A stretch of 56,714 bases of DNA from Luteitalea sp. (GTDB taxonomy: Bacteria; Acidobacteriota; Vicinamibacteria; Vicinamibacterales; Vicinamibacteraceae). Positions within the stretch are counted from its first letter, which is position 1; every line of letters begins with the position of its first letter. Location: positions 1 to 56,714 of the forward strand of contig WHTT01000007.1 of the NCBI GenBank assembly GCA_009377605.1, in the 5' to 3' direction. A model generated the notes under the pieces. It was not told the DNA's origin and did not search any database. It saw nothing but the letters and a program-made list of their open reading frames with translations. The translations under genes were made by a program, and so were the position numbers. Shown piece after piece: positions 1 to 56,714 of the stretch.

Positions 1-53
1 AGGTGGATCACTTTCCGAGCGGCGGACTGGTCTAGTTTCCGAGCGGCGCCTCC
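1..53. mobile_element. possible terminal repeats of an IS21-type element
   Basis: The first 53 bases hold two related tandem units that both end in TTTCCGAGCGGC; the first begins GGTGGATCACTTT. Multiple short internal repeats starting with GTGGATCACTTT are typical of the ends of IS21-family elements. No istA/istB gene is visible because the window begins here, so only an element end can be proposed. It lies about 70 bp upstream of the start of the broken receptor gene. Confidence 0.3.
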
Positions 54-122
54 AGTTCGCTCGTGGGACGAGGCGTGCCGGCCGCGAACAGCAGTTTTGC
101 AGCGTCTCGAAGGAGTGGGAAT

Positions 123-3100
123 ATGAAGCGCGCTTTACGGCTTGCGATTCTCGTCGTGCTCGTTCTCGCGACGGCCGTCCTGGTGCCCAGTCTCGAAGCA
201 CAGGTCCGATACGGTTCCATCGTCGTAGCGGTGACCGACCGGAGCGGCGGCACCGTTCCCGGTGCCGACGTCACCATCACGCAGACCGAGACGACCTTGG
301 CGCGCAGCGGCGTCACGAACGACGGCGGTATCGCCACGTTCGCGTCCATCCCTCCCGGCATTTACTCGGTTCGCGTCAACATCTCGGGCTTCAAGGAATT
401 CGTGACGACGGGCGTGGCCGTCTCCGAAGACAGCATCACCCGTGTCGGCAGCGTGCTCGAGGTCGGACAGGTGACCGATGCCGTCACTGTCAGCGCCGGC
501 ATCGCAGTGCTACAGACCGACCGTGCGGACGTGCGGACAGAAATTCCGGCAGCGCAGCTCCAGAATCTCCCGGTTCCGGTCGGGCGCAACTATCAGAACC
601 TGTTCGTCACCGTCCCAGGCATTTCGCCGCCCGAAAACATGCACTCGGTTGCCGTCAATCCGGCTCGCGGCCTCGCGTTCAGCTCGAACGGCACCACGCG
701 TAATGCGAATGCAATACGTATCGAGGGCGCGATCTCGAACAACCTGTGGCTGCCGCATGTCGCCGCGTACGTGCCGGCGCTCGAGGCGATTGAATCAGTC
801 GGCGTGACGACCAGTACGTTCGACGCCGACGAGGGGCTTTCGGGAGGGATGTCGGCCAACGTGCTCATCAAGAGCGGGACCAACGAGTTTCACGGTTCGC
901 TGTTCGAGTATTTGTTCAACGAAGCGCTGAAGTCGAAGCCGTACTTCCTGCCTTCCGGCGAGGACAAGCCGGACGCGCGCCAGAACCAGTTCGGCGGTAC
1001 CCTCGGCGGACCGATTGTTCGCAACACGCTGTTCTTCTTCGGCAGCTATCAGGGCACGTTCGATCGCCAGATAGCCCAGCGGTTCGGCACGGTCCCGACC
1101 GCCGCAATGCGCAACGGAGATTTCTCGGCCTCGCCAACACCGATCTACGATCCATTCACCGGGGCCGCGAACGGCAGCGGCCGCACCGCGTTTCCCGGCA
1201 ACATCATTCCGCGCGAGCGGTTCGATCCGATTGTGCAGACGCTGATCGCCGACCTGCCCCCGCCAAACCAACCGGGTCTCGCCAACAACTACTTCGCCAC
1301 CGGCGAGTACACGTTCGACCGGCACAATGTCGACGCGAAGGTGAACTACAATCCGACGAACAGGCTCACGATTGCCGCCCGTCTCGGGTGGCTCGGCTAC
1401 AACTTCAAGAACCCAGCGATGTTTGGCACGCTGGGTGGACTTCCCATCAATTCGTCCGCGGCGAAGGCAGGCACCGGTCTCGGCGACACCTACACGTTTA
1501 CCGGAAGCGGGTCGTATGTGTTCTCACCCAACTTCTTGATCGATACGTATGCGGGCGTCACCACGATCGAGGTGCTCTCCGAGCCCGACCGCATGGACGA
1601 GAATCTCGGGCTGAGCGTTCTCGGTATCCCGGGGACGAACGGGCCGGATCGGCTCGCCGGGGGCTGGCCGCATTTCGACATCACCGACTACTCGAACATC
1701 GGATATGCGGGCAGCAGCAACTCGCCTTACATCGACGACAACTGGCAGCTCCAGTACACGGCGAACGCGACCTGGACGAGAGGCACGCACACGTTGAAGT
1801 TCGGCGGTGACATCGTGCGGCAGGCGATGAACCGGCACGAGCTCGGCAATGGATCGGGCAGCTTTACGTTCGCTGGAGGCCCGACGGCGCTCTCGGGCGG
1901 TCCGTCGCCGAATCAGTTCAACACGTTCGCCTCATTTCTTCTGGGGCTCCCGACGGGCATCTCGAAGAGCGTGATCCCCTTCGAAGACGGCTTCACGAGA
2001 AGCCGCAACTGGCAGTTCAGCTTCTTCGCGAAGGACCAGTGGCAGCCCACCCGCAATCTGACCGTGTCGCTCGGGGTGCGCTACGACTACTTCCCGATGG
2101 GCACGCGCACGACCCGCGGCATGGAGCGCTACGACATCGAGACCAACCAAATGCTCATCTGCGGTCTCGGCGCCGTCCCAACCGACTGCGGCTACGACAT
2201 GGGAGCGGGAAATGTGTCCCCGCGCGTCGGGCTCGCGTACCGCGTGAATGATCGGGTCGTCGTGCGCGGCGGCTACGGCATCAACTACGATCCGTACCCC
2301 CCTCGCGTTCGTTCGCAACCTCGTCGGGAACTATCCCTCTTCGATCTCCCTCAGCGTCCCGCAAGCGAGCTCGTTCCAGCCGGCGGGCCGCCTGCGTGAA
2401 GGCATTCCCGCCATTCCGGTGCCTGATCTGAGCAGCGGCGTGATCCCCGTCCCGCTCGACGTCAGCGCGCGGGCGCTTCCGCAGGAGCCGAAGCGCGGGT
2501 ACATCCAATCGTGGAACCTCACCGTGCAGTCGGAATTGCCGGGATGATTCACGGGGCAGGCCGGCTACGTCGCCACGCGGCAGCGCGACATCAACCAGAT
2601 CCTGGACGCCAACGCCGGGCAGGTGATCGGCGCCGGCGACGCAGGGCGTCCGCTGTTCGAGCAGTTCGGACGGACCGGTGCGACCGGCATCCTCGGCAAC
2701 CCGGGCTGGAGCAACTATGACTCGCTCCAGATCTCGGTGATGCGGCGGATGGCGCAGGGCTTCCAGGCGCGCGTCGCCTACACGTGGTCCAAGGCCTTCG
2801 GCATCTGCTGCGATACCCTCAGCGATAACCCGCCGCGGGTCCAGGCGCTCGAGTATTTTCATCTCAACGAGGCGCGTCTTCCTCAGGATCGGCCCCACAA
2901 CTTCCAAGCAGCGTTCATCGCCGAGCTGCCCTTCGGCCGCGACAAGCCGTTCCTGAATGACGGCGGCCTCGCCTCGACGGTATTCGGCGGGTGGCAGGTC
3001 AACGGTCTGTTCAGCGCGTATTCCGGATCGCCGTTGACGGTCACCTCGGCAGGGACGTCTCTGGATTTGCCCGGCAGCAATCAGGTTGCCGATCAGGTGA

Positions 3101-3450
3101 AGGAAGAGGTCGACATCCTGGGCGGCATCGGAGCGGACAACCCGTGGTTCGAGATCTCGGCGTTCCGGCCGGTGACCGAGCGGCGGTTCGGCACGGCTGG
3201 GTTCAACAGCATGCGCGGTCCGGGATTCGCCAACGTCGATATGAGCGTGTTCCGCCAGTTCGCGCTTGGAGGCAGCAGAACGCTGCAGTTCAGAGTCGAG
3301 ATCTTCAACGTCACGAACACCCCGCACTTCGCCAACCCGGAGGACAGCGTCAATGCCAGCAACTTTGGCATGATTGACAGCACGGCGAACAGCGGGCGCG
3401 AGGGGATCGACGAGCGGCTGTTCCGGCTAGGGCTCAGGTTGGGGTTCTGA
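123..3450 (+). pseudogene. Oar-like TonB-dependent receptor, broken by a frameshift and an in-frame stop
   Basis: ATG at 123 follows AAGGAG at 110-115 and opens a signal peptide (about residues 1-26, ending LEAQ). Next come a carboxypeptidase-regulatory (CarboxypepD_reg) domain at about 30-100, a plug-like region, and a long beta-barrel ending in the aromatic LGLRLGF at 3450. Proteins of this type take up large substrates or act in adhesion and export at the outer membrane. The reading frame breaks at a run of six C around 2296-2301: five C would restore GYGINYDPYPLAFVRN. A TGA at 2545-2547 then interrupts the restored frame between LPG and FTGQAGYVATRQ. The barrel on both sides of the lesions is clearly homologous sequence, so this is one gene of about 1,100 codons. 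Two independent lesions argue for a pseudogene, though base-calling error in the C run cannot be excluded. Confidence 0.8.
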
Positions 3451-3467
3451 GAAAGCAAAAGTGCCAA

Positions 3468-5120
3468 GTGAAAAGTAGAACGTGGACGGTGACTGCCTCG
3501 GTGCTGTTGAGCGCCGCAGCGGTGGCCGCGCAGGGGACATCACGCTGGGTGTGGCTCGACGCGAACGGGCGTCTCCAGTACGGCACCGACGCGCGCGCGA
3601 ATCGGATCATGGATTTTTCGCACGCCGGCTACAGCGGTGGCGGCGTGCGTATTCCCGATGTGCGGGTCGCGCGCACGGTGAGACCGACCCCCGGCGACAA
3701 CACAGCAAGCATTCAGGCCGCCGTTGACGAAGTGGCGGCGCGGCCGCCCGACGCGCACGGTTTCCGGGGCGCGGTCTTGCTCGAGCGCGGCATGTATGAC
3801 ATTGGTGGGCCGTTGCGGATCGCCGCGAGTGGCGTCGTGCTGCGCGGGAGCGGATCGGGAAAGAACGATACCGTGCTTCGCGTGAGCGGCGCGCCGCATC
3901 GCGTGCTCGACATCGGCGGATCGGGAACATGGCAGCCAGAGGGAGCGCCGGCGACCGTGACGGACGGGTACGTTCCCGCCGGTGCGGACACGGTCACGGT
4001 CGACTCGGCGGCCGCCTTTCGCGTCGGCGATCCGGTCGTCATTCGACGAGCGGTGACCAAGGCGTGGATCCATTTCATGGGAATGGACACGCTCGTGCGA
4101 GACGGCAAGCCTCAGACGTGGCTGAAGCCAGGCACGATTATCACTACGGACCGTGTGATCAAATCGATTGACGGTCCCTCGAGCCTTCGAGAATCTCAGG
4201 GGCGCCCTGAGCGTGGCCGGAGCGCGACAGACCCAGGGCCGTCTCGAGCCAGATCGAGGGACGGCAGTCGCATCACGTTCGATGTGCCGCTGTCGGATTC
4301 TTTGGATGCGGCGTACCTGAATCCTCCAGGGACGACCGTCGTGAAGTACACGTTCCCCGGACGCATCGAGCAGGTCGGCGTGGAGTCGCTACGGGTGACT
4401 GTTCCCGCTCAGGACAAGCCGATCAGCGAGGCGCAGTACACGCTGCTCCGCATGAACGCGGTGAGCGATGGCTGGGTGCGCGACGTCGTGTCGGTCGATA
4501 CGCACAACAGCACGACATTCGGATCGACCGTGCGTAGAGTCACCATCGACGACGTGCACATTCAGCACACTGTGCCGTTCACGGCAGCGGCGGCACCGGC
4601 AGACTTTGCCATCTCCGGTACGCAGATTCTGCTCCATCGGTCGAGCGTCACAGGCCAGGGAGTATGGCCTGTCGTCACGCAGGTCGGTGTGACCGGCCCC
4701 AACATCGTGCTCGATTTCAAGAGCACGACCGCGGGCATCGCGCCGCATCAGCGGTGGGCGACCGGGCTGCTCGTGGACAGCAGCGAGTTCACGGGTGGTA
4801 CCGATCGACGACCGAACATCGCGTTCGCGAACCGCGAGCATGCGGGCTCGGGTCATGGCTGGAGCGTCGGCTGGGCGGTCGCGTGGAACGTGAAGGCCGA
4901 GGTACTGCTCATTCAGCAGCCGCCCGGCTCGAAGAACTGGTGCATCGGCTGCACAGGGCGATTCACGCCGATGCTGTGGCACGGCAACCGGATCCCGATT
5001 CCGGAGAGCCCGTCGGAGACGCACGAGTCGCCAGGCATGCCGGTCGCGCCCGCGAGCCTGTACCTTGCGCAGTTGCGCGATCGCTTAGGGGAGACCGCGC
5101 TCACGAGTATCGGAAGGTAG
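3468..5120 (+). CDS. secreted right-handed beta-helix (pectate-lyase-like) protein
   Basis: GTG start at 3468, 17 bp after the receptor stop, so probably co-transcribed with it. Residues 1-21 form a signal peptide (hydrophobic core then AAAVAAQG). The DNTASIQAAVDEVA segment near residue 75 and the following GGPLRIAASGVVLRGSGSG are the entry of a pectate-lyase-superfamily beta helix, used by polysaccharide lyases and glycosidases. The coupling to an outer-membrane receptor suggests uptake or degradation of a glycan. Residues about 236-265 are an Arg/Ser/Gly-rich stretch encoded by a palindromic insert (4174-4262) and do not look like helix rungs. Substrate and catalytic residues cannot be assigned. 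Confidence 0.7.
   Translation: MKSRTWTVTASVLLSAAAVAAQGTSRWVWLDANGRLQYGTDARANRIMDFSHAGYSGGGVRIPDVRVARTVRPTPGDNTASIQAAVDEVAARPPDAHGFRGAVLLERGMYDIGGPLRIAASGVVLRGSGSGKNDTVLRVSGAPHRVLDIGGSGTWQPEGAPATVTDGYVPAGADTVTVDSAAAFRVGDPVVIRRAVTKAWIHFMGMDTLVRDGKPQTWLKPGTIITTDRVIKSIDGPSSLRESQGRPERGRSATDPGPSRARSRDGSRITFDVPLSDSLDAAYLNPPGTTVVKYTFPGRIEQVGVESLRVTVPAQDKPISEAQYTLLRMNAVSDGWVRDVVSVDTHNSTTFGSTVRRVTIDDVHIQHTVPFTAAAAPADFAISGTQILLHRSSVTGQGVWPVVTQVGVTGPNIVLDFKSTTAGIAPHQRWATGLLVDSSEFTGGTDRRPNIAFANREHAGSGHGWSVGWAVAWNVKAEVLLIQQPPGSKNWCIGCTGRFTPMLWHGNRIPIPESPSETHESPGMPVAPASLYLAQLRDRLGETALTSIGR
4174..4262. repeat. 89-bp palindromic element inserted inside a coding region
   Basis: The segment begins GTCCCTCGA (4174-4182) and ends with the exact inverse TCGAGGGAC (4254-4262). 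It contains a further palindrome CTCAGGG-N3-CCCTGAG (4195-4211). The translation across it is hydrophilic and unlike the flanking beta helix, yet the reading frame stays open. It resembles short mobile palindromic repeats that insert in genes and add peptide segments. No second copy was recognised in the window. Confidence 0.5.
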
Positions 5121-5313
5121 GCCGCCATAGATGCCGGCGTTGCTCAGGGCTCGTTCTGACGATGACCGCGCTGCTGGCTGCGTCTATCCCGCGCGGCGCG
5201 CCTCGCGAACGAACCCGATTCAAGCGTCGGTTCGCGCGACGGTCGGTTGTGCGCGACCTCTTCAGCTCGTTTCGGTGGACCGGCGGAGCGCTCGCGAGAC
5301 TCAGGCCTCGTTG

Positions 5314-5556
5314 CTACCCTTGCTCCACCACCGCGTCCGCTTCGATCTCCACCAGCATCTGCGGGTCGATCAGCTTGCTGACCTCCACCATTGTCGTTGC
5401 CGGCAGAATCTTGCCGAACACCTCGCCATGTGCGCGGCCGACCGCTTCCCACTGGCCGATGTCCGTGATGTAGACGTGCGGGCCGACGCGAACCGCGCGC
5501 GAGTAGCCGACTATCGGTTCCCATTTCGTGCCAGATGAATACTGTTGTCGCGTCAT
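5314..5556 (-). CDS. RidA-family (YjgF/UK114) protein with an internal deletion
   Basis: The 80-residue product starts MTRQQYSSGTKWEPIVGYSR and ends with MVEVSKLIDPQMLVEIEADA, both hallmark ends of a RidA subgroup whose members are normally about 130 residues. RidA proteins deaminate reactive enamine/imine intermediates as trimers. Here GPHVYI runs straight into TDIGQWEAVGRAHGEVFG, so roughly 50 central residues, including most of the strand and helix that normally link the two ends, are missing without loss of frame. The protein is probably non-functional. It stands alone, facing the upstream + strand genes. Confidence 0.65.
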   Translation of the reverse strand: MTRQQYSSGTKWEPIVGYSRAVRVGPHVYITDIGQWEAVGRAHGEVFGKILPATTMVEVSKLIDPQMLVEIEADAVVEQG

Positions 5557-6013
5557 GCCCTAACAATAGCGCACTACCCGGGCGAATCCCGGACACCCAC
5601 AGCCGCTACATTTGAGCGTAGGGCAGCGCAAACGCGTAGTAACCCTGTGCGTCCGGCTTGCCAGGTTGGAACATCGCCGGTGTTCGAGATCCTGCCGCCA
5701 AAGTTTGCCCCTCCAAATTGCCCGGGCAGCATGATTTGCTCGCGGTCCAAAAGCCGGCCCGTGCTGAGGGTGCAGCCGCAGACGCTACGGCAAGACCTCA
5801 GGCGCGGCTCCTCGAAACGGCTGCATGCACCCCCGATAGCGCGTAGGGCCGTGGAGGGCACCATGAATTTCTGTCATTGAGTGACGGAAATTCATGGTGT
5901 CCGCTGGCTGTTCTCGATCCATCTCAGCGTCGTTTCAGCTAATGAGTCAAGTGGGAGGACGGTCCGTCGGATTGGGGCTGGCGCGTCCGGTTGTGTCCTC
6001 TCGGTGAACGCGA
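5557..6013. other. intergenic region with a strong hairpin
   Basis: No convincing gene in about 450 bp. A short minus-strand stretch near 5700-5760 (LPGQFGGANFGG) faintly recalls a propeller dehydrogenase but has no start, extent or partner. The one clear structure is the inverted repeat at 5859-5899, listed separately. The right end leads into the ribosome-binding sites of the M23 protein gene. Confidence 0.5.
5859..5899. other. 18-bp inverted repeat (AT-rich hairpin)
   Basis: CACCATGAATTTCTGTCA (5859-5876) is repeated inverted at 5882-5899 with one G:T-type mismatch and a 5-base loop (TTGAG). It is markedly more AT-rich than the surroundings. It could be a terminator for a lost gene, abutted ends of a mobile element, or a protein-binding site. 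There is no T-run on either side. Confidence 0.6.
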
Positions 6014-6125
6014 CAAGGAGGATCCGATGAGAAGCAAGTCCATGACCATTTCGCCCCCGGACGCCGAGAGCGGTCCACTCGACGACGCGGACCCGTGCTG
6101 GATCCAGCCACTGAGGAGGAGAGCC

Positions 6126-7799
6126 ATGCGCGGCGCAAAGAGCTCGAAGCTCCTGAGCCTTGGTGCTGTCCTCCTCATCGTCGCCTTTGCCGACCCCAAC
6201 TCGGTTTCGGGCCAGGACGACCGTCGAAGGATGGCCATCCGGCCCCAGGTCCTGGGGATGGCCAGCGTAGACCTTCGATGGGGCCTGCCGTTCAAGGGTG
6301 AGGATTTCCGGGAGGATGAGCGTGTCTACTGGGGCCGCAAGATCCACAGCGAGGGCGGCGTCCAGAAATACGGCTACGACCTCGGGGCGATGCGCTATGT
6401 TTCCGCGGAATGGAAGGAATTCACCGGCGACGGAAAAGACAACAACGTCTGGTACATCTACGGCAAACCAGTCTACGCGATGGCCGACGGCAAGGTCATC
6501 GCCTGTTGGCGCAACGCGCCGCAGAATCTGAAGCCGGGCTCGGGCGAGGGGAGCTGGCACCCGGAGCTGACGAAACACGAGGGCAACAAATCTCGCATAT
6601 ACGGTGGCGGTAACGGGTTCTGGGTCGAGCACGCGGATGGCACGCGGGTCGAATACGCGCATTTCCAGCCCGGTACAGTTCCCGCTTCCCTCTGTCCGCA
6701 CAACGACCAGCTTCTGCCGACGATCATCAACTCGCCCGCCGTTGAAGAGGCCTGGCCCTACATCCGGGTGCCAGTCGATCAGCAGAAGACGGTGAAGAAA
6801 GGCCAGAAGCTGGGCCTGGTCGGCAACTCGGGCACCAGCTCGGCACCGCACCTTCACATCCACCGCGAGGAGGGCGGTCAAGCCGGCACCGCCAAGAGCG
6901 GCGGGACGCCGGTCGAGATGAGGTTCGCGAGCGGTCTTTCGGTCCCTCGCAGTAACAGCACGGGGCCCTGGGCGGAGTGGAAGAGCTTCGCCCGCAAGCC
7001 CATCCCTCCCGGGCCCTCCCTGATCTGGCCGTCGCGGACGCCCGGTGCCGAGTACGCCCGACACGGCTATCCGGCCGACCGCTTCGGCGCGTTGTTCCAG
7101 CACCTCGCCGATTCAGGCATGTGGGCGGAATGGCTGGACTTCTACACCGTCGGTGGTAAGGCCTTCGTCAACCAGGTATGGCGGCCGGCAAAGGGCGCCT
7201 GGCGGGCCTATTTCGGGCTCACTGCGCGCAGCTATCAGGATGTCTTCGACGACAACAACGCCGAGCAATTCCACCCCGTCTTCGTGGACAGCTATAACTC
7301 TGGTTCTCTGACGCGCTATGCGGTGATCTTCGTCAAGAACAAACCGGGCTTTCGCGCCCGTCACGGTCTTACGTACGACCAGCACATGGCGGAGATGGAT
7401 GGAGCCGCCAAGGCCGGCATGTCGGCGGTGAACGTCTCCGTGGTGTCGACCGGCAACGACTGGCACTATACCGTACTCTATCGCAAGCAGCCGATCGGTG
7501 GTTGGGTCGTCAAGTCGCGTCTTCCGGAGGATCGGTATCAAGCCGAATACAACAGCCAGAGCCAGGCCGGACGACAACCGATCTACCTCAACGCCTACGT
7601 GCATCAGGGCAAGCCGTACATCACGGCGGTGTTCGCCCAGATTCAGACGAATGGGCGAAAAGACCGGCACGGAATGTCCGGCTCCCAGTATCAGTCAGAG
7701 TACGAGCGCGCCCTGAAGGGCGGCATGTTTACCCGCGCGGTGACCAGCTTCGATGGAGCGCGGTCCCGGCACCGGTTCGCGGCGACATGGTGGAAGTGA
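6126..7799 (+). CDS. secreted M23-type peptidase domain with BTRD1 repeats
   Basis: Start chosen at 6126, preceded by AGGAGGA (6114-6120), because it opens directly into a signal peptide (LLSLGAVLLIVAFADP). An in-frame ATG at 6027 also has a strong site (AAGGAGG, 6015-6021) and would add 33 hydrophilic residues. Residues about 70-280 match an M23 metallopeptidase fold: GKPVYAMADGKVIA, EYAHFQPG (H179), then GNSGTSSAPHLHIH (H242, H244). The first zinc motif, normally HxGxD, reads KYGYD (K81, D85), so one metal ligand is replaced and activity is doubtful. From about residue 330 on there are repeats of the BTRD1 (polyglycine-hydrolase-like) type: GYPADRFGALFQHLADSG and YAVIFVKNKPG. Probably acts on, or just binds, peptide in the envelope or outside. 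Confidence 0.8.
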   Translation: MRGAKSSKLLSLGAVLLIVAFADPNSVSGQDDRRRMAIRPQVLGMASVDLRWGLPFKGEDFREDERVYWGRKIHSEGGVQKYGYDLGAMRYVSAEWKEFTGDGKDNNVWYIYGKPVYAMADGKVIACWRNAPQNLKPGSGEGSWHPELTKHEGNKSRIYGGGNGFWVEHADGTRVEYAHFQPGTVPASLCPHNDQLLPTIINSPAVEEAWPYIRVPVDQQKTVKKGQKLGLVGNSGTSSAPHLHIHREEGGQAGTAKSGGTPVEMRFASGLSVPRSNSTGPWAEWKSFARKPIPPGPSLIWPSRTPGAEYARHGYPADRFGALFQHLADSGMWAEWLDFYTVGGKAFVNQVWRPAKGAWRAYFGLTARSYQDVFDDNNAEQFHPVFVDSYNSGSLTRYAVIFVKNKPGFRARHGLTYDQHMAEMDGAAKAGMSAVNVSVVSTGNDWHYTVLYRKQPIGGWVVKSRLPEDRYQAEYNSQSQAGRQPIYLNAYVHQGKPYITAVFAQIQTNGRKDRHGMSGSQYQSEYERALKGGMFTRAVTSFDGARSRHRFAATWWK

Positions 7800-8020
7800 G
7801 GACCGCTGAGAAGATCCCCTCTATCAGGCACAACAATCGAAAGAACGTCTTCGAGGTCGCACGTCGACCGAGGAGTTCGTCTTGCCGTTCTCGAAGGCGG
7901 AGCCCTCACCGACGATTCAGGACCCGATCGAAGAGCTGTGACGCAACTGTGACGTGACCCGACCGACCGGGCGAGATCTCCAGAGCGTTACGGCGATCGA
8001 CGCTGCCGGGCGCCGGCGTC

Positions 8021-8173
8021 CCCTCGGGCCGCCGCCGTATGGACGTGCGCTTCGGGGTGGACAACGACAGCGACCTGTACGTCGTAACGAAGAGCGACGG
8101 CATGATTCGGCAGGTGGGTAGGGGCGAGCAGCCCGCCCGCGCACTGTTCACGATCCAGGAGCCGCACGGATGA
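8021..8173 (+). pseudogene. C-terminal fragment of a PQQ-type sugar dehydrogenase-like protein
   Basis: The frame ending with TGA at 8171-8173 reads MDVRFGVDNDSDLYVVTKSDG then MIRQV, a typical last blade of the soluble quinoprotein sugar dehydrogenase/sorbosone dehydrogenase family. Nothing recognisable of the remaining several hundred residues is left upstream (7800-8020). Its stop overlaps the start of the next gene (ATGA at 8170), an arrangement inherited from an intact operon. Confidence 0.45.
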
Positions 8174-9444
8174 GAACCTCACTGAAGCTCGTCACGCTAG
8201 TCGTTGCTGTGTCGGTCACTTCTGCTTACGCTGCGGACTGGCCGTGGATCTACGGACCGAGGAGGGACAATATCTCCGATCAAAAGGGATTGCTGCGCAC
8301 GTGGCCCGAAGCAGGCCCGAGAGTCTTGTGGACGGCGCGGGTGGGTGCTGGCTTCGGCGGCCCGGCCGTCAGCGACGGCAAAGTCTATCTGTTCGACAGG
8401 GATGAGCAGGTCGGCGACGAGCTCCGTGTGTTCGACCTCGTCACTGGCAAGGAGCTCTGGAGCTTCGCCTACGACGCGCCGGGCGGTTTCATGTTCGCCG
8501 GCTCGCGAACCACACCGACAGTTGACGGTGAGCACGTCTACACGGTTGGACCGCTGGGAGACCTCTACGCCATCAACACGACGACAGGCAAACCGGTTTG
8601 GCACAAGAACATTTGGAAGGACTTCGGTGGCGGCGAGCTGCCGAGATGGGCCATCGTGCAGAATCCGTTGATCCGCGGCGACCTCTTGATCGTGGCGCCG
8701 CAGACGTCAGAGACGGGCGTGGTCGCGTACGACAAGATGACCGGGGAGCTCAGATGGAAGTCGGCCCCGCTGTCTGGCGTCCCAGGCTATGTGAGTCCGT
8801 CCATCGTCCGGGTGGGCGGCGAAGACCACCTCGTCGTGATCACCGGTGCCGTGGGACGGGGACGGGCCGCCAGGGACGGCAGCGTCAACGGCCTCGATCC
8901 GCGCAGCGGGAAAGTGTTGTGGACCTACACGAACTGGCAGTGCAGGATCCCTGTCCCTCTGCCGGCTGACGCGGGTGAAGGCCGTGTGCTCATCACGGGG
9001 GGATACGAAGCGGGCACGGCGATGATCAAGGTCGAGAGGAAGGACGACGGCAGCTATGGCGTGACGGAGCTGTTCAAGAACCCCGACTTCGGCGCGCACA
9101 CGCAACCGCCGGTCCTCTACAGCGACCACTTCTTCGCCCATTACACGATCAACAGCCGGAGCGATGGCCTCGTCGCGATGAGCATGGACGGCCAGATCAA
9201 ATGGAAGACCGACCAGGAGCCACCGTTCGTGCGGGGCGGGATGATTCTGGCGGACGGTCTGCTGCTGATGACCGACGGCAACACGAAGCTGTATCTCGTC
9301 GAGCCCGATCCCTCCGGCTTCAAACCGCTCGCCAGTGCCGTGGTGCTCGAGGAGGGCGACAACTGGGCGCCCTTGGCACTCGTCGATGGCACGCTGCTCA
9401 TACGGGGCCAGAACGAGTTGAAGGCCCTGCAGGTCGCGCAATGA
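8170..9444 (+). CDS. exported PQQ-like beta-propeller protein
   Basis: ATG at 8170 with AGGAG at 8157-8161. Residues 1-22 are a signal peptide ending AYAAD. The rest (about 400 residues) is built from repeated blades: LVTGKELWSFAYDA, NTTTGKPVWHKN, KMTGELRWKSAP, DPRSGKVLWTY, the DxxTGKxxW pattern of PQQ-like propellers, as in BamB and quinoprotein dehydrogenases. No dehydrogenase active-site Asp or cytochrome motif is evident, so a binding or scaffold role in the periplasm is likelier than catalysis. It overlaps the remnant of a quinoprotein upstream. Confidence 0.75.
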   Translation: MRTSLKLVTLVVAVSVTSAYAADWPWIYGPRRDNISDQKGLLRTWPEAGPRVLWTARVGAGFGGPAVSDGKVYLFDRDEQVGDELRVFDLVTGKELWSFAYDAPGGFMFAGSRTTPTVDGEHVYTVGPLGDLYAINTTTGKPVWHKNIWKDFGGGELPRWAIVQNPLIRGDLLIVAPQTSETGVVAYDKMTGELRWKSAPLSGVPGYVSPSIVRVGGEDHLVVITGAVGRGRAARDGSVNGLDPRSGKVLWTYTNWQCRIPVPLPADAGEGRVLITGGYEAGTAMIKVERKDDGSYGVTELFKNPDFGAHTQPPVLYSDHFFAHYTINSRSDGLVAMSMDGQIKWKTDQEPPFVRGGMILADGLLLMTDGNTKLYLVEPDPSGFKPLASAVVLEEGDNWAPLALVDGTLLIRGQNELKALQVAQ

Positions 9445-9685
9445 GTCACGCGACTATGTCTCGGTCACGACCGGGAGCCCCGACACGGCGGAGTGGCCAC
9501 GGCGATTGCCGCGACTGATGTCATGCGCTCATCGCAACAGCCGGGTGGTCCGTGTGCGCCTGACGTCCGCGGTGTGTGTGGCCCGTGCAGCAGCTCGCTC
9601 GCGCTCTATCTTCATGGCGCGATTGACCCAGAGAGGTGGTCAGCGACTGTGGGCTTATGCTTCGCTTTGACGTGGTGCTGTGCGA
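9445..9685. other. no gene seen
   Basis: About 240 bp with no coding pattern, repeat or regulatory site that I can support. Confidence 0.4.
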
Positions 9686-9760
9686 TCAGCGCGGCTTGGT
9701 CGGTGTGATCTTGAGGGCGCGCAGACGCGATGCAAGAGTCGTGGGATTGATACCAAGCAG
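9686..9760 (-). pseudogene. remnant of a Fis-type HTH (sigma-54 activator C-terminus)
   Basis: The minus strand reads LLGINPTTLASRLRALKI then TPTKPR and a TGA stop (complement of 9686-9688). This is the recognition helix and end of the HTH_8 domain that closes NtrC-family activators. It is preceded immediately by two in-frame stops (TAA TAG), and no AAA+ domain remains, so only the tail of a lost regulator survives. Confidence 0.5.
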
Positions 9761-9878
9761 CTATTACAGCTTCAGGCAAGCCGCACGACTGTAGGTGCGC
9801 CGTTCGAACCCGAATCTACGGGCCAGCCGAGGAGCGTTGATGTGGTGCTGACTCCCGCGACCAACATGATCGCGATCT

Positions 9879-10736
9879 CTACTCTCCCACCCATACCTCG
9901 GTGAAGAGGTCGACGAAACCCGGAATCTGCAGATCCCATAGCTCCCACGAGTGGCCCGCTGGAGATATTTCTCGGTACTCGTATGGAATCTTCCGCTCAG
10001 CCAGCCGCTGAACGAAGTCGCGGTTGTCGCGGAGGAACATATCCTCTGCGCCGCAGGCCACATAGAGGTGCGGCACGGCGTTGACCGGGACGTCGGCTAC
10101 TAGACTTCCCGGGTCCCGGTCGCGGCGCTGCTGGCTCCCTGGTGCTCCGAGCATTCGTTGAGTTCTCGACGTCATGTCGATGTCCGACGCGTGCCGTGAG
10201 ATCCCGAAGGGCGCGCTGAACGCACCCACGGCACCGAAAAGCTCATGATGCTTCAAACCGAGCATCATGGCGCCCCAGCCTCCCATCGAGATGCCGGCTA
10301 TCGCTCGCCCGCGACGCGACGCGATGGTTCGATAATGCGTATCGACGTATTGAATCAGGTCCCTGACGATGAAGTCTTCGTATCGCGCCTTGGGATCGGC
10401 AACGCTGTTGACGTACCAACTGTCGTCGCCGTTCGGCGTCACGATGATGATGTCGCGCGATGCCTGGTCGCTGAACCACGGTCGCTCGGTGAACGCGGCA
10501 TGGTCCTGTCTGGCGCCGCCGTGAAGAAGATACAGAACGGGGTAGCGCTGCTGCGATGACCGGGCGTACTTGGACGGAAGGAGCAAGGTAAACGCGCGCT
10601 CACGGCCGAGTGACGCGCTTGTGAAGCGCAGAATCTCGGCCGGACCTGCTTCGAGCGTGGGCTGAGTGGACGGTTGCGCGCCGGCGAGCTGAGCGCAGAG
10701 CCATGCACACACCACGGGCAGGGCCGTTCTTCCCAT
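9879..10736 (-). CDS. secreted alpha/beta hydrolase, esterase D/tributyrin-esterase type
   Basis: 285 residues with a short signal peptide (about 1-20, ending LAGAQ). The PVLYLLHGG oxyanion-hole strand, the nucleophile elbow GISMGG (S150), an acidic residue in GAEDMFL (D232) and AGHSWELW (H262) form the Ser-Asp-His triad of the putative-esterase family, which includes S-formylglutathione hydrolase, feruloyl esterases and Fes-like enzymes. The likely reaction is hydrolysis of a carboxylic ester in the periplasm or outside. The gene is divergent from the next one; about 190 bp lie between them. Confidence 0.8.
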   Translation of the reverse strand: MGRTALPVVCAWLCAQLAGAQPSTQPTLEAGPAEILRFTSASLGRERAFTLLLPSKYARSSQQRYPVLYLLHGGARQDHAAFTERPWFSDQASRDIIIVTPNGDDSWYVNSVADPKARYEDFIVRDLIQYVDTHYRTIASRRGRAIAGISMGGWGAMMLGLKHHELFGAVGAFSAPFGISRHASDIDMTSRTQRMLGAPGSQQRRDRDPGSLVADVPVNAVPHLYVACGAEDMFLRDNRDFVQRLAERKIPYEYREISPAGHSWELWDLQIPGFVDLFTEVWVGE

Positions 10737-10928
10737 CGCAGCCTCCGTTGTCCCAGGCTAGTCTGCCACAGACTCGAGTAAATGGACCCACCGTGGATAG
10801 GGCCATAGATAGGGCCTGCCAGGGTGGTAGAGCCCGAGAGTCGCTACTATAGGTGTGCTGGAGCAGTGCCAGGCCGGGTGGCCTGGCATAGCGGCCATAA
10901 TCACGCACATTAGCAATGACCCGAGATC

Positions 10929-11543
10929 GTGCCCGAGCCACGCGCACTCTGCGTTGAACACGCGCAGCGCGGCGACTATCACGGTTGGTTCGACGCGCGG
11001 TACCGGGAGGCGAGCGATGATGACCGCCTCATTCAGTGGGCGGACATGGTCCCCAACCCACATCTCCTGACCTGGCATCAGCGCAGCGCGGTGAACTTCC
11101 GGGGCAAGCGTTGCTTGACGATCGGCTGTGGGTTGGGCGACGACGCGGAGTACCTCGGCGTAGCCGGTGGCGACGTAATGGCGTTCGACATCTCGGCGAC
11201 GGCTATCAGCTGGTGCCGAAAGCGTTTCGCGGGATCGCCTGTCGCCTACGTCGAAGCGGATCTTCTGGGGCCTCCAGACCAGTGGCGTCGCCGTTTCACT
11301 TCGTGCTCGAGTCCTACACGCTACAGGTCTTGCCTGAGCATGTGCGTGCAGACGCCATGCAGCGCACCGCGGAATTGGTGGCGCCGTACGGCACGCTGTT
11401 GGTCATTTGCCGGGGACGAGACGCCACCGAGAGAGATGCCTTGGCCGCTCACGACGGACGAGCTTCGGTCGTTCTCGGTCGCAGGTGTTGGGCACACGCG
11501 CGGGCACACCAGTCGCAAAGCGAGCGCACCCCTCGAGGGATAA
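10929..11543 (+). pseudogene. SAM-dependent methyltransferase, doubly frameshifted and truncated
   Basis: The first part, from the GTG at 10929, shows a methyltransferase entry: GDYHGWFDARYREA, then CLTIGCGLGDDAEYL (SAM motif I) and VEADLLGP. Between 11283 and 11294 the homologous frame shifts to FHFVLESYTLQVLPEHVRAD and on to TLLVICRGRD. At about 11414-11420 it shifts back to DETPPREMPWPLTTDELRSF. Two single-base changes that cancel each other are therefore needed to read one protein. Homology stops near 11485, exactly where a 25-bp sequence shared with the tRNA islet border (18759-18783) begins. The expected C-terminus is missing. Confidence 0.7.
11486..11510. repeat. 25-bp sequence shared with the islet border
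   Basis: These 25 bases match 18759-18783 with one mismatch. Each copy holds GGGCACAC twice, 12 bp apart. This copy sits at the point where the methyltransferase homology ends, so it may mark an old recombination junction. Confidence 0.5.
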
Positions 11544-11843
11544 TTCTGCGCCGCTGGACCACTCCCTCACCCGTCCAAACCGCGGCCCTGCCGGGGAGAC
11601 GGCGCCGGGGCTTCCCACGCACGATGAAACGTGATGGCTCCGCCGTTCTCGCCAGATGGTGTGGGGAGAGCATGTACAGGAGCCCTCGGGGCAAAGTGAG
11701 TCACCATCATCGCCGGAGACGCCGTCGACTACCGTACGGCATCCCGCAGGCGCAAACGGTAAGCCAACGGCCCGAACGACCTCGGCCTCAGGTACGACTG
11801 TGGCGCAGACCCGATGTGCACCGAGTGGCATACCTAGCGGATA
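11544..11843. other. no gene seen
   Basis: 300 bp between the truncated methyltransferase and the SEC-C gene end. Open frames on both strands have no recognisable motif or ribosome-binding site. It may be debris of whatever removed the methyltransferase C-terminus. Confidence 0.4.
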
Positions 11844-13031
11844 TCATGACGTGACGCCGCCGCAGCACTTCTTGAACTTCCTCCCGCTCCCACAGGGGCA
11901 CGGATCATTGCGCCCGACCTTCTTGACCGTGGCACGTTGCTCGGCAGTTCGGAGGGCGAAGTCCCGGACGCTCGAGAGCTCCTCGAGCGGCAGGCCTTCG
12001 CCTTCAAACGTAGTCGTGGTCTTCTGGCGCAACACCCGTTCACGTGCGTGAACATCGACGGTTTGCTGAATCCGCGCCATCGCTCGCTGGCACTCTTGAC
12101 GGAGCTCCCTGGCCTCCTGCTTTCGTCCCTGTTCTTCACAGAGGTCGGCAAGCCGTTCCGCGAGATCCACGCGATCGCGGACACCTTCGATGGCCAGGCC
12201 TTCGCGAAGACGTACTTCGGAGCGCGTCAGGTCTTGCGATTCCGTGCGCGTGTGCCACGAGCAATCGGACTAGCCGATCCACCCCCACCCCCACTGCGGA
12301 TCGGCCGTCAGCCATTCACGGTAGAGCGCGTCCGCTTGGCTGGTCTCGCCGAGCTCGTAATAGGACTCCGCGACCGCGCGGCGCCAGTTCTCGGTGACGA
12401 GATCGTCGTCGGAGCCAAACCTGTTCAGGAATTCTTCGCCGACGGCAATCCTAGCGCGGTGAAAATACCGATCCTGCAGTCCCGCGTTCCACAGCTCACT
12501 CTCGAGATCTTGATGCCAATTGAACAGGGACTGGGTCCCTCTGAAGCGATCGTCGAATTCGCCGATCGACGTTATGTGTGCTTTGTCGAGGATGTGGAGC
12601 ACGTCGTCCGACGCTTCAAGCCAGGTGCGGCACGCGGCTGCCGTCTTGCCGGACGCCACGAGGGCATACCCGTCCTGCATCCTATCGTCGAGTCGTTCAA
12701 AGGAAGGGATCTCCGGAAACCACCGCTGCCATAGCGTCGCCACACAAATCCATACCCAGTCGCGATCCCATCCTTGCCGCGTACCAGTGAAGGTCCGCTC
12801 GTGCAACAGCGACGTGGTGATCTCTTCGGCGGAAAGCGTGCGTTCGCAGAGGCCTCTCAGCGTTGGCCTGTCCAGGTCTATACCGACGGCGTGCAGCCGA
12901 GCGAGCAGGTCCTTATCGGTCCAACGCCTCGCGTATGCCCGGAATGGGCGAGACTCACGTCCCTTGCGGGATTTCGCTTTCGACGCGACTTCCCTTTCCG
13001 CGATTCGCTCCATCGCCACGTATGAGATCAT
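11844..13031 (-). pseudogene. SEC-C motif protein with an in-frame amber codon
   Basis: From ATG at 13031 (or 13013) the frame runs to TAG at 12272-12270 and then continues in the same frame to 11844. The N-terminal part has TPR-like helices (ALVASGKTAAACRTWLEA; AVAESYYELGETSQADALYR) and reaches WGWGWIG just before the stop. After it follow [23 protein letters not shown] and the zinc-binding tail [18 protein letters not shown], the SEC-C motif also found at the end of SecA. A TGG to TAG change (WIG-W-SDC) explains the break. The main part without the SEC-C tail could still be made. The function of these stand-alone proteins is unknown. Confidence 0.75.
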
Positions 13032-13364
13032 GCGTCCTCCGTGAGCAACGGGCATCGTCACGCCAGGTGGGCTGAACGGGACACACGCCGAGGGCGCCAT
13101 CCATCACGCTGAGGATCTCTCCGGCCCCGCCCTGGTCGCCTTTCATGATGATCGCGCATGTCGCACGGCAATGGCCAGTGGGATGACACCCCGCTCCCGC
13201 GGGTGCGCGACCAGTGGGTGACGTCTCGTCGTTGGCGCTGGGGCCAAGAGTGAACGATGGTGCCACAGTTTGGCCATATGAGATGCGCCTGCAAGTCTTG
13301 TATACTGATCACAAGGTTCTCATCGGGTTGGCCGAACGACCGTATTATCAGTTGGGGGATGAGC

Positions 13365-13589
13365 ATGGCGCAATTGATGGATCGGATCACGGTGAACCCA
13401 CGGCAGTGCGGTGGACGTCCCTGTATTCGCGGCATGCGCATTCGAGTTGCTGACGTTCTCGAGCTCCTCGCGTCAGGAATGACACCGAAGCAAATCGTGA
13501 AGGAACACCCGGACCTTGAGCCCGAGGATGTTCAAGCATGCCTGCGGTTCGCCAGCAGCCGCCTCAACCATCCGGTCATCGCGGCGTGA
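13365..13589 (+). CDS. DUF433 antitoxin-like protein (module 1)
   Basis: ATG at 13365 chosen, with GGGGGATGA upstream; 13359 and 13377 are alternatives. The product has the DUF433 signature: MDRITVNPRQCGGRPCIRGM, then MRIRVADVLELLASGMTPKQ and HPDLEPEDVQACL, a small protein with HTH-like helices that is regularly encoded just before a DUF5615 nuclease-like protein. Its stop overlaps the partner start (GTGA at 13586). A TATACT at 13301-13306 lies inside CTTGT-N9-ACAAG (13297-13315), a candidate autoregulated promoter. Confidence 0.8.
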   Translation: MAQLMDRITVNPRQCGGRPCIRGMRIRVADVLELLASGMTPKQIVKEHPDLEPEDVQACLRFASSRLNHPVIAA

Positions 13590-13987
13590 TCCTGTGGCTG
13601 GACGCGCATATCTCTCCCAAGCTGTGTCCCTGGCTTCACCGGGCATTCGGCGTTGACACGTTACACGTTCGGGAGCTTGGCCTGCGCGAAGCGGAAGATC
13701 CCAACATCTTTGATCGCGCTCGCGATGCGAAGGTTGTCGTGTTCACCAAGGATCAGGATTTTGTTGACTTGGTGCGCCGGATCGGAACGCCGCCCCAGGT
13801 GTTGTGGCTGACCTGCGGGAACATGTCTAACGCGCGCCTCAAGGCCCTTCTGGAGCAGACGTTTCCGGATGCCATTGGACTATTGGAACAAGGTGAGGCG
13901 ATCGTGGAGATCAGTCGCGGTGCGGAACCTCGTCACAGCCACGGCACAACCAGAGTGTCGCGCCGACGCCGCGGCAAGGAAACTTAA
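13586..13987 (+). CDS. DUF5615 PIN-like putative toxin (module 1)
   Basis: The GTG at 13586 overlaps the antitoxin stop by 4 bp, so translation is probably coupled. ILWLDAHISPKL, VRELGLREAEDPNIFDRARD and VVFTKDQDFVDLV are the conserved segments of the DUF5615 PIN-like family, in which Asp residues (first LDA, later TKDQDF) mimic the metal site of PIN RNases. The DUF433 partner suggests a type II toxin-antitoxin-like unit. The last 20 or so residues (GTTRVSRRRRGKET) are basic and variable. No activity has been shown for most members, so the toxin role is an inference. Confidence 0.75.
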   Translation: MILWLDAHISPKLCPWLHRAFGVDTLHVRELGLREAEDPNIFDRARDAKVVVFTKDQDFVDLVRRIGTPPQVLWLTCGNMSNARLKALLEQTFPDAIGLLEQGEAIVEISRGAEPRHSHGTTRVSRRRRGKET

Positions 13988-14270
13988 TGCGCGGCGCAAA
14001 CGGGGCGACCAACTGAAGTCAGAAAACAGCCGGTTGGCAAGCTCGAAGGCCAAGCTGGAGGCACTGACGAGCGCTGCGAGTCACCAGCTCGGTATGCTGA
14101 CACATACACCGGGCCTCGTGGCAGGTGCAGCGCCGTCGGCGCCTCGAGGGGAGGCAATTCCGTGCCTGCTCGGCGCTCTTGGGAGTCCTGGGACAGGAAC
14201 GCGAGTAATCCTATGACGCGTAACGGGAGATAGTACGGTCTCGTGTGGCAACTATCTGACTTGGAAGACT

Positions 14271-14829
14271 TCACTTGAGTAGCCAATCCCACTCGGGCGT
14301 GAGCGCCTCAACGAAGTCGCTCGGAAATCTGCGTCGGTATCGCCGCCACATCTCCACCGCCTGGCGGGCCAGTTCGGACGGCCAGTCCTCAGCGTATTCG
14401 AACAACTCATTGCCCTCCTGCTCAGCCTGATACAAGCCAAGCACGATTCCCTTACAGACTTCGAGAGCCTCATCTTCATGTAGCTGAATCCAGCTTAATC
14501 CGGGCGCTTGAGGTCGGCGAGAAACGGTTCGACCGACCGGGTATGACCTCCCAGGCGGCCTCTGACGGTTCGACGGAGCCCGATGCGCGTGCTCCAGCAT
14601 CCGGATCGTCCAAACCGAGCCGTCGAACGACGGCTGATACTTCCGTGGCTACATCCGTGAATCTCAATGTAGCCAAGGAGAGCTCTAGAGCCAACTCCTC
14701 GGCGTGAGGAACAAGATCCGCGCGCGTCGTGAGCATCTGCAGAAGAACCGTGTGAGCCTCCTCTCCGTTTAGCAGGCGGAGGATGTGGCGCTTCAGAGGC
14801 CTGGAACGGCGCGCCTTGGTCTTGGTCAT
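14271..14829 (-). pseudogene. unknown protein, two frameshifts
   Basis: A single protein seems split over three frames. From ATG at 14829: MTKTKARRSRPLKRHILRLL to SEAAWEVIPG. Then in a second frame SVEPFLADLKRP (around 14515-14560). Then in a third GLSWIQLHEDEALEVCKGIV to PEWDWLLK and the stop at 14271. The pieces fit head to tail and each looks coding (amphipathic helices, EDWPSELARQAVEMWRRYRR). I do not recognise the family. Confidence 0.55.
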
Positions 14830-15026
14830 TCTCGGTGGGTGTCGTTTCACGGACATCACTGGCTACGAGGACCCGGGCACCGTTCTCCGGCTGGAGTGAC
14901 ATGAGCACAGCGGCGGGTCCGAGTTCTTCGCAATCATGTTGCTTGTCAACCATGACCGCGAAAGCGACGGCACAGGGACGACGCAAGGGGCATGCGAACA
15001 CTGGCGCGGAAGGCAGAACCTGGTAG

Positions 15027-15054
15027 TTGCTGGCCAGAGTTGGTCGGCCAGCAA
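15027..15054. other. 9-bp hairpin
   Basis: TTGCTGGCC at 15027-15035 pairs with GGCCAGCAA at 15046-15054. It lies about 65 bp past the 3' end of the 2OG oxygenase on the minus strand and might contribute to termination, but no T-run follows. The rest of 14830-15118 holds no gene I can support. Confidence 0.35.
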
Positions 15055-15118
15055 CGCGAACACATGAGCATGTCTGCAGGGGATCTGTGATTTCAGGGCT
15101 GGGCATCGTCAGCGTGGC

Positions 15119-17572
15119 TCACACCGTGGCGGTGCGCTCCCTTGCAGCCGTCATACGCGCGGCGAGGGCGGCCAGTTCGCCGCGTGGGTGACGCATCAGG
15201 CGCAAGAGGCTGCTCATCGAGGCGCGGTCGGCTTCATGTTGTTCGCATTGACGCTCGTAGGCGCGCCGCGTCTTGCGGCACACGAGGGTCTGGGGTGAGC
15301 CCTGACGTTCGGTTACGTGCGTCATGTCCAGCCCGTGGCGCTCGATCTGCTGGTGTAGATGCTGGCGTCGATCCTTGCGCACCCGGAACCGATGCACATC
15401 GGCTACCGGATCGCGGGCGAAGGCGTTGAGCGCACGACAGTCGTCGCACCGACAGGAGATCTTCACGCTTTGCCGCCAATCCCTCGGCGGCGTGGGTGGT
15501 CGCTCGCTGCGGCTCAACAGAAACTGAGCGGCATACGCCCACAACCGTGCGACCTCGGGGTCTAGAGCGAATCCGTTTCGCTGATGCGTGTGGATCCTCT
15601 CCAGCGCGGGTACCACCACCGTATCGGGACGAAAGCCGGCTGGATTTGCCGTGATCGCGGCGGCGGCGTCCGCGCGCAACCTGGGCGCTTGTAGCACACG
15701 CAGCCCTTGCATGAGCTCCACGACCATCGTGCCGTCGACAGGCTCCGTCTTTTGCGGGCGCCGCCAGCCGTGCCGCGCGCGAGAGGCTGCTGCCTGTCCC
15801 AGGTTCGGCAGCGCTTCGACGATGGTGACCGCCACGTCGTCGAGCGCCGCCGTCCACGCCGCGTTCAGCCGTCCCAGGTGACTGATGGTGCGGTTCAACA
15901 CGTTGACACACGCACGGGGAGCCACGGGCATGTGTCCACGGACCAGATGCGCGAAGAGGGTGCGGACGTTCGTCGCACCCAGCTGCGGAGCCGTCGCGGC
16001 GAGCGCCTCATTTTCGCTGCCGTCGTACTCTCGTGTCATGACACCGCGGATGAACCGCTCCAGCAAGCGCACGTTGCCGAGCTCGCTGAGCAGGTGGAGC
16101 ATCTCGTCGCGACGTGGCACCGTGCCGGCGCCGGGAGACACGCGATAATCTGGTGAGGCTTCCCAGGCGTCGACGATTCGCCGGGCAATCGCAATCACCG
16201 AGTCACGTGCGGAACGCGTGTTGGCCGTGGCAGAGGCGGCGATCTGCTCCTTCAAATACGGCAACGCAGCGCCTGGCCCAGCGGGCAGCAGCACATCGAG
16301 GAACCGCTCGCGCGGCCACATCACTAGCGCCGCTCGGTGATACGCTCGCTCGAAGCTCGCACCTTCGTTCCCAGTCGCCTCCGTCACCCGCTGGGCGTCA
16401 GGCGGCGCGTTGTCCAATGCGCCAGCAGGGAGCACTTCCCCGTCATCGAGTGGCAGCTTGCCAAAGTCCATCGTGCGATCGTTGGGATCTATCCAGTGAT
16501 CCACGTAGCGCCAGCCGTCGGACACCTCGATTACCTCGAAGGCCTCGCCCTCGGCATCTTCATCGTTCTCCTCTGCTTCCTCATCGTAGAAGCGCCAGCG
16601 CGAGCGGCGGTACGCATCTGGATCGTAGGTGAGCTCCGCCAGGCCGTATTCCTCGATATGGACAATCCCCAGGTGCACGGCGCATCCTGCGCGCTCGGCG
16701 GCCAGACGGAGGACGTTCGCCCGCGCCCCATCCGCCCCTTTCAATCCGGCGAAGGAGAGGCCAGCAGGGCTGTACTGATGCTCGAGGAGCCAGGTGAGCT
16801 TTGCGGACGCGTCTGGTGCCGCGAACCCGTCTTGGAGCGCGGTCGCGAGCGCAGTGACCTCCGTCTCGTAGCACGGCGCGGTCAGTGTGCGTCTGTGCTT
16901 CCCGGTTCGTTGCTGCATCAAGTTGTACACGAGGCACACGCGATTCCCTGACGTGATGGGCCTCACCTCATGCTCACAATCCGCATAGAATGCTGCGAAC
17001 GTCAGCTCCGACACCTCCGTGGCGCTCAGGTTCACCGAGATTTCCCGCCCCGCGTGTCGGAGGAGCAAGTCGCCGCCGCGGTGAGTCGAGGGCAACACGA
17101 CCACCAGGGTCCCGAACATCCCAGCCGCCTTCTCCGTGTCGCGATGCGTCTTGAAGAATCCGCCCTTGTCGTAGACCAACAGCTTGTGCAGCTCGGCCGC
17201 CACTTTGGTGTCGGCGCAGCCCAGCCCGCGGGTGGCGGTGGACAGGATGTGTTGGAACGCGCGCTGCCACGAGCGCCCGCCAATACGCACGGCGTCAGGC
17301 GACACCTGCCACACCTTGCGCACCGATTCGTCGACGATCGTGTCTTCGCCGCGCCCGTAGGGCGCGCGGACCGCCTGTCGAATGAGCTTCCGCACCTGTC
17401 CGGGTGGGATGGGAAACGACAGCACACCCACGCCCTCGACCTCGACGCGTGGCATCGGTGTGTCGTACGCGCCGTGCGCGAAGACATCCCCAGGCCGGCG
17501 CACTCCGGAGAGCACGGCTTCCAGCGACTTCAGATGGAGATTGTAGGGAACGGCGATGCCATCATCCGCCAT
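15119..17572 (-). CDS. large 2OG-Fe(II) oxygenase domain protein
   Basis: 817 residues. The N-terminal 220 form a prolyl-4-hydroxylase-like 2-oxoglutarate/Fe(II) domain: FFKTHRDTEK (H143, D145), GTLVVVLPSTHRGGDLLLRH, CEHEV (H201) and SGNRVCLVYNL (R211 as 2OG ligand). The remaining 600 residues are mainly helical and contain an acidic patch near 330-345 (DEEAEENDEDAEGEAFEV) and, near residue 700, a CxCxxC cluster (SCRCDDCRAL) that could bind metal. The enzyme should hydroxylate or oxidise a cytoplasmic substrate, perhaps a protein, but nothing nearby identifies it. The gene is intact although its neighbours are decayed, and it stands alone. Confidence 0.8.
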   Translation of the reverse strand: MADDGIAVPYNLHLKSLEAVLSGVRRPGDVFAHGAYDTPMPRVEVEGVGVLSFPIPPGQVRKLIRQAVRAPYGRGEDTIVDESVRKVWQVSPDAVRIGGRSWQRAFQHILSTATRGLGCADTKVAAELHKLLVYDKGGFFKTHRDTEKAAGMFGTLVVVLPSTHRGGDLLLRHAGREISVNLSATEVSELTFAAFYADCEHEVRPITSGNRVCLVYNLMQQRTGKHRRTLTAPCYETEVTALATALQDGFAAPDASAKLTWLLEHQYSPAGLSFAGLKGADGARANVLRLAAERAGCAVHLGIVHIEEYGLAELTYDPDAYRRSRWRFYDEEAEENDEDAEGEAFEVIEVSDGWRYVDHWIDPNDRTMDFGKLPLDDGEVLPAGALDNAPPDAQRVTEATGNEGASFERAYHRAALVMWPRERFLDVLLPAGPGAALPYLKEQIAASATANTRSARDSVIAIARRIVDAWEASPDYRVSPGAGTVPRRDEMLHLLSELGNVRLLERFIRGVMTREYDGSENEALAATAPQLGATNVRTLFAHLVRGHMPVAPRACVNVLNRTISHLGRLNAAWTAALDDVAVTIVEALPNLGQAAASRARHGWRRPQKTEPVDGTMVVELMQGLRVLQAPRLRADAAAAITANPAGFRPDTVVVPALERIHTHQRNGFALDPEVARLWAYAAQFLLSRSERPPTPPRDWRQSVKISCRCDDCRALNAFARDPVADVHRFRVRKDRRQHLHQQIERHGLDMTHVTERQGSPQTLVCRKTRRAYERQCEQHEADRASMSSLLRLMRHPRGELAALAARMTAARERTATV

Positions 17573-18252
17573 GCGCGACAGCCTACGTCAGCATACGATG
17601 AAGAACAAGCCAGCATCTCCAGCCGTGCCACATGGCGCACGTGTCCCGGCTCGTGCGAGAATCGTCAGGGGCCGAGTATCGGGGCCGACGGTGCGACAGG
17701 GTGAATCAGGTTCGACGATTTCTTCGACACGGAGCTCGTGCAAGACTACTCGCATGCCGTTGTTATCGAGCGCGACGCTCCCGCGCGCTTCGGAGGTACT
17801 GCGGTAATACGTGTCTCTCCCACTGTCAGACAGCGAACTGTTGTTCGTGCGCGTGTGCCACCAGATCGCCTGACAGGACAGCGGAGGTCGGCCGAACCTG
17901 GTGAGACTGGTCCCACATGCGTGATGTCTCTCCGGAGCTCTCTGCCGCGTGATCCACATGCCGTCAAGAGGACCAGCCGCGTACGAGCTTCTAGCGAAGA
18001 TAGGAACCCTGCCCGTCCGTATCCTCTCCTCAGAAGCGACCGAGGAACCGACCTTTTCATCCCACCGGCGACGCTGCAAGATCCTGCGAGACGATGTCGA
18101 GGATGGCGCGCTGGCGCTCCTCTTCGCGCTCGCGGTCCTGTCGCTCCATGACGCCCGGCCGCGTGGGAGCTCGGAGATTGACTACGTCGACCACGACGAG
18201 TGGACGCTCGACGATCTGTGCCAGCACCTGCGCTGCTGGAAGGGGAGCGCTC
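17573..18252. other. no convincing gene
   Basis: About 680 bp. Open frames occur on both strands, including a minus-strand 68-codon frame at 18057-18263 (MSAPLPAAQVLAQIVERPLV), but none has a family signature. Coding of that minus frame would overlap the small + strand ORF that follows. Confidence 0.4.
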
Positions 18253-18429
18253 ATGCTGGACACGGACTACGTGCGTGGCCGGATGATGAAGACGCGCGTG
18301 ATGGTCTGGCCGAACGGCCTCGTCGAGATCCGGACCACGAATCGCCATCAGATGGCGACGCGGTGGGTCGAGACGCTCAAAGGGAAGAAGCATCTCCGTC
18401 TCGTGTCCGGTGACATCAGGTCAGCATGA
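18253..18429 (+). CDS. small hypothetical protein, 58 residues
   Basis: ATG at 18253 with AAGGGGAG about 6 bp upstream. The product is basic and begins MLDTDYVRGRMMKTRVMVWP, with NGLVEIRTTNRHQMATRWVE in the middle. No family recognised. The ribosome-binding site is the main support; the opposite strand also has an open frame here. Confidence 0.35.
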   Translation: MLDTDYVRGRMMKTRVMVWPNGLVEIRTTNRHQMATRWVETLKGKKHLRLVSGDIRSA

Positions 18430-18511
18430 GGTTGGGCGACACGAGTCCGTGCGGGGCGCGCGCTCCTTGCGACGCCGGGACGCCGAGAGCTTCGACCTGC
18501 CGGAGTGCTCA

Positions 18512-18657
18512 CCAGAAGCTCCACTCGATCACCCTGGGCACACTCCGTGGATCTGACGTAGATGGTGTTAGGGAGTATTCAGTGTAAGTCCTTTATTTGG
18601 TGCCGAAGGAGGGAGTCGAACCCTCACGCCCGTTGCCAGGCGGGGGATTTTGAGTCC
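18512..18657 (+). repeat. left copy of the 146-bp direct repeat (att-like)
   Basis: Perfect copy of 22969-23114. Sequence identity ends abruptly on both sides (18511 A against T; 18658 G against C). It ends within the tRNA anticodon region. Confidence 0.9.
18598..18657 (-). pseudogene. 3' fragment of tRNA-Leu
   Basis: Sixty nucleotides identical to the 3' part of the intact tRNA-Leu at 23055-23143: anticodon arm 3' part, variable arm, T arm, acceptor and CCA. The 5' part is replaced by unrelated sequence starting at 18658, so it cannot fold into a tRNA. Confidence 0.85.
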
Positions 18658-18669
18658 GGTGCCTGGATC

Positions 18670-18709
18670 GAAAACAGGCCGAAACGTGCGAGTTTTTCGG
18701 CCTGTTTTC
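18670..18709. terminator. 15-bp perfect stem-loop just inside the islet
   Basis: GAAAACAGGCCGAAA (18670-18684) and its exact inverse (18695-18709) flank a 10-base loop. The stem itself ends in TTTTC on both strands, so it could terminate in either direction. It lies 12 bp inside the left repeat, where an integrase gene would normally end in such elements. Confidence 0.45.
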
Positions 18710-18758
18710 TCACTTCAACTTGGGTGGCGTTGGGCCAGATTGGGCACCGCGTGATGAG

Positions 18759-18783
18759 TGTTGGGCACACTCGCGGGCACACC
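18759..18783. repeat. 25-bp sequence shared with 11486-11510
   Basis: One mismatch over 25 bp; contains GGGCACAC twice, 12 bp apart. GGGCACAC also occurs once inside each 146-bp repeat (18537 and 22994). The spacing suggests recombinase arm-type sites, which is an inference. Confidence 0.45.
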
Positions 18784-18982
18784 GCAGGTCAAAGCTGCAT
18801 GCGACCCTCAGGTGTGCAGGTTGGACAGGCGATCAAGCTGGTGCGTCCAGCCGGACGGGACCTGACGAGCTCCTGCGGCGTCAACGCGAGGACCGACGCG
18901 TGCGGGAGCTCAAGATGTGTCCGCAGGGAGCGGCCCACTCGCCACGCGGTTGAACTGTAACTCCTCTTTGCGATCCGGCGCC

Positions 18983-19231
18983 ATGTTGCCGTACACTGTG
19001 ACAGTGAACCTGCGTGATCGCATCACGGTCGACCCCGCTGTCAGGTTTGGGAAGCCTTGCGTGCGCGGCACCCGCATTTCTGTCGGTGACATCCTCGGAT
19101 ACCTCGCCGGTGGAATGTCTGAACAGCAGCTCCTCGCCCAGTTCCCGCAGTTGACGGCCCAGGACATCCGGGCGTGTCTCGCTTACGCGGCGGAGCGCGA
19201 GCGTCGAACCTTCGGCGTACCGGCAGCTTGA
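18983..19231 (+). CDS. DUF433 antitoxin-like protein (module 2)
   Basis: ATG at 18983; an internal GTG near 19004 is possible. It carries the DUF433 pattern DRITVDPAVRFGKPCVRGTR, then ISVGDILGYLAGGMSEQQLL and FPQLTAQDIRACLAYAAERE. It is the counterpart of the protein at 13365 but clearly divergent, so not a recent duplicate. Its stop lies 4 bp before the partner start. Confidence 0.8.
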   Translation: MLPYTVTVNLRDRITVDPAVRFGKPCVRGTRISVGDILGYLAGGMSEQQLLAQFPQLTAQDIRACLAYAAERERRTFGVPAA

Positions 19232-19235
19232 GTCG

Positions 19236-19568
19236 ATGCGGCTGCTGTTCGACGAACAGTTGTCTGAGGACCTCTGTGAGACCCTCTCCGGCCTGTATCC
19301 GAGATCACTGCACGTTCGTCGGTTAGGGCTCGGTGGTGCTCCTGATTCGCGCGTCTGGCAAGCGGCCCGAGAGCATGAGGCTCTCCTGGTTACGAAAGAC
19401 GAAGACTTTCACCGACTCGTATTACTGCAGGGCGCTCCGCCGAAGGTCATCTGGATACGCTTGGGGAACTGCTCCACGCAACAGATGGCCGAACTCCTTC
19501 GGCGCAGCTACGACGGCATTCGTCGATTCTCTGACCAGGAGGAAGCAACGATCCTCGAGTTGGGCTAG
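19236..19568 (+). CDS. DUF5615 PIN-like putative toxin (module 2)
   Basis: 110 residues starting MRLLFDEQLSEDLCETL, the N-terminal acidic strand of the family. HVRRLGLGGAPDSRVWQAAR and LLVTKDEDFHRLVLLQGAPP follow, then VIWIRLGNCSTQQM. Directly downstream of a DUF433 gene, so a toxin-antitoxin-like pair with probable RNase fold. The pair forms the first cargo of the islet. Confidence 0.8.
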   Translation: MRLLFDEQLSEDLCETLSGLYPRSLHVRRLGLGGAPDSRVWQAAREHEALLVTKDEDFHRLVLLQGAPPKVIWIRLGNCSTQQMAELLRRSYDGIRRFSDQEEATILELG

Positions 19569-19619
19569 AACGGTCCGGGCGCTCGCGGTCGGGCCGCTAC
19601 ACGACGGCTAGCCGCGGGT

Positions 19620-19718
19620 GATTTGGCGCGCAAGTTGCGGCGCTACATCGACAAGTACAATCGCAACGCCAAGCCCGTGCGCTGGTCTTATGCTGATCCC
19701 TCACGGCGCATCGCGTGA
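19620..19718 (+). pseudogene. IS630-family transposase C-terminal remnant
   Basis: The frame reads DLARKLRRYIDKYNRNAKPV then RWSYADPSRRIA and TGA (19716-19718). The YIDxYNRxAKPxxWxYxDPxRRI pattern is the end of IS630-type DDE transposases. Only about 32 codons remain; the catalytic region is absent. Confidence 0.6.
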
Positions 19719-19788
19719 TACTAAAGAAGCCGTTAGTACGGTCCACTAGCGCGTTCGGTCCGCGCCGCGTGCCACACACACGGCGCCT

Positions 19789-20208
19789 TCAACGATCACG
19801 AAGGCGCGACGAAGAGCTGCCGCCACCAGGGCTCCTCTTCCTCATGCGCTTGAGCGAGCGACGGAACTCAATGTAGTGAAGAACGTCCTCGCGGTCATCA
19901 TCGTCCAGATCAGCAATTGCACTCAGTAGCGTCTGCGAGGTCGCGTCCGGTTCTGTTTGTGAGATAAAGATCGTGATCGGAGCGCCAAGGCTCCGCGCGA
20001 GCCTCTCAAGGTGCGCCACTGAAGGCTTGTATGTACCGGTTTCCCACCGAGAGATAGTATTTGGCGTCGTTCCAGTGAGCTCGGCCAACCGTATTTGACT
20101 CACTTGCCGACGCATCCGGACCTCTCTAATCTTCTCGCCGATTCGCCGGTAGAGTTGGGCTTCCCTCCGTCCTTCTTTAGGATTATATATTCCTTTTAGT
20201 GTTGACAT
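19789..20208 (-). CDS. XRE-family HTH transcriptional regulator
   Basis: Residues about 20-80 are a Cro/C1 helix-turn-helix: IGEKIREVRMRRQVSQIRLA, then ELTGTTPNTISRWETGTYKP and LERLARSLGAPITIF. A further 50 residues include a helix rich in Asp (AIADLDDDDREDVLHYIEFR) and a basic Ser-rich tail. Start at 20208 or 20211 (two adjacent ATGs). The start overlaps the -35 box of a promoter firing the other way (20202-20230), so the protein probably represses that promoter and itself. Confidence 0.8.
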   Translation of the reverse strand: MSTLKGIYNPKEGRREAQLYRRIGEKIREVRMRRQVSQIRLAELTGTTPNTISRWETGTYKPSVAHLERLARSLGAPITIFISQTEPDATSQTLLSAIADLDDDDREDVLHYIEFRRSLKRMRKRSPGGGSSSSRLRDR

Positions 20209-20241
20209 CATCGGAATGGCTCAATATCCTAATAAAGGATA
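20202..20241 (+). promoter_or_regulatory. sigma-70-type promoter with operator-like inverted repeat
   Basis: TTGACA (20202-20207), 17-bp spacer, TATCCT (20225-20230). The -10 box forms the left arm of TATCCT-N5-AGGATA (20225-20241). A related AGGA-N8-TCCT palindrome is at 20179-20194 within the regulator start. The region is much more AT-rich than average. Confidence 0.5.
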
Positions 20242-20291
20242 CACGATTCCTTGTCGTGTACAGCTTTTGTCCGACGCAAGAAAGGAGACGA

Positions 20292-20498
20292 ATGATGAAA
20301 CGCAGCCGGCGAAGCGAGAGCAGTTGGCTTCAAGAGGGTGACGCAGAGGTAGATATGGTGACGATGGTCACGGGCCATCCATCCACACCCTTACACCACA
20401 CCGCTTTGGTTCAACAGATGCAAGTACGATTCAAGAGAAGCCTTCGCCACGTCACTGCAGTTGAGCGGCTGACGCACGAGCGGAGACGCGACGACTGA
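20292..20498 (+). CDS. small hypothetical protein, 68 residues
   Basis: ATG at 20292 (or 20295) with a perfect AAAGGAG at 20281-20287 and the promoter just described about 60 bp upstream. The product starts MMKRSRRSESSWLQEGDAEV and is basic toward the C-terminus (VERLTHERRRDD). No family recognised. Divergent to an XRE regulator, so likely its controlled target. Confidence 0.45.
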   Translation: MMKRSRRSESSWLQEGDAEVDMVTMVTGHPSTPLHHTALVQQMQVRFKRSLRHVTAVERLTHERRRDD

Positions 20499-20855
20499 AT
20501 CACGCCAGAGTGTCGGTCGCGTCCCAGGACGACCGCGACTATTCGTAGCCACGCCGCGGAAACGCGACCGCGCGCTCAGTCCCGTGAAGCACGAATAGAC
20601 TTGCGAGCCTTGGTTTATTTCGAGGCCAGAGCAGGTGATCCCGCGCTCCAGATGGGTCGCGCTGCGTGCTCCAGACGGCGGTACTTCCGAACCTCCGTGT
20701 CGATGGGCGTCGTGAGTGTAGACCATGACTGGCTCGTCCACGAGCCGTGAGCCGGATGACGTGAGTTGGTGCATATGACGTTCGCGGCCAATCATGCGGG
20801 GCGGCAAGATCGCAGTCGCGAGGTCGGTCGGTCCCGCGCGCGCGCTCGGCCGAAG
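20499..20855. other. no gene seen
   Basis: About 360 bp between the small ORF and the broken winged-helix gene. Frames on both strands lack motifs and start signals. Confidence 0.4.
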
Positions 20856-21094
20856 TCAGTCGAGCGGCGGCAGGAGCGCGGGATCCACGAGCACTCGAAT
20901 CGACCGAGGTGTTCGAGGTGTTCGTGAAATGAGACCACGCCGCTCGAGGGCGAGGACCATGTTGTGCACGGATGGCGGCGTGACCTAAAATACGCTTGAA
21001 TATCCGCCTCTGCCGGCGGCCGTCGATGCAGCTTCGAGTACGTGGCGATGAACGCGAGGTATTGCCCTTGCAGCTTCGTGAATGCCTGAGCCAT
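20856..21094 (-). pseudogene. winged-helix (LexA/MarR-like) DNA-binding protein, frameshifted
   Basis: From ATG at 21094 the frame reads MAQAFTKLQGQYLAFIATYS, then KLHRRPPAEADIQAYFR. The homologous sequence then moves to another frame near 20990: VTPPSVHNMVLALERRGLIS, RTPRTPRSIRVLVDPALLPP and LD, stop at 20856. The joined protein is a typical 80-residue stand-alone LexA-type winged helix with recognition helix PPSVHNMVLALERRGLI. Loss of one base in the TTTAG region explains the break. Confidence 0.65.
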
Positions 21095-21150
21095 GAATAC
21101 CGCCTGGCACTCGATCTTCAATGGGCAGTTTGCCACGTCCGAACGTCAGA

Positions 21151-21459
21151 TCAGACACCACGTATGTCGACGCGAAAGGCGTCCTCGCCGAAGCTGTCGC
21201 GTACTCGACAGGCGAGCACATACTGGCGAGCGCCGATACGCACGTGGCGCTGTTTCCTCGCCAGTGCACACAGCTCCTGCCGGAGAGCCCTTGCCTTCGG
21301 AGTCGATCGTTCGAATCTGGCGATGCCGAATCCGACGGCACCACGGATGACGCACACCTCGTCAAAATCGCCGTCGTAGTCGACATCCAAGGCGTTGCCC
21401 TCCCATTGAAGGGCTTGCTCTACTAGGTCGTCAAGAATACTCGGGTGCTCTTTCGCCAT
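21151..21459 (-). CDS. hypothetical protein, 102 residues
   Basis: Start chosen at the ATG at 21459. It begins MAKEHPSILDDLVEQALQWE and has an acidic patch DVDYDGDFDEVCVIRGAVGF followed by a basic half (KARALRQELCALARKQRHVR). No family recognised. It is in the same orientation as the winged-helix gene 57 bp downstream and may have shared a transcript. Some longer starts upstream cannot be excluded. Confidence 0.5.
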   Translation of the reverse strand: MAKEHPSILDDLVEQALQWEGNALDVDYDGDFDEVCVIRGAVGFGIARFERSTPKARALRQELCALARKQRHVRIGARQYVLACRVRDSFGEDAFRVDIRGV

Positions 21460-21749
21460 TTGCGCATCAGCCTGGCAGCCAAACCGAACGGCGCATCGCG
21501 AAAATTCTAACGGATGGGTGGCCTTGGGCGCGAAAACGCGCGACGACACAGCGCTCGGGCCTCAGGCCGCGGACCCACGTTCCTGGCCTGAGACCCAGGC
21601 ACCGTCGAGATCCTCCCTGCAGATGACGATCCACGAGGGCTCGACCCGAAGCCCAGCGTGTAGGCGACGCATGGGTCTCCGCAAGCACCCGACGCGAGCC
21701 GTCCATGTCATCAACATAGCCGGTTGGCGGCACGCGCGAAGAACGTCGA

Positions 21750-22775
21750 CTAGGCCTGCCCAGACTTCGTCCTCGCCTGTTCCATCGCGATCTGGTTCAC
21801 GTGGGCGAGGGCCCGAGCACCTGATGCACCTTCGACCGCCTTGACCGCAATGTCCTGGACCTGCCGCTTGGCGTCTTCCAGCTGCTTCTCGAGCGCCGCA
21901 ATCTGAGCAGACCGGCCGGCGGCGACTTCCTCGAGCGTCTTGATCTGAAGCTCCGCGACGCGGCGGTTAGCCTCGCGTTCTTTGGTCATTAGCAGCAGCT
22001 GCTGTTCGAATTGCTGCTCGGTCTGCTGAATTGCGGCAAGCCTCGCCTGCTCGGCTTCCGCTTGAAGCCTGGCGCCGAACCCGTCGACTTCATGGCGAAG
22101 GCCGACGAGTTCCTCTTCCTGTTCTTTCAACGCCGCCTCGCGCTCCTGCCAGCTTTTCTGCAACGCTTCCTGTTGCTCGCGATGCTTCTTCTCAACTGCT
22201 CGCACCTCCTCGTCGTACTTATCCTGCGCCTTCTTGCGTTCAAGGTTCTTCTTGTACTCGTACTCCTCCACCTCGCGTTGGCGCTGCTTCCTCAAGGTAT
22301 CGTCGTATTCCTTCTCGGCGCGTTCCCGCGCTTTGACTTCGCCGTCCCATTGGGCGCGGCGGTCGGTCATCTCCGCTACCAACGCCTGCTTGCGAGCCTC
22401 GTACTCCTGTACCAATTGATCGACTGCCGTTCGCGCGACGTCGATCTTGTGCAGTCGCGCGAGCTCCGTACGTTCCAGCGCCACCGATTCCCGAATGGTG
22501 GCGAGGCGCTGCACCTCACCGATCAGTTGGTCGGACACTTCAGCCAAGGCCCTGGAAATCTGCACGGTCAGCTCGGAGACGTTTCTCGCCACGGTTTCGA
22601 CGGACAGCCCATCGACCGCCTGCCGCACCTCCGCTGCTCTGAGCTCGGCGACTTCTTCGGCTTTCGCGTCTCTGGCTTCTCGTGCTGCCGCGACCTCGTC
22701 GCGGATCTTCGTAAATTCCTGCTGCACCGTGGCCTTACTCGGCCGCGCTCGCGCCGTTGCCGTTCGCTTCGCCAT
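21750..22775 (-). CDS. long coiled-coil protein of unknown function
   Basis: 341 residues, almost entirely charged heptads from about residue 15 to 310 (EVAAAREARDAKAEEVAELR, KEYDDTLRKQRQREVEEYEY, QQEALQKSWQEREAALKEQE), with no signal peptide or membrane segment. The C-terminal segment IAVKAVEGASGARALAHVNQ then IAMEQARTKS is less repetitive and looks like a conserved tail. Cytoplasmic, probably a filament or scaffold. Last cargo gene of the islet, ending about 200 bp before the right repeat. Confidence 0.7.
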   Translation of the reverse strand: MAKRTATARARPSKATVQQEFTKIRDEVAAAREARDAKAEEVAELRAAEVRQAVDGLSVETVARNVSELTVQISRALAEVSDQLIGEVQRLATIRESVALERTELARLHKIDVARTAVDQLVQEYEARKQALVAEMTDRRAQWDGEVKARERAEKEYDDTLRKQRQREVEEYEYKKNLERKKAQDKYDEEVRAVEKKHREQQEALQKSWQEREAALKEQEEELVGLRHEVDGFGARLQAEAEQARLAAIQQTEQQFEQQLLLMTKEREANRRVAELQIKTLEEVAAGRSAQIAALEKQLEDAKRQVQDIAVKAVEGASGARALAHVNQIAMEQARTKSGQA

Positions 22776-22968
22776 GACTCAATCCTCACGCGTCTATTAC
22801 GCGCCGTTTCACCGACGCCGTTCCATCTGTCCCTCGCAGGGCGCTGGCCATGATACGGGCGGCGGGAGGCGATCGATCCGCACGGAGGGACCACGACTCG
22901 AGCGGGGAACAGAAACACCAATCGAGACTCAAACCGCAACGACGCTCATGCGCACGTCAGACTGTGCT

Positions 22969-23114
22969 CCAGAAGCTCCACTCGATCACCCTGGGCACAC
23001 TCCGTGGATCTGACGTAGATGGTGTTAGGGAGTATTCAGTGTAAGTCCTTTATTTGGTGCCGAAGGAGGGAGTCGAACCCTCACGCCCGTTGCCAGGCGG
23101 GGGATTTTGAGTCC
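22969..23114 (+). repeat. right copy of the 146-bp direct repeat (att-like)
   Basis: Identical to 18512-18657. Bases 23055-23114 are the 3' part of the intact tRNA-Leu; 22969-23054 is its downstream flank. Confidence 0.9.
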
Positions 23115-23143
23115 CCTGCGTCTGCCAGTTCCGCCACTTCGGC
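23055..23143 (-). tRNA. tRNA-Leu (anticodon CAA)
   Basis: Minus strand: acceptor GCCGAAG pairs with CTTCGGC, followed by ACCA, so CCA is encoded. The D arm holds GTGGCGGAACTGGCAGACGC, the anticodon stem GGGGA/TCCCC encloses CTCAAAA (anticodon CAA), there is a long variable arm as in class II tRNAs, and the T arm contains GGTTCGACTCC. Total 89 nt with CCA. It is the integration site of the adjacent islet. Confidence 0.95.
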
Positions 23144-23274
23144 CCGCACACGAAGGCGAAGAAAGCTAGTCTAGCATGCCGCCTGGGCACTCCTGAGCGG
23201 CCGCGCCTCGTTCACGCTCCCAGCGCACTCGGGCAGGCACGCTTGTCCGCCAGGCAGGCCTCTGAAGGTGTGCG

Positions 23275-23886
23275 CTACTTGATGGTCCATAAGTACAACA
23301 CGCGCGTACTCCCGTTGCTGTCCGTAAACTGGTCGATCTTATCTGGTTTCCACTCACCACCCATACTGAAGTTATGTGATACGACCCGTGCGCCGGGCCC
23401 AAGCTCTTGTTGTAATTTTGGACGCAGCTTCAAGTTCGACGACGACAAGAGATAGAGCGTGACGACCGTGGCACCGGAGATGTCGGTCGTGAGCGCATTC
23501 TCCAAGCGGAACTCGACGCGCGACTCCACGCCCGCCTCGCGCGCGTTGGCACGTGACTCAGCGATGCGCTTCGGATCGATGTCGATGCCGACACCGCGCG
23601 CCCCGTATTGCTTCGCCGCTCGAATGACCAATCGGCCGTCGCCGCTGCCGAGGTCATAGACGACATCACTCTTGCCGACGCCCGCCAATTCGAGCATCCG
23701 GTCCACTACGTCATGCGGAGTAGGAGCATATGGCGCGAGACTTTCCCCCGCTGGCGGGAGCGACTGAGCCTGAGCCGGTGCGCCGCCCGCACGTTCGACA
23801 TCGACGATTGCGGCCGCGGCGGTTGCCACGAGCGCTACGGAGAGGAGACCGCGCGTTGTCCGCGCGCTCATCCGGCTTCCGCTCAT
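23275..23886 (-). CDS. class I methyltransferase-like protein with a signal peptide
   Basis: ATG at 23886 has AAAGGAGG 5 bp upstream, better than the GTG at 23889. The N-terminus (MSGSRMSARTTRGLLSVALV, then ATAAAAIVDV) is a basic-hydrophobic export signal or anchor. From about residue 55 a SAM-methyltransferase fold follows: DVVDRMLELAGVGKSDVVYD, LGSGDGRLVIRAAK (motif I), GVGIDIDPKRI, VTLYLLSSSNLKLRP and the end TRVLYLWTIK. SAM is not normally available outside the cytoplasm, so either the segment only anchors the protein or the fold has another job. Confidence 0.75.
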   Translation of the reverse strand: MSGSRMSARTTRGLLSVALVATAAAAIVDVERAGGAPAQAQSLPPAGESLAPYAPTPHDVVDRMLELAGVGKSDVVYDLGSGDGRLVIRAAKQYGARGVGIDIDPKRIAESRANAREAGVESRVEFRLENALTTDISGATVVTLYLLSSSNLKLRPKLQQELGPGARVVSHNFSMGGEWKPDKIDQFTDSNGSTRVLYLWTIK

Positions 23887-24145
23887 CACGCCCTCCTTTC
23901 AAGAGCCCTCGCCGTTTCGACGCCAAAACAGTTGCGCTGGTTCTTGCGGGCCGCGGCTTGCAGCCGCGCCCCCGCCCTTCGACTTCGCTCGTCCGACGCC
24001 GACGACATCCTGTCACAGTACTGACGGGTAGCACGGTTGCGCGCGTTGCGCATACACGGCGGTTCGTTCGTAGCGGGCAACCTGCTGCTGCACAATGACT
24101 TCGCCGCATGCGTGCACGAAAAGGCCGATTTTGCGGCTTCTTCCC

Positions 24146-24175
24146 GTGACAATTCCGTGTCGACCGCGCTATACT
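24146..24175 (+). promoter_or_regulatory. sigma-70-type promoter of carD
   Basis: GTGACA (24146-24151), 18-bp spacer, TATACT (24170-24175), 59 bp before the carD start. The rest of 23887-24145 shows no gene. Confidence 0.5.
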
Positions 24176-24234
24176 AGGAGGCTACACGTCTCGCGACACG
24201 CCTAACCTACTCCCATGTCTTTCAACAAAGTGGG

Positions 24235-24840
24235 GTGCACGTGACATTCCAACTCGGCGACAAGGTCATCTACCCGAACCACGGGCTTGGCATCATCGAG
24301 ACGATCGAGACCAAGACCATTCTGGGCACGACGTGCGGCTTTTATCAGCTACGGATGCTAGCCAGCGAGACGACCGTGCTGGTACCGGTTGACAACGTGG
24401 ACAGCGTGGGGCTCCGTCGCGCCATCGACGACGAGGAAGTCGAGGGGCTGTTCACGCGTCTCGGCGACGGCAAGATCGAAAGCCATCAGAATTGGAAAGG
24501 GCGGTTCAAGGACAACTCGGATCGGATGCGCACCGGCTCCATCTACGACGTGGTCGAGGTGCTGAAGAGCCTTATGTATCTCAGCAAATCGAAGAGCCTG
24601 TCGTTTCGCGAAAAGCGGATGCTGGACCGGGCAAAGTTTCTCGTAGTGTCGGAGATCGCGGAAGTGATGCGAAATCCGATGCCGGAGATCGAGCAGAAAG
24701 TCGACCAGGCCCTGGAGCACTGCTTTGCGGCCAAGGAACGAGCCGACACGCGTGCCGCAAAACTCAAGAGCGCCAAGGTTGCCGCCAGCGCCAGCGCTGG
24801 CGCCGGCGCTGGCGCGCGGCGGGCGGTGCGCGCTTCCTAA
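24235..24840 (+). CDS. carD: CarD-family transcriptional regulator
   Basis: The protein begins FQLGDKVIYPNHGLGIIETI, the RNA-polymerase-interacting (Tudor-like) domain shared with Mfd, and continues with a helical DNA-binding domain (residues about 75-170, with LFTRLGDGKIESHQNWKGRF and KSLMYLSKSKSLSFREKRML). CarD/CdnL binds the RNAP beta subunit and stabilises open complexes, mainly at rRNA promoters. Starts are GTG at 24235 or 24241; the latter gives the family's usual MTFQLGDK. The last 35 residues (AAKLKSAKVAASASAGAGAG) are a low-complexity Ala/Gly tail. A terminator follows at 24873. Confidence 0.9.
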   Translation: MHVTFQLGDKVIYPNHGLGIIETIETKTILGTTCGFYQLRMLASETTVLVPVDNVDSVGLRRAIDDEEVEGLFTRLGDGKIESHQNWKGRFKDNSDRMRTGSIYDVVEVLKSLMYLSKSKSLSFREKRMLDRAKFLVVSEIAEVMRNPMPEIEQKVDQALEHCFAAKERADTRAAKLKSAKVAASASAGAGAGARRAVRAS

Positions 24841-24872
24841 TAGCCGGCCGTGAGCGAGACACCGTGATGAGA

Positions 24873-24920
24873 CGGGGCAGGCCGCCCGAGAGACCGGGGC
24901 GGCCTGCCCCGTTTCGTTTT
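24873..24920 (+). terminator. rho-independent terminator of carD
   Basis: CGGGGCAGGCCGCCC (24873-24887) pairs perfectly with 24897-24911 around a 9-base loop, followed by TTTCGTTTT. It ends immediately before the first possible start of the acyltransferase gene. Confidence 0.8.
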
Positions 24921-25868
24921 ATGATGCCTTCCATGCGTCTCCTGCGCACCGCGTTGGCGGCGCTGAGAACGGTCGTCACCTACGCGTTCGTCAGCCTCTA
25001 CATCCTCCTTGTCGGGCCCGTCGCGCTCGCCGTCGCGTTCCTCTTTGGATGGCATCGGCCGCTCTACGTGGCGGCACACGGGGCGGTGAGCGTGGCGCTC
25101 CGCCTCGCGGGCATTCGCATGATCGTGAACGGCGCCGAGCAGGTCACGCCCGCGCAGCCCACGCTGTACTGTGTGAACCACGCCAGCAACGTCGAGCCAC
25201 CGATCCTGTTCGCAGCGCTCCGGAGCATCGGGACGCGGTTGAAGATCGTGTACAAGGAGGAACTGCGCCGCTTACCGATTCTCGGCCGGGGCTTCGAGGT
25301 GGTCGGCTTCGTGCCAATCAATCGCCGTGATCGCGAGCAGAGCACCCGCGCCATCGAGCGCGCCGCCGCTCAGGCGCGTGCCGGCGATTCGTTCTTGATG
25401 TTTCCGGAAGGCACGCGCAGTGTGACCGGCGAGCTCTTGCCGTTCAAGATGGGAGCGTTCTTGCTTGCCGTGAGGGCGCAAGTGCGAATCGTCCCAGTGG
25501 CGATTGCAGGCGCCGACCGCGCCATGCGGAAGGGGAGCCCGCTCATTTGGCCGACGACCGTGCGCGTGCATTTTGGCGAGCCGGTGACGACAGCGGGATT
25601 GGGCGTGGAAAGCCGCCACGCGCTTCGTGATATTGCACGCGAGCGGGTCGCCCAATTGCTAGCAGACGCCAAGACATGCCTTCGCCTCGCCGGCGGCGTG
25701 GCGAAGGCCACGCAGGCGGGCCGTGGCCTTTGGCCGCGCGCCGTCGGACGCTCACGGCGCGTTCGGCGAACGCGCCCTACCATGATGGGAGGGACGCCTC
25801 GCCGAGGCGTCCGTTCCGCGTTCTCGAGGGCTCCAGAGGAGACGACATGGACGGGTTCATCACGTTAG
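24921..25868 (+). CDS. plsC: 1-acyl-glycerol-3-phosphate acyltransferase (PlsC family)
   Basis: Membrane-anchored by TVVTYAFVSLYILLVGPVAL and the next hydrophobic segment. Motif I is NHASNVEPP (an H-x4-E variant of the usual NHx4D), motif II covers VGFVPINRRDRE, motif III is FPEGTRS and motif IV VPVAIAGAD. It acylates lysophosphatidate in phospholipid synthesis. Start is one of ATG 24921, 24924 or 24933; none has a clear ribosome-binding site because the carD terminator abuts. After about residue 255 the sequence is Arg-rich and encoded by a REP-like palindrome pair, reading on into the next gene (overlap with 25847), so the functional protein probably ends in substance before that. Confidence 0.8.
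   Translation: MMPSMRLLRTALAALRTVVTYAFVSLYILLVGPVALAVAFLFGWHRPLYVAAHGAVSVALRLAGIRMIVNGAEQVTPAQPTLYCVNHASNVEPPILFAALRSIGTRLKIVYKEELRRLPILGRGFEVVGFVPINRRDREQSTRAIERAAAQARAGDSFLMFPEGTRSVTGELLPFKMGAFLLAVRAQVRIVPVAIAGADRAMRKGSPLIWPTTVRVHFGEPVTTAGLGVESRHALRDIARERVAQLLADAKTCLRLAGGVAKATQAGRGLWPRAVGRSRRVRRTRPTMMGGTPRRGVRSAFSRAPEETTWTGSSR
25756..25812. repeat. REP-like double palindrome, copy 1
   Basis: First palindrome 25756-25776: GGCGCGTTCG, one base, CGAACGCGCC. Second 25792-25812: GGACGCCTCG, one base, CGAGGCGTCC. The link is 15 bp. It lies inside the 3' end of the acyltransferase frame. Confidence 0.8.
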
Positions 25869-26443
25869 GACGCACGCTCGGCTTTTCGTTCGCCGCGGGC
25901 GTGAATCTCTACGCCACCGTCGGCATCTTGGGCCTGGCTGCCCGTTATGGCTGGGTGACGCTTCCGCCACAGTTCGAGGCCTTCGACAACAACCTGATCA
26001 TCGGCGCGGCGATCGTGATGTACGTGATCGAGTTCTTCGCGGACAAGGTCCCATGGGTCGATACCGCGTGGGACGCGGTTCACACGCTCATTCGCCCTGT
26101 GGGCGGCGCGCTCATCGCCGTCGCGACGCTTGGCGAGGCTTCACCCACCGTCACCGGGCTCGTTGCGCTGCTCGGTGGAGGAGTTGCCGCCAGCAGTCAT
26201 CTGACGAAAGCGGGCGCGCGGGCCACGGCCAACACGAGCCCGGAGCCGTTCTCGAACTGGATTTTGAGCCTGGCCGAGGATGTCTTTGTTGTTGGCCTTG
26301 GGATCGTCACGCTCAACTATCCCCTCGTTGCCTTGGTCGTGACGGTGGTGCTGCTCGTGATTATCGTCGCGAGCGCGCTGCTCATCGCACGCGCCGTGCG
26401 CCGCCGCTTCAGCCGCACCGACACCTCACCGGTCCCGGTCTAG
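25847..26443 (+). CDS. DUF4126 integral membrane protein
   Basis: ATG at 25847 after GAGGAG. Starts MDGFITLGRTLGFSFAAGVN, then LYATVGILGLAARYGWVTLP; the DUF4126 core (ADKVPWVDTAWDAVHTLIRP, GGGVAASSHLTKAGARATAN) and a C-terminal pair of membrane helices (VVLLVIIVASALLIARAV) follow. About five membrane segments in 198 residues. Function unknown. It converges on the next gene across a 33-bp palindrome. Confidence 0.85.
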   Translation: MDGFITLGRTLGFSFAAGVNLYATVGILGLAARYGWVTLPPQFEAFDNNLIIGAAIVMYVIEFFADKVPWVDTAWDAVHTLIRPVGGALIAVATLGEASPTVTGLVALLGGGVAASSHLTKAGARATANTSPEPFSNWILSLAEDVFVVGLGIVTLNYPLVALVVTVVLLVIIVASALLIARAVRRRFSRTDTSPVPV

Positions 26444-26474
26444 GGAGGGCGCGTTCGGCGAACGCGCCCTCCCT
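26442..26474. repeat. REP-like palindrome, copy 2, between convergent genes
   Basis: A 33-bp perfect palindrome: AGGGAGGGCGCGTTCG, one base, then its exact inverse. It touches the stop codons of both convergent genes (26443 and 26474) and is the only DNA between them, so it likely serves as a bidirectional terminator. Confidence 0.8.
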
Positions 26475-27643
26475 CATTGTCCCGTCGTAAAGGTGAGCGT
26501 CCACGGCGCGAGCGCTTCCCCAGTCGTCGACACGATCCCTTTCCCAAGCGTGACCTGGACCGGTGTGAACGGCGGGAGCGGCTCGCTCAGCGCAATCTCC
26601 AACACACGCTGGCCAGCATCGTAGGAAAGGGTCGCCAACATGACAACGTCCTTCGCCTTGTCACGAGAAGCGCCGCTCGGGGCCTGTTGCTCGTACGCCA
26701 CACGCACTTGGCCCTCGAATGAGTCGGGATCCATGTCGCGTGAGAACTGAATGCGAATGGGGCCCGCACGGTCTGCCTCTTCTTCGGCCTCTGTCGGCAC
26801 GCTAAAGATTGCCTCGGGCGGCTCCTGGGGAACTGGTGTTGGTGGGCGCGCCTGGGACGGTTCGTCGGGTGGGTCGGAGATGCCGATGGTGGAGGCTTCA
26901 ATCCACACGAGCCCCTCGTCCACCCGGACGCGGCCCTGGACCTCGAGCCAACGGCCGGTGTCGACACGTGCGCCCGGGTCGAGATCGAAGCCGTCCCCCT
27001 TGGGTTGCCGGCCGACCACCCACACGGCGGCATCCGCCGACTGGAGGACGAAGTCCCAGCGGCTCACGCCGGGCGCCTTCGGGAGGTCGCCGTACAGATT
27101 CCGACCCCGAAACCGCCCCACCACAGTCACGCTGTGACTCAGATACCGGTCGGGCGAGAGTGCAAGCGCACGCACCGAAGGCGCTGGAAAGGCCTCGGCG
27201 GGCTCGACGGCGTCGACCAGCAGCGCCAGCAGCTCGCCGGCTCCTGGCCAGTCGCGATTGAGGCGCTGTCGTGCGAGCGAGGCGACGTCGAAGCGCTGCA
27301 GGCGGGGATCGTTCGGCGCGAAGCGGCCGACGTCGAGGAACGTGCCGGTCACTTCCACGACGTCGTCCGGTCCCGTGGTCGGGGCTGTGGTCGCACCGAG
27401 GAGGGGAATGCGTCCGCCGCGCGCCACCAGCTCGACGCCCGCACGGCTCGTCTCGATCACGCCGCGCACACGCACGGCCTGCCCGTTGAAAAAGACAGGA
27501 TAGGCCAGCAGGGCGTCGACGATAGCCACCCGGCGCGACGCTGACAGCTGCGAGCTCGTAGGTTGAGCCAGTGCTGGTGCCATCGTCATCACCACCGCGA
27601 TGGCCGTCCAGCAGCCGGCGAGAGCGACATGCCTCACACGCAC
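26474..27643 (-). CDS. secreted protein with Ig-like C-terminal domain
   Basis: 389 residues. Signal peptide at 1-26 (VALAGCWTAIAVVMTMAPAL, then AQ). Two OB-like beta-strand blocks (FFNGQAVRVRGVIETSRAGV; RYLSHSVTVVGRFRGRNLYG) are followed by a Pro-rich linker near 265-290 and a Big_5/SbsA-type Ig-like domain: GPIRIQFSRDMDPDSFEGQV, ending GKGIVSTTGEALAPWTLTFT. I do not recognise a specific function. Probably periplasmic or surface. Ends on the shared palindrome. Confidence 0.7.
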   Translation of the reverse strand: MRVRHVALAGCWTAIAVVMTMAPALAQPTSSQLSASRRVAIVDALLAYPVFFNGQAVRVRGVIETSRAGVELVARGGRIPLLGATTAPTTGPDDVVEVTGTFLDVGRFAPNDPRLQRFDVASLARQRLNRDWPGAGELLALLVDAVEPAEAFPAPSVRALALSPDRYLSHSVTVVGRFRGRNLYGDLPKAPGVSRWDFVLQSADAAVWVVGRQPKGDGFDLDPGARVDTGRWLEVQGRVRVDEGLVWIEASTIGISDPPDEPSQARPPTPVPQEPPEAIFSVPTEAEEEADRAGPIRIQFSRDMDPDSFEGQVRVAYEQQAPSGASRDKAKDVVMLATLSYDAGQRVLEIALSEPLPPFTPVQVTLGKGIVSTTGEALAPWTLTFTTGQ

Positions 27644-27706
27644 AGATCGAGCTTAAACGAAAAACCTCGTTCCAGGGGTAGCGATGCTTGGCCGAGGTGT
27701 CCTGAC

Positions 27707-27766
27707 GGCGCGTTCGGCGAACGCGCCCTACCAGAGGGAAGGTAGGGACGCCCCGCGGAGACGTCC
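27707..27766. repeat. REP-like double palindrome, copy 3
   Basis: First arm 27707-27727 is identical to copy 1 (GGCGCGTTCG, one base, CGAACGCGCC). The second, 27746-27766, is an imperfect form (GGACGCCCCG...AGACGTCC). It lies just past the sulfatase stop codon and may help end its transcript. Confidence 0.8.
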
Positions 27767-27767
27767 A

Positions 27768-29243
27768 CTAGTTTTGGTTCGCCAACGGGATCTCCAGCTG
27801 CGATGGCGGGGCTTTGAGGTCGGCACGGTGTCGCTCGACGAGCTGATTGATCTCCGCCACCACGCCGGGGTGATCTTTCGAGCGGTCGTACTGCTCCGAT
27901 GGGTCCTGCTGGAGGTGGAACAGGAGCGGTGGGTCGTGGGTCTCGGGAGCGTCGTCGCCGTAGCCCGCCTGGGTGATGAAGTGGGCCTTCCACGGGCCGT
28001 GACGGACGGCCATCAGGCGGTCGCCCCGATAGAAGAACATCGTGTCCCTTGGGCTCTTGCCGGTGCCGGACAGCACCGCGCTGAGATCGACGCCATCGAT
28101 GATGCGGTCATCCGGGACGGCGACGCCGGCCAGCTGCAGGCTCGTCGTGAAGATGTCCATCGTGCTCGCGACATCGAGCGACACGGCTCCGGCGGGAATG
28201 TGCCCGGGCCAGCGGGCGATGCCCGGGACGCGCATGCCGCCTTCCCATGTGCTGCCTTTGCCTTCCCGCAAGAGGCCGGCCGATCCGCCCTGTTCAGCGA
28301 ATGTCAGCCACGGTCCATTGTCGCTCGTGAACCAGACGATCGTGTTCTGGTCCAGGCCGAGCCGCTGGAGCGCGTCGAGGATCCGGCCGGTGCTTCGGTC
28401 GATTTCTTCGATCACGTCGCCGTACAGGCCGCGCGCGCTAACGCCCTCGAAGTCCGGAGAGCGGAAGAGCGGGACGTGCGGCATCGAGTGGGCCAGGTAG
28501 ACGAAGAAGGGCTGCTCGCGATGCTGCTCGATGAAACGGACGGCCTCATCGGTGTACCGCTTCGTGATCGTCGTCTGGTCCGCCGGGCGCTCGATGATTG
28601 TCTCGTTGCGCATCAAGGGAACGTTCCAGTACTCGATCTTCGGATCCGCAAAGGCGGCGCGGCCCTTGGGAACGTGCTCGTCGTTCAGGCGGTCCATGTC
28701 GTTCGAGTACGGGATGCCGTAGTAGAAGTCGAAGCCGTGGCGCGTCGGCAGAAAGGTCTCCAGGTGGCCCAGGTGCCACTTGCCGACGGCGGCGGTCGCA
28801 TAGTTCTTCGTCTTCAGGGCGCGGGCGAGCGTGATCTCATCGGCGGGCAGGCCACCGCCGGAATCGGGGAAGAGGACACGGCGGCGGTCGCTGGACATGC
28901 CGCTGCGGATGGGCAGCCGTCCCGTCAAGAGGGCGGCCCGGCTCGGCGTGCAGACCGACGCGGCGGCATAGAACTGTGTGAAGCGGATGCCCTCGGCGGC
29001 CATGCGATCGAGGCGAGGTGTGCGAATCGTAGGGTGGCCGTAGGCGCCGAGATCGCCGTAGCCCAGGTCGTCGGCGAACACTACGACGATGCTCGGCGGA
29101 GGGGCGTCCTTCGCTGCTTTGAGGGCCTGAAGGTCGCCTGCAGGGCGCGAAGCGATCGCATCCAACGTTGGTGGCCCGAGCAGCACGGCGCACATAGCGA
29201 CGCCTGGCCACAGCAGAACGCCGGTTGCTGAAGATACTGACAT
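27768..29243 (-). CDS. family S1 sulfatase, exported
   Basis: 491 residues with an N-terminal hydrophobic segment (GVLLWPGVAMCAVLLGPP) for export. VVVFADDLGYGDLG supplies the two metal Asp (D58, D59). CTPSR (C98) is the C-x-P-x-R motif whose Cys becomes formylglycine, with ALLTGRLPIRSG behind. Further family blocks: VGKWHLGHLETFLPTRHGFD and FVYLAHSMPHVPL. It hydrolyses a sulfate ester, probably of a polysaccharide, in the periplasm. A formylglycine-generating enzyme must be encoded elsewhere. Confidence 0.9.
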   Translation of the reverse strand: MSVSSATGVLLWPGVAMCAVLLGPPTLDAIASRPAGDLQALKAAKDAPPPSIVVVFADDLGYGDLGAYGHPTIRTPRLDRMAAEGIRFTQFYAAASVCTPSRAALLTGRLPIRSGMSSDRRRVLFPDSGGGLPADEITLARALKTKNYATAAVGKWHLGHLETFLPTRHGFDFYYGIPYSNDMDRLNDEHVPKGRAAFADPKIEYWNVPLMRNETIIERPADQTTITKRYTDEAVRFIEQHREQPFFVYLAHSMPHVPLFRSPDFEGVSARGLYGDVIEEIDRSTGRILDALQRLGLDQNTIVWFTSDNGPWLTFAEQGGSAGLLREGKGSTWEGGMRVPGIARWPGHIPAGAVSLDVASTMDIFTTSLQLAGVAVPDDRIIDGVDLSAVLSGTGKSPRDTMFFYRGDRLMAVRHGPWKAHFITQAGYGDDAPETHDPPLLFHLQQDPSEQYDRSKDHPGVVAEINQLVERHRADLKAPPSQLEIPLANQN

Positions 29244-29341
29244 GGCTGGAGCTCACAGAGTTCGAGATGGCGCGATGAGAGGATCGTCCGAAACCAGGCC
29301 GAACATTCTGATCACAAGGCATCGACGCAACTCGAGGATCC

Positions 29342-31291
29342 TTACAGCCTGCGCTGCGCCGCGCGATAGAGGACGGCGCCCAGGGCGAGAAAGAGGATCA
29401 AGCCGGCGATCTGTCCCGCCGGGCCCTCGGTCAGGAAGGGAATGAGCCCGGGTGCGGAGTCTGCTTCCTTGATGATGTTGGAACCGTAGAGCGCAGCGTA
29501 GAGGATGCCGGTGATCGCGCCACCGGCGATCAGCCCGGAGCTGAAGAGTGTACCGGCTCCAATCTCGGACGTTTCCGCGACACCCGTTCGGCGCTCGACG
29601 AAGTGTCGAATGAGACCGCCTGCGAAGATGGGTGCGGTCGTGGCAATTGGGAGGTACGAGCCCACCGCAAACGAGAGCGATCGAATGCCACAGAGCTCGA
29701 GCATGACGGCAAGGAAGACGCCCGACAGCACGAGCCCCCACGGCAAGTTCTGACTGAGCAGACCCTTGATGATGGTGGCCATCAACGTGGCTTGCGGCGC
29801 CGGGAGTTGAGCGGAGCCGATGGTCATGGCCCGATGCAGGTACAGCGTCGTGAAGCCGATGATCAGCGACGAGACGATCACACCGATGATCAGCCCGATC
29901 TGCTGGTGGCGCGGCGTCGCGCCGACCAAAAACCCTGCCTTCAGATCCTGGGAGGTGTTACCCGCGTTGGCTGCGGCGATACAGACGATCGCGCCGACCG
30001 TGAGCGCGATGGGTGCGTAGTAGTCACCTGTCCATCCGACGGCCACGAAGATCGTGCACGTCAGGATGAGCGTGGCGATGGTCATTCCGGAGACCGGGTT
30101 GGACGACGAGCCGATCAGGCCGCAGATGCGGGAGGAAACGGTGACGAAGAAGAACCCAAAGACGATGACCAACACCGACACGAGGAAGTTTCCTTGCGTG
30201 GGCATGCCCGGCATGATCGCCAGAAAGAGCGCCAGCAGCACTGAGCCGCCCAGCACGATGGTCACCGGGATATCTCGCTCTGTCCGCGCGCGCGCCGCCT
30301 CCGTCGCGGCGCCAAACCCCTTCACGCCCTCTCTGAACGACGACACAATGGTTGGAAGCGTCCGGCCGAGCGTGATGAGGCCGGCGGCGAGCACGGCTCC
30401 CGCGCCGATGTAGCGGATGTAGCTGCTCCAGATCTGGCTCGCGGTCATCTCCGACAGCATCAGGCCGTTGTCGGGCACTGGCGGGAACGGCGCGCTCATC
30501 GAACGGCCCGCAAGACTCAGCAGCGGCAGCAGCACCAGCCACGACAGCACGCCTCCGCCAAACATCTCGCCAGCAATCCGCGGGCCAATCACGTAGCCAA
30601 CGCCCATGTACTCGGGAGAGATGTCCAGATTCAGTGTCGCGTTGGGGAACGTACCGGTCCGTGCCGCGCTGTAGCCGACCTGTGTCCGAAAGAGCTGAAC
30701 GATCCACGACGACGCTTTCCACAACGCGCCGACGCCGAGCCCCGCGAAGACCATTCGCGCCAATTGCCCACCTCGCTCGCCGGCCACGAGGACGTCGCCA
30801 CATGCGGTGCCCTCCGGGTACGGCAGCACGGCATGCTCCCGCACGATGAGCACGCGACGAAGCGGCACCATCATCAGAACGCCGAGGATGCCACCCGCAA
30901 ACGCCAGCACCGTGATCTGCAGATATGTGAAGTAGCCAGGACCGTACGGCGTCAGGAAAATCAGCGCCGGGAGCGTGAACACGACGCCGGCGGCCACCGA
31001 CTCACCGGCGGACCCAATCGTCTGGACGATGTTGTTCTCGAGGATGGTGGAGCCGCCGAAGCGCTTGAGGACGGAGATGGCGAGGACGGCGATGGGGATC
31101 GACGCGGTGACCGTCAGTCCGGCGCGCAGGCCGAGATACACCGTTGACGCGCCGAAGAGCAGGCCGAACACGGCACCAAGGATGACCGCCTTGGCCGTGA
31201 GCTCACGCGGGGACTCCGTCGCGGGTACGAACGGGTGCGCTGTCGCCGCCGCGGCCGCCGGCCGGTCGGAGGGCGGAGCATGATCGGTCAT
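29342..31291 (-). CDS. OPT family oligopeptide transporter
   Basis: 649 residues, some 14-16 membrane helices. [20 protein letters not shown] starts the first, and [20 protein letters not shown] is the signature of the OPT family, which imports oligopeptides or metal-chelate conjugates with protons. [17 protein letters not shown] and [20 protein letters not shown] are further conserved blocks. The last helix ends [19 protein letters not shown]. It follows the beta-helix gene on the same strand by 26 bp. Confidence 0.9.
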
Positions 31292-31317
31292 GAGGCCGCA
31301 ATATTAGCAGGTTTTCC

Positions 31318-33534
31318 CTACGCGTCGATGCGGCCAAAGGCCGCGAACGATCCCGGCTTACCGGCTTTTACGCAGATCCAGCCCGTGGGACTGCCAGGCT
31401 TCGGTGCGGTGTTGTAGACGATGTCGCCGACTTGGTGCCGGCCCTCCCTCGGCGCCTCTGTGGCATGTGCTCGCACCACCCACCCCTTTGCACTGCTATC
31501 GCCGGAGCTCTTCTCGCAGGTTTCGCCCGTGTCCCTGTTCGTGTATCGGCTGCCGGCCGAGGCACGGACGACGTCCTCGGGCGAGCCCGATCCGATGTGC
31601 TCGACATGCAGCCGGGCGACGGAGGAGTCGCCGTGCCAGGTGAGGTCGGTGGTCGTGCCGATCGCGACATTGCCTGTGATCGTGCCGTCGCTGAGACCGA
31701 GGGCGGCGTAGAATCCGCGCGTCATTGTCGGCCGGTCGCCCGTATTGACGATCGAGTTTCGTTCGACTCGCAGGAACCTCAGGGTACGCGCCGCCTTCTT
31801 GAGGGCGTGGGTCAGGAGGACCGCAGTGTGGGAGTCGTCGCTGCCGCCAGGCGCGCGGCAGCAATCCGTGATCTGATTATCGAGGATCTCGATTCTCTGC
31901 AGGTCGTCGCTCAATGGCACGATACCATCATGAGCGATAGCAGACCGGAGCGTTCCGACAATGCGATTGTCGACGATCTGCACATTGTGACATTTCCCTA
32001 TAGAAATGCCGTATCCGTTGTTGCGCTCGTCTGGTGCGTCGATATTTCCTACATAGGAGAGGCTGTTGCCTTCGATGACGGCGGATCTGATAGGGGTGCT
32101 CACGCCCATCGCGATGATGGGCGCAGCGGTTGACTGCACGCCCTTTGGGTGTCCCGGCAGCGGTCCCTTTTGTTCGATCGTGTTGCGCGTGATGCGCACG
32201 CCATCCATCACACGATCCCTGTTGCACCAGAACTTGAAACCAGCTTGCTCGCACCTGAGGATCACGTTATCGGCGTAGGTAACGTTGATATGGTCGGTCG
32301 CCGTAGCAACGACGTTGATGCCGCCGCGATAGTTGCGAATGTAATTGCCGGAGACAATGGCGTTGGACGAGTGCACTTCGATAGCCGTGGAGGCGTTGGT
32401 GCGGTCCAACACTGGCTGGATGAGGACGTTGCTCTGGATGAGGCACCCGTCGGCTTGCGCGTAGATGGAACTGTGGTCGGTTTGCCTGTTGTTGCCCGCT
32501 ACTGCCCCACCAACTGTGTCAAAGCGGCAGTGGCGAATGATGAGGTCCGTGACGGTATGCGGCATCTCATTGTTGCCGAACTGCAGGCATTGCCGGCCCG
32601 CATTGTTCACAAACGTGAGATGCTCGACCGTAATCCGCGCACCGAAGTTCGTGCCAATAGCGTTCCACCGAGCAGCGGCCTGATCGAGATTCTTCTCGCC
32701 ATTTCCGTCCACCTTGAAATTGCGATATTGCACATCGGTCAACGGATTATCCGGGCGAGCATCCGTCGGATAGATGAAGTTCCACTGATCCTTCGCGTTC
32801 AAGCCGTCCGCAGCCTTCAGGACACTGACATCGCCCTCACCATCGATATTCACGTGGCTCTTGGGAACAATCAGCGTGGCGAATCGTGGCTCGTTCCTCC
32901 CCGCAGGGCGCGTTACCGTGGCGAGCAGATAGGTTCCAGGCAACAGGTGCACCGTACCGCCACCGGCTTCGGACATGGCCTGAATCGCCTGATTGATCGC
33001 GTTCGCGTCATCATGCCGGCCATCGGCCTTTGCCCCCCACCACTGCGGAAGCGCGATAGTGGCACCCAGCCGCCCAACAATCCGGCCGGCGCCACCGAAG
33101 ACCTGGTAAGGCCCAGCCAACAGCGGTCCTGCGATCCTCATGGTCACGCCTTCCGCTGGTTCCACAACGGCGCCGTTGTCCACGACGAGAGCCACGTTGG
33201 GCGGAACTGTGAGGTCGCTCTCGATCGTGTATCGGCCGCGAGGAAAATAGACGGTCGCCGAATTCGACCCGATCCGTTTCAGCAGGCTGGTGAGGGCCGG
33301 CGCCTCATCATGTTGCCCAGTGGCGCGTGCGCCGGCGCTCGTCACATCGAGCCAATCGGGCCATCCGTCTCGCTTTGGGGCAGCGGCTGCAAATGATGAG
33401 CCCATGCCGATCATGGCCGCCCCGGCGATTCCGGCTCCCGTGACTACCGCTCGCCGGCCTACCCGGTGCAGCGCGTCGGTTGGCCGTTTTTCCTTTGGGG
33501 TGACGACACGAGGATCAGGCGCTGGAGAGGGCAT
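31318..33534 (-). CDS. Tat-exported right-handed beta-helix (pectate-lyase-like) protein
   Basis: Start set at ATG 33534 (MPSPAPDPRVVTPKEKRPTD) because a twin-arginine signal follows: GRRAVVTGAGIAGAAMIGMG, then SSFAAAA. Upstream in-frame ATGs reach 33663. WPDWLDVTSAGARATGQHDE and QWWGAKADGRHDDANAINQA are two pectate-lyase-3 entry motifs, and the middle 400 residues are beta-helix rungs with Asn ladders (SSNAIVSGNYIRNYRGGINV; VQIVDNRIVGTLRSAIAHDG). A lyase or hydrolase acting on the polymer of the upstream EPS locus is likely from position. The substrate is not readable. Confidence 0.75.
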   Translation of the reverse strand: MPSPAPDPRVVTPKEKRPTDALHRVGRRAVVTGAGIAGAAMIGMGSSFAAAAPKRDGWPDWLDVTSAGARATGQHDEAPALTSLLKRIGSNSATVYFPRGRYTIESDLTVPPNVALVVDNGAVVEPAEGVTMRIAGPLLAGPYQVFGGAGRIVGRLGATIALPQWWGAKADGRHDDANAINQAIQAMSEAGGGTVHLLPGTYLLATVTRPAGRNEPRFATLIVPKSHVNIDGEGDVSVLKAADGLNAKDQWNFIYPTDARPDNPLTDVQYRNFKVDGNGEKNLDQAAARWNAIGTNFGARITVEHLTFVNNAGRQCLQFGNNEMPHTVTDLIIRHCRFDTVGGAVAGNNRQTDHSSIYAQADGCLIQSNVLIQPVLDRTNASTAIEVHSSNAIVSGNYIRNYRGGINVVATATDHINVTYADNVILRCEQAGFKFWCNRDRVMDGVRITRNTIEQKGPLPGHPKGVQSTAAPIIAMGVSTPIRSAVIEGNSLSYVGNIDAPDERNNGYGISIGKCHNVQIVDNRIVGTLRSAIAHDGIVPLSDDLQRIEILDNQITDCCRAPGGSDDSHTAVLLTHALKKAARTLRFLRVERNSIVNTGDRPTMTRGFYAALGLSDGTITGNVAIGTTTDLTWHGDSSVARLHVEHIGSGSPEDVVRASAGSRYTNRDTGETCEKSSGDSSAKGWVVRAHATEAPREGRHQVGDIVYNTAPKPGSPTGWICVKAGKPGSFAAFGRIDA

Positions 33535-33746
33535 GAGTGCAGCCTTCCGTGCGCTCGGGTAAGCGGTCAGTCCGAGATGCGCTCCCGAGAGTTGCTTCCT
33601 GTCGACCAAGAATGCCTCCATGTTGCAAGGCCGTAGGGATCGCTCCCGCAACAACGGAGGCATTCGAGCCGAGTACTGTCAGGATACCACGGAGGTTTGG
33701 AGGGATGCGGAGTGCAGGGGGCTAGCGGATTGACCAGCGGTCGTCG

Positions 33747-35174
33747 TTAGCGGACGAGCTCGCGACGCGGCGCCCGCGTCGACCGCAGATGCCAATGCCG
33801 CGCTTGCACACCGTGGGCGTGCCGAGGTATCAGAACGCGCTGCCGTATGGTGCGACGTGCTAGGGGCGGGGGCGGAACCATGGCAGGTGTGTGCGTTGGT
33901 CCGAAGAGCTTCGCGTGACACACCAGAGCCGTCCACACAAGCGCCATGATCGCCCAGGGCGGCGGGTGGGTCGTGAACATGCAGACAACCACGAATAGAG
34001 TGAGAGCCGAGATCACGGAGTCGTGGCACGAGTCGCCGAGGCGGCACACGACCAGCACAACGAGGGGTGCCACGAGGAGCCCGATCCAGCCGAAGTTAGC
34101 AATCGACTCGTCGAGGATCGATGTCGTCACGCCGCCCGATCCGCCCGGGGGGCTGCGCATAGCGATCGATGTGAGTCGGTTGGGGTAGCTCGGAGCTTCG
34201 ATGCGCTCGCCCCGCAGGATCGCACCGAGGACGACGAGATAGCTCTCCCCCGGATAGTCGAGAATCTGCGGTTGTCCTGGGTCCAGCTCTGAGTGGATCA
34301 CCAGGCGGATAACGTCGTCACGCCCGAAGTCGACACGCGCGTTTTCTATCCAGTCCTCCACCGTTCGGCTCCGCGTATATTCCTCCGGGAAGCGAAGCTG
34401 TGTTTGATAGATGACTGAAAAGAAACCGAACACAATGGCCGCCACAGCGGTAACTATGACCAAGCGCCGGCCCCGAAGCACACCTCGCTCCCACAGCGCA
34501 TACAGGAGGAACGCCGCCGCAAATGCGACCGCGTTACGCTTCCCCGGTATCCATGCGGCCGCGGCCACAAATGGAACCACCACCAGGAGCGCACGTCCCA
34601 GCCGCTTCGCATGCAAGAGCAAGAGCGCGGCAGCGACGAATGAGAATTGGACCGATCGCGCTATCCAGAAGTGGAACTGTCTCGTGGCCTCCACGTCCGC
34701 CCACCCACGCCACCACGGAGTGTAACGGAGGTACACGGACGGATCGGGAGAAACCAATACAAGAAGAACAGGCAGCACGAGAACAAGAATCGCCGTCAGC
34801 CTTACGGCAGGACTGAGGTTGGCGATCCACCGCATCACTTCAGAGCGCTTCGAACCAGCTCCTCGATGAGATGCTGGGCGTAGAGGCCTGCGAAACGCCC
34901 ACCAGAGCAGCGGAGGAACGCTGACGGTCAAGCAGTAAGCGAACCGAGCTGTTGGATCAGTCGCTGCGAGGTGGAACCCTGGGAATCGCTGGTAGGTGGG
35001 AACGCCGAAGATCATGTCCCACACCAGCGGGAGGCCGGTCAGGAGGAAGTGCAGCGGGAAGACGAAGAGAATGGTGTCGCGGTAGCCGAGGGCCAGTCGG
35101 CGAGCCGCGGCAAGCGCCGATGCGCCAAGCCAGCACACCGTCAGGAATTCGAGAAGTAAGAGCACAAAGGTCAC
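33747..35174 (-). CDS. polytopic membrane protein, O-antigen polymerase-like (Wzy)
   Basis: 475 residues with about ten hydrophobic segments and a long periplasmic loop (residues about 250-330, with YQTQLRFPEEYTRSRTVEDW and DYPGESYLVVLGAILRGERI), the layout of Wzy-type polymerases, which join lipid-linked repeat units in the periplasm. Start at 35174, 12 bp after the preceding GT gene. The C-terminal 45 residues are basic and cytoplasmic. This is one of two polymerase/ligase-like proteins in the locus. Assignment rests on topology and context. Confidence 0.65.
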   Translation of the reverse strand: MTFVLLLLEFLTVCWLGASALAAARRLALGYRDTILFVFPLHFLLTGLPLVWDMIFGVPTYQRFPGFHLAATDPTARFAYCLTVSVPPLLWWAFRRPLRPASHRGAGSKRSEVMRWIANLSPAVRLTAILVLVLPVLLVLVSPDPSVYLRYTPWWRGWADVEATRQFHFWIARSVQFSFVAAALLLLHAKRLGRALLVVVPFVAAAAWIPGKRNAVAFAAAFLLYALWERGVLRGRRLVIVTAVAAIVFGFFSVIYQTQLRFPEEYTRSRTVEDWIENARVDFGRDDVIRLVIHSELDPGQPQILDYPGESYLVVLGAILRGERIEAPSYPNRLTSIAMRSPPGGSGGVTTSILDESIANFGWIGLLVAPLVVLVVCRLGDSCHDSVISALTLFVVVCMFTTHPPPWAIMALVWTALVCHAKLFGPTHTPAMVPPPPLARRTIRQRVLIPRHAHGVQARHWHLRSTRAPRRELVR

Positions 35175-35186
35175 CAGAGACGACGG

Positions 35187-36302
35187 TTAGGACGCCGGCG
35201 TGACGTATGACCGACGCAGGCGTCTGCGTCGGTCATACGTGGCGTAAGTGCTGAGATGTCGCTCGACCGCCGCCGTCAGACTGTAGAGCTCGCAAGCCCG
35301 CTGACGACCGGCAGTTGGGCCGGATTGCCCAGTGGGTCGTTCGGCGAGGGTACGTTCAATCGCGTCTGCCAGGGGGACGGGATCATGAACCGGTACCAGC
35401 ACTGCGCAGCCGCCGGTTACCTCCGGCAAGGCACCGCCTCGTGCCGCGATGACGGGAAGATTGGCGGCCATCGCTTCAACGGCGGCGTTGCAGAATCCCT
35501 CTGAACTGCGGGAGGGTATGACGAACAGGTCGAGGCAATGAAGCGCCGAATACACCGCATCCCGGTCGGGCAGACGTCCCACGAACGTGACGGCGTCGTT
35601 GAGCTGCAGTTGCTCCACCAACGCCGCGAGCTCGTGCCGGAGCGGGCCATCACCAATCACGGCACAGCCAACGCGAACGTGACGCGCCTTGAGGGTGGCA
35701 ATGGCCCGGAATAGCGTGGCGTGATCTTTATAGGGGACGAGCCGGGCCACGATTCCCAGGACCGGAATACCGTTGGGCCACCGTCCATGCCACGGCGCGT
35801 CGGCGCGTGGCGCTCTGTCGATACGATCGATGTCGACGCCGTTGTATATGACGAGGACCGGTTGACGAAGTAGCCACTGTTCTAGCCGAGCAAATGTCCT
35901 CTTGGTGGATTCCGAATTGCAGATGATCACATCACAGAGTACCAGCGTGGCCATGTTCAGGACACGTCGAAGCAACCCATACGTATAGCGATCTCGGTGC
36001 TCCGTCTTCACAATGAGCGGGACACCGACAAGACGGGCCGAGAGAGCGCCGAGGAACGCTACTACTCCGTGATGGACGTGTACGACATCGGGCCGTAGGC
36101 GCCGGAGCGTCGTCGGCAACTGCCCGACTCGTGACTGGACGACAATGTTTCGCACCTCCGGCGGTGTGGCGCTGGGTCGGACTACGACCACACTGACCCT
36201 CGCTCGATCCGACCGGGACATGGCGCCGGCGAGCTCGAGCGGCACCGACTCGAGGGCGGCGGTAGCGAGGATGTGAACGATATGTGGGTCGACTGCGGAC
36301 AT
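35187..36302 (-). CDS. glycosyltransferase family 4
   Basis: Start at ATG 36302, 2 bp after the upstream stop. VDPHIVHILATAALESVPLE begins the N-terminal Rossmann fold; VVHVHHGVVAFLGALSARLV, IVARLVPYKDHATLFRAIAT, GDGPLRHELAALVEQLQLND and SRSSEGFCNAAVEAMAANLP (the EX7E nucleotide-sugar motif) are hallmark GT4 blocks. It adds a sugar to the lipid-linked repeat on the cytoplasmic face. The last 17 codons form a perfect hairpin (35203-35240). Confidence 0.9.
   Translation of the reverse strand: MSAVDPHIVHILATAALESVPLELAGAMSRSDRARVSVVVVRPSATPPEVRNIVVQSRVGQLPTTLRRLRPDVVHVHHGVVAFLGALSARLVGVPLIVKTEHRDRYTYGLLRRVLNMATLVLCDVIICNSESTKRTFARLEQWLLRQPVLVIYNGVDIDRIDRAPRADAPWHGRWPNGIPVLGIVARLVPYKDHATLFRAIATLKARHVRVGCAVIGDGPLRHELAALVEQLQLNDAVTFVGRLPDRDAVYSALHCLDLFVIPSRSSEGFCNAAVEAMAANLPVIAARGGALPEVTGGCAVLVPVHDPVPLADAIERTLAERPTGQSGPTAGRQRACELYSLTAAVERHLSTYATYDRRRRLRRSYVTPAS
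35203..35240. other. 17-bp perfect hairpin in a gene 3' end
   Basis: ACGTATGACCGACGCAG (35203-35219), loop GCGT, exact inverse (35224-35240). It encodes the YDRRRRLRRSYV tail of the GT4 and lies about 30 bp before the polymerase start. It may slow or stop transcription, or protect the mRNA end, within the operon. Confidence 0.6.
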
Positions 36303-36304
36303 GG

Positions 36305-37327
36305 TTAGTGGATCTTCTGGATGACGGCGCAGAATTGGCTTCCGCCTCGCGGGAACACGCGGCGGGCGAGGTTGTTGCAAACCTGGATGATGCGGTTGCC
36401 TCCGCAGTCACCGAAGTGGCGATATGTGGCCTGATAAACGACCGTGAAATCCGGACCCAAGTACTTCGTGACGTCATCCAGACGCCAATGCCCTTCGTCG
36501 AACGACGATGGAACGCCCACTGACCGCCAATCCCCTTTTGTGCCCACGCCGTAGTCGATGATCCGTCGAATGACGACCGGTCGTAATGGTCCTTTCGTGA
36601 CGCCGCGCTCACAGAGATCGTTGTTGACGTCGCGCCAGAGGCGGTTGTTGCGTTGTACCAGAGGCGATGCCTGTCGCCGGAGGCGCCGCAGAGCGAAGTC
36701 TGTGACCACCGATCGAAGGGCGTAGCCTGCAAGCATGAACGGGGACCACACGTACTCATTGCGCGGCTCGTGGACGAGCATGAGCCTGTCGCCGGTCCTC
36801 ATGACGGACTTGACGGCATCGAGAAACTCTTCGATCCACACCATGTGATGCAACGAGGAGCTCACCAGGATGATTTTGTTGTCATACTGGCGGACGTAGT
36901 CGGCGTAGTCTTCGAACCGCCCAGAGAGCGCTTCGACATTCTCCTGTCCCTTGACATCTGGTCGAGCTCGAAAGCGCTGATTCATGTCGGCGTTTGGCTC
37001 GATGTAGATGAACCTCTTCCAGGCGTTGAACTCACGCCGAAACGCGTCGTAATCGAACCCTTCGCCACCGCCGACGTCGACAATGACGGGCTTGCCAACG
37101 GCTCCGTTCGCGCCAGCCAGACTAGCAAGCATGTGAGCGTACTCACGGCGAATGTCCTCCACGTGGCGCTCGCTGTAGACATCGGCCCAGTACTTGTAAT
37201 AGCTATTGTTGACCTCGAGGACGAACGCGAGAGGGTCGGAGACTAGCGGTCCGTGGTATGTCTCGTACAACCAATCAATTCGCTTCTTGCCGGCGTGGAA
37301 GGTATAGGCTCGAGGTTTCTTCGTCAT
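36305..37327 (-). CDS. SAM-dependent methyltransferase in the EPS locus
   Basis: ATG at 37327 overlaps the upstream stop (ATGA). VIVDVGGGEGFDYDAFRREF is SAM motif I; FIYIEPNADMNQRFRARPDV and IILVSSSLHHMVWIEEFLDA are the later motifs, the last being the acidic/aromatic segment after strand 4. About 110 residues precede the fold (YETYHGPLVSDPLAFVLEVN). It probably methylates a sugar or substituent of the repeat unit. It may sit at the membrane, as WSPFMLAGYALRSVV is hydrophobic. Confidence 0.75.
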   Translation of the reverse strand: MTKKPRAYTFHAGKKRIDWLYETYHGPLVSDPLAFVLEVNNSYYKYWADVYSERHVEDIRREYAHMLASLAGANGAVGKPVIVDVGGGEGFDYDAFRREFNAWKRFIYIEPNADMNQRFRARPDVKGQENVEALSGRFEDYADYVRQYDNKIILVSSSLHHMVWIEEFLDAVKSVMRTGDRLMLVHEPRNEYVWSPFMLAGYALRSVVTDFALRRLRRQASPLVQRNNRLWRDVNNDLCERGVTKGPLRPVVIRRIIDYGVGTKGDWRSVGVPSSFDEGHWRLDDVTKYLGPDFTVVYQATYRHFGDCGGNRIIQVCNNLARRVFPRGGSQFCAVIQKIH

Positions 37328-38214
37328 CACGTACAGCCATAGCGACGCGCTTGTGGCCGCGCCAGCAGCGCCAGCAGGCGCGCCGGCGGAGGAAGTCTCT
37401 CCTGCCATTCCAGATCGCGCTTGAGCGTGATCCCGCCCTGCCGCCGCATTCGATTGCCGGCCACGCCGTGCCCTGGATCGAAAGAGACGCCTTGCTGGAG
37501 ATCGCGATCGACGACGCCCAAATCTACGCCAAGGAACTCTCCGAGCTCCGCAAGAACCTCCGTAGGGGACCGCGTAAAATCTTCATAGCGAACGAGCTTG
37601 GATGCGGACGGGTCGAACCGCCGCCTGGTCCGGTCGGCGACGTAGTTCGAGAACATCCAACCGGCGAGCCCGCGCGCCATTCCACCGTAGGGGCGTCCGA
37701 TGCCGCGTCCCTCCAACCCGCGGTTGCTGCCTCTGCCCACCGACCACATCACAGCCCGAGGGTCCCGGACGACGTGCAGGATTTTGACCGGCACTCCTAG
37801 GCACTCAGCGAGAATCGGCAGTCGATTGGCAGCCAGACGACTGCTCTTCGTTGAATCGACGAGAATGGGCCGCCCGGTGACCTCCAGGATGGCGCGGCAA
37901 ACGGTCTGCCACAATGCGACATACTGCTCGAGGTCTGCGCGCGTGCCGAAGAGACGCTCGGCCTCCAGTGTCAGTTTGGCGGCCTGGCTGAGCGTCAAAC
38001 CGGGATGCGAGTTGGCCACGCGTGAAACGACAGGTGCCCAAACCGGGCATGCTGAAAGCGGCTGGCCGCACGAGCAGGGCCTGTCAGTCAAGCTCGCGCG
38101 GAACAGCCAGGTCAATTCGCCGGCGCCGAAGATCTGCGGATGGTTGCCGAGCACGATATCCAACAGCGTCGATCCGCTCCGGCCGTAACCGGCAACGTAG
38201 ACGAGCTGCCTCAT
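37327..38214 (-). CDS. sulfotransferase-family protein (EPS)
   Basis: ATG at 38214 overlaps the flippase stop (ATGA). VYVAGYGRSGSTLLDIVLGN is the 5'-phosphosulfate-binding loop of PAPS sulfotransferases, and LHVVRDPRAVMWSVGRG is the 3'-phosphate-binding block. KLVRYEDFTRSPTEVLAELG is a further family segment. It should transfer sulfate from PAPS to a sugar hydroxyl. The product begins MRQLVYVAG, so it has no signal or anchor and acts in the cytoplasm before flipping. Cys-rich PCSCGQPLSACPVW is common in this subgroup. Confidence 0.85.
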   Translation of the reverse strand: MRQLVYVAGYGRSGSTLLDIVLGNHPQIFGAGELTWLFRASLTDRPCSCGQPLSACPVWAPVVSRVANSHPGLTLSQAAKLTLEAERLFGTRADLEQYVALWQTVCRAILEVTGRPILVDSTKSSRLAANRLPILAECLGVPVKILHVVRDPRAVMWSVGRGSNRGLEGRGIGRPYGGMARGLAGWMFSNYVADRTRRRFDPSASKLVRYEDFTRSPTEVLAELGEFLGVDLGVVDRDLQQGVSFDPGHGVAGNRMRRQGGITLKRDLEWQERLPPPARLLALLARPQARRYGCT

Positions 38215-39590
38215 TTGTCCGGCTCCACGAGTGGACGGCGCTCGCTCGCCTGTACCCACACACCTACGCTCGCAGATTCCGGTGACGTGTGGCCATGTCG
38301 CGTCGATTCCAAACGAGAGTCCCGCAGCCGAGACCTCTTGCGCTCACCGGCGGTACACACGACGAGGAATCCACTGGACAGCAGGAGATCGAGGATTTCC
38401 GTCAAGAGCACCGACCAGGCAGCGCCCATGAGGCCCCAGGTCGGGACCAGCAGGTATGCGAAGAGCGCCAGGCAGCTCGCGTCCAAGATCGCCATTGACA
38501 ACTGAATCCAAAAGTTCCTGAGGGCGGTCAACGCCGTGTGAAAGGCCTGGCCAAGCAGGTGGATGGCAAAGGCAGCGGCGAGACAAACCAGCACGTTGAC
38601 ATGCGAGGCATATTCGGGCGTATAGAGGAGTGTCAACAACGGTCGTCCTGCCAGATAGGCGATGACGACGCCGCTGATCCCAAGGAGACTGTAGACGACG
38701 ATTGCTTTGCCGAGCAGGCGGAAATATTCCGGCAGGTTCCGTGTGGCGTACAGGATTGCGAATCGCGGGATGGCGGAGTGCACGAGGGCCCGATTCGCCG
38801 TGTCACCGGCGACGGTGAGATAGGCCAGCCCTCCGTAGATGCCCAGGGCGTGAACGCCGAGATAGGACTGGATGAAGTACCTAGGCATGCTCGATCGTAG
38901 TGAAATGAGCCCGGTCGCGACACCAAACGGAAGCGACAGCCATCCTAGACTCAGCAATCGCCTGGGCCGCCTCCACGCTGCTCTGAGTCCTGGGAGAGAT
39001 ATCGTCTGGAACTGGAGCACAGCGGGGATGTCGAACGCGGCCAGAGTAATGCCGTGCGCGACGACAACGCCAAGGAGGGCCCAATGGAGGTCGCCGGTAA
39101 GCACGACGCCAACGATCATTGCAATCAGGAGCAATGGCCCTTTGCGTATCTGCGACTGCGCAATGCGGTCCATGCGTTCATGCTGTTGTAATGAGCCGTA
39201 GATCAGGTCGGCAAAAGACTCCAATGCCTTGGCGATGCCAACGAGCAGAATCACGAAATCCACTCGGAACCCATCGTGGCGGCCGACGGCAATGGCTGTG
39301 ATGACGAGCAGGGCCACGAGCGTGGTGAAGAGTCTCACCGCAAAGTAGTCGCCGAACTCGTACTCCGCCGACGCGTCGGTGGCCTGAACTTTGCGAAGCT
39401 GCAGATTGGCGAACATGACGATCGGCGCGCAGACTGCGAGCGCGAAGACGTAGTCGCCGACCATGGAAGGTGGGCCCGTCTTGGCGAGCGCGGCGATCAT
39501 TCCCCATTGACAGCCGTTATAGACAACGGTGGCGACGAACATCCACCCGAGGTTCTTGCGGAGCGACAGCCTCGCGGATTCTGGCGGCAT
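38211..39590 (-). CDS. wzx: Wzx-type polysaccharide flippase
   Basis: 459 residues with some twelve hydrophobic segments in the MOP-superfamily pattern: LRKNLGWMFVATVVYNGCQW at the N-terminus, LGWLSLPFGVATGLISLRSS in the middle and LLTEILDLLLSSGFLVVCTA near the end. It moves lipid-linked repeat units to the periplasmic face for polymerisation. The C-terminal 50 residues are hydrophilic. The upstream permease gene ends 15 bp before the start. Confidence 0.85.
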   Translation of the reverse strand: MPPESARLSLRKNLGWMFVATVVYNGCQWGMIAALAKTGPPSMVGDYVFALAVCAPIVMFANLQLRKVQATDASAEYEFGDYFAVRLFTTLVALLVITAIAVGRHDGFRVDFVILLVGIAKALESFADLIYGSLQQHERMDRIAQSQIRKGPLLLIAMIVGVVLTGDLHWALLGVVVAHGITLAAFDIPAVLQFQTISLPGLRAAWRRPRRLLSLGWLSLPFGVATGLISLRSSMPRYFIQSYLGVHALGIYGGLAYLTVAGDTANRALVHSAIPRFAILYATRNLPEYFRLLGKAIVVYSLLGISGVVIAYLAGRPLLTLLYTPEYASHVNVLVCLAAAFAIHLLGQAFHTALTALRNFWIQLSMAILDASCLALFAYLLVPTWGLMGAAWSVLLTEILDLLLSSGFLVVCTAGERKRSRLRDSRLESTRHGHTSPESASVGVWVQASERRPLVEPDK

Positions 39591-39605
39591 CTGGTCTTGC
39601 GCGAC

Positions 39606-41378
39606 CTATTTGGCCCAGAAGACAGCCGAGGTCGTCACGAGCACGACAAGAACGAGCAGGCTCAGCGGCAAGCCGAGACGGGCGTAGTCGCCGAACCGGT
39701 ACCCACCAGGCCCATAGACCATCGTGTTCGTCTGGTACCCGAGAGGAGAGAGGAACGACAGCGAAGCAGCAATGGCCACCACGATCGCGAAGAGGCGCGG
39801 CTCTTCTCCAACGCGGCTCGCGGTGGCCATCGCAATCGGAAACATCAGAACTGCGGCGGCGTTGTTGGTAATGACTTCCGTGAAGAGCACGGTTGTCACG
39901 GCAATGGCGAGCAAGAGACCCAGCGTCCCCCAGCCGTCGAACGTCAAGACGATGAGCTGGGCGACCACCTCGGCGAGACCGGAGGTTGTCACAGCCGCGC
40001 CGAGACCGAAGGCGGCGGCGATGACGACGAGCACCTCGATGTTCACCGCGCTGCGGGCCTCGGCAGGCGTCATGACCCGAAAGGCCACGAGCGCCAGAGC
40101 CCCAGCCAGGGACGCCTGGACGATGGAAAACAGGCCCGTGGCTGCCGTGAGGACGATGCCCACCGTAATGGCGCCGACCAACGCCGCCTGTCGGGGCGTG
40201 GTCGGTGGCGGAGCGCCGTCCAGTCTGGAGACCAACAGGAAATCATTGCGATCTCGCCAGCGACTCCGAAATCCCGCATCGGCGAGCAGGAGCAGTGTGT
40301 CCCCCGGCTTCAACACGACGTCGCCCAGCTTTGCGCGTACCCGCGCGCCGGCTCGATGGATCGCCAGGACCGCAGCCTGGTAACGCGCACGGAACCCAGA
40401 TTCTCTGAGGCTTTTCCCTGCCAGCGGTGAGGCCTCGCTGACGACCGCTTCGAAGAACGACGTGTTCGGGCCGGCGACGAACGCCGCATGCTGCTGCTCG
40501 GTCGAGACCAGCCCCCTGGTCGACTGCAAGTCGGCCACGAGGTCCGCCCGTCCCACGAACATGAGCCGGTCTCCGCCGTGCAAGGTCGTATCCGGCGACA
40601 CCGGTGCGATGAACTCACCTTCTCGTTGCACCTCGACGAGGAAGACGCCGTGCAGATGCCGAAGCCCCGCTTGTTCGACGGTGCGGCCGTGCAACGGACC
40701 GCCCGGGGCCACGTTCATGCTGACCGCGAACTCGCGGATATCTTCCTCGAACTGCTGGCTGGCGGTCCGTCGGTCAGGCAGGAGGATCGGCGCCAGCATG
40801 AGGAGCGCGACAAGGCCCACACAGGCAACCGGAAGGCCGACCGGGCTGATCTCGAAGATCCCCAACGGGGCCTGCCCATCGGCCTGCAGCAGCCCCGACA
40901 CGACAATGTTGGTGGACGTACCGAGCACCGTGACCGTCCCGCCAAGAATCGCGGCAAACGACAAGGGCATGAGAAATCGGGACACTGGTTGGCCCCGCCG
41001 GCTTGCCCATGCGGCCACCTGCGGCGCCAGCATCGCGACGATCGGCGTGTTGTTCAAGAAGGCGGATGCGCAGGCTGCCGGGATGAGGAGCCGCGCCAAG
41101 CCGACACGAGCGCCGTCCCCGCTTCCAAGAGCTGCCGTGATGAGCGGCTGAAGGGCGCCCGTCTTCTCGATCGCGCGGGCGAGCACGTAGAGCGCCCCTA
41201 CGGTGAGCGGCGCCGGGTTGCTGAAACCAGCGAATGCCTCGTCGACAGTGACGACCTCCACCAGTAAGAGCACCACTATGGCTCCCAAGACCACCGCGGC
41301 CGGCGCGGCGACGTCCCGGACGAGCGCGACGATTGTCGAAACGAGAACCGCAAGAGTGAACCATGCTTCCCAGGTCAT
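39606..41378 (-). CDS. SLC13 family permease with two TrkA-C domains
   Basis: ATG at 41378 overlaps the HAD stop. Two halves of membrane helices (AWFTLAVLVSTIVALVRDVA; VVLTAATGLFSIVQASLAGA) flank a cytoplasmic insert at about 200-375 with two RCK_C/TrkA-C-like domains (ADLQSTRGLVSTEQQHAAFV; GDVVLKPGDTLLLLADAGFR). Anion-pocket motifs FLNNTPIVAMLAP and VLGTSTNIVVSGLL, and ITNNAAAVLMFPIAMATASR in the second half, fit the divalent-anion/Na+ symporter family. This architecture is shared with SAC1/SLT-type sulfate transporters. Lying beside two sulfotransferases, sulfate is the likely substrate. Confidence 0.85.
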   Translation of the reverse strand: MTWEAWFTLAVLVSTIVALVRDVAAPAAVVLGAIVVLLLVEVVTVDEAFAGFSNPAPLTVGALYVLARAIEKTGALQPLITAALGSGDGARVGLARLLIPAACASAFLNNTPIVAMLAPQVAAWASRRGQPVSRFLMPLSFAAILGGTVTVLGTSTNIVVSGLLQADGQAPLGIFEISPVGLPVACVGLVALLMLAPILLPDRRTASQQFEEDIREFAVSMNVAPGGPLHGRTVEQAGLRHLHGVFLVEVQREGEFIAPVSPDTTLHGGDRLMFVGRADLVADLQSTRGLVSTEQQHAAFVAGPNTSFFEAVVSEASPLAGKSLRESGFRARYQAAVLAIHRAGARVRAKLGDVVLKPGDTLLLLADAGFRSRWRDRNDFLLVSRLDGAPPPTTPRQAALVGAITVGIVLTAATGLFSIVQASLAGALALVAFRVMTPAEARSAVNIEVLVVIAAAFGLGAAVTTSGLAEVVAQLIVLTFDGWGTLGLLLAIAVTTVLFTEVITNNAAAVLMFPIAMATASRVGEEPRLFAIVVAIAASLSFLSPLGYQTNTMVYGPGGYRFGDYARLGLPLSLLVLVVLVTTSAVFWAK

Positions 41379-42055
41379 CCCTTGAATGTCAGCATGCGCT
41401 TGATCGATTCGAGTACCCCAGACCCGTTCTTGAGATCGTCCAGGCACTCCAGCATTGTGACCGCGTCTCCGATCGAGGAGACGACCTTGACGCCAAGGCG
41501 CGTCGCGGACGGTAGAGCTTCCTCACGGACACTGTCCCGAACCAAGATCGCTCTGGCCTGTGACTCTACGGCCACGTCGACGGCCTTGTCGAGCTGATCG
41601 TCGACGACCGCATCGAGCGTCAGCGCCTCTGCGACTTTGCCCCGCGAGCCTGTCACCACAAATACGCTCGGGCGGGCGAAGCCGTGCGCTTCGAGCCAGT
41701 GCTGGGTCTGAGTCTGGGTGGTGTCACCGGCTGTGGGTGGGCGAGTCGTGATGAAAATGACCTCCCAGCGGCGAGCGTGGGCGGTCGCCGCGATGCGCGC
41801 GACAATGCCGGCCTCGGTCTCGGCCAGGCACGTCCAAAAATTCTCAGTACGCTCCACCTGTCCCCAGAGCTCGGACTGCTGGCGAGCCGTCAGGGCATCC
41901 AGTGCCGGCGGCACGCCGCCGCCCAGCCTTGGGTCGCCGTTGCCTCGATCGCCCGGCTCGTCGGAAGTCCCAAACAACTCGCTGGCTATCTGCACAACCG
42001 CCGCATCCATATCGGCAAGCGTCCCGTCGAGGTCAAAGGCGACGCGCAGGGCCAT
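41375..42055 (-). CDS. HAD-superfamily phosphatase (5'-nucleotidase-like)
   Basis: ATG at 42055 (an alternative is 42073), overlapping the upstream gene by 23 bp. VAFDLDGTLADMDAAVVQIA carries the DxDGT nucleophile motif; WEVIFITTRPPTAGDTTQTQ holds motif II (T), KVAEALTLDAVVDDQLDKAV motifs III-IV. The layout matches the NT5C/deoxy-nucleotidase branch. In this operon it may hydrolyse a nucleotide by-product, for example 3',5'-ADP left by PAPS sulfotransferases, or a sugar phosphate; the sequence does not decide. Confidence 0.75.
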   Translation of the reverse strand: MALRVAFDLDGTLADMDAAVVQIASELFGTSDEPGDRGNGDPRLGGGVPPALDALTARQQSELWGQVERTENFWTCLAETEAGIVARIAATAHARRWEVIFITTRPPTAGDTTQTQTQHWLEAHGFARPSVFVVTGSRGKVAEALTLDAVVDDQLDKAVDVAVESQARAILVRDSVREEALPSATRLGVKVVSSIGDAVTMLECLDDLKNGSGVLESIKRMLTFKG

Positions 42056-43505
42056 GAGGTTTCTTCTCGTCATTGGCCGCAGAGCGACCCACTGCGCGCC
42101 TCCGGGTGCCAGCCGGTGCGACGGCAATCGCACACAGCACGGCAAAGAGCACGGCATTGCCGGGCATCTGGAGGCTGAATTCGACAACTTCCTGAACACC
42201 AATCGCGAGCAGGCCCGTGGCCGCACCCACTCGTGTCCAGTACGTGACACCAAGGTCGCCACGCCTTGCGTGCTCGGCAAATCGTGATCTCATCTCGTGA
42301 ATGAGGATCACCATGAGCGCCAGAAGGGGAAGCGCAACCAGCACACCCCCTTCTGCGGCCAACTGCAGCCAATCGTTGTGTGCGGCGGTCACGTTGTTGT
42401 CCGCCATGGCCCGCTGGTAGAAGATGTTCGCCGCGCTGAACGTCGCAAGACCCGTCCCGGTCCAGACGAAATCACGCAACATCGTCAGCGTATCACCCCA
42501 GATGGCCAGACGGCCACTGATAGAAGCCGTGTCCGCCTGCGCGAACCGTGCGGCGATCCCATCGATACCCGCCCAGCTCACGATGGTGGCGATGAGTCCC
42601 GCCATATACGCCAGTCGAATCGAGCGTCGCGCCGGCGCGGGCTGCCGACGCGCGATCATGACGATGGTGACGAGCACTGCACACGCAAACGCCGCGACAC
42701 CGGAGCGAGAGAGGGTCAACACGAGCGACAAGCCCATCGCGACGACGGCAAAACTGACGAGCACCACTCTGCTGCCTTCAGGCGTTGAGAGCCAAAGGAA
42801 GCGCTCTCGCGCAGCGAGCCTTTCACGGGGGAGCGTGCGGCTCAGCAATCCAAGGAGGTGTCCCATCGTCAATGGCAGGGCCATCAGCATCCAGCCGGCA
42901 AAGTGGTTCCGATTGACGAACGGTCCGAACGGATTTCTCCCTTCGAGCGGCATCCAGAAGCCGTAAATCCTTCCAGTGTACGTCGCCTTTTGAACGATCG
43001 CGATGATGGCGAGTGCTGCACCTAGCATGGCAATACTCAGCACGAGCCGCCTGAGCGTTGAACGCGAGAGCCCACTAGTGGTTCCGAGCAGCAGCAGACC
43101 AAGGCCGAGAAGGAAACTGAGCGCCCTCTCGGTCTGGTCGGGACGAATGCTGAGCGCATGATAGACCTCTGCGCTGCTCGCGACGCCCAGGCGATAGGTC
43201 AGGTCGTACTGCATGAGCACGGCGTGCGCTCCTGGGCTCAGGATTTCGAGGACTTGCCAGCGCAGGGGCGCGAGCTGCACGAGGATGGCGAGCAGTACGC
43301 ACCCCAACCCTCCCACCAGGCTCCATCGGATAGGTGCCGAAGCTTGTAGGAGCCCCCATAAGCCGCACACGGCTGTGGCGAGCACAAGGGGGCGATAGGC
43401 CCACGGATAGACGGCTCCAAATGCCAGCGCTCCCCACGCCAGCGTGAGAACGAGCGCCACGAGCCACGCCGTGCTAGCACCTCGCCGCTCGATCAAGCTG
43501 TTCAT
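42033..43505 (-). CDS. O-antigen ligase/polymerase family protein (Wzy_C)
   Basis: 490 residues with about 12 hydrophobic segments and the periplasmic loop block GPFVNRNHFAGWMLMALPLT (the conserved FVNRNHFA), LVLTLSRSGVAAFACAVLVT and GTGLATFSAANIFYQRAMAD, then AAHNDWLQLAAEGG, all typical of the PF04932 family. It joins polysaccharide repeats or transfers glycan to an acceptor. ATG at 43505 overlaps the dehydratase stop by 4 bp. It differs from the other polymerase-like protein (33747-35174). Confidence 0.85.
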   Translation of the reverse strand: MNSLIERRGASTAWLVALVLTLAWGALAFGAVYPWAYRPLVLATAVCGLWGLLQASAPIRWSLVGGLGCVLLAILVQLAPLRWQVLEILSPGAHAVLMQYDLTYRLGVASSAEVYHALSIRPDQTERALSFLLGLGLLLLGTTSGLSRSTLRRLVLSIAMLGAALAIIAIVQKATYTGRIYGFWMPLEGRNPFGPFVNRNHFAGWMLMALPLTMGHLLGLLSRTLPRERLAARERFLWLSTPEGSRVVLVSFAVVAMGLSLVLTLSRSGVAAFACAVLVTIVMIARRQPAPARRSIRLAYMAGLIATIVSWAGIDGIAARFAQADTASISGRLAIWGDTLTMLRDFVWTGTGLATFSAANIFYQRAMADNNVTAAHNDWLQLAAEGGVLVALPLLALMVILIHEMRSRFAEHARRGDLGVTYWTRVGAATGLLAIGVQEVVEFSLQMPGNAVLFAVLCAIAVAPAGTRRRAVGRSAANDEKKPHGPARRL

Positions 43506-45367
43506 GCGATGACCCCACCGCCGGCGCGCTCTGCAATGTCGGTCCTCGGCGTAAAGGATGGCACGACGAGGCGGAGCGTCTCGAGAACGCCTGGCGTATC
43601 GTCCTCCAGGGCGAATCGCTCCAGCAGTGTGACTTCACCATTCAAGCGCGCTGACGCAACACCCGCGCCGCACCGGACGCGATGGATGCTATCGACCTCA
43701 CATGCTTCCGCGACCTCGTCAGGGCCGAGCAGCTCTTCCTCGAGCTTCTCACCGGGCCGAACCCCTGTGAACACGATCTGAATGTCCTCGTCGGGTACGA
43801 ACCCGGCGAGCCGAATGAGATCGCGCGCCATGTCTGCCACCCTGATCTGATCGCCCATGTCCAACACGTAAATCGAGCCGGCCTCCAGCGCGGCAGCGTG
43901 AAGGACAAGCTGTACGGCCTCCGGAATGAGCATGAAGTAGCGCCGCATGTCAGGATGCGTCACGGTCACCGGACCACCAGCCTTGATCTGTGCCAAGAAG
44001 TGGGGCACCACGCTGCCGTTGCTGGCTAGAACGTTGCCGAAGCGAACGGTGACGAAACGTTTCGTGGTACCGGCTTGCGCGGATTGAACAATCAGCTCAG
44101 CCACGCGCTTGGTGGCGCCCATCACGCTGCTGGGGTTGACCGCCTTGTCGGTCGAGATCAACACGAAGCGGTCTACACCCCAACGCACGGCGCTTTCCAC
44201 CACCAAGCGGGTGCCACGCACATTGTTCTTGACGGCCTCACACGGGTTATCTTCCATCAGCGGTACGTGCTTGTGCGCCGCTGCGTGGAACACAATCTGG
44301 GGCCGGTGCTCCGCGAACACGTGCGCCAGCCGGTGTGCGTCGGTGATGTCTGCGATCGCCGGGGTCAGCTGTAGAGACGGTCCGGACCCAATGAGCTCAC
44401 CGTGGATTGCGTGGAGGCTGTTCTCGTAACGGTCGAGCAGGACGAGCTGCGCCGGTCGGGCCGCCACGATCTGGCGGCACAGCTCCGAGCCTATGGAGCC
44501 ACCGGCCCCGGTGACCAGGACGCGCTTGGCGTGCAAGAGGTGTTGCACACGCTGGGTATCCAGATCCACGGCCGCACGCGAGAGCAGATCTTCGACCACC
44601 AGACTGCGGATATGACTCACTTGGACGCGCCCGTCGACGATGTCGCGCATGCGGGGGAGTGTTTTGATGGGCAGCTTGAACGGCTCGAGCGCTCGCACGA
44701 TAGTGCGAATCGTGCGTGGATCGGCGCGTGGAATCGCGATCACGACCTCATGGGGACGAGCGGCGGCAATAATCTCGTCGAGATCGTCACGGCCGCCCAG
44801 CACGGGGATGCCGTGGATACTCTCTCCACGCTTGCCCGGATCATCATCCGCAAATGCGACAGGCTCGCATGGGTAGGCTGGATCATGCCGCATGTCTCGG
44901 ACGAGCAGCTCACCGGCATCACCTGCGCCATAAATCAGCACGCGATGTTCCTTCGGTGTGTGTTGAAGCTCCCGATAGATCCGACGGCTGAGGCGCATGC
45001 CGGTCATCATGCAGATGAGCAGCAGCATGTCGAGCACGAAGACGGACCGGGGATACGCCGTGACCTCCATCACTTGGTGCAGCAGGAGATAGAAGAGCAC
45101 GCTACTCGATCCAACAGCGAGAATGATATTCCGCAGATCCCATAGGCTCGTATATCGCCAGAGCCCCTCGAACATGCGCATCGGCACGAAGACGAACGCG
45201 CGAATCGCGATCAAGTAGGGGAGAAAGCGAATCCAGTTGGTGTAGTGCGCCTCGGGAATCGCGCCGTCGAACCTCAGCCAGAATGCGGCGTAGTTGGCGA
45301 ACACGATCGCGGAGAGGTGCAACAGGACCGACAACGGCCGGTGTATCGCGCGTACGAAGGCTCGCAT
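43502..45367 (-). CDS. membrane-bound UDP-sugar 4,6-dehydratase (PglF/WbpM/CapD type)
   Basis: Start set at ATG 45367 because the longer form (45418) begins inside a REP palindrome. Four N-terminal membrane helices (LLHLSAIVFANYAAFWLRFD; YLIAIRAFVFVPMRMFEGLW) and a CoA-binding-like domain (VLIYGAGDAGELLVRDMRHD) precede the SDR domain VLVTGAGGSIGSELCRQIVA. The catalytic MxxxK variant is in ISTDKAVNPSSVMGATKRVA. These enzymes convert UDP-GlcNAc to the 4-keto-6-deoxy sugar, the first step to bacillosamine-type or FucNAc-type sugars. The product feeds the neighbouring aminotransferase. Confidence 0.9.
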   Translation of the reverse strand: MRAFVRAIHRPLSVLLHLSAIVFANYAAFWLRFDGAIPEAHYTNWIRFLPYLIAIRAFVFVPMRMFEGLWRYTSLWDLRNIILAVGSSSVLFYLLLHQVMEVTAYPRSVFVLDMLLLICMMTGMRLSRRIYRELQHTPKEHRVLIYGAGDAGELLVRDMRHDPAYPCEPVAFADDDPGKRGESIHGIPVLGGRDDLDEIIAAARPHEVVIAIPRADPRTIRTIVRALEPFKLPIKTLPRMRDIVDGRVQVSHIRSLVVEDLLSRAAVDLDTQRVQHLLHAKRVLVTGAGGSIGSELCRQIVAARPAQLVLLDRYENSLHAIHGELIGSGPSLQLTPAIADITDAHRLAHVFAEHRPQIVFHAAAHKHVPLMEDNPCEAVKNNVRGTRLVVESAVRWGVDRFVLISTDKAVNPSSVMGATKRVAELIVQSAQAGTTKRFVTVRFGNVLASNGSVVPHFLAQIKAGGPVTVTHPDMRRYFMLIPEAVQLVLHAAALEAGSIYVLDMGDQIRVADMARDLIRLAGFVPDEDIQIVFTGVRPGEKLEEELLGPDEVAEACEVDSIHRVRCGAGVASARLNGEVTLLERFALEDDTPGVLETLRLVVPSFTPRTDIAERAGGGVIA

Positions 45368-45402
45368 GGGCAGGAGGAGCTGATGACGTCGAACGATGCC
45401 GT

Positions 45403-45453
45403 CGGGACACCTCGGCAAGGCGCCGACCGGCGCCTCGGTGAGGCGTCCCTACG
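45403..45453. repeat. REP-like palindrome, copy 4 (divergent)
   Basis: Inner palindrome AGGCGCCG-N2-CGGCGCCT with outer imperfect arms GGGACACCTC / GAGGCGTCCC; the arm GGGACGCCTC recurs in copy 1. It overlaps the stop codon of the aminotransferase gene and is the one intergenic insert in this part of the operon. Confidence 0.6.
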
Positions 45454-46639
45454 TGGTGCTGGCGGACAGGTGGTGTCCTAGGGCCTGACACACTTCATCG
45501 ACCTGTTGTTCCGTCATGACACTCGAAAACGGCAGCGCCAATGACCGTTTGCCAAGGTCTTCGGTGATTGGGTACTGTCCTTCCCGGTAACCAAAGGATT
45601 CCCGGTAGAACGGCTGAAGGTGAATAGGGGAGAAGTACGGCCGTGCAGGAATGCCGTCGCGTTCGAGGTCAAGGATGAGCTGATCTCGATCGACCGTGGT
45701 GGGGACGCGAACGACATAGACGAACCACGACATACGCGTGGTCGTCGAGACGGGCGCCGGTAGCTCGAGGAGCGGGTGTTCGCCAAGACGGTCGCTGTAC
45801 CACTTGGCGACCCTTGCCCGCTTCTCCAAGAGCTCGTCGAGGCGATGCAGCTGCGCGACACCGAGCGCCGCGCTCATCTCGTCCAGGCGGTAGTTGAATC
45901 CGAGCCGCGAATGGGTGAGCCAGCCATCGAACACGTCGCGACCCTGATTGCGGAGTGAGGCAAAGAGTGGTCCCCACTCAGCGTGTCGCGTGACGATCAT
46001 GCCGCCTTCACCAGTCGTCATTTGCTTGTTGGGATAGAAGGCAAAGACCCCGGCGTCGCCTAGGCTGCCCACCTTGCGCCCCTTGTATTCGGCGCCAATG
46101 GCTTCGCACGCGTCCTCGATGACGCGTAGACCGACGTGCTGCGCCGTCTGGAGTAAGGGGTCCATGTCGGCCGGCTGGCCGAAGGCGTGGACAGGCAGCA
46201 ACACCCTGACGTGGCCGCGTGGACGGGCGCTACCCCGCATCGACGGGGGGAGCCAGTGGTCCCCCGCGCGTCCGCCGCCCACCAGATCACTGACAGCCTG
46301 GGCGACGAGCTGCGCGTCGATATTACCAGTCCGCGCATCGACGTCCACGAACACGGGAATCGCACGCTCGTACAGAGCGACATTTGCGGACGCGACGAAG
46401 GAGAACGGTGAGGTGATGACAATGTCGCCATCTCGAACGTCCGCGGCAAGCATGCACAAGTGGAGCCCAGCCGTGCCACTCGCGACGCCGACTGCCCGGC
46501 GGACACCGACCAGGGCCGCCACTGCCTCCTCGAACCCACGAATTCGGGGACCAATGCTGAGATGCGTTCCTCGGAGCACGTCGAGGACTGCATCGATCTC
46601 AGCCTGCGTGATGTCCGGCGAGGACATGGAGATTCGCAT
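45449..46639 (-). CDS. DegT/DnrJ/EryC1 sugar aminotransferase
   Basis: 396 residues. ISMSSPDITQAEIDAVLDVL starts the family pattern; GVASGTAGLHLCMLAA holds the phosphate loop, VIEDACEAIGAEYKG the cofactor Asp, and FYPNKQMTTGEGG the PLP lysine (K205). RNQGRDVFDGWLTHSRLGFN and YRLDEMSAALGVAQL are further hallmarks. With the dehydratase next door it should aminate the 4-keto sugar (a PglE-like step). Start at 46639, 15 bp after the upstream stop. Confidence 0.9.
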   Translation of the reverse strand: MRISMSSPDITQAEIDAVLDVLRGTHLSIGPRIRGFEEAVAALVGVRRAVGVASGTAGLHLCMLAADVRDGDIVITSPFSFVASANVALYERAIPVFVDVDARTGNIDAQLVAQAVSDLVGGGRAGDHWLPPSMRGSARPRGHVRVLLPVHAFGQPADMDPLLQTAQHVGLRVIEDACEAIGAEYKGRKVGSLGDAGVFAFYPNKQMTTGEGGMIVTRHAEWGPLFASLRNQGRDVFDGWLTHSRLGFNYRLDEMSAALGVAQLHRLDELLEKRARVAKWYSDRLGEHPLLELPAPVSTTTRMSWFVYVVRVPTTVDRDQLILDLERDGIPARPYFSPIHLQPFYRESFGYREGQYPITEDLGKRSLALPFSSVMTEQQVDEVCQALGHHLSASTT

Positions 46640-46654
46640 TACTTCTGGGTACGC

Positions 46655-47704
46655 CTAAAGGCCTGCGCTACGCACGATCTGATCGTGGCTCGGTTGATCG
46701 GCTCGGCGAGAAGCGAGCCGATCGTACGCCCCACAGATTCGGCGCTCTTCCTCGCGGCTCAGCAATGCCTCGTTCGTGCACTGAAAGGACGGGGGCCCGT
46801 CGTAATTCCCTCTTAACTCGAAGCCAAGTGCCTCGAATGACGCTTGAAGCCGCGACCATACTTCGCCGGGATGTTGACAAAACGCCTCGTAGTCGACCTG
46901 TATAGCTCTTTGCGTCGGTAGAAGGGCGAGCTCCTGTGAAATCGATTCGTTCGTGAAGAGCACCTGACCCGCGACCTGCGTGTAGGGATCTTCGTGCTGC
47001 AGCCACTCGAATTCCGGGGGACGAACGGAAAACCACGCCGTCTTTGTCCCGTAGACCCTCTCGCGGGCATTCAAAAGGGACCGTATGTTGTGGAAGGGCT
47101 CGCGTCGCGTGTGGATGAAAATTGCCAGGGGCAACCACTCCGCCAGCTGTACGAGATTGTATTGCAGCAGAATCCCCTTGGCTGCCACCGGCTTGTCGAA
47201 GACCGCTTCGATCGACGCCCAGCCTGCGGCGAAACCTGCGGCATCCGACGCCTCCAGCTCTGCATCGGTCAATTTCCTCGCTTGATCAATGGGAAAGAAA
47301 CGGCGCCAATAGTACGAGAACTCGTGCGGCTGCAGCATGCCCCGTGTCTTGCCCACGTCGGAGACCCACTCACAATCTTCCCGGCCGGCGGCAAGCAGCT
47401 CGTCGCGATAGTCCATTGCCGGATCGGTGAGGAGCTGTTGGATCCGACTGCCCATGTATGGCGCGCCGAAGAATCGAGCGAGCAGGTTACTCGGGTAGGC
47501 AAAGCGCTGTGACGCAGCGAGCCACTGCAACGCCAGCGTCGTTCCACTCCGAGGTGCGCCGACGATGAAGACCGTGGGCCGTTGAGGTGTGCGCGCCTGT
47601 TCGCGAACCGCCTCCATCTCGGCGTGCCCCAACAGCCGGTTGAGCGTGTGAAGCGTTTGTTCCTGCTGCGAGTGTGCAGCGAACTCGGTCGTTCGCTTGA
47701 CCAT
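46655..47704 (-). CDS. sulfotransferase-family protein (EPS, second)
   Basis: Start chosen at ATG 47704 (MVKRTTEFAAHSQQEQTLHT), 13 bp after the ATP-grasp stop; an upstream start at 47785 would overlap that gene. PTVFIVGAPRSGTTLALQWL is the PAPS 5'-phosphosulfate loop. ATFIHTRR-type block LAIFIHTRREPFHNIRSLLN is the 3'-phosphate site. It differs much from the sulfotransferase at 37327, so the two probably modify different positions or sugars. Cytoplasmic by sequence. Confidence 0.85.
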   Translation of the reverse strand: MVKRTTEFAAHSQQEQTLHTLNRLLGHAEMEAVREQARTPQRPTVFIVGAPRSGTTLALQWLAASQRFAYPSNLLARFFGAPYMGSRIQQLLTDPAMDYRDELLAAGREDCEWVSDVGKTRGMLQPHEFSYYWRRFFPIDQARKLTDAELEASDAAGFAAGWASIEAVFDKPVAAKGILLQYNLVQLAEWLPLAIFIHTRREPFHNIRSLLNARERVYGTKTAWFSVRPPEFEWLQHEDPYTQVAGQVLFTNESISQELALLPTQRAIQVDYEAFCQHPGEVWSRLQASFEALGFELRGNYDGPPSFQCTNEALLSREEERRICGAYDRLASRRADQPSHDQIVRSAGL

Positions 47705-47717
47705 AGCCAACGCCTCG

Positions 47718-48710
47718 CTAAAGCTTTTCCACGCCTTCGTGGACCAATCGAAGCTCCTGCTCGAAGAACGGTTCCTGAGGGCCACCGATGATGTCCAGTC
47801 GCTTCATCATGACGACATTTGCGGCGAAGGACAGGTCCAGCTCCGGGCGCTTGCCCTTGACCAGGTCGATCAAGATGCGAGGAAAGTCGGCTCCCGCAAG
47901 ATGCGAGACGGGGTAACCGCCGCCGAACCTTGTATTGGCTTCGAGGACAACCAGTGACTCGTGTGTGCGGACCAGGTCGACGTCCATGGGGCCAGCCACA
48001 CGTAACAGGCGGGCCAATCGGATCCCGAAGTCCAGCACGTCCGGATCGCGGAATGTCTGAGCCGCCTCTGTCTCACCAAGGCGTGATTGCACCTTCCGCC
48101 ACGTGCACAGCGCCAAAGGAGAACCGTCGAGATCACCACAGACTTCGATGTCGAACTCCTCGCCGATCGCTTGCTCTTGAATGATCATGTCTGGCGCATA
48201 GTTGAAGAATGCCTCCAGCTCACGGTCATCTCGTGCGAGGGACGTCTGATAGCTTCCAGACCCGCATCGAGGTTTTACGAACAGCGGAAACCTGAAGTCT
48301 CGTGCTTCCGCAATGGTCAACGCCGTCCTCGGCGTGGCGATGCCATTGCTCGAGAGGAACTGGAAGGTCCGGTATTTGTCGTAGGTGATCTCTGCGACCT
48401 CCGCCGTTGGGATGAACGGCACGATGCGCAGAGCTTCCAGCTGCCCGCGAATCCGTGAGAGTCGATACACATCAGGGTCGGAGAACGAAAGGACGGCATC
48501 GACGTGCTCCTGCTCGCAGAGCTCGAGCATCGCCGGCAGATAGCGCTCATCGACGATGTCCGGCATCAAGAAGGCGGCATCGCAGGCGCGGAAGCCCGGT
48601 GTCCATCGCGTGTTCCCGGTTCCAATGATCCGATCGCCTGGGGCGAGGTGCCGCCGGAAGAAGTCCGCGATGTAGCCGCGCTTCCCGATACAGGAAAAGA
48701 GGAGGTTCAC
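47718..48710 (-). CDS. ATP-grasp ligase (CarB-like fold)
   Basis: 330 residues. MNLLFSCIGKRGYIADFFRR is an N-terminal Rossmann-like domain. PLFVKPRCGSGSYQT and MIIQEQAIGEEFDIEVCGDL are ATP-binding blocks, and MDVDLVRTHESLVVLEANTR then FGGGYPVSH form the Mg-binding end, as in carbamoyl-phosphate synthetase and D-Ala-D-Ala ligase-like enzymes. It would activate a carboxylate as acyl phosphate and join it to an amine. The 4-bp overlap with the PLP decarboxylase suggests the two act in sequence. Confidence 0.85.
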   Translation of the reverse strand: MNLLFSCIGKRGYIADFFRRHLAPGDRIIGTGNTRWTPGFRACDAAFLMPDIVDERYLPAMLELCEQEHVDAVLSFSDPDVYRLSRIRGQLEALRIVPFIPTAEVAEITYDKYRTFQFLSSNGIATPRTALTIAEARDFRFPLFVKPRCGSGSYQTSLARDDRELEAFFNYAPDMIIQEQAIGEEFDIEVCGDLDGSPLALCTWRKVQSRLGETEAAQTFRDPDVLDFGIRLARLLRVAGPMDVDLVRTHESLVVLEANTRFGGGYPVSHLAGADFPRILIDLVKGKRPELDLSFAANVVMMKRLDIIGGPQEPFFEQELRLVHEGVEKL

Positions 48711-49957
48711 GCGTCCACCGAATAGTTTGCGAGCAAGTCAGACAGCGTAGAGCCGCGACGGAGGAGGCGGACTTCGTCGCCACGAAGCTCCACGATAGCC
48801 GGAGTCCCTCGGATGAAAGGGGCATTCAAGACATTGCTATAGGCGCCGACGTTCTCAACGATCACCCAGTCGCCCTCGGCGATCGTCCCTGCGTAGCCCG
48901 TATGGAGGACGTCGATCTCCATGCAGGTATGCCCGACGACATCGACCATGCCCGCAACGCTTGCATCCGAGCTCGAGGATGCCGGCATGACAGTGATCGG
49001 AAGGTTGACACTGCCACGTAGAGGCTTGACGTTGAAGACCGAGCCGTCGACCACGGCGAGACTGCGGTCTTGCAGGCGCTTGACAGCCTGAACACGGGTG
49101 ACCAGGGTCATCGTGTCGGCGAGAACGCCCATGCCGGGCTCGAGAATGAGCATGGGGCCTTCAGCACCGTACGCCTCGGCCATTTGGCCGCCAACGGATG
49201 CCGCGTAGTCAGCAAAGCTGGACGGCGGTGTGGGGAACTGAGCGGCGAGCTCATGGCTCATTCGGCTGCTGAAGCCGCCACCGATATTCAGGAAGTCGAG
49301 GGGACGTCCTCCCAATACCGAGGCGTGCAAGTGAGCCATTTGCCGCATCCGGTCCTGATATCGCGGAGCGCTCCGATCTCCCGAATAGTGACAATGGAGA
49401 CCAACGATTTGCACATTTGGACACGCGTCCAGCGTCTTCACGACGGCCTGTCCGTCGGCAGCGTCCAGGTCCACGCCGAATCGTGAACGCGGTGTGAGCC
49501 GGCCGAGATTGCAGCGCACGCCCACCGAGAAATCGGTTCTGGCGTCTCTTGCGATCTCCGCTACGAGGCGTGCCTCGGCGAGCGAGTCGATGTTCACACG
49601 CGCGCCGGCGTGGAGCGCCAACTCCAAGTCTGGAGCGGTCTTCACGGGCCCATTGAAGATGATTTTGCTCCCTGGGATACCGAGGGCCATGGCGAGGTCG
49701 AGCTCTACCCGTGATACGACCTCCGAGTACGCCCCGAGGTCGTGTGCCAAGCGGATGAACGCCGGCAGATAGTTTGTCTTGTACGAGTAGCCGACGGAGG
49801 TCCTCGGGTAGTAGCTCCGGAATGATGCGAGAAGCGCAGACATATTCGCGCGAAGGCGCCCCGTATCTGCGACGTAGAACGGCGAACCATGGCTCGCCGC
49901 GACCATGGCCAGCACAGTCGCGTCAGGTTGCACGGCAGCGGCCGGCGCGTTAGCCAA
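48707..49957 (-). CDS. fold-III PLP-dependent decarboxylase (DAP/ornithine type)
   Basis: GYSYKTNYLPAFIRLAHDLG carries the PLP lysine; YSEVVSRVELDLAMALGIPG, LHCHYSGDRSAP, LDFLNIGGGFSS (Gly loop for phosphate) and LILEPGMGVLADT follow. HTCMEIDVLHTGYAGTIAEG is the C-terminal block with the active-site Cys of the partner subunit, and VENVGAYSNVLN holds the Tyr. It decarboxylates an amino acid such as diaminopimelate, lysine or ornithine. The start is uncertain: TTG 49957 has AAAGGTGG ahead and just overlaps the upstream stop; ATG 50005 would overlap by 56 bp; ATG 49909 is shorter. Confidence 0.85.
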   Translation of the reverse strand: MANAPAAAVQPDATVLAMVAASHGSPFYVADTGRLRANMSALLASFRSYYPRTSVGYSYKTNYLPAFIRLAHDLGAYSEVVSRVELDLAMALGIPGSKIIFNGPVKTAPDLELALHAGARVNIDSLAEARLVAEIARDARTDFSVGVRCNLGRLTPRSRFGVDLDAADGQAVVKTLDACPNVQIVGLHCHYSGDRSAPRYQDRMRQMAHLHASVLGGRPLDFLNIGGGFSSRMSHELAAQFPTPPSSFADYAASVGGQMAEAYGAEGPMLILEPGMGVLADTMTLVTRVQAVKRLQDRSLAVVDGSVFNVKPLRGSVNLPITVMPASSSSDASVAGMVDVVGHTCMEIDVLHTGYAGTIAEGDWVIVENVGAYSNVLNAPFIRGTPAIVELRGDEVRLLRRGSTLSDLLANYSVDA

Positions 49958-50573
49958 GGTCCACCTTTCTCGGATCGCCTCGCTCGATGAGGGTGCTACT
50001 GTCAAGCACGGTTGTCAGCGTTCGAGCGAGGATGCCGAGATCCATGGCGAGACTGTAGTGACGCACATAGTGGACGTCCAGCTCGACGCGTTGCGACCAG
50101 GTGAGGCTGTGTCGCCCACGCACCTGGGCGAGGCCGGTGATCCCTGGTCGCATCTCGAAACGCTGCTGCTGAGAGGGATTCATCCGCGCCGCATAATCAA
50201 GGGGCACTGGGCGCGGTCCCACCAGTGTCATCTCGCCTTTCAAGACGTTGATGAGCTGCGGGAGCTCGTCGAGGCTCCAACGGCGAAGGAACCTACCGAT
50301 ACGCGTGACGCGTGGCTTGACGGGCCGCCCGTCGTTATCCAAATACGCATCGGCGTCCGGAATCATTGATCGGAACTTGTACACGCGGAAGGGGCGACCC
50401 CCAGCGCCAGCGCGTTCGGCGACAAACAACACAGGGCCCCGATCCTCCGTCTTGATGAGGACTGCAATGACCGCGAAGAGTGGCGAGAGCGGGATCAACG
50501 CGATCAGGGCGAGTACTCGATCGAAGCCGTGCTTGACGACGAGTTGAGCGCCGCGTGAGCGGGATTCCCTCAT
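49950..50573 (-). CDS. initiating sugar transferase (PglC/WcaJ C-terminal type)
   Basis: ATG at 50573 overlaps the methyltransferase stop (ATGA). VVKHGFDRVLALIALIPLSP is the membrane segment; GRPFRVYKFRSM, RRWSLDELPQLINVLKGEMT, LVGPRPVPL and RPGITGLAQVRGRHSLTW are the phosphoglycosyl-transferase motifs, with the catalytic Asp-Glu in LDELP. It moves a sugar-1-phosphate from UDP to undecaprenyl phosphate, starting the repeat unit. The short form without the WcaJ N-terminal domain resembles PglC, which uses UDP-diacetyl-bacillosamine. Confidence 0.9.
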   Translation of the reverse strand: MRESRSRGAQLVVKHGFDRVLALIALIPLSPLFAVIAVLIKTEDRGPVLFVAERAGAGGRPFRVYKFRSMIPDADAYLDNDGRPVKPRVTRIGRFLRRWSLDELPQLINVLKGEMTLVGPRPVPLDYAARMNPSQQQRFEMRPGITGLAQVRGRHSLTWSQRVELDVHYVRHYSLAMDLGILARTLTTVLDSSTLIERGDPRKVDLG

Positions 50574-51463
50574 CGTTCCTCGACGAGCCTTGCCAAGTTG
50601 CGTTCCTCCCACTGCCCGTCCAGCCGGACCGTGTACGTCGAGCCTGCGCGGACCAGTTGCGGATTCACGATCCAGGAGACAGACTCGTTCGAGAAGATGA
50701 GTTGCTCATCGAACCAGAGCTCCTGAGTCCAGACAATCGTGTTGAACATACCCGGCGCGCCGCTCTGGATCTCGAGCCCACTGACCGATGGAGCGCCGGC
50801 TTTCCCGTAATCGATGTCAGCGACTGGCTCGGGATCCGACAAGAGCCGCGCCTGGCTCAGGTCGAGTCGACCGTCTCGGTCGCGCACGGGAAACTGCGGT
50901 TTCCATGGCTCTGCGGTGACGGCTTCGCACAACCCCTGAAATCTGAGGTCGTACCGCCCCTCCAGGTCCGCAATGTCGGCTCGAAGGCGCGCTTGTCGAG
51001 TCTTGTGATCCTGTTGGGGCCACTCACACGCACGCGCGTAGTAGCGCACACGATTCGGCACGACACAGCCGCCGTTCGCCAGGAACCTCTCTTTGAGTCG
51101 GAACACCAGCTTGGTCTGGCGGTCATCCCGGCGCGGATCGTTCAAGTAGACCATGGCCAGAATCACATCGAAGGTATTGCGCTCTGCCGGCAGATCGAAG
51201 TCCCAGAGATCCGCCTCCACGAACTGGAGACGCGACGCCATGCCGTTCTCCGAAGCCAATCTCCGGGCGAGTGCGAGCGTGTCCACATCGACACCAACGA
51301 CACGGTCTGCACCCGCATCGATGGCCCACATGGCCAGTAGGCCTACTCCGCAGCCAGCATCTAGCACCTTCGCCCCAGGACGTATGGTGTCTCGAATGAT
51401 CGATCGGAGCGTGAGCGCTCGCTCATAGTGGAGGAGCAAGTTCAGGTGTTGATACGGCGTCAT
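50570..51463 (-). CDS. PRMT-like class I methyltransferase in the EPS locus
   Basis: Start at ATG 51463 (MTPYQHLNLLLHYERALTLR), overlapping the upstream GT by 41 bp; an alternative start is 51583. The N-terminal helix followed by IRPGAKVLDAGCGVGLLAMW, then AIDAGADRVVGVDVDTLALA is much like protein arginine methyltransferases, as is ILAMVYLND in place of the double-E loop. The C-terminal half (FQGLCEAVTAEPWKPQFPVR; VWTQELWFDEQLIFSNESVS) is a beta-barrel-like extension as in PRMTs. The acceptor may be a nitrogen of a sugar or a protein; unknown. Confidence 0.75.
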   Translation of the reverse strand: MTPYQHLNLLLHYERALTLRSIIRDTIRPGAKVLDAGCGVGLLAMWAIDAGADRVVGVDVDTLALARRLASENGMASRLQFVEADLWDFDLPAERNTFDVILAMVYLNDPRRDDRQTKLVFRLKERFLANGGCVVPNRVRYYARACEWPQQDHKTRQARLRADIADLEGRYDLRFQGLCEAVTAEPWKPQFPVRDRDGRLDLSQARLLSDPEPVADIDYGKAGAPSVSGLEIQSGAPGMFNTIVWTQELWFDEQLIFSNESVSWIVNPQLVRAGSTYTVRLDGQWEERNLARLVEER

Positions 51464-52622
51464 CCGTAGTCTGCGTGAATCGCATGTACTCTTGCGCCAA
51501 GGCCTTCCAGATTGCCTCCGGCTGAAAGTCACGGAGGACGCGCTCACGACCGGCTCGGCCGTGCGTCTGGCGTCGATCGTCATCCGTGATGTAACGCTCG
51601 ATTGCCGCCGTCAAGCGCGCCACGTCCCGGACCGGTACCAGCGTGCCCGTTACGTCGTCGACCACCGCATCCACGCAGCCGGGAATATGCGTTGCCACGG
51701 TAGGCAGTTTCATCGCGGCGGCCTCCAGGAGTACGTTGGGAAGGCCTTCCCGGTACGTGGGGAGGACGACGAGATCCATTGCCGGATAGAGAGAGGCGGA
51801 GTCCGCGTAGCCCACCAGGTGGACCCGCGCGTCTTCCTGGAGACGCGAGACGATATCGTGGGACACGGGCTCGCTCGATTCCAAGCGCCCCACCACCAAG
51901 AGATGAAGATGAGCATGGCGGCAACGGAGCTCCTGCCACGCGTCGGCGAGCTCGACGATGCCTTTGTCTCGCACCAACCGCCCGACGAATCCAATGACCA
52001 GGGCCTCACCGGGAATGTCATGGCGTTGTCGGACCGCGACGCGCGATGGCGCGCGAGCCGGATTGAAACGAGCGCTGGCATCGACGCCGTTGCCGCCATG
52101 GTGCAAGACAACAATCTTGGAAGCGGCACAAATTCCCTCCGCGATTGCGACCTCGCGGAGTGAGCGGCTGACGCAGAAGACTCGATGCGCCAGCAGGCAC
52201 GAAGTCCGCTCCGTCCACTTCAGCAACTGGCGCTGCCAGCCGGCGGCTGTCACGAAAGGCAAGCCCCGCATGTGATAGAAGCGTACCGGCACCCGCGTCA
52301 GCACCGCGCTGATCAGACCCAGCAGGCCACCCTTTGGGGTGTGCGCGTGGACAATGTCGGCGCGGTACCGGCGCAGCCAGCTCGTGATGCGTGCAACGGC
52401 CCGCAGATCCGACAGTGGCGCGATCTGGCGCGGCATCGACACCGCATGCACCGGAACCTCTTCCTGTTCTCCGAACTGGTCCAGCTCTGGTCCCGGCGAG
52501 GAAATCGCGGCGATATCGAAGCCTTGCGCCTTCATGAACCCGACCTGGCCGCCAAGGAAACGCAGCGATTGGGGCACGGTTGTAATGTGGACGATTCTCA
52601 ATCGTTCTCGTCGGGCAACCAC
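51423..52622 (-). CDS. glycosyltransferase family 4
   Basis: RLRIVHITTVPQSLRFLGGQ, VGFMKAQGFDIAAISSPGPE, DIVHAHTPKGGLLGLISAVL, VIGFVGRLVRDKGIVELADA and LPTYREGLPNVLLEAAAMKL (EX7E motif) mark a GT4 enzyme close to those adding the second sugar (PglA-like, GalNAc/FucNAc transferases). It follows the Wzc-like gene by 39 bp. Acts in the cytoplasm on the undecaprenyl-linked sugar. Confidence 0.9.
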   Translation of the reverse strand: MVARRERLRIVHITTVPQSLRFLGGQVGFMKAQGFDIAAISSPGPELDQFGEQEEVPVHAVSMPRQIAPLSDLRAVARITSWLRRYRADIVHAHTPKGGLLGLISAVLTRVPVRFYHMRGLPFVTAAGWQRQLLKWTERTSCLLAHRVFCVSRSLREVAIAEGICAASKIVVLHHGGNGVDASARFNPARAPSRVAVRQRHDIPGEALVIGFVGRLVRDKGIVELADAWQELRCRHAHLHLLVVGRLESSEPVSHDIVSRLQEDARVHLVGYADSASLYPAMDLVVLPTYREGLPNVLLEAAAMKLPTVATHIPGCVDAVVDDVTGTLVPVRDVARLTAAIERYITDDDRRQTHGRAGRERVLRDFQPEAIWKALAQEYMRFTQTTDDAVSTPELAPPL

Positions 52623-52661
52623 GCTATGCTCGCGTGCTGGCGTCAGAGCGGGAAACTGGGA

Positions 52662-55019
52662 TCAGGAACGAGGTTCCCGATAGTAGGACTCGTACTCGCG
52701 CCGATAGTAATGCGAGTAGTAGTAGCTGTTCCTGCGGAGATCGACCTTGTTCAGAACTGCTCCGAAGTGGCGAGCCTTGACCGCATCGAGCTGTTCGAGC
52801 GCGGCCTTGGCAGCGCCGCGGCCTGTCATCTCCGCACCGATGACGAACAGAACGCCAGTGGCTTGATGCGCCAGAACCGAGGCGTCAGTGACCGCCAGCA
52901 CCGGAGGTGAGTCGAGGATGATCCAGTCGAAGTGTTGCTTGAGCTCGGCAAGGAACTGCGCGAACCGAGCGGACCCGAGGAGCTCCGCGGGATTCGGCGG
53001 GAGCTTGCCCGCCGGCAGGGCCCAAATATTGGCGGCCGCCATTTGACGCACGGCTTCGTCTGGTCGCACCTCGCCGACCATGACGTTCGAGAGGCCGGGC
53101 TCCTGTGGAATGTCGAGAAGCTCGTGAATCCTGGGTCGACGCATGTCGCAGTCCGTGAGCAAGACACGCTGTCCTGCTTGAGCCACGGCCAGCGCGAGAC
53201 TGGCAGCGACGACCGTCTTGCCTTCTCTGGGGCCAGTGCTCGTGATCACGATCGACTTACAACCGTCCTCCACCACCGAGAAGAGCACATTGGTCCGAAC
53301 GCCCCGGATGGCTTCCGCAAAGTCGTGTGGCACCTTTTCCTGGCTGAGCAGCGGACCCTCTGGTGCAGCCGCGGAGACGATCGGCACGATGCCGAGAAAG
53401 GGAATGCCAAGATCCGCTTTGATCTCCTCGGGAGACTTGACCCGGCTGTCCAGGGATTCCGTCAAGAACGTGAGACCGAATGCAAAGACCAGCCCGCCAA
53501 TCAAGCCACCCACGAGATTGACCAGTGGCCGTGGCGACGAAGGGCGCCGCGGTGTCGTGGCCTGATCCACGACCCTCACGTTGTTGGTTCTGAGCTGCGA
53601 GCTGATATCGGTCTCGAGTGTCCGCTGGAGGAGCCCCTGGAACATGCCGCGGTTGCTCTCGGCGGACCGTTGAAGTGCCCCGTACTCGATACTCGCCTCG
53701 TTGAGCTTCATGGCTTCGCTCTTCTGCTCATCGAGCGCGGCGCTGACCGTTTGCTCCTGCGTCACGGCGGCTTGATACTCGTTCCTGACCGCCTGCACCA
53801 CCTTCTGAACCTCCGTCCGGATCCGCTGCTCGGTGCTCGCAATCGCTGTCTGGGCATTGACCATCTCGGGATGGCGCTCGCCGAGCCGTTCGGCCATCTG
53901 CGCACGCTGGCGCTGAAGATCCGCGAGCTGACCCTTGAGCTGCTGAATGAAGGCATTTCCCAGGATGGCCGGGAACGTATCGAGCGCCTCCGGATCGTCT
54001 TGGATGGCCTCCAATTGCTTGTAGGCGGTCTCCTTCTGGATCCGCTCCGTCCGTGCCCGAGTGAGCGCGGCGTTCAGCTCCCCGAGACGCTGCACGACAA
54101 TGTTCTGGCGGTCCTCCAGTGAGATGGAGTCGGTTTTCTCGCGATATGCCTGGAGGGCCTGCTCGCTCGTTTCAACCAGCTTGCCCTGCTCGCCTGCGCG
54201 CTGGTTGAGCCAGTCGGCCGCCTCCTTCGCCGCGGACAACTTGTATTCGAGATTCTGTTCCATGTACTGCTGGGCGTGCGCGTTCGCAACGCGGGCCGAG
54301 AGCCGTGGATCCGGCGAGACGAAGACGACGTCGACCAGACGGCTGTTACGAATGGGGGTGATTCTGAGATGCCCGAGAAACGTGTCAATGACCTCGGACT
54401 GGGCCAGACTCTCGCCTTCGTCCGCCGGCTCGCTGGCGTTGGACCCCGTACCAGTCACGAGGCGCTGCACCCAGCCGGTCACCGTTGCGGTCACGCTCGC
54501 GACGCTGAACCCTTGGTCGTCCGCCCTTGGTGCGAGCAGCCCGTGGTCCCAGAGCTCGAGCGCATCGATCGTGTGGCGCGCCACCGCTCGACTCTGGAGG
54601 ATACGGTACTGCGTCTGATAGTAGTCGTCCGTCTGCCGCTCCTGGTCGAGGACCTCCTCGAACTGGACGACGTTGGCCAGCTCGCTCTCGATGAGCACTT
54701 GTGCGTTTGCCTCGTAGAGAGGCGTCGCGGTGAACGTGTAGAGCGTGATGCCACCAAAGATCACCACGAACGCCGTAATGGCCATCCGGCGGCGCTTGTG
54801 GAGAATCCGAAGGTACTCGAGCAGACGGCCACCGACACCGGCCGTCGCGCCGTCGACGGAAACGCCGTACGCGCTGTCGGGGTACCCGCCAGCCCGGCGC
54901 ACGTCGGGCGCGCCGGTCGCGTCGGGCGGCGGCGGCAGGGTCTTGCCGTCCACGGCGGGCTGGCTCGGCGCAGATCGTTCCGAGCCGTAGCGATCTGAAA
55001 GCGGTGGGATGGGATCCAT
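52662..55019 (-). CDS. Wzc-like polysaccharide co-polymerase and tyrosine autokinase
   Basis: 785 residues. First membrane helix AITAFVVIFGGITLYTFTAT, Wzz domain, long coiled coil (residues about 280-480, ERIQKETAYKQLEAIQDDPE), second helix LVNLVGGLIGGLVFAFGLTF. The kinase domain has Walker A STGPREGKTVVAAS, Walker A' VLLTDCDMRRPRIHELLD and Walker B DWIILDSPPVLAV. A Tyr cluster closes the protein (SYYYSHYYRREYESYY, eight Tyr), the autophosphorylation site. It controls chain length with the Wza-like protein. Stop and start of the exporter gene adjoin (55019/55020). Confidence 0.9.
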   Translation of the reverse strand: MDPIPPLSDRYGSERSAPSQPAVDGKTLPPPPDATGAPDVRRAGGYPDSAYGVSVDGATAGVGGRLLEYLRILHKRRRMAITAFVVIFGGITLYTFTATPLYEANAQVLIESELANVVQFEEVLDQERQTDDYYQTQYRILQSRAVARHTIDALELWDHGLLAPRADDQGFSVASVTATVTGWVQRLVTGTGSNASEPADEGESLAQSEVIDTFLGHLRITPIRNSRLVDVVFVSPDPRLSARVANAHAQQYMEQNLEYKLSAAKEAADWLNQRAGEQGKLVETSEQALQAYREKTDSISLEDRQNIVVQRLGELNAALTRARTERIQKETAYKQLEAIQDDPEALDTFPAILGNAFIQQLKGQLADLQRQRAQMAERLGERHPEMVNAQTAIASTEQRIRTEVQKVVQAVRNEYQAAVTQEQTVSAALDEQKSEAMKLNEASIEYGALQRSAESNRGMFQGLLQRTLETDISSQLRTNNVRVVDQATTPRRPSSPRPLVNLVGGLIGGLVFAFGLTFLTESLDSRVKSPEEIKADLGIPFLGIVPIVSAAAPEGPLLSQEKVPHDFAEAIRGVRTNVLFSVVEDGCKSIVITSTGPREGKTVVAASLALAVAQAGQRVLLTDCDMRRPRIHELLDIPQEPGLSNVMVGEVRPDEAVRQMAAANIWALPAGKLPPNPAELLGSARFAQFLAELKQHFDWIILDSPPVLAVTDASVLAHQATGVLFVIGAEMTGRGAAKAALEQLDAVKARHFGAVLNKVDLRRNSYYYSHYYRREYESYYREPRS

Positions 55020-56198
55020 CTAGAAGAACCTTTCGGGCACAATAATGGTGTCGCCGGCCTGGACCGCGTCCGTGAGCTCGGCCGATACCTCTGCTTCCTC
55101 TCCGTCGACGATACGCATGATTTTGATGCGACCCGTTGCGCCACGATCGGTCACACCGCCCGCGAGCGAGAGTGCCTGCAGAACGGTGGTGCCCTGGGTG
55201 ATCGCGTACGAGCCAGGGCTATTGACCTGTCCGAACACGTACACGGTCTCCGCGCGGGGGACAAAGATCGTGTCACCGTTTCGCAGCTGCACGTTCTCGT
55301 CGGGCGCGCCGCTCTGCAAGGCCTTGAGGTTCACACGTACGACGTTTCCCCCGCCGGCCTCATCCGGGAGGACGGGACCTTCGGCTTTCTTGCCGTTCGG
55401 GTTTCGCACGACGAGCGCCTCGTAGCTCGCCGTTGGTAACGTCGAGCCCGCGCGCGCCACGGCCTCGATTAAGGTCATGTTCCCTGTTAGCGGATAGGTC
55501 CCGGGGTTTCTCACCTCGCCGACGATGTAGAGCCGCTGGCTCTGGTATTGCTCCACGACCACCGTCAGTTGCGGGTCCTTGAAGTACCCTTCCTTGAGCC
55601 GGCGTTTGAGCTCCGTTTCGAGCTCCTGGAGCCTCAATCCACCCGCCTTCACGCGGCCGATGTAGGGAAACATGAACGTGCCGTCTCCGTCGACCACGAA
55701 CCGTCCGCCAAGGTCGGCCTGGTCCCAGACCGTAATCGCGAGCACATCCGACGCGCCGATCGTGTAGCCGACTGGTAGTGACGGTGTGGGGCCCACCACG
55801 GCCTGCTGGGCCGGACCTGGTGCGGGTTGGCTCGGCTCGGCCTGGCCTGGCAGCGGGCTCGGCGCTGGCTGGCTGGGCTGGGGCCAGCTTGGTTGCGGCG
55901 GGCTCGGCTCTGCGGGTGGCGGCGCCGATGGCGTGGGCTGCGACGGCTCCGGCTGCGGTGCGCCGGGCTGCTGCAGTTTGGCCTGAAGCGGTTCGATTGC
56001 GAGCTCGCTCCAGGCGCCGACCGCGACGTAGGTGAGCAGCGACAGTACGAGTATCACGAGCCGTCCGATGTGTCTTCGTCTGGACCCAGCGCCACGAGAA
56101 CCCTTGAGAACGAGAAACGTGACGAATTGGGTCAGGTTTCGAGTTCTCGCGTGAGCGTCGGGGAGTGCGGCCGGGGGCCGCAGTCTGCTAGAACCCAT
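55020..56198 (-). CDS. Wza-like polysaccharide export protein, no lipobox
   Basis: 392 residues. Residues about 45-62 are hydrophobic (LVILVLSLLTYVAVGAW). From about 75 to 135 there is a Pro/Ser/Gln-rich linker (PSQPTPSAPPPAEPSPPQPS). The Poly_export domain starts at YTIGASDVLAITVWDQADLG and is followed by SLBB blocks VVEQYQSQRLYIVGEVRNPG, TYPLTGNMTLIEAVARAG and VYVFGQVNSPGSYAITQGTT. Wza proteins form the outer-membrane channel and normally begin as lipoproteins; no Cys is present in the N-terminus here. It overlaps the barrel gene stop by 11 bp. Confidence 0.85.
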   Translation of the reverse strand: MGSSRLRPPAALPDAHARTRNLTQFVTFLVLKGSRGAGSRRRHIGRLVILVLSLLTYVAVGAWSELAIEPLQAKLQQPGAPQPEPSQPTPSAPPPAEPSPPQPSWPQPSQPAPSPLPGQAEPSQPAPGPAQQAVVGPTPSLPVGYTIGASDVLAITVWDQADLGGRFVVDGDGTFMFPYIGRVKAGGLRLQELETELKRRLKEGYFKDPQLTVVVEQYQSQRLYIVGEVRNPGTYPLTGNMTLIEAVARAGSTLPTASYEALVVRNPNGKKAEGPVLPDEAGGGNVVRVNLKALQSGAPDENVQLRNGDTIFVPRAETVYVFGQVNSPGSYAITQGTTVLQALSLAGGVTDRGATGRIKIMRIVDGEEAEVSAELTDAVQAGDTIIVPERFF

Positions 56199-56714
56199 AA
56201 GTCACCGACAAGCCTGAGCGAATGGCCCTGTAACCGCGATCGGGCAAATCCGTTCTTCGATGATACGACAGCACATCGAAGCCAAGACGCGTGTCCTGCC
56301 CGAGTTGATAGCCAACCCCTCCACCGATGTGGTCGACGAAGTCGACACGCTGGCCCGGTAGGGCCTCGCTCTCTCCGCGGTAGCCCAGGCGGTCGTGACC
56401 ACCCCGCAGCACCACGTCCCAACGACTGGTGACACGCTGCACAACCGAGATCGTCCAACCCGTTTGAACGTAGTACGGGTAGGCGAACTCGAAGGAATAG
56501 TCCACGTCGCTCGCGACGCCGAGACTGATGCGTGTTTCCGTGGGTGCCGTATATGCAACATCGATGTCCGCGGTGACCCCAGAGAACGCCGGCAACGTCC
56601 CTCCGCCAGCCGCGGTCAATCGACGGTAGCCCACGAACGCGCGGCCACGGATCAACGCGAACTGACTCAATTCGAATCCCGTCATGACGTGGGAGCTGTC
56701 CGTATTGCGGATGG
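56188..56714 (-). CDS. outer-membrane beta-barrel protein, partial (cut by window edge)
   Basis: The frame is open to the window end, so the N-terminus is missing. Alternating amphipathic strands (RAFVGYRRLTAAGGGTLPAF; DIDVAYTAPTETRISLGVAS; WDVVLRGGHDRLGYRGESEA) and a terminal RSGLSVTYGF with a final Phe identify a barrel of the outer_membrane_beta-barrel type often encoded just before Wza in EPS loci. An internal ATG at 56685 is not the real start. Likely helps secrete or anchor the polymer. Confidence 0.75.
   Translation of the reverse strand, partial: IRNTDSSHVMTGFELSQFALIRGRAFVGYRRLTAAGGGTLPAFSGVTADIDVAYTAPTETRISLGVASDVDYSFEFAYPYYVQTGWTISVVQRVTSRWDVVLRGGHDRLGYRGESEALPGQRVDFVDHIGGGVGYQLGQDTRLGFDVLSYHRRTDLPDRGYRAIRSGLSVTYGF

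Follow-up and report, generated by a model that had tools for sequence, protein, structure and literature searches.

Possible role of a decarboxylase-ATP-grasp gene pair in the decoration of sugars in bacterial exopolysaccharide loci and phage cassettes

A gene pair encoding a fold III pyridoxal phosphate (PLP) decarboxylase and an ATP-grasp ligase was found beside a gene for an initiating sugar-phosphate transferase in the soil bacterium Luteitalea sp. (contig WHTT01000007.1; the whole stretch analyzed, 56,714 nucleotides, is called the window here). The decarboxylase recurred with PglC-type and PIG-L genes in other bacterial loci, and together with an ATP-grasp gene in phage TAGT-like cassettes. 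We propose, with a rough probability of 0.45, that the pair is a conjugation module that decorates sugars, the ligase forming an amide and the decarboxylase acting on the linked amino acid. Equally tentative is the wider proposal that a portable module (decarboxylase plus ATP-grasp, sometimes PIG-L) adds amino-acid-derived amines both to bacterial exopolysaccharide (EPS) precursors and to phage DNA sugars, with parts exchanged between the two.

Results

Organization and conservation of the locus

Coordinates and Pfam matches bore out the overlapping order of transferase, decarboxylase, and ATP-grasp genes described in the sequence-only reading, all on the minus strand. The PglC-like initiating transferase (Bac_transf; positions 49950 to 50612, GTG start) matched PF02397 (1.2e-62). 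The decarboxylase gene (48707 to 50005; PF02784, 2.3e-26; PF00278, 1.1e-10) overlaps it by 56 nt with the TTG start as called, and is itself overlapped by 4 nt by the gene for a stand-alone ligase of 330 amino acids (47718 to 48710), with a PylC-like N domain and an ATP-grasp_3 domain (PF21360, 2.7e-16; PF02655, 4.5e-14). A possible ATG start of the PglC-like gene lies at 50573, where the sequence-only reading had ended the region.

The PglF-type and DegT genes said to lie just downstream were both present, although one gene intervenes. The pair is followed on the minus strand by a sulfotransferase gene (46655 to 47785; PF13469, 3e-13), and then by those for a DegT-type sugar aminotransferase, the proposed source of the sugar amine (45449 to 46639; PF01041, 1.7e-105), and a PglF-type nucleotide-sugar 4,6-dehydratase (43502 to 45418; PF02719, 2.6e-109). 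On the other side of the PglC-like gene, a Pfam search placed a gene for a SAM-dependent methyltransferase-like protein (50570 to 51583, minus strand).

A second Luteitalea genome keeps the same order from the methyltransferase through the transferase, decarboxylase, ATP-grasp, sulfotransferase, DegT, PglF, and Wzy genes to the next gene, which has no Pfam match (41375 to 42280). Protein identities ranged from 63 to 83% (77.5% for the methyltransferase, 74.6% for the sulfotransferase, 81.8% for DegT, and 83.4% for PglF). The dN/dS values (NG86) were 0.188 for the decarboxylase and 0.134 for the ligase, with dS near 1; given these values and the conserved order, the arrangement is not due to chance. 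Several other cluster genes differ between the two genomes, but in both the pair and the initiating-sugar genes have remained together.

The decarboxylase and the ligase

The decarboxylase showed the barrel fold, PLP lysine, and catalytic cysteine of AR-fold (fold III) enzymes, with the motifs EPGM, VKPL, and GHTCMEID. Its best NCBIfam name was that of LysA, TIGR01048, with 171 bits, below the cut-off of 297.9. According to passages of PMC8277567, Arg249, Arg285, and Glu315 bind meso-diaminopimelate in a characterized diaminopimelate decarboxylase; their equivalents in the window protein are M, K, and M, the positions having been carried onto the alignment by motif, with the Thermotoga sequence itself outside it. 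All three residues are lost in 25/25 members of the clade and kept in 5/5 LysA proteins, whereas the catalytic Cys is kept in all 25 and the PLP Lys in 24/24 (the remaining row being a fragment). In the tree, the clade was separate from LysA with support of 100/99, and the genome carries a LysA-like gene elsewhere. Judged from its sequence, the decarboxylase is not LysA.

By profile, the closest solved chain was the N-citrylornithine decarboxylase FigC (4.7e-58), ahead of diaminopimelate decarboxylase (2.6e-49) and BtrK (8.6e-36); by predicted fold, the diaminopimelate decarboxylase 1tuf came ahead of FigC. The FslC model scored the window protein at 115 bits against a cut-off of 500. The predicted model of the decarboxylase had a mean pLDDT of 73.6, falling below 50 at residues 324 to 333 and 357 to 364, and was left out of the arguments on the pocket. 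The substrates of FigC, SbnH, and AcsE are already conjugated amino acids, as described in parts of PMC7857480, and the same holds for BtrK, going by its PDB name.

For its part, the ligase had 2pn1 as its closest solved chain (3.5e-35), and K146, N259, and R261, presumably functional residues, were invariant in a five-row alignment. The tree placed the protein outside the clade of Bacillota and phage ligases, and by tree path its nearest homologues after the sister-genome copy are unpaired with any decarboxylase. Transfer of function from that clade is weakened by this position, and the window ligase, as far as its sequence indicates, may do something else.

Recurrence in other polysaccharide loci

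The PglC-decarboxylase-ATP-grasp unit was found again in three Bacillota polysaccharide loci (Ureibacillus, Heliophilum, and RUG357), with a PIG-L deacetylase gene adjoining it in two of them; in the third, PIG-L is some 5 kb away from the decarboxylase. Twelve EPS loci carried a decarboxylase of the clade. A PglC-type gene lies directly upstream in 5 of them and directly beside it in 8, in two phyla, and in 7 an ATP-grasp gene lies beside the decarboxylase or with two genes between. In BLAST searches of the stretches read, PglF and DegT were both seen in just two of these 7, the Luteitalea loci, and the phage stretches searched gave no best match to either, so that the claimed tie of the pair to amino-sugar genes did not hold.

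A second draw of Bacillota gave the same sample plus genome G330, and a class-level search around G332 (82 genomes) returned G332 alone. Among plasmids, the window decarboxylase matched 31 records, the best at 31% identity, with features named LysA, alanine racemase, or hypothetical; in Salmonella records (11 records, 26%), the matching feature was named GNAT. The Ureibacillus enzyme had no plasmid match at 1e-25 and none among named phages at 1e-20, and that of L122 had four weak matches (23 to 26%) in named phages.

Phage cassettes

Fourteen phage contigs carried a gene for a decarboxylase from this non-LysA clade together with an ATP-grasp gene beside a TET-associated-type (TAGT-like) glycosyltransferase gene, usually with a ParB-like gene and a terminase gene. 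The glycosyltransferase family PF20691 was detected in 9/13 at E<=0.01 (best, 2.6e-7). Against a cut-off of 27.5 bits, the first member scored 23.1 and L150 20.2, both under it, whereas L142 exceeded it with 56.9. When the phage glycosyltransferase was modelled, its matches among solved structures were weak (best E, 1.2e-4); predicted viral TAGT proteins were better matches. These gene sets, which we take to serve DNA hypermodification, appear suited to placing sugars on DNA.

Over 24 phage contigs, the ATP-grasp gene was present in 23 and the decarboxylase gene in 14, always with the ligase gene (14/14), which in turn occurred in 9 contigs without a decarboxylase. This asymmetry fits a scheme in which ligation would come first and decarboxylation would be optional tailoring. 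PIG-L was found in 5/24 contigs, including two of the 14 with a decarboxylase; since the other 19 lacked it in the stretch read, most of the contigs give no sign of a sugar amine.

Relation to PglD

As the sequence-only reading had noted for the window, no NeuD/PglD-type protein scored over the curated cut-off, in this case anywhere in the 97.5%-complete genome (0/16 places at E<=0.001). Such a protein was also absent from 11/13 other genomes searched, and G297 yielded no PglD-type acetyltransferase at 1e-15. This absence says little, because just 4/14 control genomes have one. The suggestion that the pair replaces PglD was ruled out as a general rule by the Bacillota locus of G333, in which a gene of NeuD/PglD type that passes the curated cut-off (PF17836) lies just upstream of PIG-L-PglC-decarboxylase-ATP-grasp. 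Both observations named beforehand as speaking against the original idea, co-occurrence with a PglD-type gene and a pair common in loci that lack the amino-sugar genes, applied in at least one case.

Discussion

Amide-forming decoration of a sugar is the most sensible function of the pair. The ligase would use ATP to link an amino acid through an amide bond to the sugar made and loaded by PglF, DegT, and PglC, the acceptor being most likely the free amine of the sugar, produced in Bacillota by PIG-L. The decarboxylase would then remove the alpha-carboxylate of the linked amino acid, so that a short group with an amine remains; by analogy with FigC, this step probably follows ligation. With an amine as acceptor, the amino acid would be linked by its side-chain carboxylate, and the predicted product is therefore a 4-aminobutanoyl (Glu) or 3-aminopropanoyl (Asp) amide. 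The earlier idea that the ligase acylates the 4-amino group with an amino acid thus survives in altered form, as a recurring unit beside the initiating-sugar transferase, stripped of PglD replacement and amino-sugar specificity.

The reverse order, also raised in the sequence-only reading, would have the decarboxylase make a free amine that the ligase couples to a uronic acid in the polymer's repeat unit. We consider it less likely, although its logic is known from Campylobacter jejuni, in which Cj1436 supplies the ethanolamine-P and amidation of GlcA falls to the ATP-grasp domain of Cj1438 (parts of PMC11800379 and PMC11800397). A UDP-sugar dehydrogenase gene belongs to the G333 locus, some 9 kb from the pair, G330 has one on the same contig at a distance of about 20 kb, the window's own genome has two on other contigs, and a heparinase II/III-like gene in the sister Luteitalea locus may indicate uronates. 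Moreover, 4/12 EPS loci carry an HpcH/HpaI aldolase gene, with no ATP-grasp gene in the stretch read, and 3 of these a class IV aminotransferase gene too, as if for a free amine, which suggests that the decarboxylase there works on a free amino acid. On the other hand, 3/14 genomes (G407, G707, and G796, whose assemblies are possibly incomplete) have no UDP-sugar dehydrogenase at E<=1e-20, PIG-L recurs instead, and the phage ligase genes without a decarboxylase do not suit an order in which decarboxylation comes first.

That the pair makes a small molecule unrelated to the polymer, such as a siderophore-like or cofactor-like amide, its position being due to chance or co-regulation, seems improbable. 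FigC-type enzymes do belong to siderophore pathways (parts of PMC7857480), and G190 and G796 hold a related ATP-grasp-decarboxylase pair outside recognized EPS genes, but the decarboxylase of that pair forms a separate branch with ETGR, and the adjacency to PglC-type genes in two phyla and the joint retention in both Luteitalea genomes argue against this origin. It is very improbable that the decarboxylase is another enzyme of the lysine pathway (diaminopimelate) or a polyamine enzyme, and the ATP-grasp protein an unrelated housekeeping one; beyond the best NCBIfam name, such a role was rejected on score, lost residues, and clade, and a LysA-like gene exists elsewhere.

If sugar decoration by amide formation is correct, it would constitute a pathway for amine-bearing polysaccharide decoration that connects the chemistry of slime or capsules with the camouflage of phage DNA, with decarboxylases of one clade and related ligases serving both. 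It predicts products open to mass spectrometry, namely, EPS sugars bearing aminobutanoyl or aminopropanoyl amides and phage DNA whose sugars carry amines, and gives a reason against annotating these decarboxylases as LysA. Neither the unit nor the phage cassette was found in the literature among the matches listed (best 20 of 44 and best 20 of 67). The phage findings may already have been published; TAGT cassettes and ATP-grasp amidoligases are reportedly subjects of earlier papers.

Among known systems, FigC/FslC and the polyamine-unrelated AR-fold group (SbnH, AcsE, MccE, and BtrK) share the fold and the catalytic Lys and Cys with the window decarboxylase, and FigC also the Met after that Cys. 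FigC differs in having ELGR where the clade has mostly EPG[MTSV], and its group is partnered by an NIS synthetase or an acyl carrier rather than by an ATP-grasp ligase in a sugar locus. The C. jejuni capsule amidation system likewise combines a decarboxylase and an ATP-grasp enzyme acting on a capsule sugar, but in Cj1438C the ATP-grasp is TupA-like and forms one protein with a glycosyltransferase, and it acts on GlcA together with either ethanolamine-P or serinol-P (parts of PMC11800379 and PMC11800397). The window protein, in contrast, is a stand-alone PylC-like/ATP-grasp_3 enzyme, without fusion to a GT2 domain, beside a LysA-related decarboxylase. Of the butirosin side-chain enzymes BtrJ/BtrK, BtrK is a LysA-fold decarboxylase as well, and the pathway places an aminobutyryl-type group on an aminoglycoside amine (parts of PMC11405602); unlike what we propose, the BtrK substrate is held on an acyl carrier protein, according to its PDB name, and no such carrier was noticed here. 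The PglF/PglE/PglD/PglC bacillosamine pathway shares PglF-type, DegT, and PglC-type genes with the window, which has no PglD over the cut-off and a decarboxylase and an ATP-grasp gene inserted. Finally, the phage TAGT cassettes share with the window a decarboxylase from one clade and the presence of an ATP-grasp ligase, which in the phages accompany the glycosyltransferase, with the differences that the acceptor would be a DNA sugar instead of an EPS precursor and that the window ligase belongs to another branch.

The Luteitalea locus and its sister genome

The sequence-only reading was right about the positions of the three genes of the unit, all of which lie on the minus strand: the PglC-like transferase at 49950-50612 (Pfam Bac_transf, 1.2e-62), the fold-III PLP decarboxylase at 48707-50005 (Orn_Arg_deC_N, 2.3e-26) and the ATP-grasp ligase at 47718-48710 (PylC-like_N, 2.7e-16; ATP-grasp_3, 4.5e-14). 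As called, the first two overlap by 56 nt and the last two by 4 nt, and a sulfotransferase gene separates the decarboxylase-ligase pair from the DegT and PglF-type genes. In the same-genus genome G297, the block comprising a SAM-dependent methyltransferase-like gene, PglC, decarboxylase, ATP-grasp, sulfotransferase, DegT, PglF, Wzy and one further gene (41375-42280 in the window; no Pfam match) was collinear with the window at 63 to 83% identity. NG86 dN/dS values between both genomes were 0.188 (decarboxylase), 0.134 (ATP-grasp), 0.151 (PglC), 0.106 (DegT) and 0.084 (PglF), with dS between 0.85 and 1.18.

Outside this conserved block, other genes of the EPS cluster differ. In G297, Wzc is separated from the block by a glycosyltransferase gene and a heparinase II/III-like one, and the flippase (38211), second sulfotransferase (37327), two glycosyltransferases (35187, 51423) and four more cluster genes of the window matched nothing in the 39.5 kb stretch covered in G297 (tblastn, 1e-8). 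Pectate-lyase-like and sulfatase genes at the window locus (31318-33663 and 27768-29243), together with the heparinase II/III-like gene of the sister genome (L030:10564-12705), suggest that the polymer is sulfated and perhaps contains uronates.

A decarboxylase distinct from LysA

The enzyme scored 171 bits on the LysA model, against a cut-off of 297.9, and a separate LysA-like gene is present in the window's genome on contig C45. In the Thermotoga DAPDC, the distal DAP carboxylate is bound by Arg249 and Arg285 and the amino group by Glu315 (PMC8277567). These positions were located by the motifs EPGR, R[PT]A[LI]Y and CE in 32 aligned decarboxylases, comprising 25 members of the clade (12 from bacteria, 13 from phages), 5 LysA and two stand-alone enzymes. 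The window enzyme has M, K and M there. All three residues were gone in 25/25 clade members, with a milder Arg-to-Lys change at the second position in three rows, and retained in 5/5 LysA; the stand-alone enzymes retain the first Arg only. An earlier alignment, which included 10 LysA, agreed for the two Arg motifs. The catalytic Cys was kept in all 25 members and the PLP Lys in the 24 rows covering it.

By profile, the nearest solved chain was the N-citrylornithine decarboxylase FigC/FslC (4.7e-58), followed by DAPDC (2.6e-49) and BtrK (8.6e-36); the predicted fold ranked DAPDC (1tuf) first and FigC second. FigC, SbnH, AcsE, MccE and BtrK are assigned to a polyamine-unrelated group, and the substrates of the first three are amino acids already conjugated to citrate (PMC7857480).

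Distribution and bacterial neighborhoods

The decarboxylase is rare and patchily distributed. It was detected in 3 of 297 phylum genomes (single sequence, 1e-40) and 4 of 193 class genomes (profile, 1e-55), the window's genome being counted in both and one genome in each (G190 and G796, respectively) belonging to a stand-alone branch, and, at 1e-60, in 5 of the 398 genomes covered from Heliophilum's phylum, centre genome included. One scan of genome contigs yielded 66 loci, the best 6 of which were taken as members by score and motifs; nine of the other 60 were aligned, and all nine were LysA-like. The 12 bacterial rows (window, L034 to L039, L106 to L109 and L115) split from LysA and the stand-alone pair at 100/99, and all 25 rows stayed together at 100/99 when the phage rows were added; the latter grouped with each other in 82% of bootstrap replicates. 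The stand-alone sister branch has the ligase first and an ETGR motif (L116:7821-10234 in G796; L033:9576-12069 in G190), and no EPS genes were recognized near it in either genome. Salmonella plasmids (matches H21-H30) encode a fold-III PLP protein, 26% identical, in a gene labelled GNAT family N-acetyltransferase.

A PglC-type gene adjoins the decarboxylase in 8/12 rows (5 upstream, 3 downstream) and lies one gene away in L034. ATP-grasp adjoins it in six, with two genes between in L108. An HpcH/HpaI aldolase adjoins it or lies one gene away in four rows, identified with Pfam in L034 and L037 and with BLAST against L037 in L106 and L107. Three of these rows also have a class IV aminotransferase (Pfam in L037, BLAST in L106 and L107), together a possible amine-making route. 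PIG-L deacetylase genes were found in four rows (L038 and L039, adjoining PglC; L036, ∼5 kb from the decarboxylase; L107). Neither ATP-grasp nor aldolase was seen in L115. Absences in this survey carry little weight, given the short length of several contigs and the crude selection of ORFs in GC-rich sequence. Genome G477 encodes a cytidylyltransferase-decarboxylase fusion (L109:8894-10822), with a decarboxylase of the clade, adjoining a different ATP-grasp type; the gene after it resembles sialic-acid synthase by eye. A UDP-sugar dehydrogenase is present in 11/14 genomes, within the locus only in G333 and ∼20 kb off on the same contig in G330.

As to the suggestion that the pair replaces PglD, none of 16 places with E≤0.001 in the window's genome exceeded the curated NeuD/PglD cut-off, and G297 gave no such match at 1e-15. 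The cut-off was exceeded in 2/13 other decarboxylase-carrying genomes (G333, G760) versus 4/14 control genomes; in G333 (L039) the gene lies ahead of PIG-L-PglC-decarboxylase-ATP-grasp. Other hexapeptide-type places are present in the window's genome, so an acetylating enzyme may be encoded elsewhere.

Putative phage decoration cassettes

An IMG/VR scan with the decarboxylase profile revealed the pair in two contigs, one of which (L122) also carries terminase and RusA (Pfam). Further scans with decarboxylase, ATP-grasp and glycosyltransferase alignments gave 24 contigs after merging those fetched twice, L143-L145 into L142, L148 into L135 (identical decarboxylase) and L160 into L159 (taken as a near-copy because their match figures agree exactly); L130 and L131, also almost identical, were tallied separately. 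By BLAST, glycosyltransferase was present in 24/24, ATP-grasp in 23, terminase in 22, decarboxylase in 14, a ParB-like gene in 19 (plus 2 weak), a UDP-galactopyranose mutase-type gene in 10 (GLF by Pfam in both scanned) and PIG-L in 5 (L142, L146, L157, L158, L174). The decarboxylase always accompanied ATP-grasp (14/14; 12 with ParB-like, 13 with terminase), a co-occurrence partly by construction, as contigs were recruited via the same genes. Nine contigs, some of them short pieces, have ATP-grasp without decarboxylase; L129 is truncated within the glycosyltransferase. The glycosyltransferase-only scan matched ATP-grasp in 18 and decarboxylase in 11 of 19 loci, only two being on new contigs and the query itself deriving from such cassettes.

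The cassette (L122, L123, L126, L134-L138, L150, L153, L157-L159, L164 and related contigs) comprises, in variable order, ParB-like, ATP-grasp, TAGT-like glycosyltransferase, decarboxylase, a conserved unknown (phrog_16866 in L122) and terminase, often with the mutase and sometimes with PIG-L. The DNA base on which TAGT enzymes act is 5-hydroxymethylcytosine. Nine of 13 glycosyltransferase members matched PF20691 (TET-associated glycosyltransferase) at E≤0.01, the first member falling below the family cut-off and L142 above it, and the predicted fold resembled models of viral TAGT and beta-glucosyl-HMC-alpha-glucosyltransferase. C5-cytosine methylase genes occur in L131, L138 and L139. A GNAT acetyltransferase joined to a sugar-transfer-associated ATP-grasp (PF14397) lies at L138:2624-4339, and a Mur-ligase-like gene (L159:4082-5398) directly upstream of a cassette.

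Between phages and Bacillota, identity is 47.7% for PIG-L (L158 versus the Heliophilum locus) and 55 to 56% for ATP-grasp (L142-L145 versus Ureibacillus). Bacillota EPS and phage ATP-grasp enzymes formed one clade (21 rows, 100/99), L142 and L146, both with PIG-L, being nested among the Bacillota enzymes (100/99). This tree included 4/8 fetched unpaired homologues, the rest being overlooked by ORF picking, and left out L108 and L109 (long branches), L132 and phage enzymes likewise overlooked. Both Luteitalea enzymes fell outside this clade, so Luteitalea may have recruited its ligase separately.

Proposed chemistry and comparison with known systems

Bacillota EPS loci (Ureibacillus, Heliophilum, RUG357) and phages L157 and L158 share a predicted trio of deacetylase, amide-forming ligase and decarboxylase. 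The reading we favor, with a probability of roughly 0.45, is that the ligase would link an amino acid, via its side-chain carboxylate, to a sugar amine, which PIG-L could free in these loci and DegT would supply in Luteitalea; alpha-decarboxylation would then leave a GABA- or beta-alanine-type amide. This order is suggested by analogy, because FigC, SbnH and AcsE use conjugated amino acids. A free amine might instead amidate a uronate, as in C. jejuni (PMC11800379, PMC11800397). We consider this somewhat less likely. The aldolase/aminotransferase subgroup favors a free amino acid as substrate in those loci; PIG-L and the phage cassettes devoid of decarboxylase favor ligation to the sugar amine.

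No description of a PglC-decarboxylase-ATP-grasp unit was found among the literature matches listed. The nearest theme is that of phage CmoY, an asparagine-synthetase homologue described as an amide ligase joining glycine to carboxymethylcytosine (PMC12783734). The theme is shared, and the chemistry of CmoY is different; ParB-domain genes lie near CmoY, as ParB-like genes do in the cassettes found here.
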